Of a DNA stretch of 26,361 bases, positions 1 through 26,361 are shown one piece after another; positions within the stretch are counted from its first letter, which is position 1; each line of letters begins with the position of its first letter. The notes beneath the pieces were generated by a model, which did no database searches, was not told the origin of the DNA, and worked only from the letters and a program-made list of their open reading frames with translations. The translations under genes were made by a program, and so were the position numbers. Location: the IMG/VR virus record IMGVR_UViG_3300005466_000063, positions 1-26,361 of that record; one strand, given 5' to 3'. This stretch comes from a virus.

Positions 1-2781
1 TCCCCAGTATCCATCCAGGAATTTGCTGGCCTGTTCTAATATTCTTGGATAATTCTCTGCATTGTGATTACTGATGTTATTTGTATCATTGATAAACTCA
101 TTAGTTACATCTACCTGCTCCCTGGTATATTTCATGAAATCCGCTAATACCTGATCATATTTATTATCATCAACCTTCTTCATTAGTGACCTTCTGAAAT
201 TCGTCAGCTTGTCAATTGTTGAATTCTTTATTTCTGCACCTGGTTTGGTTCTATTCAAATCCTGCACCCATACCTGCCTTTGATGCAGCATATCAATAGC
301 CTTATTAACTACTGGCTTTAATGACTCCATATCAAATAATGCATCACTACTTTCATTTTTCTCAGCTTGTGTCCTGTTATCATTCAGATATGGATTCTTT
401 GGGTCTATATCGCTATAATCATATCCAGGTCTGTTTATCTGTAACTGTGATGGGTGCATTTCATCTATAGCTGTTGGTACAACTATATCTATATATGGCT
501 GGTTATCCTCTATCGGATGTGCTACTAATCCTTCATTCTTGTAGCCACTTACTGTATTTCCTTCAGTCTTTAATTGCAGATGCAGACTATGTAGTGAAAT
601 TACAGGTATACCCTGTAGCTCCAGCATTTTAGCATATACTCCTACCTGTATTGCATGTTGTAATTCTTTTGATAACTTTATTGGATTTCCATTATCGTCT
701 ACCTGTTTATAGAATACAGAACCTTCTTTGGTTCCCCACATACTCACATATTCTCTCGATAGTTCACCTTTATTTACAGTTGGATTAGTTGACGTTTTCA
801 GGTCTATAACTTTTACAAATCCATCTGGTGTAATTAGCATCAAATCTATTGAACCTGCAGTCTTACTTTCAGGGTCAGCTACAACTACCTGTGTTAGTGG
901 TACAGAGCCATCAGATGTATGTTCCTGGACAAATGACCTCAGTGTTGCATATGCATCTGCTTTAACCTTATTTGGCAAATCTGCTGTATCTATTTCATCT
1001 ATTGATTTACCGAGTATAACTCCTTGTAGTATTTCATCGAATTGATTACCCCACTCTCTATTAAGTTTGTATAATTCCTGTTGTTCTGGTGAGAACTTAC
1101 CATTAATTTTAGTTGTTGTACTGTCGTATACTTCTCCATGTATATCTGTATACACATGAGATGTATCATCAAGTATAACTCTGATATGCGACTTGATGCC
1201 CATTTCAGATACAGTCTTCTCAATTGATTCATCCAATTTATCAGGTTTCAGATATATTGCATCAATTATAGCTTTCTGTTTACCTGTTGTACCTTTTGCA
1301 TCTCTGATATTCTCTACACGTTTTCTATCCTCATCTGATAGCTGATAGTATATTTCCCCACGTTCATTAGCTTCCTTCATTTTCTTCAACCTGGATTTGG
1401 ATAACTTACTGATGTCATTATCCAGTATATCCTCAGCTACATCCTCATAACTGTTCAATGACTTTCCTGCGAATTTATCCTTTATCCATTTCCATAATCT
1501 CTCCCACCATTTCATTGCTTTTTTATCATTGAATTTATTCACAATTATATCATCAATAATATGTGCAGCAGTCTCTTTAGCCATCTTTTCTTCATTCACA
1601 GTACCATCTGCATTGTGATATTCCGGATCATTCTTGTACCTGTCATACACCTCATCATATTCATCTCTCTTCTTGACATCATTGATTATATCATTCAGCA
1701 GTACAGAGTCTTCAGGTAGCAGATCCAGGAACATATGTGTAGCCTCATGCCCCAGTGTAGTTATATCTGCCTTACCATCTACTACTTTTATAACTCCATT
1801 GATTGTATCTGCCATTGCAGCAAAGTCCTGACCTCTATTAGCTATCTCTTCTACAGGTACACCTACTGATTTCAGAAATCCTTTGACTTTATTATCTAAC
1901 TCTTTATTTGGTTTGGTATCTGTTGTTGTTGTTTTCTGATAGAAGTTCGGATTTAACTTTATTATACTATCAATTACAGCAGGTTCTCCTAATGAACTTA
2001 AGACGTTTTCCGGGTGAAGATCATCTATAATTACTCCTAAATCTTTATTTATATAGGTATTATCTTTTACATATTCAAATCCTATACTATCCATATACCC
2101 TTTTACTTTCTCCAAATCTTGTTTGTCATTACTTCTATCATCTATAAACTTTTGTTCTACAACAGCTTTTATTTGACCTTCATGTTCTGAATCTATAAAT
2201 CCCAGGAGTTTATATGCCGTTTGAGGGAATAAATAATTATGTACAAGTAGATTTTGTAGATAATACTTCCAGTTACCTCCATAGTATACACCATTATTTA
2301 ATTTAACAACTGTATTAGTATCAGGTTTATAATATACAGTTTGCTCATTACCTCTCCCTATTTTGCTATCCTCATCTACTTTTCCAGAATACCCCATATT
2401 CTGCTTAACAAAATTTATGAAGTTTTTGTTTTCATCATCTCTCTCTTTGAGCGTTCTTTTATCCTCAATACTTGGTTCTTTGCTTCCTGTAAAGTGGCTA
2501 AGGGCTGTTTGGATATGTTCCTCCCCAGTTTTTCGGATTTTTCCGCTAACAATTCCTTGTAGTTCATGTTTTACCTCCTCTATTTGATTTTTGGTTAACT
2601 GTTTATATATATTTACTCTATCTTTTATTGTCTGTTGGTGATATATATCAATCAACTGCTTACCTGTTTCTATATCAGGTACACCATCATGCATCAGAAA
2701 TGCAGCATATGCATCTTTAACACCTAATTCCTTTACTAATTCTATCCAATCTGGATGCAACTTATTGGGGCATTTGCTCAT
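1..2781 (-). CDS. Polyvalent phage protein: kinase-like, zincin and PD-(D/E)xK nuclease domains (3' end outside window)
   Basis: The frame is open from ATG at 2781 to the left edge (927 codons), so the C-terminus is missing. Seen in order: an N-terminal Cys-Pro-Asn...Trp motif (MSKCPN, then PDWIELV); a protein-kinase-like domain at about residues 138-290 with a Gly-rich start (GRGNEQTV), Lys160 in VVKL, the catalytic loop DDLHPENVL (D254, N259) and VIDS (D271); a zincin motif H345-E-A-T-H349 with a likely third ligand E403 (KETAAH); a Trp/Lys-rich stretch; and a RecB-like nuclease at about 530-760 with GSIDLML (D646), VIDLKTS (D660, K662) and a later Gln...Tyr helix. The rest, about 770-927, I do not recognise. 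This architecture fits the 'polyvalent proteins' of phages and conjugative elements, thought to enter the host with the DNA. It starts 5 nt after the giant gene and is probably translated from the same message. Protein targets are unknown. Domain calls come from motif reading only. Confidence 0.85.
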   Translation of the reverse strand, partial: MSKCPNKLHPDWIELVKELGVKDAYAAFLMHDGVPDIETGKQLIDIYHQQTIKDRVNIYKQLTKNQIEEVKHELQGIVSGKIRKTGEEHIQTALSHFTGSKEPSIEDKRTLKERDDENKNFINFVKQNMGYSGKVDEDSKIGRGNEQTVYYKPDTNTVVKLNNGVYYGGNWKYYLQNLLVHNYLFPQTAYKLLGFIDSEHEGQIKAVVEQKFIDDRSNDKQDLEKVKGYMDSIGFEYVKDNTYINKDLGVIIDDLHPENVLSSLGEPAVIDSIIKLNPNFYQKTTTTDTKPNKELDNKVKGFLKSVGVPVEEIANRGQDFAAMADTINGVIKVVDGKADITTLGHEATHMFLDLLPEDSVLLNDIINDVKKRDEYDEVYDRYKNDPEYHNADGTVNEEKMAKETAAHIIDDIIVNKFNDKKAMKWWERLWKWIKDKFAGKSLNSYEDVAEDILDNDISKLSKSRLKKMKEANERGEIYYQLSDEDRKRVENIRDAKGTTGKQKAIIDAIYLKPDKLDESIEKTVSEMGIKSHIRVILDDTSHVYTDIHGEVYDSTTTKINGKFSPEQQELYKLNREWGNQFDEILQGVILGKSIDEIDTADLPNKVKADAYATLRSFVQEHTSDGSVPLTQVVVADPESKTAGSIDLMLITPDGFVKVIDLKTSTNPTVNKGELSREYVSMWGTKEGSVFYKQVDDNGNPIKLSKELQHAIQVGVYAKMLELQGIPVISLHSLHLQLKTEGNTVSGYKNEGLVAHPIEDNQPYIDIVVPTAIDEMHPSQLQINRPGYDYSDIDPKNPYLNDNRTQAEKNESSDALFDMESLKPVVNKAIDMLHQRQVWVQDLNRTKPGAEIKNSTIDKLTNFRRSLMKKVDDNKYDQVLADFMKYTREQVDVTNEFINDTNNISNHNAENYPRILEQASKFLDGYWG

Positions 2782-2786
2782 ATCTG

Positions 2787-5700
2787 TTATATTAATCCGC
2801 AGTCTTTTAATCCTTTCTCCACATCTTCGTTACTTGGCAAATTTACATTAGTTTTACTACGTTTCATAGCTATTTCCATCAATGCATCATCATCAAATCC
2901 ATCATTCTCATCATAGTCCATATCGACATTTGATAATTTCTGACCTGCCACCGTTTTATATGCTTCTATCAGATTATTGATAAATGCACTATTCTTACCT
3001 TGTCCTTCAAATCTATTTCCGAAACCAATGTGTGAACTTGCTTCCAGAAACTCTACACCGCCTCTACCAGTTATACCAGTTACCAGATTTGGATATTGTT
3101 CTAATTTAACTACCAGTATCTTTTGCATTATCTCATTATTCCTTGGATCTATCTGACCTTTCTTTGCCAGCACATCATCATTCACTTTAGAGGATTTGTA
3201 TGCAGCTTCTGCATCTGGATATCTGATACCATTATACATTACAGGGTAATCCTTTATTATTGTACCTTTTCTTTTAGCTATTGTTGTTGGATTAGTCAAT
3301 GCTGCAGATAATGCATCATTACTACCCGATATTATATTTGTACCAACTATTGCAGGTTTTGGATTATCCAGACTTTCCAGTAACTGCTTTGGTGTCATAC
3401 CTGCAGGTACATTGTACACTTCACCATTTTTATATGCAACTGCTTTACCAGCTACATTAGCTATTGTTATACCATGTCTTTCAGATAGCTGTTTGATGGC
3501 TTCCTGTGGTGTATTTGCCTGTATTTGTGGCTCTGGTGATTCCTGCTCTACTATCTCCTGTTTAACCTGTTTTTGTCCTGGCAGATAGTTTGGTTGTGTT
3601 ATTGTTTCTTTTTTTGGTGTTTTGGTTATCAGTTTTGATGTATCTGGTAGTTTTCCGAATGTAGCCCCTCCTGCTTTGAATGTACCTCTTGCTCCAGTAG
3701 TTTCAATTGGTTTGTATACAGCTCTGGTACCTGTAGCTATCAACTGACCTTTTCCAATCTTGTCATTCAGCAATTCATACATTTGTTCACCTGACTTGAA
3801 TGTTCTTGGGAACTCTACAGCTCTGTACATTACAGCTTCACCCTCTTTAACTTTGCCACTATCTACCCATATGATATTTAAACCTGCATTCTTCAATGCT
3901 TCAGCATTCATTTTGATATCCCCTTTCATCAGGTCTATTTGCAGATTACCATGTTCATAGTACATAGCTGGTGTATTATTGAATGGTATCTTTATATACC
4001 TTTGATAGTGATTGTTGTCTACATGTTTACCATAATTACTCACGAAGTTATTCATCATATAATTCCAATCCTTACCTTCTCCGAATAGTTTTACAGCATC
4101 TGCATCACTATACTCTTTCATAACTAATGCTTTACTAACCCTTGCTGTACTATCTGACAGGTCTTTGAATAATGCAGGTGCAACATACTTGATAAATGAC
4201 TTGTCCTTGAATTGGCCACCATCTTTTACCAGCAGATAGTTGAATATTTTCAATCCATCAATTCTGGTATCTGGATTAGTTACCAGTTGCATGAATGAAT
4301 CGCGTAGTTGTATTTGCCTTTCATTTGATAGTTTAGCCCAGTTATTTGCATCTAACTTATTTATACCTGACCTGTTACCTTCCTCACCTGCTTTACTGCT
4401 GAATAGAAACTGATTGACGAAATAGTTAGCTTTTCTACCCTTCAGTGTCTTTTTCAACCTGTTCACTATTTCAGTTATATCCTCTTGTCCTGGAGTTTTT
4501 GACGCTTCATATATTAATCCATTATCCAGAGAATTCCTGTTGCTCATCAATCCTTTTTTCTCCAGTTCATATATATGATTTGATATTGACAGGTAGCCAA
4601 TCATATCATATTTCAATTGCTTCACGAATAGCTCCCTTTCATTCGGTTTCACTTTCAGATTTGCTACCTGTATATCCTGCATTCTCTTGAACAGTTCAGA
4701 TTTCTCAATGAATAGCAATGGGGATAGCTTGTCTATCTGTGTTAGCATTTTGATGTACTTACTGGTTATTGGGTCAGTTTCTGTTAACTCCTTTCTGATA
4801 TCTATTATACCATCATAGTCATCCACAGATTTGCCATCCACTACTCCCAGTTTAGTCAGTGATTCTTTCAGTCCATCTATTTCCTCCCATGATACAGGTA
4901 GACCACCTGCTATTCCCAATACATTTGACAGATTCAACAATGCACTTCCGAGTTCCTGTGCTTTCTGTATATCCAATAGTGCAGATAATTGAGCATGTTG
5001 ATATTGTTCATCTCCTTCTATATCGCTATTTGCATTTACTATAGCATCTTCTAAATCCTTTCTGGTTAGTTGGTGTGGCTTTCTACTACCATAACTTTCT
5101 ATAGCCTCCTGCAGTACCCTATTTTTACTTTGTTTGGACTCGTCAGAGGACTTCAAAGTACCTCTCAGGTATGCAATATCGTTGTAGTATTTTTTAACAG
5201 ATGGTTGCAACATGTACAAAACAGCATCATCTATATTCATACCTACCATATTCATTACCATAGCATCTGATAATGCCTCTCTTGTCAATCCCAACTTTGC
5301 AGCCAGTCCATCCAGTTTTGCATTATCTGTCATTGCATTAATGTATGTCATCAATACATTGAATTTCCTGGTACCGTTAGTTGTTGTAGTTTCATTTAAT
5401 TTGTTATAGTCAACTCCACCGAACCTGATATAGTTCCCAGGCACAACTACATTGTGTTGTTGTACAAATGACAATACAGGTACTCCATTAGCAGCTATAC
5501 CTACAGAACCTTTACCTGCAGATATATTAGCATGGATTCTTGACTGCCCTCTCATTTCATTGATGTTGACATCTGAACCCTCAAATGACCTCAACAGATT
5601 CTCTATATTCCTTTTCTGCTCTTCTGATAATCCAGACCTTTCCTGCTTTTCTATAACTGTTGGAACCTTTTCTGTATTATCTATACCTATCTCTTTTAAT

Positions 5701-8700
5701 TTTTCATTCATGTAATTCCATACCCTGGGTGCAGATTCTCTCATATTTGATATCTGACCTTTACCAAATGGCATCTGTGCTGCAAATTTGATACCTTTAT
5801 ATTGTCCAGATGATATAGCAGTCTTGATATGACCTACTTCACTATCTATTATTGATTTGTATTCATCTAATTTACTGTCATCCCACTGGGTTCTTTTATC
5901 ATCAACCATTGTAGTTATTGGGTATGCATTTTCTAATCCTCTGATAACTGCCTGAGTCATCCCTGGATAACTACCTTGTCCATACTTTTTTACATACTGA
6001 CTGGTCTTATCTATACTATTGGAGCCAGATGTTCTTTTTGCATTATCTGTGAATAAATACAAATACTCTGGGTCATTTTTCACTGACTGTCTGGTAAAAT
6101 TTGTAGTTACAGGTACTGCTATTGCAGATTTCTGTCTATTGGGTTTATCTTCTTCTAATTTTCTCTTGAATATCTGATAGTAACTATTTCCATTATCTGG
6201 ATTTATCAAATCACTCAATAGTGCCGTACTGGTAGTTTCCAAGTTCATTGGATTATCACCAGATGCCACATGATTATTACCTGCCAGTGCAATTTTACTA
6301 TCCAGCTCCCTGTTATTAATCACACCTGTATTCAGACTTTCTCCACCTCTGGCAATGAATTCAGATACAGTAGCTGGTAATTTTAGTGATTGTAATCCTT
6401 CTTTTATATAGAATGCTTTAGCTTCTTCTAATTCTTTTTGTATATCTTCTTCTAACTTTTTACTCTTTTGTGCACCTTTGGCATGTTGATTTAATAAATC
6501 CTTTCTACGATTATATAACCATGTTGGGTCTTTTGCTATTTGTAATGAATACACATTTCCAGATATTCTCTCAATTAATTCACTTTGTTGTTCTTCAGTC
6601 AATCTTAATTCAGATATCAAATCCTGAACAGCATCGTTTTTCATTCTTTCTTTAACATGATCTCTCAGTTCTTTATTGTTTTTCAACAGATAGTGTAGAT
6701 ACTCATTGAATTTTCCATCATTCGTAGTTGCAGTTCCGTATTTAACCAATTTTCCATTACTTGTATATATATCATACATCTGCAAATTGTCCTTATCTAA
6801 ATCATGGTCCTTGCCACCAGCCTGTGATTGTATGGATGGATTGACTTCTATTGAACCTAGATATGCAGGTAGTGTATCTACCCTCTTATATACAGAACCA
6901 TTATTACCTGCAGCATATGGTATATCATTTCTGTAACCCATAGCTACTGGACTATCTGCACTACCGTTATCTTCTGCATGATGTACAGGTATTAGATACT
7001 CACTATAGTTGATTCCTGTAGCTACTCCATCTTTATATTCAGGTACATTGGCTCTCAGATGGTCAATGATTATATCACCTGCTTTCAGTCCTGTGTGTAT
7101 TCTGTTTTTTATATCTGTATATCCTATTGGATTACCATACTTTTCCAAATCCTTACTATATTCAGACCTTGGTACCACTCTCCATTTTCCAAGTACAGGG
7201 GTACCATAACTATCTACTTCATACACTTCCCTGATTATGTTATGTCCAAATGGTGATACCTTTGTGCATATCAGCCCTGGCACCTTCTCATTCATTACCC
7301 TACCGAAATAATTCAATACCTGTTGTGTGAATTTCTCCAATGTTGCAGGGAAATTCAAATCATATATCGGTTGTGATACTCCATTTTCATCCTTGCGTGT
7401 TTCCAGAAATCCCAATGTCTGTTCGTCAGACCCTGTAGACTGTAACTGCTCCCTCATATTATCATAGAACTTTCCGAGCACTGGTTTAACTTTCTCTATA
7501 TCTGTATCTGATAAGTCTACAGGTGAATCGCCTACAATTTCAAATACACCATTGAGTGCATTGTTCCAGTTATTCTGTAACCTCTGTGCTACATCATTGC
7601 CATACCTCTTTCTGATATCTGCAATCTTTGTACCATATACTTTTGTATCATCATTCTGTTCAGCAGATAGTTGCCATACTGGTTGTGTTGGTTTTGTTAT
7701 TGTAGTTTTGTTAGATGGATTTTCCAACTGTTTACGCCAGTAATTTGCATCTGTGCTATTGAAATGACTACTTGTTATTCTGTCTGCTGCAGGTGCTATA
7801 CTTTTTGTCTGTAATTTGGATGCTGATTCAGGTACAACAAGTGATGGTATACCTGTAGCCTTTTCATTATCCCTCATTGATTTCCAGATATGGTATAATT
7901 CCATTCTTGCAGGGTCTGGTATCCATCTACCAGACTTGTCCTTTATCATTACCTGTCCTTTAGACAGCATATGTACAGACAGTTTCAATCCTGTATATCC
8001 ATCATAGTATACGGGTTTCAATGGATTTAATACATCACCTGTATCTACTAATCCATCTTTACCTAGTACTTCATTATTAGATAGCTCCTCACCTTTCTCT
8101 ACTTTATCTAATGCAGATGCTCTCTTTTTTGTCAGTGTTCCAAATCCCCAATGGAAATTACGCATACCGAATTCAGTTATCCATCCTTGACTATCAGCAT
8201 GGTCAAATCCATTTTCATCCTTTGGTTCTTTCAATATTGCTATATGGAAGTTTGTTAATGGTCTGTCTATACCAAGATGCGGTGCTACTATATTTGGTTT
8301 TGCTGCACCTGGGCCATCTGCATTCCAGAATGATAATCTCTTTGTGTTAATTCCATTTGGTGATAGCAGATGTGTAAATCCATCAGCATTGATGAAATTA
8401 CTGATATATATCTGGGATATGTTGAACTTGAAATTATCTCTCAGATTTAATCCATCACCTTTTTTCCCCGGTATACCTTTCCATAGATACTCAGGTAGCA
8501 TCTTGTTTATATACTCCTTATCACTCTTTTCAATTAATCCTTGCTGTATCAAATCTTCATTCAAATACTTACCTATAGTTTCATTGAAATACTTCTCTAT
8601 CTGTGATTTGATTTCAGATTGTGATGGCTTGGATATTTCTTCATTTGCTTCATTATTTATTATAGCATTCTGATATTCCTTACCTATACTTCCCAACATC

Positions 8701-11700
8701 TGTTTAGCTCTGTCAAACTTCAGACCACTCATTTTACCCTGGTGCCAATCTGCTATATAGTTATTTTCAGATAGCTCATCAATCTCTGACTTAACTCTAT
8801 CTATTCTGGCTATTTCTTCATTAACTATATTTAACAGCTTATCCATTGCATCTGGTGCAATTTTGATTTCTCCTTTTTTGTTGATGTATACAGAGTGAAT
8901 AACCGGAGCATTTACTATATACAATTTGCTCTTGTCAGATATGATAGCTGGTATCACATTTGTACCATATATAGCATTTGACTCAGTTGGATTTGCATAT
9001 ACAGAGAACTTGAAATAGTTTAACTCTCTTGTATTGAAATTCTTGAGTGTACTACCTGGGCTTTTGTTAGTGCTTAGATATGCAGGTGCTGATACTTCTT
9101 CTCCCTTAATGTCGAAATATCTCAATGCAAGTCCATCAACTAGAGATACTTTTTTATTCCAGTTCAACCACTCATTATCTTCTAACAGGTGACATAGTTG
9201 GGTATCTGGATTATTTCTCAGTTTTTCTATTTCTGCATCTGTATTTATTTTTATACCTTTTTCCAGTATGTAGTTATACTTCTGGAATCCATATATATTC
9301 TTACCCTCGGCATTCTTGTAATTGGTACTGTCTACAGTCTCATCAAATTCAGCATTACCCTCAGCTATATTCTTCAACCTGTTATCTGCATATATGAATG
9401 GGTTATTCTTCTTTACTTTACCTGATTCATCTAGTTTATCAGATAATAGTACTTCACGTATTTCGTATATATCTGTAGGGTCAATCGGTTTTGCTGTATA
9501 TGTACTCAGTAGTTCATTCATATACGAACTCTTATCAGTTATATTACTGGCTATTGAGTACTGTATATATCTTTGGTGAATTGATATGCCTAACTGCTGT
9601 TTTATATCATTGGATATTTTCTGACAATCATTTACAAATTCATTATCATTACTGTATACATTTTCAGTATTCATTAACTGACTACGTAACTTACCTATAG
9701 CTACTGTATTCTCCTTTGCATATGTTTTCTTTGCAGTAGCATTGTCATACCCTTTCAGATATAGCTCATCAAATGCAGATGCCCATTCCTGTACCTGGTT
9801 CCTTGCACTGCTATTCCTATTAGCCTCATATGCTCTTGTAACTGTACCCACAGCACCTTCATTCGTACCTGCTTCTACGAGTACATGACCTACAGATGCC
9901 TGCCTGAACCCATCCATGAATTGAATGAACAGCTGATGGTTCTTTTCAATACTCCGTATACCTTGTTCATTTTTATTGAATCCTGTATCTGATAACAATC
10001 TTCGAACAACTGCTGCTGATTCACTATCTGTGTTCTGTACAGCTATTAGCTTATCAAGCATATTCTCATACTCAGGTACATTCTTTAATAATTGTGTTAG
10101 TCCGTTATATATCTTCTGTCCATCAACAGCCTGGTACATCTGCTGACCATTGGCAAATTCACTATTACCGAATTCATCTATATACGGAACTACAGTAGAA
10201 CCTATATACTCTCTAATTGCTCCCTGTAGTGAATTATACCCACCTACCTCATCAGCGTTTGTATCATAGTTCTTTGCTCCTACCTGGTTCTCTACTTTAA
10301 TTACTTTATCATCTTCCAGGTCTTGTTTGTAACCCATCAATTTCAAATGCTCATCAACTGCTTCAATCAGTGAATTTCTGCTATCTGGATTACTGAATAA
10401 CTTATATTGTTCATTTAATCTCCTTAACCATGCAACTGCTTCTACTTTATCGGCTTTGTATTTATTCGTGAACAGCTCACTATATCTCTGCTGATTTGGA
10501 TTCAGAGTTGCTTTATAGTTGTCCAGTATTGAATTGAGCAATTGTGATTTGTTATGGTCAGATACCAATGACTGCATGTGATATAATGCAGCTATGGTAC
10601 TGGATAACCTCATACCATCCTGTTGGTTCAGAGTTTTGGTTATTATCTCCTTTCTGCCATCTGGTCCTACATATTCCTCCTGTCCGAGTTCTATTAACTT
10701 CAGAGCACTGTCATTTGCAGATGTAGTTGCTGTGAATTCATTATCCTGTAATTTGGCATGTTTGAATTCACCTCTGTCCATTTTATAGAACATGCTCTCT
10801 ATCTGGCTACCTGTTAATTTGTTGAACAGCTCCTTCAGCATATTCCATAACTTCTGGAACCATGCTTTGATGCTGCCAGGTACATATGTCTTCTGATTTG
10901 CCTTCCATTCATCGAACTTGTCAGCTATCCATTCTTCCTGATAGTCATCCTTGGTTGCATATTCTCCATATACTTTCTGGAAATCCTCAAACTCTTTATC
11001 TGTTATTGGATTAACTTCATGTGCTTCATCCAGCAATGCTCTTTGTTGCTCACCTGACAACAATGTTCTGTATACACCATGAAATGCTTCATGATACTTG
11101 AATGGACTATCTGGAGTAATTAGTACTTGTCTGAGCGATGTTACAAACTCTCCTGCAGTTATATGACCATTTACCAGTCTTGGAACTAATTCGCCTCTAG
11201 TTATCCAATCTGGCAGATTATCAGACATCCAGTTATCAAACTCATCTATAGATACTACATCTGCTACGGTTATCGCCTTTCCAACTGGTATTAACTTATT
11301 TGCACTATCTGATTTAGTTACAGTGTTGAATATAGCCATTGGATCATCTTTATGACTATCTATCAATTCCTGTATCTGCTGCTCTTCTGATTTTGTTGGT
11401 GTATATCCAATTTCTGCTAGCTGTTCAGTTGATGTTATTGATTCTCTTTTCTCTATTAGTTTCTGTCTTTCAATTACTTTTAGTTCTGCATTAAGTAATC
11501 TTTTCTTCCAATCTGGGACAAACTCATTTAATTCATCTATAGTGAAACCTCCTCGTTGTATAATTCTTTCAAATGATTGATCATTTGCACTACCTGGATA
11601 CTTAATTTGCCATTGATGATATGCTTCTCTAGCAATACTTTCAAGTACATAGAAATTTTTTACATCCAAATGACCGTACTTAACTCTGTCATTATTATCT

Positions 11701-14700
11701 CTTTGCATTACAAATTTAGATACATCAGATTTTGGATTTATACCTTTACTTATTTCATCAGCTTTCTTAGATTCTATATCAGATACAGGTGCAATTACAG
11801 GTATAGCATCCTGGTATAATACACTTTTATCTACATCATATTTCAACTTGATATTCTTTACTATATCTGTTGATGTAGTTATTTTTGATTGCATTATTGT
11901 ATCTGCATCAATATTTCCTTTTGGATAACTCTTTCTTACATTGTGTGGCTCTATCTTTATTTCTGGCAGTCCTTTCTTTTTCAGATATGTGTTTGATAGC
12001 ACATTGAGTTTTTCAATGAACTTTTCACCTGACTGAAATTCCAATGATTTGTCTACACCAGGACCAGCATTTATAGTTATGTGTAGTGGGTTTGTACCTT
12101 CTACCCATCCATTATCTGTTTTGTATTTTACTTTATACCCAACATTGATGTATCCATTTTTACCCATATTCATATTGAGTGATACAACAACATTATCTTT
12201 TGGATTTTGGGTTATGAATATTTCCCCTAACTTTTTACTGGCTAATTTCCTGGTAGCTTCAGCTTCTTTCAGTTTGCCTTCAGATGTTAGTTCCCTAATT
12301 GATTTAGATGCTTCATTGATATGGTCAGATACAAATGTATCCAGTTCTGTTCTTTCTACCTCTTTATCTACTTTAGTTGCATAGTCTGGTGTAACTGTTT
12401 GTACCCATCTCATATCACCACCAGGTAACCTGAATAGTGTTATATACCTGCCTAGTGGATTTGGTTCTTTGAGAACTGTGACTCCTTCCGGTTTCTCACC
12501 ATATACAACATCTCCATTATTCTGGTCAATTGTACATACTACTTCCTTCCCCGTATCTATAACCTGTTGTATTGTTGGCCATCCATCTGACCTTTCACGT
12601 GGTATTGTATCAAATTCGGCAGTACCTATTGACAGTTTTATCAGCTTACCCAACTTTGTACCTGATAATACTCCACCATTATTGTTTTTAACGTCATCAA
12701 TAACTTCTGCCAATTGTTGTGATTTGGCATAGTTATCCATCCATTGATTGTATACCTCGTCCTTTGGTTTACCGTTCATGTCAAATACATACTCAAACCA
12801 TTCTCTGTCAGGTACAGATGATACTTTACCTGTGAATGGATTTGTGAACTGATATTTGTTCGGATGTGTCAGATATAACATTGGTATACCCTTTCCATCA
12901 TTCCTGTATATGGCAATTGTATTCGGTTCTCTATTGATTGTTATATATGGATTACCTGCAGTTACATCATTATCGTATGTACTTTCTGGTTTATTGTTAC
13001 TAGTAACTACAATACTGAAATTATCTCCATCTACAGATACCTGCCTGAGTACTTTATCAACCAATATCTGATTTGCTTCCCTCTCTTCAAGTGTACTTCC
13101 AGCAGGGTGCATTCCTGTCAGTTCATATGTATTCTGTAACTTGTACTTGTTATCCGGCATTTCTGGCTTACCTGGAACAGATTCAGGTTTTGTATCAGTC
13201 AGTGCATTATCAACTATTGATACTGGTGTACCTGCCTCACCTTTATTTGTTATACGTACAGCAGTTTCTTTATCCTTTACTACATACTTATTTCCACCAG
13301 CATCGTACATATACTGACCTCTCTGTACCTTCATTCCATTTATATCATACCACTCAGCTAACCTCTGTAATGTCTGATTGGCTTCCCTGATACTATCATA
13401 TGGGCTACTCAGTACTTTGCCATCTTTATTCTTTACTAACCATTTGCCATTTTCTTCTACCACCTTGGGTTCATTATGCAGATGTGGATAACTGAGTGGT
13501 TTTACTCCTTTATCGAAATGCTTGTCAATGAGTTTATCAATCTCTTTATCCGATACTTCCTCGTCATTATCACCATATATACCCTTAGCGAACATCAGAG
13601 TAGTTTTCAGTGTAGTTTTATCATTTTTCAGATACTGCTCTGCTTCCGGTGTTAATGGTGTATCTGGATAGTCATGTATCCACTTCCTTATACTATCACG
13701 TACAGCTTCTATATCTGTATTTGTAGTTGTAACTACAGGTTTGGCTGATTCGTTTGTTATACCTAGTTCTGTTGGAGTTACAGGGTTTGGCTCTGTGGTT
13801 GTAACATCTTCAAATGGTGTATACTCATCTTCTTTTTCAGGTACAGGTTTTGGACTTACTGGTTCTCCTGTTGTTGTATCTTCAGTTACAGTTTGCTCTT
13901 CTTCCTTATTCTTTTTTGCTTCAGCTTGTCTTTTTGCTCCTTCTTCTGCAAATGACATCTGGAACCTCTTGATTATATTTGGGTCCAGTACTATATTCAA
14001 TTGATGTAATGCTCTATGATGATCTACACCTAACTGATAGTAGTCCATCAATTTATCCATTGCTTCAGATACCTGTTCCTTAGTTGGTGGTTCTTTTCTG
14101 TCAACTACTTTACCTTTCAGATTTCTTGTTATCAATGAGTTTTCTAGATACTCATGTAACTTATCTGTCAGTTCTTCTTTGTATTTATCATTCAGCTTTT
14201 GTAGTTTCTCATCTCTGTCATGAGTAGCACCTTCATTTAGTATATCTGCATACTCTGTTAGGTATCCTGTTAGCACCTCTTTATATGCATGTGTTGTTTC
14301 TACAGCCTTCTTTGCATCTGTGTTGTTCGGGTCCAGGTTCAGTATCTCTGTATAGTCAGCTATATGCTTATCTAACAGTTCTGTTGATGTAGTTGTGAAT
14401 ATGTCACTGAAACCCAGGTTTTTTGCAAATTCCATATCCATTATACCTGTATCATTACCTTTGCCATTCAACAGGTCATTCTGACGCTTTAGTGCTCTAC
14501 CTGCACTATCCTTCATCATTACTACATAATCCTTCGCTATCTGATGTATCCTCTGGTTATTATACTGTATATTGAATTCCTCTGTACCATCTTTATATAA
14601 CCTGTTACCATCATTATCCTTTTGATATGGATTGAATGGATTTCCTAACTTACTATCTACCTCACGGGATAACCTTCGTAATTCTTTAACTCTTCCAGGC

Positions 14701-16670
14701 AATTCATTAATTTCACCTTTAATTGATTCATAATTTTCTGGCGTGTTTGGTACTTTGAACAGGTCACATAACTGCTCCTGGTTCAAATCCCTTGCAAATC
14801 CAAGGGCACGTTGTATCCACATATCTGCCAGACCATTCTTTATCATTGGTAGCAGAAATTCCCTGCTTGCATCATCTTTTATATCGTGATATTCCTTTCT
14901 GTTATTTGCAGATAGAGCACTGCTACCTGATTCAGTTAATGCACTTTGCAATACCATATCATGGATAGTTCCCTTTACCGGATTTAATGGGTCTTTCCAT
15001 AACTCATTTACTTTATTCACAAATGTCTCTGCATCCTTACTTGCCTGTGCAGACCTCTGTATCTGCTTTATTTCACCATCTGTACCTGATAATTTTGCAG
15101 CTCCCCAATCCTTTACTTTACCTAATGCTGCTCCACCTATACCTAACAACAATGCTCCCTGTACAAATCCGGATATGAATGTCTTTGCGCCTTCTTTACT
15201 GAACTGACTATCTATGCCATTCCTGATAGCATCAAATCCGGATATGTCATTGTTATCATACTTTGCATCGAAATAACTTTTCACACCTTTATCTACAGCA
15301 CCCATGATATTACCAAATGCTCCAAATTCAACACCTTTCTCTATTGTATGTCTCCCTAGTTCCCAGTAGTTAGCTTTGAAATCATACCATTTAGCCTGTT
15401 GTTTTACATACAATGGAACCTCTGCTGCATCTGCGGCTTTACCTAATCCCCATGTTGGTTTGATACCTACCTTCTCAAATATTCCCCTGTTACTATTTGT
15501 TATTGCTTCAGATAATGCAGACCTTGAATTGAGTATATTTCCAAATGCAGCTTTCTCCAGGAACAACATACTCCATGCATTTAGAGCACCATCAACCTTA
15601 GCAGCTTTCATTGCCCTGTCTTGTATATTCTGTATATCAGACATACCTGGTTCCATTCCACCATTAGCCTTTTTATACTGCTCTGTCTGCTCTCCTAACA
15701 TTTGCTGATATGTACCTGCAGCATTGCTACCCGCAAATCCTGTAGCTACATTTATTGACCTGATATCATTAGTGAATGCAGTTAGTCCTCTACCTACAGT
15801 TGCAATGGCTCCACCTTCGGCACCATATGCTGCTGCATCTAATCCAAATCCCAGAGTATTACCAACTCCAGGTACATACTTACTTGCAAATCTTCCCAAG
15901 TCTTTCCATGCATTACCTATTACGTTAGCACTGTTGATAGTTTTGTCCAACTGTGTTGTCATTTGTGCAATTCTGGCTGCATTCAATTCCTCTAATGGTG
16001 CTCCAGCTCCAAATGTACCTGCAATTATAGCTTGAGTAGCTATAGTTTCAGCAGCTATCTCTCCCAATGCTCCCAGAAAATGTCCACTATTTTGTATACC
16101 TTTAGCTATGGAACTGTATACAGTTGGGTCTTCTCCCTGAAATATGTGCCAGTTATTATCGAACTCTGTCTCCTTTCTATTGATTTCCTCTAACTGTCCC
16201 TGCTTAAATACATCTGACAGATTACCTGCAACTGCAGCAGATGCCAGATTCTTCCAGTTAGCTGCCATATCATAGAAGCCATGAGCAAGACCTGAACCAA
16301 ACCCACCAATCATTTTCTTGGTTTCATCCCATCCTGTTTGCCCTTGTGCATATTTCAGTTCATTGCCTTCACCTTGCAACTCAGGGTCAAATCCTTTATC
16401 TTTATATTGTCTGTCATTCACATATTTCTGAGCACCAGATTTATCCCAATCGAAAAACGAGGGTTCATATTTGGCATTTGAATTAGATGTATGTGACATC
16501 TTTGTCAGCATATCCTCTTCTGGTGGTTGCCCATATACTTTATCAGCTACAGGTTCTGCTATATTCAATTTGATTGGTCCACCTCCAACATGCAGTGGTC
16601 CATAGTTATTATTCGGTGTAGCCATTTGCTCCAATGTAGGAGCTTGTTCTGGCAGTATATAATCGGGCAT
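2787..16670 (-). CDS. Giant (4627 aa) crAss-like virion RNA polymerase fused to zincin and NADAR-like domains
   Basis: This is by far the largest gene here. Seen: a Gly/Ala-rich N-terminal part with hydrophobic helices (about residues 110-530, e.g. GALLLGIGGAALG); a charged helical part (about 530-920); a Pro/Thr/Glu linker (about 920-977); a zincin motif HEAFH (H1860, E1861, H1864, with E1912 or E1913 as likely third ligand); a long polymerase-like region (about 2700-3860) with ADSQGWIT near 2824, the metal motif D3288-H-D3290-L-D3292, SAGKGSVGIAANG near 3718 and MTDNAKLDG near 3778; a second Pro/Gln/Glu linker (about 4347-4397); a NADAR-like domain (about 4440-4575); and an acidic tail. crAss-like phages are known to carry a single-chain two-barrel RNA polymerase in the virion to transcribe early genes. 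The start ATG overlaps the upstream stop (TAATG). Inferred role: particle-borne polymerase and multi-enzyme protein delivered into the host. The polymerase assignment is good; the flanking domains are less certain. Confidence 0.85.
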   Translation of the reverse strand: MPDYILPEQAPTLEQMATPNNNYGPLHVGGGPIKLNIAEPVADKVYGQPPEEDMLTKMSHTSNSNAKYEPSFFDWDKSGAQKYVNDRQYKDKGFDPELQGEGNELKYAQGQTGWDETKKMIGGFGSGLAHGFYDMAANWKNLASAAVAGNLSDVFKQGQLEEINRKETEFDNNWHIFQGEDPTVYSSIAKGIQNSGHFLGALGEIAAETIATQAIIAGTFGAGAPLEELNAARIAQMTTQLDKTINSANVIGNAWKDLGRFASKYVPGVGNTLGFGLDAAAYGAEGGAIATVGRGLTAFTNDIRSINVATGFAGSNAAGTYQQMLGEQTEQYKKANGGMEPGMSDIQNIQDRAMKAAKVDGALNAWSMLFLEKAAFGNILNSRSALSEAITNSNRGIFEKVGIKPTWGLGKAADAAEVPLYVKQQAKWYDFKANYWELGRHTIEKGVEFGAFGNIMGAVDKGVKSYFDAKYDNNDISGFDAIRNGIDSQFSKEGAKTFISGFVQGALLLGIGGAALGKVKDWGAAKLSGTDGEIKQIQRSAQASKDAETFVNKVNELWKDPLNPVKGTIHDMVLQSALTESGSSALSANNRKEYHDIKDDASREFLLPMIKNGLADMWIQRALGFARDLNQEQLCDLFKVPNTPENYESIKGEINELPGRVKELRRLSREVDSKLGNPFNPYQKDNDGNRLYKDGTEEFNIQYNNQRIHQIAKDYVVMMKDSAGRALKRQNDLLNGKGNDTGIMDMEFAKNLGFSDIFTTTSTELLDKHIADYTEILNLDPNNTDAKKAVETTHAYKEVLTGYLTEYADILNEGATHDRDEKLQKLNDKYKEELTDKLHEYLENSLITRNLKGKVVDRKEPPTKEQVSEAMDKLMDYYQLGVDHHRALHQLNIVLDPNIIKRFQMSFAEEGAKRQAEAKKNKEEEQTVTEDTTTGEPVSPKPVPEKEDEYTPFEDVTTTEPNPVTPTELGITNESAKPVVTTTNTDIEAVRDSIRKWIHDYPDTPLTPEAEQYLKNDKTTLKTTLMFAKGIYGDNDEEVSDKEIDKLIDKHFDKGVKPLSYPHLHNEPKVVEENGKWLVKNKDGKVLSSPYDSIREANQTLQRLAEWYDINGMKVQRGQYMYDAGGNKYVVKDKETAVRITNKGEAGTPVSIVDNALTDTKPESVPGKPEMPDNKYKLQNTYELTGMHPAGSTLEEREANQILVDKVLRQVSVDGDNFSIVVTSNNKPESTYDNDVTAGNPYITINREPNTIAIYRNDGKGIPMLYLTHPNKYQFTNPFTGKVSSVPDREWFEYVFDMNGKPKDEVYNQWMDNYAKSQQLAEVIDDVKNNNGGVLSGTKLGKLIKLSIGTAEFDTIPRERSDGWPTIQQVIDTGKEVVCTIDQNNGDVVYGEKPEGVTVLKEPNPLGRYITLFRLPGGDMRWVQTVTPDYATKVDKEVERTELDTFVSDHINEASKSIRELTSEGKLKEAEATRKLASKKLGEIFITQNPKDNVVVSLNMNMGKNGYINVGYKVKYKTDNGWVEGTNPLHITINAGPGVDKSLEFQSGEKFIEKLNVLSNTYLKKKGLPEIKIEPHNVRKSYPKGNIDADTIMQSKITTSTDIVKNIKLKYDVDKSVLYQDAIPVIAPVSDIESKKADEISKGINPKSDVSKFVMQRDNNDRVKYGHLDVKNFYVLESIAREAYHQWQIKYPGSANDQSFERIIQRGGFTIDELNEFVPDWKKRLLNAELKVIERQKLIEKRESITSTEQLAEIGYTPTKSEEQQIQELIDSHKDDPMAIFNTVTKSDSANKLIPVGKAITVADVVSIDEFDNWMSDNLPDWITRGELVPRLVNGHITAGEFVTSLRQVLITPDSPFKYHEAFHGVYRTLLSGEQQRALLDEAHEVNPITDKEFEDFQKVYGEYATKDDYQEEWIADKFDEWKANQKTYVPGSIKAWFQKLWNMLKELFNKLTGSQIESMFYKMDRGEFKHAKLQDNEFTATTSANDSALKLIELGQEEYVGPDGRKEIITKTLNQQDGMRLSSTIAALYHMQSLVSDHNKSQLLNSILDNYKATLNPNQQRYSELFTNKYKADKVEAVAWLRRLNEQYKLFSNPDSRNSLIEAVDEHLKLMGYKQDLEDDKVIKVENQVGAKNYDTNADEVGGYNSLQGAIREYIGSTVVPYIDEFGNSEFANGQQMYQAVDGQKIYNGLTQLLKNVPEYENMLDKLIAVQNTDSESAAVVRRLLSDTGFNKNEQGIRSIEKNHQLFIQFMDGFRQASVGHVLVEAGTNEGAVGTVTRAYEANRNSSARNQVQEWASAFDELYLKGYDNATAKKTYAKENTVAIGKLRSQLMNTENVYSNDNEFVNDCQKISNDIKQQLGISIHQRYIQYSIASNITDKSSYMNELLSTYTAKPIDPTDIYEIREVLLSDKLDESGKVKKNNPFIYADNRLKNIAEGNAEFDETVDSTNYKNAEGKNIYGFQKYNYILEKGIKINTDAEIEKLRNNPDTQLCHLLEDNEWLNWNKKVSLVDGLALRYFDIKGEEVSAPAYLSTNKSPGSTLKNFNTRELNYFKFSVYANPTESNAIYGTNVIPAIISDKSKLYIVNAPVIHSVYINKKGEIKIAPDAMDKLLNIVNEEIARIDRVKSEIDELSENNYIADWHQGKMSGLKFDRAKQMLGSIGKEYQNAIINNEANEEISKPSQSEIKSQIEKYFNETIGKYLNEDLIQQGLIEKSDKEYINKMLPEYLWKGIPGKKGDGLNLRDNFKFNISQIYISNFINADGFTHLLSPNGINTKRLSFWNADGPGAAKPNIVAPHLGIDRPLTNFHIAILKEPKDENGFDHADSQGWITEFGMRNFHWGFGTLTKKRASALDKVEKGEELSNNEVLGKDGLVDTGDVLNPLKPVYYDGYTGLKLSVHMLSKGQVMIKDKSGRWIPDPARMELYHIWKSMRDNEKATGIPSLVVPESASKLQTKSIAPAADRITSSHFNSTDANYWRKQLENPSNKTTITKPTQPVWQLSAEQNDDTKVYGTKIADIRKRYGNDVAQRLQNNWNNALNGVFEIVGDSPVDLSDTDIEKVKPVLGKFYDNMREQLQSTGSDEQTLGFLETRKDENGVSQPIYDLNFPATLEKFTQQVLNYFGRVMNEKVPGLICTKVSPFGHNIIREVYEVDSYGTPVLGKWRVVPRSEYSKDLEKYGNPIGYTDIKNRIHTGLKAGDIIIDHLRANVPEYKDGVATGINYSEYLIPVHHAEDNGSADSPVAMGYRNDIPYAAGNNGSVYKRVDTLPAYLGSIEVNPSIQSQAGGKDHDLDKDNLQMYDIYTSNGKLVKYGTATTNDGKFNEYLHYLLKNNKELRDHVKERMKNDAVQDLISELRLTEEQQSELIERISGNVYSLQIAKDPTWLYNRRKDLLNQHAKGAQKSKKLEEDIQKELEEAKAFYIKEGLQSLKLPATVSEFIARGGESLNTGVINNRELDSKIALAGNNHVASGDNPMNLETTSTALLSDLINPDNGNSYYQIFKRKLEEDKPNRQKSAIAVPVTTNFTRQSVKNDPEYLYLFTDNAKRTSGSNSIDKTSQYVKKYGQGSYPGMTQAVIRGLENAYPITTMVDDKRTQWDDSKLDEYKSIIDSEVGHIKTAISSGQYKGIKFAAQMPFGKGQISNMRESAPRVWNYMNEKLKEIGIDNTEKVPTVIEKQERSGLSEEQKRNIENLLRSFEGSDVNINEMRGQSRIHANISAGKGSVGIAANGVPVLSFVQQHNVVVPGNYIRFGGVDYNKLNETTTTNGTRKFNVLMTYINAMTDNAKLDGLAAKLGLTREALSDAMVMNMVGMNIDDAVLYMLQPSVKKYYNDIAYLRGTLKSSDESKQSKNRVLQEAIESYGSRKPHQLTRKDLEDAIVNANSDIEGDEQYQHAQLSALLDIQKAQELGSALLNLSNVLGIAGGLPVSWEEIDGLKESLTKLGVVDGKSVDDYDGIIDIRKELTETDPITSKYIKMLTQIDKLSPLLFIEKSELFKRMQDIQVANLKVKPNERELFVKQLKYDMIGYLSISNHIYELEKKGLMSNRNSLDNGLIYEASKTPGQEDITEIVNRLKKTLKGRKANYFVNQFLFSSKAGEEGNRSGINKLDANNWAKLSNERQIQLRDSFMQLVTNPDTRIDGLKIFNYLLVKDGGQFKDKSFIKYVAPALFKDLSDSTARVSKALVMKEYSDADAVKLFGEGKDWNYMMNNFVSNYGKHVDNNHYQRYIKIPFNNTPAMYYEHGNLQIDLMKGDIKMNAEALKNAGLNIIWVDSGKVKEGEAVMYRAVEFPRTFKSGEQMYELLNDKIGKGQLIATGTRAVYKPIETTGARGTFKAGGATFGKLPDTSKLITKTPKKETITQPNYLPGQKQVKQEIVEQESPEPQIQANTPQEAIKQLSERHGITIANVAGKAVAYKNGEVYNVPAGMTPKQLLESLDNPKPAIVGTNIISGSNDALSAALTNPTTIAKRKGTIIKDYPVMYNGIRYPDAEAAYKSSKVNDDVLAKKGQIDPRNNEIMQKILVVKLEQYPNLVTGITGRGGVEFLEASSHIGFGNRFEGQGKNSAFINNLIEAYKTVAGQKLSNVDMDYDENDGFDDDALMEIAMKRSKTNVNLPSNEDVEKGLKDCGLI
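2946..3353 (-). other. NADAR/YbiA-like domain at the C-terminus of the giant protein
   Basis: Residues about 4440-4575, placed after a Pro/Gln/Glu-rich linker. The pattern G4481-I-R-Y-P-D-A-E4488-A-A-Y-K-S-S-K4495, then IMQKILVVKLEQYPNL, FLEASSH and EGQGKNSAFINNL, follows the order of conserved blocks in NADAR (YbiA/DUF1768) proteins, which act on ADP-ribose-linked substrates. The closing block differs from the classical Trp-Gly...Gly-x-Asn-x-Leu-Gly form, so this may be a divergent branch or another fold. Confidence 0.5.
5091..8573 (-). other. RNA polymerase-like region within the giant protein
   Basis: Residues about 2700-3860. The order of conserved blocks matches crAss-like virion polymerases as I remember them: ADSQGWIT followed by a Lys-Pro block (NPLKPVYYDG), then YRNDIP and LPAYLGSIEV leading to GGKDHDLDKDNL (D3288, D3290, D3292, the putative Mg-binding triad), then SAGKGSVGIAANG, and MTDNAKLDGLAAKLG followed by MLQPSVKKYYNDI. 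The two-barrel fold and catalysis are inferred from family knowledge. The borders are approximate. Confidence 0.75.
10791..11123 (-). other. Zincin metallopeptidase-like domain within the giant protein
   Basis: Residues about 1850-1960. H1860-E-A-F-H1864 is a perfect HExxH zinc-binding and catalytic motif, and EEWIADKF 48 to 49 residues later supplies a possible third zinc ligand (E1912 or E1913). A Trp/Lys-rich amphipathic stretch (KAWFQKLWNMLKELF) follows, similar in type and place to that after the zincin of the next gene. The substrate is unknown; self-processing or cleavage of host proteins are both possible. Confidence 0.65.
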
Positions 16671-19600
16671 TATTTCAGATTTTGTGTATTGTGTATAACT
16701 CTTTGTGATGCAAGTGCAGATATGTCCTTATTTCTACGTTGTGATACTGCATTCATTATCATATCCGGATTCCAACCATTACCACCCATTGGTATATTTA
16801 TTGGTGCATCAGATACCCATACTTCACTGCCATCTTTCTGTACTTCCAGATGCTGACATTTAACTGTTACACTTGTCGGATGATCAGCATTATCAGGTAC
16901 AACTACTGACTTGAATCCCATATGTTCATCATTACTGTCATTCTGAATTATCTCTCCTTTTAGTAACCTGCCATATGTATATAATCCTGAACTTTTTGGT
17001 ATACCTGAGAGTACTTCACCTGTTACATGTGGTGATAATGGTATCTCTACCACTTTTGATATAGTATTGCCTTTTGCATCTAGCCAGTCTACAGGTATGC
17101 GTACTACATCTTGTCCAGTAGCAGATACAGTACTATATATTGGCTGACCTAGATTCTTCCTGGTACTTTCATATGAACCAGCCATTACTTGTAATTTCCG
17201 CTGGTCTTCAATGCTCATATCTTCACTCTCTCCCTGGAACCTTATATTTGTGTGATTTGCAGGATTTATTGCCTCTGCTATTATCTTCTCTCCATTTCCT
17301 GGATTCTTTGCATTTCCAAATCCATAACTGATGTCCATACCTGTTTTACCTGTGTGGTCTCTAACAGATGGCATATAGCTGGCGACTTTATTCTGTAGTG
17401 TTCTATTCAGTTGATTCCTTTGACTATAACTACCGTATCTGTCCATTAGATTATGGATAGCTTTCATTGACTCATACTCTCCACCAGGTGCGCCTACAGC
17501 ATTTCCAAATTGGTCATAGTGTGTTTGTTGATTTGGTCTACCATTTACCTTATCTACATTATACACTCTACTATTTAACTTTATTGTATTTTCAGTCGGA
17601 TGTTCCATATTACCTCCTAGATATGCTGCTGCATATTCTTGTGGTGTTATTATCTTTCTCTCTCCTGTTCTGCTATCAGTAGCTTCTATTATAGGTGATA
17701 TTTGTGCCACATCTGCTACTCCAGCTACTGCTGTACCTGCGTCATTCAGCAGTATCTTGTGTTCATTCCTGTCAGATAATGTCAGATGTTTTAGTGCTGT
17801 TTTCTCTTCCTGTACTTTACCTATATAACCATTTAGTGCATCTTCCTCTATTTTTGTTTGTGTATATGCCTGTGCGTATGGGTCATTCTCTATCATTGGT
17901 ATTTTCAAATCAGTTGACCTGCGCTTATATTCATTTGTCAGATACTCATTCTTTGCCCTGTTGACAGCATCATATGTATTTGGAACTGGGTGCCCCAGGT
18001 AATTCTCCAGAGTTTTACGCACTCTATGAAATGCTTCTATCTCCTGTGGCTTCATTGTAAATTTGGCATCTGTATAATTCTCCGCATTATAGAGTCTGCC
18101 CATAGCTGTCTTGAATTGCAGTACATCATTATCTGATATTAACTGCTTTCCATCTTTATCCTTTATATCGGCTAATCTATTAGCTGTACCATTTCTACCA
18201 TAGCCTGCATCTGATGCCACAGTTAACAATGCAGCCTTTTGTGAATTGAGTACATTAGAGAAATTTATGTTCTGCTGGTCTGTTACCTGTTGTCCTGTCA
18301 GTTGTGTACTAGATACAGTAGCTCCTGTTGTTGGGTCCACTTTCCTTTGTTCACCTGTCTTTGGATCAATTATTATACCTGCCTCGTAGTACTTTTCAGC
18401 TATGCCTGCCTGTGTATCCTGATGATGCCACAAATCTCTTTGCCTTGTTTCAGATAACTCAGCGCCTTTCAATCTAACTTCTGCATCCTTCAATTTTAAC
18501 TCTGTTTCTTTCTCTCTGTGATTCGCTACTTTATCCCACACTTCATTAACTCCAATACTATAACTATATGCAGATGCTTGTGTAGCTGCCAATTTATCTA
18601 TAGTTTCCTGGCGTACTAATTTGCTATAGTAATTCTCTGGATTCTTTACTATATCATTTATCTTCTCATTCGGATTAGCATTCATGAACTGCTCACGTTC
18701 AGTAGATAGCTGACTTAGCTGTTCCAGATACTGCTGTTGACCAGGTACATATGTGCCATCCTCTTTCTTATACCCAACTTCCAGATTATTCAGATTTCTC
18801 TGCTGCTCATCTGTTAATTTACCACCCTGTTTTTGTTTGAGTTCATATAATGCAGCTATGGGCATTTGGAATGTTGTCCATACATTATGTCCAAAATTCT
18901 CTAACTTCCTGTCATAGTAGCTCTTTATATCATTATATTTATTAGCAGCTAGTTGTTGTGCTATCTGACTCCTTGGTATCTCTGGATGTTGCTGTGCTAA
19001 CTGATCTAATTCCTGTCTATGCATTACATACCCCTGTTGTGAGAACTGTCCCTGGAACTTGGAACCCAACATTGCATCATACCTGGTTTTGAGTTGTGGC
19101 ATAGCTCCAACTCCATTAACTTCAGTTATCAGCTCTGGTCCATTTATTCTCTGTTTGGATATACCTTTGAATCCTGATGATTTGTCTTGTTCATCTACAT
19201 ATGCCTGATAGTCAGATATGGGTATATAGTCAGCTCGTTCTACATTAGCTATTGAGCCATCCCCACGTCTTGCATTCTTCAAATCCTCTAACACATATTT
19301 CTGTCTTGCTGCAGACCATGGGTTATAACTGTTCCTGATTTTCTCTTCTTTTGAATTTGCATCTGCCTGAGCCTGTTGTATTTTACTGGTAGCATCTTTT
19401 GTAATTGCCATGTCATGCAGCATATCTTCATCACTCCAGAATGGAGATAACAGATTCTCTGCCTGTAGCACATGCTGTGGCATAGTTGTATCACTCTGTG
19501 ATAGCTTCTTTACGCCATCCTGGAATATCTTTATATACTTCTGCTTGGCTTCCTGATTTTCAGTATTTGTTACAGGTGCATTAATTACAGCACTGTAATC

Positions 19601-19741
19601 ATTCTTTATCTGATTTACATTCTGTTCAAATAGAGAATTGGCTTTAGATGCATACCCCTGTAATTCCTGTAAATTCGGAGATAGATATGGCATCTCCAGT
19701 TCTTTGGGCAGATTATTCGCAAATGGCAATATAGCTGACAT
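16670..19741 (-). CDS. Virion/cargo-type protein, 1023 aa, helical and Gln-rich
   Basis: A large soluble protein with no signal peptide and no evident membrane segment or enzyme motif. The first 450 residues are rich in Gln, Lys, Glu and Ala and look helical, with a likely coiled coil around residues 404-447 (EKETELKLKDAEVRLKGAEL). The C-terminal third has more Gly, Pro and beta-forming residues. Size, composition and place directly before the giant polymerase gene match the large 'cargo' structural proteins of crAss-like phages, which are packed in the particle and ejected. This is inference, since I see no diagnostic domain. Its stop shares one base with the start of the giant gene (TAATG), which suggests coupled translation and perhaps matched amounts. 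The start at 19741 lies just after the 90-nt gap; the leader is AT-rich with no Shine-Dalgarno sequence. A tail-tube or ring component is an alternative. Confidence 0.7.
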   Translation of the reverse strand: MSAILPFANNLPKELEMPYLSPNLQELQGYASKANSLFEQNVNQIKNDYSAVINAPVTNTENQEAKQKYIKIFQDGVKKLSQSDTTMPQHVLQAENLLSPFWSDEDMLHDMAITKDATSKIQQAQADANSKEEKIRNSYNPWSAARQKYVLEDLKNARRGDGSIANVERADYIPISDYQAYVDEQDKSSGFKGISKQRINGPELITEVNGVGAMPQLKTRYDAMLGSKFQGQFSQQGYVMHRQELDQLAQQHPEIPRSQIAQQLAANKYNDIKSYYDRKLENFGHNVWTTFQMPIAALYELKQKQGGKLTDEQQRNLNNLEVGYKKEDGTYVPGQQQYLEQLSQLSTEREQFMNANPNEKINDIVKNPENYYSKLVRQETIDKLAATQASAYSYSIGVNEVWDKVANHREKETELKLKDAEVRLKGAELSETRQRDLWHHQDTQAGIAEKYYEAGIIIDPKTGEQRKVDPTTGATVSSTQLTGQQVTDQQNINFSNVLNSQKAALLTVASDAGYGRNGTANRLADIKDKDGKQLISDNDVLQFKTAMGRLYNAENYTDAKFTMKPQEIEAFHRVRKTLENYLGHPVPNTYDAVNRAKNEYLTNEYKRRSTDLKIPMIENDPYAQAYTQTKIEEDALNGYIGKVQEEKTALKHLTLSDRNEHKILLNDAGTAVAGVADVAQISPIIEATDSRTGERKIITPQEYAAAYLGGNMEHPTENTIKLNSRVYNVDKVNGRPNQQTHYDQFGNAVGAPGGEYESMKAIHNLMDRYGSYSQRNQLNRTLQNKVASYMPSVRDHTGKTGMDISYGFGNAKNPGNGEKIIAEAINPANHTNIRFQGESEDMSIEDQRKLQVMAGSYESTRKNLGQPIYSTVSATGQDVVRIPVDWLDAKGNTISKVVEIPLSPHVTGEVLSGIPKSSGLYTYGRLLKGEIIQNDSNDEHMGFKSVVVPDNADHPTSVTVKCQHLEVQKDGSEVWVSDAPINIPMGGNGWNPDMIMNAVSQRRNKDISALASQRVIHNTQNLK

Positions 19742-19763
19742 AATGATACAATTTACACATTAA

Positions 19764-19779
19764 TTGTGGTATAACACAA
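19764..19779 (-). repeat. Inverted repeat, 5-bp stem with 6-nt loop
   Basis: TTGTG and CACAA flank a 6-nt loop, about 22 nt upstream of the start codon of the 1023-residue gene. The stem is short and could be chance in AT-rich DNA, but it sits in the only real gap of the window. Confidence 0.35.
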
Positions 19780-19795
19780 CAAATGTTTAATTAGC

Positions 19796-19813
19796 TACCA
19801 ACAAAACTTGGTA
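19796..19813 (-). repeat. Inverted repeat, 6-bp stem with 6-nt loop
   Basis: TACCAA and TTGGTA flank a loop (CAAAAC on the plus strand). No T-run follows on the transcribed strand, so it does not look like a normal intrinsic terminator. Confidence 0.5.
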
Positions 19814-19831
19814 TGTGTATAATTTCAAGTA

Positions 19832-21622
19832 TTATGGAGTTCCTGTTATTTTCACTTTAGATTTCTTATTACTCATGCCTCCATACTTTCTGTATGCTGG
19901 TGGTACACCTGATTCATCCTCATAGCCTGTCTTGGTGGATGACTTCAATCTACCCTGTGCATCATATTGTGCTCTTTCTCTGTCACCTACATGATGTTTC
20001 ACATATACTGCAGCCATTTCATCAGATAGCCCTTTTGATTTAGCTTCTTTCCACAGATTACTCCATACTTCAGCGTCTCCACCAGGACCACCTGCTGGGC
20101 CTTTAGCTCCTATTATGCTCAGTATCTTTTGTTTCTGTGCTTCTGTCTTATTTACTGGCATGCCTCTGCTATCAAATCCATAGTACGGATTCATTTTATC
20201 AGCCCATGCATAGTTACGTTTTCTTGCCTCATCCTCATATTGACCTTTCAGGTACTCATTCATCATAGCTGAGTGTGCTCCATATCTGTCCTTGAGTGCA
20301 TTTGCTGTCTCTTCGTTATACTCCTTGTTATAATCCTGCTGTTGTTGGAATGCTCTATTGTATTCCTGTGCAGCCTGTTGGTTAGCCTGATTAGCTATCT
20401 GGGCATTTTGATTGGCATATTGGCCTTCTACATTTGCTATCTGGCTTCCAGCTACACCAGATGCAGCAATTGCATTTGCCCTACCTATTGGACCATTTCC
20501 CGACATAGCTGCATTTTGTGATGCCATATTTGCCTGTTCAGTTATAGCTGCTTTAGCCCTGGTAGGGTCCATGAATACTGTATTTGGTACTGCATAGTTA
20601 GCTATCTGCCTGATTGGTGTATAGTTTGGATAGCTACCTGCTTTGAGTGCCAGTATGTAGTTCCTCATCTGGTCTGGGTTCAGTTGCACATTTGGTATAT
20701 TGAATTGCTTTCTATTACCCGATTGATTATTATCCATAGTAGTAACACTATTATCACCTGGATTCTCTACAGGTATGGGGAACTGACTGATATCATATGG
20801 CATGTCAGGTACATCTGCTAATGTATTATCTACAGGGAACTGCATATCCGGTTGTTGATATTGATAGTGATTTGACCTCTTTGCTGTAACTGATTGTCCA
20901 GGCAGCACATTATTATCAGTCAGAGAGCCACCAGTTTGATACATTCCCATTTCAGGTACAGATTTATCACCTAATCCTTTTCTCTCTTTCATTGCCTCCT
21001 GGTTTGCAGCTAACATATTCAACTTATTTACATAATTTGTATACATTAACTTCGCAGTCTTTTTATCTAACTCATCAGCATCTGGATTATCTAGTACTGC
21101 TTTGAACTTCTGCAAATCGTATTTCTTTGCCAACTTAGCAGGTGTAGCTGGTTTTGTACCACCACCAAATTGTGCCAGTACATCTTTATCTTTTATTCGT
21201 AGATTAGCTGTGTCACTAAACACGAATGAATTAGAGGGAGCTGCAATGTCCTTGCCACCTTGCTTATGACTTGGACCATTCACATTCATGAGTACAGGCA
21301 TACCATCTCCATTGAAATCGCCCATTATCTGTTCCTGTTTTTCAGCATTGATTGTTGCATCTTCAGGATCAGCTTCTGGCAGATTCTTTCCAACAGCACT
21401 AAATGGATTAACCTCATACTCATTGGCTTTATCATTACTTTTCAGCCATCCCCATGAGGTATCCAGATAGCGATTTGAGCCATATACACCAGTACCATTT
21501 GCACCTGGTTTCTGTCCACCATATTCCATCTTTGGTGTATCCAAATCCTGGAATGGGTTTATCTTTGGTAGTTCTGGTTTCTGTTTTGGTGTTCCAACTA
21601 TTTTTATACGCGTAGTGCTCAT
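19832..21622 (-). CDS. Virion/cargo-type protein, 596 aa, with YGG motifs and a Gln/Asn-rich core
   Basis: No enzyme motif is visible. Seen: N-terminal TRIKIVGTP and KMEYGG (residues 31-36); a conserved-looking block at about 115-215 beginning GPSHKQGG and containing SFVFSDTANLRIKD and TPAKLAKKYDL; MYQTGG near 228; a Pro/Asn-rich stretch; a Gln/Asn/Ala-rich helix-prone stretch at about 395-446; and a C-terminus with KYGG followed by KVKITGTP, which echoes the N-terminal end. The 'SFxFSDT' block is one I associate with large structural genes of Bacteroidota phages, including crAss-like ones. The likely role is an internal virion protein packed next to the polymerase. The gene starts 10 nt after the inserted endonuclease gene, from an AT-rich leader with no Shine-Dalgarno sequence. 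Function within the particle cannot be told from sequence. Confidence 0.7.
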   Translation of the reverse strand: MSTTRIKIVGTPKQKPELPKINPFQDLDTPKMEYGGQKPGANGTGVYGSNRYLDTSWGWLKSNDKANEYEVNPFSAVGKNLPEADPEDATINAEKQEQIMGDFNGDGMPVLMNVNGPSHKQGGKDIAAPSNSFVFSDTANLRIKDKDVLAQFGGGTKPATPAKLAKKYDLQKFKAVLDNPDADELDKKTAKLMYTNYVNKLNMLAANQEAMKERKGLGDKSVPEMGMYQTGGSLTDNNVLPGQSVTAKRSNHYQYQQPDMQFPVDNTLADVPDMPYDISQFPIPVENPGDNSVTTMDNNQSGNRKQFNIPNVQLNPDQMRNYILALKAGSYPNYTPIRQIANYAVPNTVFMDPTRAKAAITEQANMASQNAAMSGNGPIGRANAIAASGVAGSQIANVEGQYANQNAQIANQANQQAAQEYNRAFQQQQDYNKEYNEETANALKDRYGAHSAMMNEYLKGQYEDEARKRNYAWADKMNPYYGFDSRGMPVNKTEAQKQKILSIIGAKGPAGGPGGDAEVWSNLWKEAKSKGLSDEMAAVYVKHHVGDRERAQYDAQGRLKSSTKTGYEDESGVPPAYRKYGGMSNKKSKVKITGTP

Positions 21623-21632
21623 AATTATTTAT

Positions 21633-22535
21633 TTATATTATTGATAGTTCTCTTTCTTTCCTTATCTTCCACTCTCTTCTCTTTCTTTCATTATATTTCT
21701 CTTTGCTTTCTTCTTTGCTCATTTCTACTTTTAATTTCCATCCTATCTTTATTTCATTTATTTTGTGTATATCAATTTCGTATACCCAATACTTTCCACA
21801 ACATTTACATTTATTTTTTATAGATTGTGTTATTGCTGCTCCTCCTTTATCCCCTTTTCCAAAATGTCTCAACCCTTCCATAGCAGATTTGAATACTTGA
21901 TACAGTGTACCGTCTGGATTATAGCAATATATCTTTTTGTGTCTATTACCATCTTTGCTTTTTTGAATTACTATTTTTCTTTTATCTATGCATTGCTGTA
22001 TAAACTCTTCACTCATTGTAGAGAACTTCCAGAACTTCTTATACGATGTTCTTTTTTTACTTATTGCTTTACTTATGTTATTTGACCATAATTTTGGTTT
22101 ATTGTTTCCGCTGAAATGTTTTATTGCATTCTCCATGCTTTCAAATGTCATATAAAATGTGCCATCCAGATTATAACAATCTACATTTTTCCCATTCTTA
22201 TCTTTATCCTCCTGTGTATATACATAACCTCTAACTCCTTCGCCGCCATTAGTCAAATTTAATCCATTTCCTTTATACTTAGAGTAGTTAGTTTTATATA
22301 AATAGATATAGTGTATTTCCAAATTATTCAAATTTTCACCTTCAATCTCTATAGATTCTATAATTTCAAACTTGTGATTCTCCCATCCATGCTTTAATAG
22401 CGAGTTATGGAGCATAGTTTGATTTTTAGTTCTATCTCTTCTATATTGACTTTTTCTTCTTTCAATATCATCAGTTTGCCCAATATAGATTCTGCCAGAC
22501 GGACTTGTAATTTTATATATGTATCCTATTTTCAT
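21633..22535 (-). CDS. GIY-YIG homing endonuclease, free-standing, with two C-terminal DNA-binding-like repeats
   Basis: The N-terminus has the GIY-YIG core: G4-Y-I-Y7, then Y17-I-G19, followed by Arg26/Arg27, a helix with Glu (LEIHYIYLY) and NLTNGGEG. The C-terminal half holds two related units, KNVDCYNLDGTFYMTFES and KKIYCYNPDGTLYQVFKS, each followed by a short helix with a Phe-rich end; these resemble NUMOD1/IENR1 modules that help bind the target DNA. Such enzymes cut a phage genome lacking the insertion so that repair copies the gene in. It sits between two virion-type genes and overlaps the upstream one by 4 nt (ATGA), so it is read from the phage message. Its base and codon use (very AT-rich, Lys/Arg/Ile-rich, few CTG codons) differs from its neighbours, which supports recent acquisition. 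Confidence 0.9.
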   Translation of the reverse strand: MKIGYIYKITSPSGRIYIGQTDDIERRKSQYRRDRTKNQTMLHNSLLKHGWENHKFEIIESIEIEGENLNNLEIHYIYLYKTNYSKYKGNGLNLTNGGEGVRGYVYTQEDKDKNGKNVDCYNLDGTFYMTFESMENAIKHFSGNNKPKLWSNNISKAISKKRTSYKKFWKFSTMSEEFIQQCIDKRKIVIQKSKDGNRHKKIYCYNPDGTLYQVFKSAMEGLRHFGKGDKGGAAITQSIKNKCKCCGKYWVYEIDIHKINEIKIGWKLKVEMSKEESKEKYNERKRREWKIRKERELSII

Positions 22536-23971
22536 AGCTTCTGTATCTTATAACCTTTTCTTATTAAATCATTTATAGATTTTTCATCAAGTTCTAATAC
22601 TTGCCCCTTTTGATAACTGTTTGTATTTCCTCCATATTCTGCATAATTTATGTTAGGGGATTGAGAGAAATTATTTGGCATATTAGGTCCATAGCCATGG
22701 CCTCCCTGATTTACATATCTGGGCTGGTTACTACTCATACCCATTTCACGATTATACCCCTGTGCATTTCTCTGTTCTCTCCTATCCTCGAAGTAGCTGG
22801 CAGTTGCCAATCCTGCACCTAACAGATTGCCCAATTGCTGACCATATGGATATTTCTTTTGCTGCACCTGTGGCTTATTTGCATTATTACTACCTGGCCC
22901 ATTATCTGTATTTCCTGTGTTTGGATCATATGCATCTGTACTACCTGCCCCATAGTTGATGTTCTGGTTAGACTGTTTATCTGTCATTCCCGCTGTCCAT
23001 GGAGCTGATTGCTGTGCTCCTACACTTGTATCTGTGTTAGCAATATCAGGTGCAGATTGTGCTGGTGCCATTGCTCCACCAGTTACAGGGTCTGTTGTCA
23101 GATCATCTTCCTGTGGTCCACCTAATTGATATTGCCTCAATGGGTGAAATGGATTTGTCGGACCTCCATACTCATGATGCCACTTGGCAGCATTCTGAGC
23201 AAATATTGCACGTTTCCTTGTTACAGGATTACTGCTATGTGTTAGTTCTTCTGTGCTCTTTCCAGTCTTTGCTTTAGTTGCATTAAATTTCCCTTTATTT
23301 TTTGGATTGATATGTATACCTCCATGTTTATAGTGTGGCACTTCCTGCATCTGTTTATCGCTATACATTCTAACAGAACCTCCATCCAGCATTTCAGGTG
23401 TCATTGATGGATAGTCTGTATAGCCACCGTATTTAAATGGATTATCTGAATCATGCAATTCATCACCTTCCTCCTGTACTATATCTTCAGCTATCTGGTT
23501 TTCATATGCTGGTGCAAATTGTTTTGGTCTTGTAGTTCCATATTTAGCATAACTGTTATTATCAGGTTCTGCTAGTACTACATCACCGCCATTCTTGTAA
23601 TACACACCATTTTGATATGTTCCACTACCTTTTGATTTAACCATTTTTGTACCATCGAAATGATATCCTGGTTTATTGGTAAATCCACCATTACCAAACT
23701 CTTTACCTATAGCTGGCTCACCATTATATTCATCTCCAGGTATGAATGTCCTGGTAGCTTTCTGATTCATTATCTGTGGTAGCTCTGCAGGTGTCATAGC
23801 TGGCATACTGAATGGTATAACACCACCCATTTGCATATGACCTTGTTTCATAGCAGGTATAGCATCTGGGAATGCTTTCTGGAAATGTTCAGCAGTAGGG
23901 TATTTCTGATAGAACTCATCTATATTTTTCGCACCTGCCAATGTTACAAATGGGTGTGTTGTCTTTTTCAT
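22532..23971 (-). CDS. Virion-type protein, 479 aa, with many Gly-Gly motifs
   Basis: The protein opens with HPFVTLAGAKNIDEFYQKYP and QMGG (residues 47-50). Gly-Gly motifs follow throughout: YKNGG, FKYGG, LDGG, YKHGG, HEYGG, NQGG and AEYGG. A block at about 216-270 (GIHINPKNKGKF, TGKSTEELTHSS, RAIFAQNAAKWHHEYGG) resembles a recurring module in structural proteins of Bacteroidota tailed phages as I remember them. The middle is rich in Asn, Gln, Pro and Thr and probably flexible. The C-terminus (ELDEKSINDLIRKGYKI) looks complete, so the downstream endonuclease has not split this gene. No catalytic motif, signal peptide or membrane segment is seen. It starts 13 nt after the 99-residue gene. A virion or ejected-cargo role is inferred from motif sharing and position. 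Confidence 0.7.
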   Translation of the reverse strand: MKKTTHPFVTLAGAKNIDEFYQKYPTAEHFQKAFPDAIPAMKQGHMQMGGVIPFSMPAMTPAELPQIMNQKATRTFIPGDEYNGEPAIGKEFGNGGFTNKPGYHFDGTKMVKSKGSGTYQNGVYYKNGGDVVLAEPDNNSYAKYGTTRPKQFAPAYENQIAEDIVQEEGDELHDSDNPFKYGGYTDYPSMTPEMLDGGSVRMYSDKQMQEVPHYKHGGIHINPKNKGKFNATKAKTGKSTEELTHSSNPVTRKRAIFAQNAAKWHHEYGGPTNPFHPLRQYQLGGPQEDDLTTDPVTGGAMAPAQSAPDIANTDTSVGAQQSAPWTAGMTDKQSNQNINYGAGSTDAYDPNTGNTDNGPGSNNANKPQVQQKKYPYGQQLGNLLGAGLATASYFEDRREQRNAQGYNREMGMSSNQPRYVNQGGHGYGPNMPNNFSQSPNINYAEYGGNTNSYQKGQVLELDEKSINDLIRKGYKIQKL

Positions 23972-23984
23972 ATCACGAAGTTAA

Positions 23985-24284
23985 TTAATAGTTTTGTAAC
24001 CAATCATTCTTTATTTTCTGCTCATGTACTGTACCTGTGAATACATCTCTATCATTATTACCTTTCAGTATTTTAGATTTGCCCATTGAGTCAGTTACCT
24101 TTACAGGATATCCATTATCTAATCCTCGGAACTCCCTACTGCCTGTACCTGGAAATGACATGGCGCTATACATCTGATCATTTAATCCTCGGTATTGTTC
24201 TTCAGGTGTAATTGCTACTTTACCACCTGTTTGATATTTTCCATAACTTGGTACATCATATTGTTCCAGCCATCCTTTTTTCAT
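23985..24284 (-). CDS. Small virion-type protein, 99 aa, GWLEQY...KYQTGG
   Basis: I chose ATG at 24284, 2 nt past the tail-fibre stop. AGGA lies upstream at 24297-24300, one of the few Shine-Dalgarno-like sequences in the window. A longer frame from 24356 would overlap the fibre gene by 70 nt. The N-terminus MKKGWLEQYDVPSYGKYQTGG carries the same aromatic...Gly-Gly motif as the 479- and 596-residue proteins, and GWL(D/E)xY starts are something I associate with structural or lysis-related proteins of Bacteroidota phages. The rest (ITPEEQYRGLNDQMYSAM, then a charged C-terminus) shows no enzyme domain. Function unknown; a minor virion component or a partner of the following gene is likely. Confidence 0.65.
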   Translation of the reverse strand: MKKGWLEQYDVPSYGKYQTGGKVAITPEEQYRGLNDQMYSAMSFPGTGSREFRGLDNGYPVKVTDSMGKSKILKGNNDRDVFTGTVHEQKIKNDWLQNY

Positions 24285-24286
24285 AA

Positions 24287-25477
24287 TTAGTATATTTCCT
24301 GTCCTGATATATATGTGATTACACTTGTTCCTGTAGTTGATTGAACCATTCTGCACAATGCATTTGCAGGTACCATAGCTATAATTGTACCTGTTTGTAC
24401 ATTAACCAAATTTAATGCTATTGCTAAAGTTACGGTATTTGAATTGGATACAGTACCTATTGTTGTCCAGCTACTGCCAGCATTTGTTGAATATTGTAAT
24501 GTCAGACTACCAGATGCATTACTACCTATGGTTGCAGTACACGATATCTGTATTGTGTATATCAGTGTTGCCTGTACACTTGCAGATGGTGTAAACGTTG
24601 TACTATTTATTGGTCTGGTAACTGTATGTATAGATGGATTAACAGCTATAGCAGGTACTGTAATTAATCCTGTTAAATTATTATATGACGATGTAGTACC
24701 TGTAGTTAATGACAGTGATGATAATGTTATATAATTGTTTGGATTGGTATTGGAATAGCCGTTGAGTCCAGATAGTGTATAATTCGGTATATTGAGTATG
24801 GGAGAACTGAATGTGGCAGCACCTGAATTACCAGATGTTGTAATAGATATTGCTGCCTGTTTGGAATTGAATGTATTCCAGGTACCTGATGTCAGATATC
24901 CACTATTGGCAGCAGATGCCTCTATCATAGATATTGTACCTGAGGTATATGATATTGGTGGTGTAGCAGATACAAATCCTGATGTAATATAACCAGCAGG
25001 GTTACTATTCAGATAATAACTACTTGGGTCATATGTTATAGAGCTACCTGATGTTTTGACGAACCCTATACCAGATAGCGCATTCTGTTTGGCATTCCAG
25101 AGAGCAGATGAACTAATTCGTGAATCAGGCAATGTACCTGACCATGTTATATGATGTGTAGTACCTGATGATAGAACTGCAACATTACTGTCATTCACAA
25201 ATGTCTGGACACTATCAACTAGTCCGTTCAACGATAATATAGCAGATGTCAGACTACCTGAGTCTGGCAAACAGTGCCACTCAGTACCTGTATAGAATAT
25301 ATATTGACCAACTATACAATATACATCACCACTGCCAAAGTTAAAATGACATGTAAATATAACTGGAGATACTGGATTGTAGGTCACTCTATACAAATCA
25401 CCACTAGTACCAATACCATTAATCAGGTATGGACTATTTGTAGTTATATTCCATTCACCTTTATATGATAGTGTCAT
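24287..25477 (-). CDS. Tail fibre-like protein, 396 aa
   Basis: A Ser/Thr/Gly/Asn-rich, beta-forming protein without a signal peptide. The N-terminal 75 residues (YKGEWNITTNSPYLINGIG, then GDVYCIVGQYIFYTGTEW) resemble short beta modules at the head of phage fibres. The middle holds fibre-type units such as LPDSRISSSALWNAKQNALS, YYLNSNPAGYITSGFV and SGYLTSGTWNTFNSKQAAIS. The last 110 residues (from PINSTTFTPSASVQATLIYT to YISGQEIY) look like a compact beta-sandwich tip, similar to C-terminal domains seen on fibres of other phages. It would take part in host recognition at the tail or collar. The leader is AT-rich; 36 nt separate it from the upstream endonuclease gene. No chaperone gene or lectin motif is recognisable here. 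Confidence 0.75.
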   Translation of the reverse strand: MTLSYKGEWNITTNSPYLINGIGTSGDLYRVTYNPVSPVIFTCHFNFGSGDVYCIVGQYIFYTGTEWHCLPDSGSLTSAILSLNGLVDSVQTFVNDSNVAVLSSGTTHHITWSGTLPDSRISSSALWNAKQNALSGIGFVKTSGSSITYDPSSYYLNSNPAGYITSGFVSATPPISYTSGTISMIEASAANSGYLTSGTWNTFNSKQAAISITTSGNSGAATFSSPILNIPNYTLSGLNGYSNTNPNNYITLSSLSLTTGTTSSYNNLTGLITVPAIAVNPSIHTVTRPINSTTFTPSASVQATLIYTIQISCTATIGSNASGSLTLQYSTNAGSSWTTIGTVSNSNTVTLAIALNLVNVQTGTIIAMVPANALCRMVQSTTGTSVITYISGQEIY

Positions 25478-25513
25478 CGCGGACTTATTTTAATATTTGT
25501 TCTAACTGATAAT

Positions 25514-26353
25514 TTATATACTGTAACTCCATTTATATTTTCCACACCTTCCTCCTCTCTTACAAGCACTTGAGATAGCAGCATTAGAACTTCCTAATTC
25601 TCTTGATGCTTCTGTAGCACTTGACCATTCTTTTATATAATCACCTTCCATACTCAATTGTATAACTTTTCTTCTATTACCAAATGTACCATCTTTATGT
25701 CTTTGTTTTGCTTGCTCTGAGTGTATTTTCTTTGTTTCTGCTGATGCTTTTTTACCAGACATTGTCCATGTTTTATCTCTTTCATATCTTATCTTAGCAG
25801 CCTCTTTTAATTTTACCTTAGTTTCCTCTGTTGGACTTTTCCCTTTTCTCGCTTCACTCATTCTCTTTTTATGTTCTTCTGATCTTATCCAATCTCCTCC
25901 TCCTTTTGGATAATCTTCTCTATATTTCTTCATCGTATCTTTCATTCTATCTGCGTATTTTAATCTTTCTTCTATTGAATAATTTTTCTTTCTCCCTTTT
26001 AGTTTTTCTGACATTTTCCTACGAGATTCCTCTGTCATATTTGCAGCACTACCCGTTTTTCCACCTTTAGTTAAATTTAGTCCATAGCCCCTATTAATGA
26101 AATAAAAACTATTAAAAAAAGATATGAAATATATCTCTGCTTTATCTATATTTATAACACTGCAATCAAATTTTAGAATAACATCAAATTTGTGATTAAT
26201 CCATCCATAATTTTGAATAGATTCATATATTCTTTTTTGACTTGGTGTACAACCTCTTTCATAATCCTTTTGTCTTTTTGTTATATTTCCAGTCTGGCCT
26301 ATATAAATTTGACCATTTGGATTTGTTATTTTATAAATATATCCTAATTTCAT
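25514..26353 (-). CDS. GIY-YIG homing endonuclease, NUMOD3-type linker
   Basis: The core is clear: G4-Y-I-Y7, Y17-I-G19, Arg27, then a helix with Glu (KAEIYFISFF) and GLNLTKGG. Next come several NUMOD3-like segments rich in Lys, Glu and Ser (MTEESRRKMSEKLKG, RSEEHKKRMSEARKGKSPT, SAETKKIHSEQAKQRHKDG), and a C-terminal NUMOD1/IENR1-like module (VIQLSMEGDYIKEW, SATEASRELGSSNAAISSAC). The first 20 residues are close to those of the other endonuclease in this window, but the C-terminal DNA-binding parts differ, so the two probably cut different sites. The gene is complete: its ATG lies 8 nt inside the right edge. Very AT-rich, Lys/Arg-rich composition suggests it is a recent insertion ahead of the tail-fibre gene. 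No intron or intein border is visible, so it appears free-standing. Confidence 0.9.
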   Translation of the reverse strand: MKLGYIYKITNPNGQIYIGQTGNITKRQKDYERGCTPSQKRIYESIQNYGWINHKFDVILKFDCSVINIDKAEIYFISFFNSFYFINRGYGLNLTKGGKTGSAANMTEESRRKMSEKLKGRKKNYSIEERLKYADRMKDTMKKYREDYPKGGGDWIRSEEHKKRMSEARKGKSPTEETKVKLKEAAKIRYERDKTWTMSGKKASAETKKIHSEQAKQRHKDGTFGNRRKVIQLSMEGDYIKEWSSATEASRELGSSNAAISSACKRGGRCGKYKWSYSI

Positions 26354-26361
26354 AAATTTAT

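Follow-up and report, generated by a model that had tools for sequence, protein, structure and literature searches.

The locus raises the question of what a virus makes of a single chain of 4,627 residues, and whether the parts that a sequence-only reading had distinguished in it (an N-terminal ejection-like part, a protease, an RNA polymerase and a NADAR-like domain) correspond to proteins of known phages. We analysed a linear virus record of 26,361 bases, hereafter the window. For the chain we demonstrate where a domain has been inserted, which catalytic residues are present, its core fold, its homology and its gene order, and from these we propose how it might be used during infection.

The giant reading frame and its relatives

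The unbroken frame proved real: it begins at 16670 and ends at 2787 of the minus strand, with 4,627 codons and no stop between. The frame, its first linker and the adjoining genes are:

2787–16670, minus strand: giant ORF, 4,627 aa, with collinear homologues in 49 contigs
13671–13910, minus strand: low-complexity T/E/P linker, residues ~921–1000; entropy is low at 921–970 and homologue cover stops after ~970
16670–19741, minus strand: preceding gene, 1,023 aa, a conserved neighbour (pv profile, E 2.3e-51 in the window)
1–2781, minus strand: next gene, still open where the window ends and no shorter than 927 aa; cargo protein of the crAss001 gp49 type with Kinase-PolyVal, HEATH and a PD-(D/E)XK-like part

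Two low-complexity linkers had been reported for the giant. The first is one by entropy, whereas the second (~4370–4400) is P/Q-rich and did not reach the entropy criterion. Simple hydrophobicity gave a single strong hydrophobic segment (residues 498–516), and the idea that the giant is a clear membrane protein was rejected.

Single-sequence searches with the giant (Pfam, PHROGs, PDB and the first two IMG/VR scans) returned almost no matches. A tblastn search of 50,697 phage records gave no match to the N-terminal 2,000 residues, and the C-terminal 2,627 residues matched only through the segment 3524–3665, in three crAss-like phages; this segment is the domain DUF7831. An alignment of DUF7831 used as the query yielded 31 loci, including L014 (one contig with L064 and G007), which aligns to the window across 1804–4342. 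The L014–window alignment, used as the query in turn, yielded 52 loci, of which 49 giants were complete enough for comparison. These 49 relatives in viral metagenomes share the layout of the window's giant, and most are 4,400–5,500 aa long. Collinearity with the window extends from the N-terminus to ~970 in most relatives, across 1790–3490 in 49/49 and across 3690–4215 in 48/49, at 19–36% identity per collinear segment.

Gene order is also conserved: contigs that are long enough carry a gene of ~850–1,180 aa, the giant and a gene of ~1,500–2,150 aa, and a counterpart of the window's preceding gene occupies the same place in those relatives whose contigs reach it. The nx profile, built from the genes after the giant, matches both the window's gene (E 4.8e-110) and crAss001 gp49 (E 6.6e-66), and the Kinase-PolyVal domain of the window's gene is recognized by Pfam (PF18762, E 2.6e-41). 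The fusion, which had been taken as a trait of this one lineage, is real but not peculiar to it, since 49 or more related contigs share it, as do the Oafivirinae giants cr130_1 gp79 (5,801 aa) and cr272_1 gp23 (6,386 aa). Giants of like composition, 4–6.4 kaa in length, are known in Crassvirales, and virion RNA polymerase (vRNAP) genes reaching ~6,000 aa have been described as a hallmark of that order (PMC10136315). In-frame TAG codons, of which the window's giant has none, number 37–74 in the recoded Oafivirinae giants L003, L004 and L005.

Within the 26-kb window fragment there are no capsid, portal or terminase genes, and the order's marker genes are all missing there. A crAss-type major capsid protein profile, however, matches 17 of the 21 related contigs tested, the remaining four being shorter fragments. 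We assign the lineage by sequence to the crAss-like phages, because of this capsid profile in the related contigs and because a segment of a 479-aa gene in the window is common to crAss-like phages. In that upstream gene (22532–23971) the segment HINPKNKGKF...STEELTHSSNPVTRKRA is 68–82% identical to segments of many crAss-like phages; it is also present in crAss001 gp45 (cargo protein C1), and some homologues are annotated 'transcriptional regulator'. The genes at 21633–22535 and 25514–26353, which lie between other genes of the block, resemble group I intron/homing endonucleases of crAss001 (GIY-YIG-like).

The gp47-type part, the zincin and the fused chain

The first half of the chain contains two regions with recognizable counterparts:

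13962–16670, minus strand: N-terminal domain, residues 1–903, a homologue of the virion cargo protein gp47 of crAss001 and of genes that stand separately upstream in G002 and G003
10695–11261, minus strand: zincin-type metallopeptidase domain, residues 1804–1992 (A10 profile, E 1.4e-57 in the window)
11079–11093, minus strand: HEAFH, residues 1860–1864, invariant in 29 aligned relatives
10932–10937, minus strand: E1912–E1913, candidate third zinc ligand, the EE being invariant in 29 aligned relatives

A profile built on residues 1–970 (A11) matched a 1604-aa gene in G003 (E 1.3e-122) and a 1822-aa gene in G002 (E 1.2e-112), both directly upstream of the giant, and by hhalign it matched crAss001 gp47 (96%). 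What had been described as an ejection-like part is borne out as the homologue of a known virion cargo protein. No relation could be detected between the window's N-terminus and the first ~2,000 residues of the Oafivirinae giants or the N-terminus of phi14:2 gp67. A likeness of the N-terminal domain to EDS1 in the PDB (E 0.009, helical part only) was taken as noise.

The zincin profile A10 matches crAss001 gp47 at 2102–2298, the C-terminal part around that protein's own YHEAFH (hhalign 97.8%), and the best PDB match of the zincin part is a weak one to the Pro-Pro endopeptidase 6fpc (E 0.04). The protease suggested by the HEAFH motif can be specified as zincin-type, both HEAFH and the downstream EE being unchanged in the aligned relatives; the scan patterns contained PFKYHE, so the conservation of HE in the relative set is partly a selection effect.

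Because the N-terminus and the zincin match gp47, and the polymerase core matches crAss001 gp50, the giant can be read as a gp47-type and gp50-type fusion. We put the probability at roughly 0.85 that it is one chain of gp47 and gp50 counterparts which is likely packed, ejected and used to transcribe early genes. Mass spectrometry detected gp47, gp49 and gp50 in crAss001 virions, and their ejection in a partly unfolded state has been proposed (PMC10172136). In phi14:2, early genes are transcribed by a packaged enzyme (PMC7886860, PMC10136315). By analogy with phi14:2, crAss001 and N4, from which we infer packaging, ejection, cleavage and activity, the giant would be packed near the portal together with the gp49-type protein, would thread its way out before the DNA or along with it, and would then refold, its polymerase part transcribing early genes before the host RNA polymerase comes into use. 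The zincin may cut the chain at the gp47/gp50 junction, since it is located where other crAss-like phages have separate genes, or it may act on host proteins.

The break points between these proteins vary, G002 and G003 being split after the N-terminal domain and crAss001 after the zincin, and the gp47-type and gp50-type parts being fused in the window. In crAss001, gp47 and gp50 are the counterparts of the window's N-terminal domain, zincin and polymerase core, with gp49 that of the next gene, but the crAss001 cargo genes are separate and lie partly on opposite strands. Such differences between lineages are also in keeping with a polyprotein that the zincin cuts into gp47-type and gp50-type units, in assembly or after ejection, the fusion then being merely genetic. 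The position of the zincin at the junction, which is the end of gp47 in crAss001, fits this alternative, as does the proposal that zincins process polyvalent proteins (PMC5512222). However, we identified no cleavage site in the chain, phi14:2 gp67 is without an HExxH motif, and the N4 vRNAP works as a single 3,500-residue chain (PMC12633501). We regard processing of this kind as rather unlikely; it agrees with the gp47/gp50 reading in every respect except that the chain acts as a single molecule. The fusion itself may have no function, since some phages do well with the proteins separate.

Chains of comparable build are known outside the gp47/gp50 system. The N4 vRNAP (Schitoviridae) and P23-45 gp96 are giant chains with ejection-type parts, a metallopeptidase and a polymerase that are delivered with the DNA (PMC12633501, PMC5512222, PMC10770324). 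P23-45 gp96 is a two-barrel polymerase fused to a tape measure protein, unlike the window's giant. The N4 vRNAP is a T7-type polymerase, again unlike the window's two-barrel enzyme. Already described are large multidomain proteins in the crAss-like transcription block (PMC7886860), N4-type vRNAPs that carry a fused zincin (PMC5512222) and vRNAPs joined to a tape measure protein (PMC10770324). The giant also resembles polyvalent proteins, in which a single large chain combines numerous enzymatic domains of unrelated kinds, with a zincin hub (PMC5512222), and the Kinase-PolyVal domain in its neighbour gene is a further likeness; the text of that survey mentions neither crAss-like polymerases nor NADAR. 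Within Crassvirales, the two Oafivirinae giants carry HEAFH, a two-barrel core and DUF7831 in one chain, as does the window's, and are followed by a gene of ~2,000 aa.

The RNA polymerase part

By homology, we identify residues ~2,690–4,215 as a crAss-like virion RNA polymerase, with the following features:

6636–8288, minus strand: RNA polymerase core with both double-psi barrels, residues 2795–3345 (homology and fold match)
7983–7985, minus strand: K2896, invariant core lysine, 100% in 81 crAss-like cores
7815–7817, minus strand: K2952, invariant core lysine, 100% in 81 crAss-like cores
6795–6809, minus strand: DHDLD, metal-binding aspartates, residues 3288–3292, invariant in A3 and at least 96% in A7
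4026–5603, minus strand: downstream polymerase block, residues 3690–4215, collinear in 48/49 relatives
5487–5519, minus strand: AGKGSVGIAAN motif, residues 3718–3728; the same motif stands at 1542 in phi14:2 gp66

The A3 profile matches the crAss-like polymerase structure 6VR4 at E 8e-129. Because A3 also contains closer relatives of phi14:2, the independent test is a profile of the relatives from which both the window and L014, its nearest relative, were left out; this matches the window at 73 bits (E 1.3e-19), whereas 200 shuffles reached at most 13.7 bits, and deletion of DUF7831 raised the window's score to 79 bits. The window alone, compared by hhalign with six crAss-like polymerases, gave 96%. 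The polymerase match on which the sequence-only reading had staked residues 2700–3860 was thus found, and the blocks that it had placed on either side of DxDxD were confirmed by the same window-free profile.

An AlphaFold2 model of the core (residues 2795–3345, from an 81-sequence alignment) had a pLDDT of 89.9 and a pTM of 0.87. Foldseek searches of the PDB with this predicted core placed 6vr4_A first (E 3.9e-16, TMq 0.60, 614 columns) and QDE-1 second, and among viral models (BFVD) Virus NIOZ-UU157 came first (TM 0.87), followed by many crAss-like phage proteins. The two double-psi barrels that the sequence-only reading had required around D3288–D3292 are likewise supported, being assigned at the level of whole-core alignments of the prediction to 6VR4 and QDE-1. 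Profile, structure match and predicted core together bear out the proposal of a single-chain polymerase of the crAss-like type.

Like the window's enzyme, phi14:2 gp66 has a single-chain two-barrel core, the aspartate triad (GSDFDIDK, against GKDHDLDK in the window) and the invariant lysines, and its AGK..VG..AN and DNAK motifs follow in identical order. In contrast, gp66 is a protein of 2,180 aa that carries neither a fused gp47-type part nor a zincin, DUF7831 or C-terminal accessory domain.

The window's enzyme has nevertheless diverged. Its core forms the longest end branch of the polymerase clade (1.32) and keeps 61 of 82 clade-conserved columns (74%, with 21 lost), where other members keep 81–100%. 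Its RIPxxxxxS block reads R-ND-IPYAAGNNGS, the R being displaced by a two-residue insertion and the S replaced (S3257N), and F3289H changes an otherwise near-universal residue within DxDxD. Activity may be reduced, given the long branch, the lost columns and these altered residues. The same observations, together with the presence of a whole domain inserted within the polymerase, could be taken to mean that catalytic function is already lost, or is being lost, in the polymerase part, that DUF7831 interrupts a dispensable enzyme and that the chain is mainly an ejection or effector vehicle. We consider this improbable, because the three aspartates, the two invariant lysines, Q2981, Q2996 and most other near-universal core residues are kept, the core is predicted at high confidence, and the interval that holds the insertion varies by ~200 residues among relatives.

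Accessory domains in and behind the polymerase

The span that had been called polymerase contains DUF7831, which the sequence-only reading did not include, and further domains follow at the C-terminus:

5703–6104, minus strand: DUF7831 (PF25176), residues 3523–3656; Pfam score 31.6 bits (cut-off 27), E 1.7e-7
5634–6140, minus strand: insertion in the polymerase, residues ~3511–3679, missing at this place in L014/L064 and L065
2931–3401, minus strand: C-terminal accessory domain, residues 4424–4580, NADAR-like by eye, profile tests negative
2790–2828, minus strand: C-terminal tail, residues 4615–4627 (EDVEKGLKDCGLI); most relatives have a similar short helix with a Cys 1–5 residues from the end

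In the window DUF7831 lies ~235 residues past DxDxD, behind the catalytic barrel and ahead of the conserved block that follows, whereas in G002, G003, G007/L014, G008, cr130 and cr272 it lies ~1,000–1,250 residues past DxDxD, near the C-terminus; in cr130, SLOG-like and NADAR parts precede it. At the window's internal site DUF7831 is missing from all 49 relatives. The window and L065 align on both sides of the insert, the window having ~170 extra residues, and the closest copies found, C-terminal ones in other giants, are 57–61% identical to the window's. The interval from DxDxD to DNAK is 496 residues in the window and ranges so widely in relatives (242–449) that the insertion site is a tolerant one. 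We suggest that DUF7831, elsewhere C-terminal in giants or a separate gene, has moved into a tolerant loop after the catalytic barrel. Five relatives (L070, L075, L102, L072 and L090) have ~100–160 extra residues between DxDxD and DNAK compared with the median, and other long inserts at the DUF7831 site in relatives gave no significant Pfam match. That the internal copy is an assembly chimera rather than a true insertion, as its occurrence in one contig only might suggest when the other polymerase-bearing giants compared carry a C-terminal copy, is very improbable, since the frame is open throughout, the GC content of the insert (0.35) is close to that of its flanks (0.36–0.37), the closest copies found are only 57–61% identical to it and the alignment holds at the boundaries on either flank.

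The C-terminal accessory domain had been read as NADAR-like. A NADAR-like pattern is visible by eye at 4449–4570 (E..A/FxxxK, K(F/L)xQxPxL, LxE, GxGxxS) and is common to the window, L065 and L197, but neither Pfam nor NCBIfam gave a NADAR match, and a three-sequence hhalign comparison with NADAR (12.5%, score 26.3) did not exceed the shuffle maximum. Leave-one-out NADAR controls scored 94–99.9% in the same profile–profile test, and NADAR was rejected as a claim for 4424–4580. The region is nonetheless shared: it is 66% identical to L065 3965–4116, the stretch with the pattern (4449–4570) is 66–68% identical to L065, and L197 contains a stand-alone homologue gene. A literature search for crAss and NADAR returned nothing relevant.

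Other giants end differently, with DUF7831 in G007, L066 and L071, a SLOG/DprA-like domain in L065 and L098, and NADAR plus DUF7831 in cr130; in L065 the DprA/SLOG-like domain stands beside the homologue of the window's C-terminal domain. Judged from these sequences, the C-terminus of the giants is a place of domain exchange. In two viral contigs of more than 300 kb (L017/G017, ~320299–321247, and L019/G018, ~98055–99004) a stand-alone DUF7831 gene lies less than 60 bases from a NADAR gene, which suggests that the neighbouring genes are a functional pair. Viral SLOG, Macro and NADAR domains, usually stand-alone in phages, are thought to counter host-defence ADP-ribose signals (PMC9503650). In view of the exchange of SLOG, NADAR and DUF7831 at the C-terminus, the adjacent DUF7831 and NADAR genes and this viral countering of ADP-ribose, we infer that the most fitting reading of DUF7831 and the C-terminal domain is a passenger module for counter-defence, of the NAD/ADP-ribose kind, although for DUF7831 this role is tentative, at somewhat less than even odds. 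Far less likely, the insert could be a sensor or regulator, in which an NAD/ADP-ribose-type ligand of host defence binds and alters phage transcription; if true, a domain for defence signals would be built into this RNA polymerase.

Despite the variable C-terminal region, the tail of most giants (relatives L065–L115) follows the consensus FIEQIKxCxL with varying codons, and the next protein after the giant often begins M(A/S/G)xCxN, with Cys at position 3–4. The terminal Cys helix might serve as a packaging signal, might form a metal or disulfide link, or might be left over from a once-joined chain.

New here are the mapping of the fusion onto gp47 and gp50 with moving break points, the finding that viral metagenomes contain a broad lineage of these giants, and the relocation of DUF7831. 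The three polymerase-associated cargo proteins of crAss-like phages can now be seen as one conserved series whose break points shift between lineages, and the little-understood gp47 is linked with an N-terminal domain as well as with the zincin at the fusion junction. The polymerase C-terminus emerges as an exchange place for NAD/nucleotide-type domains, one of which appears to have moved into the enzyme, and it can now be tested whether the first polymerase of crAss-like phages is delivered with counter-defence domains physically attached.
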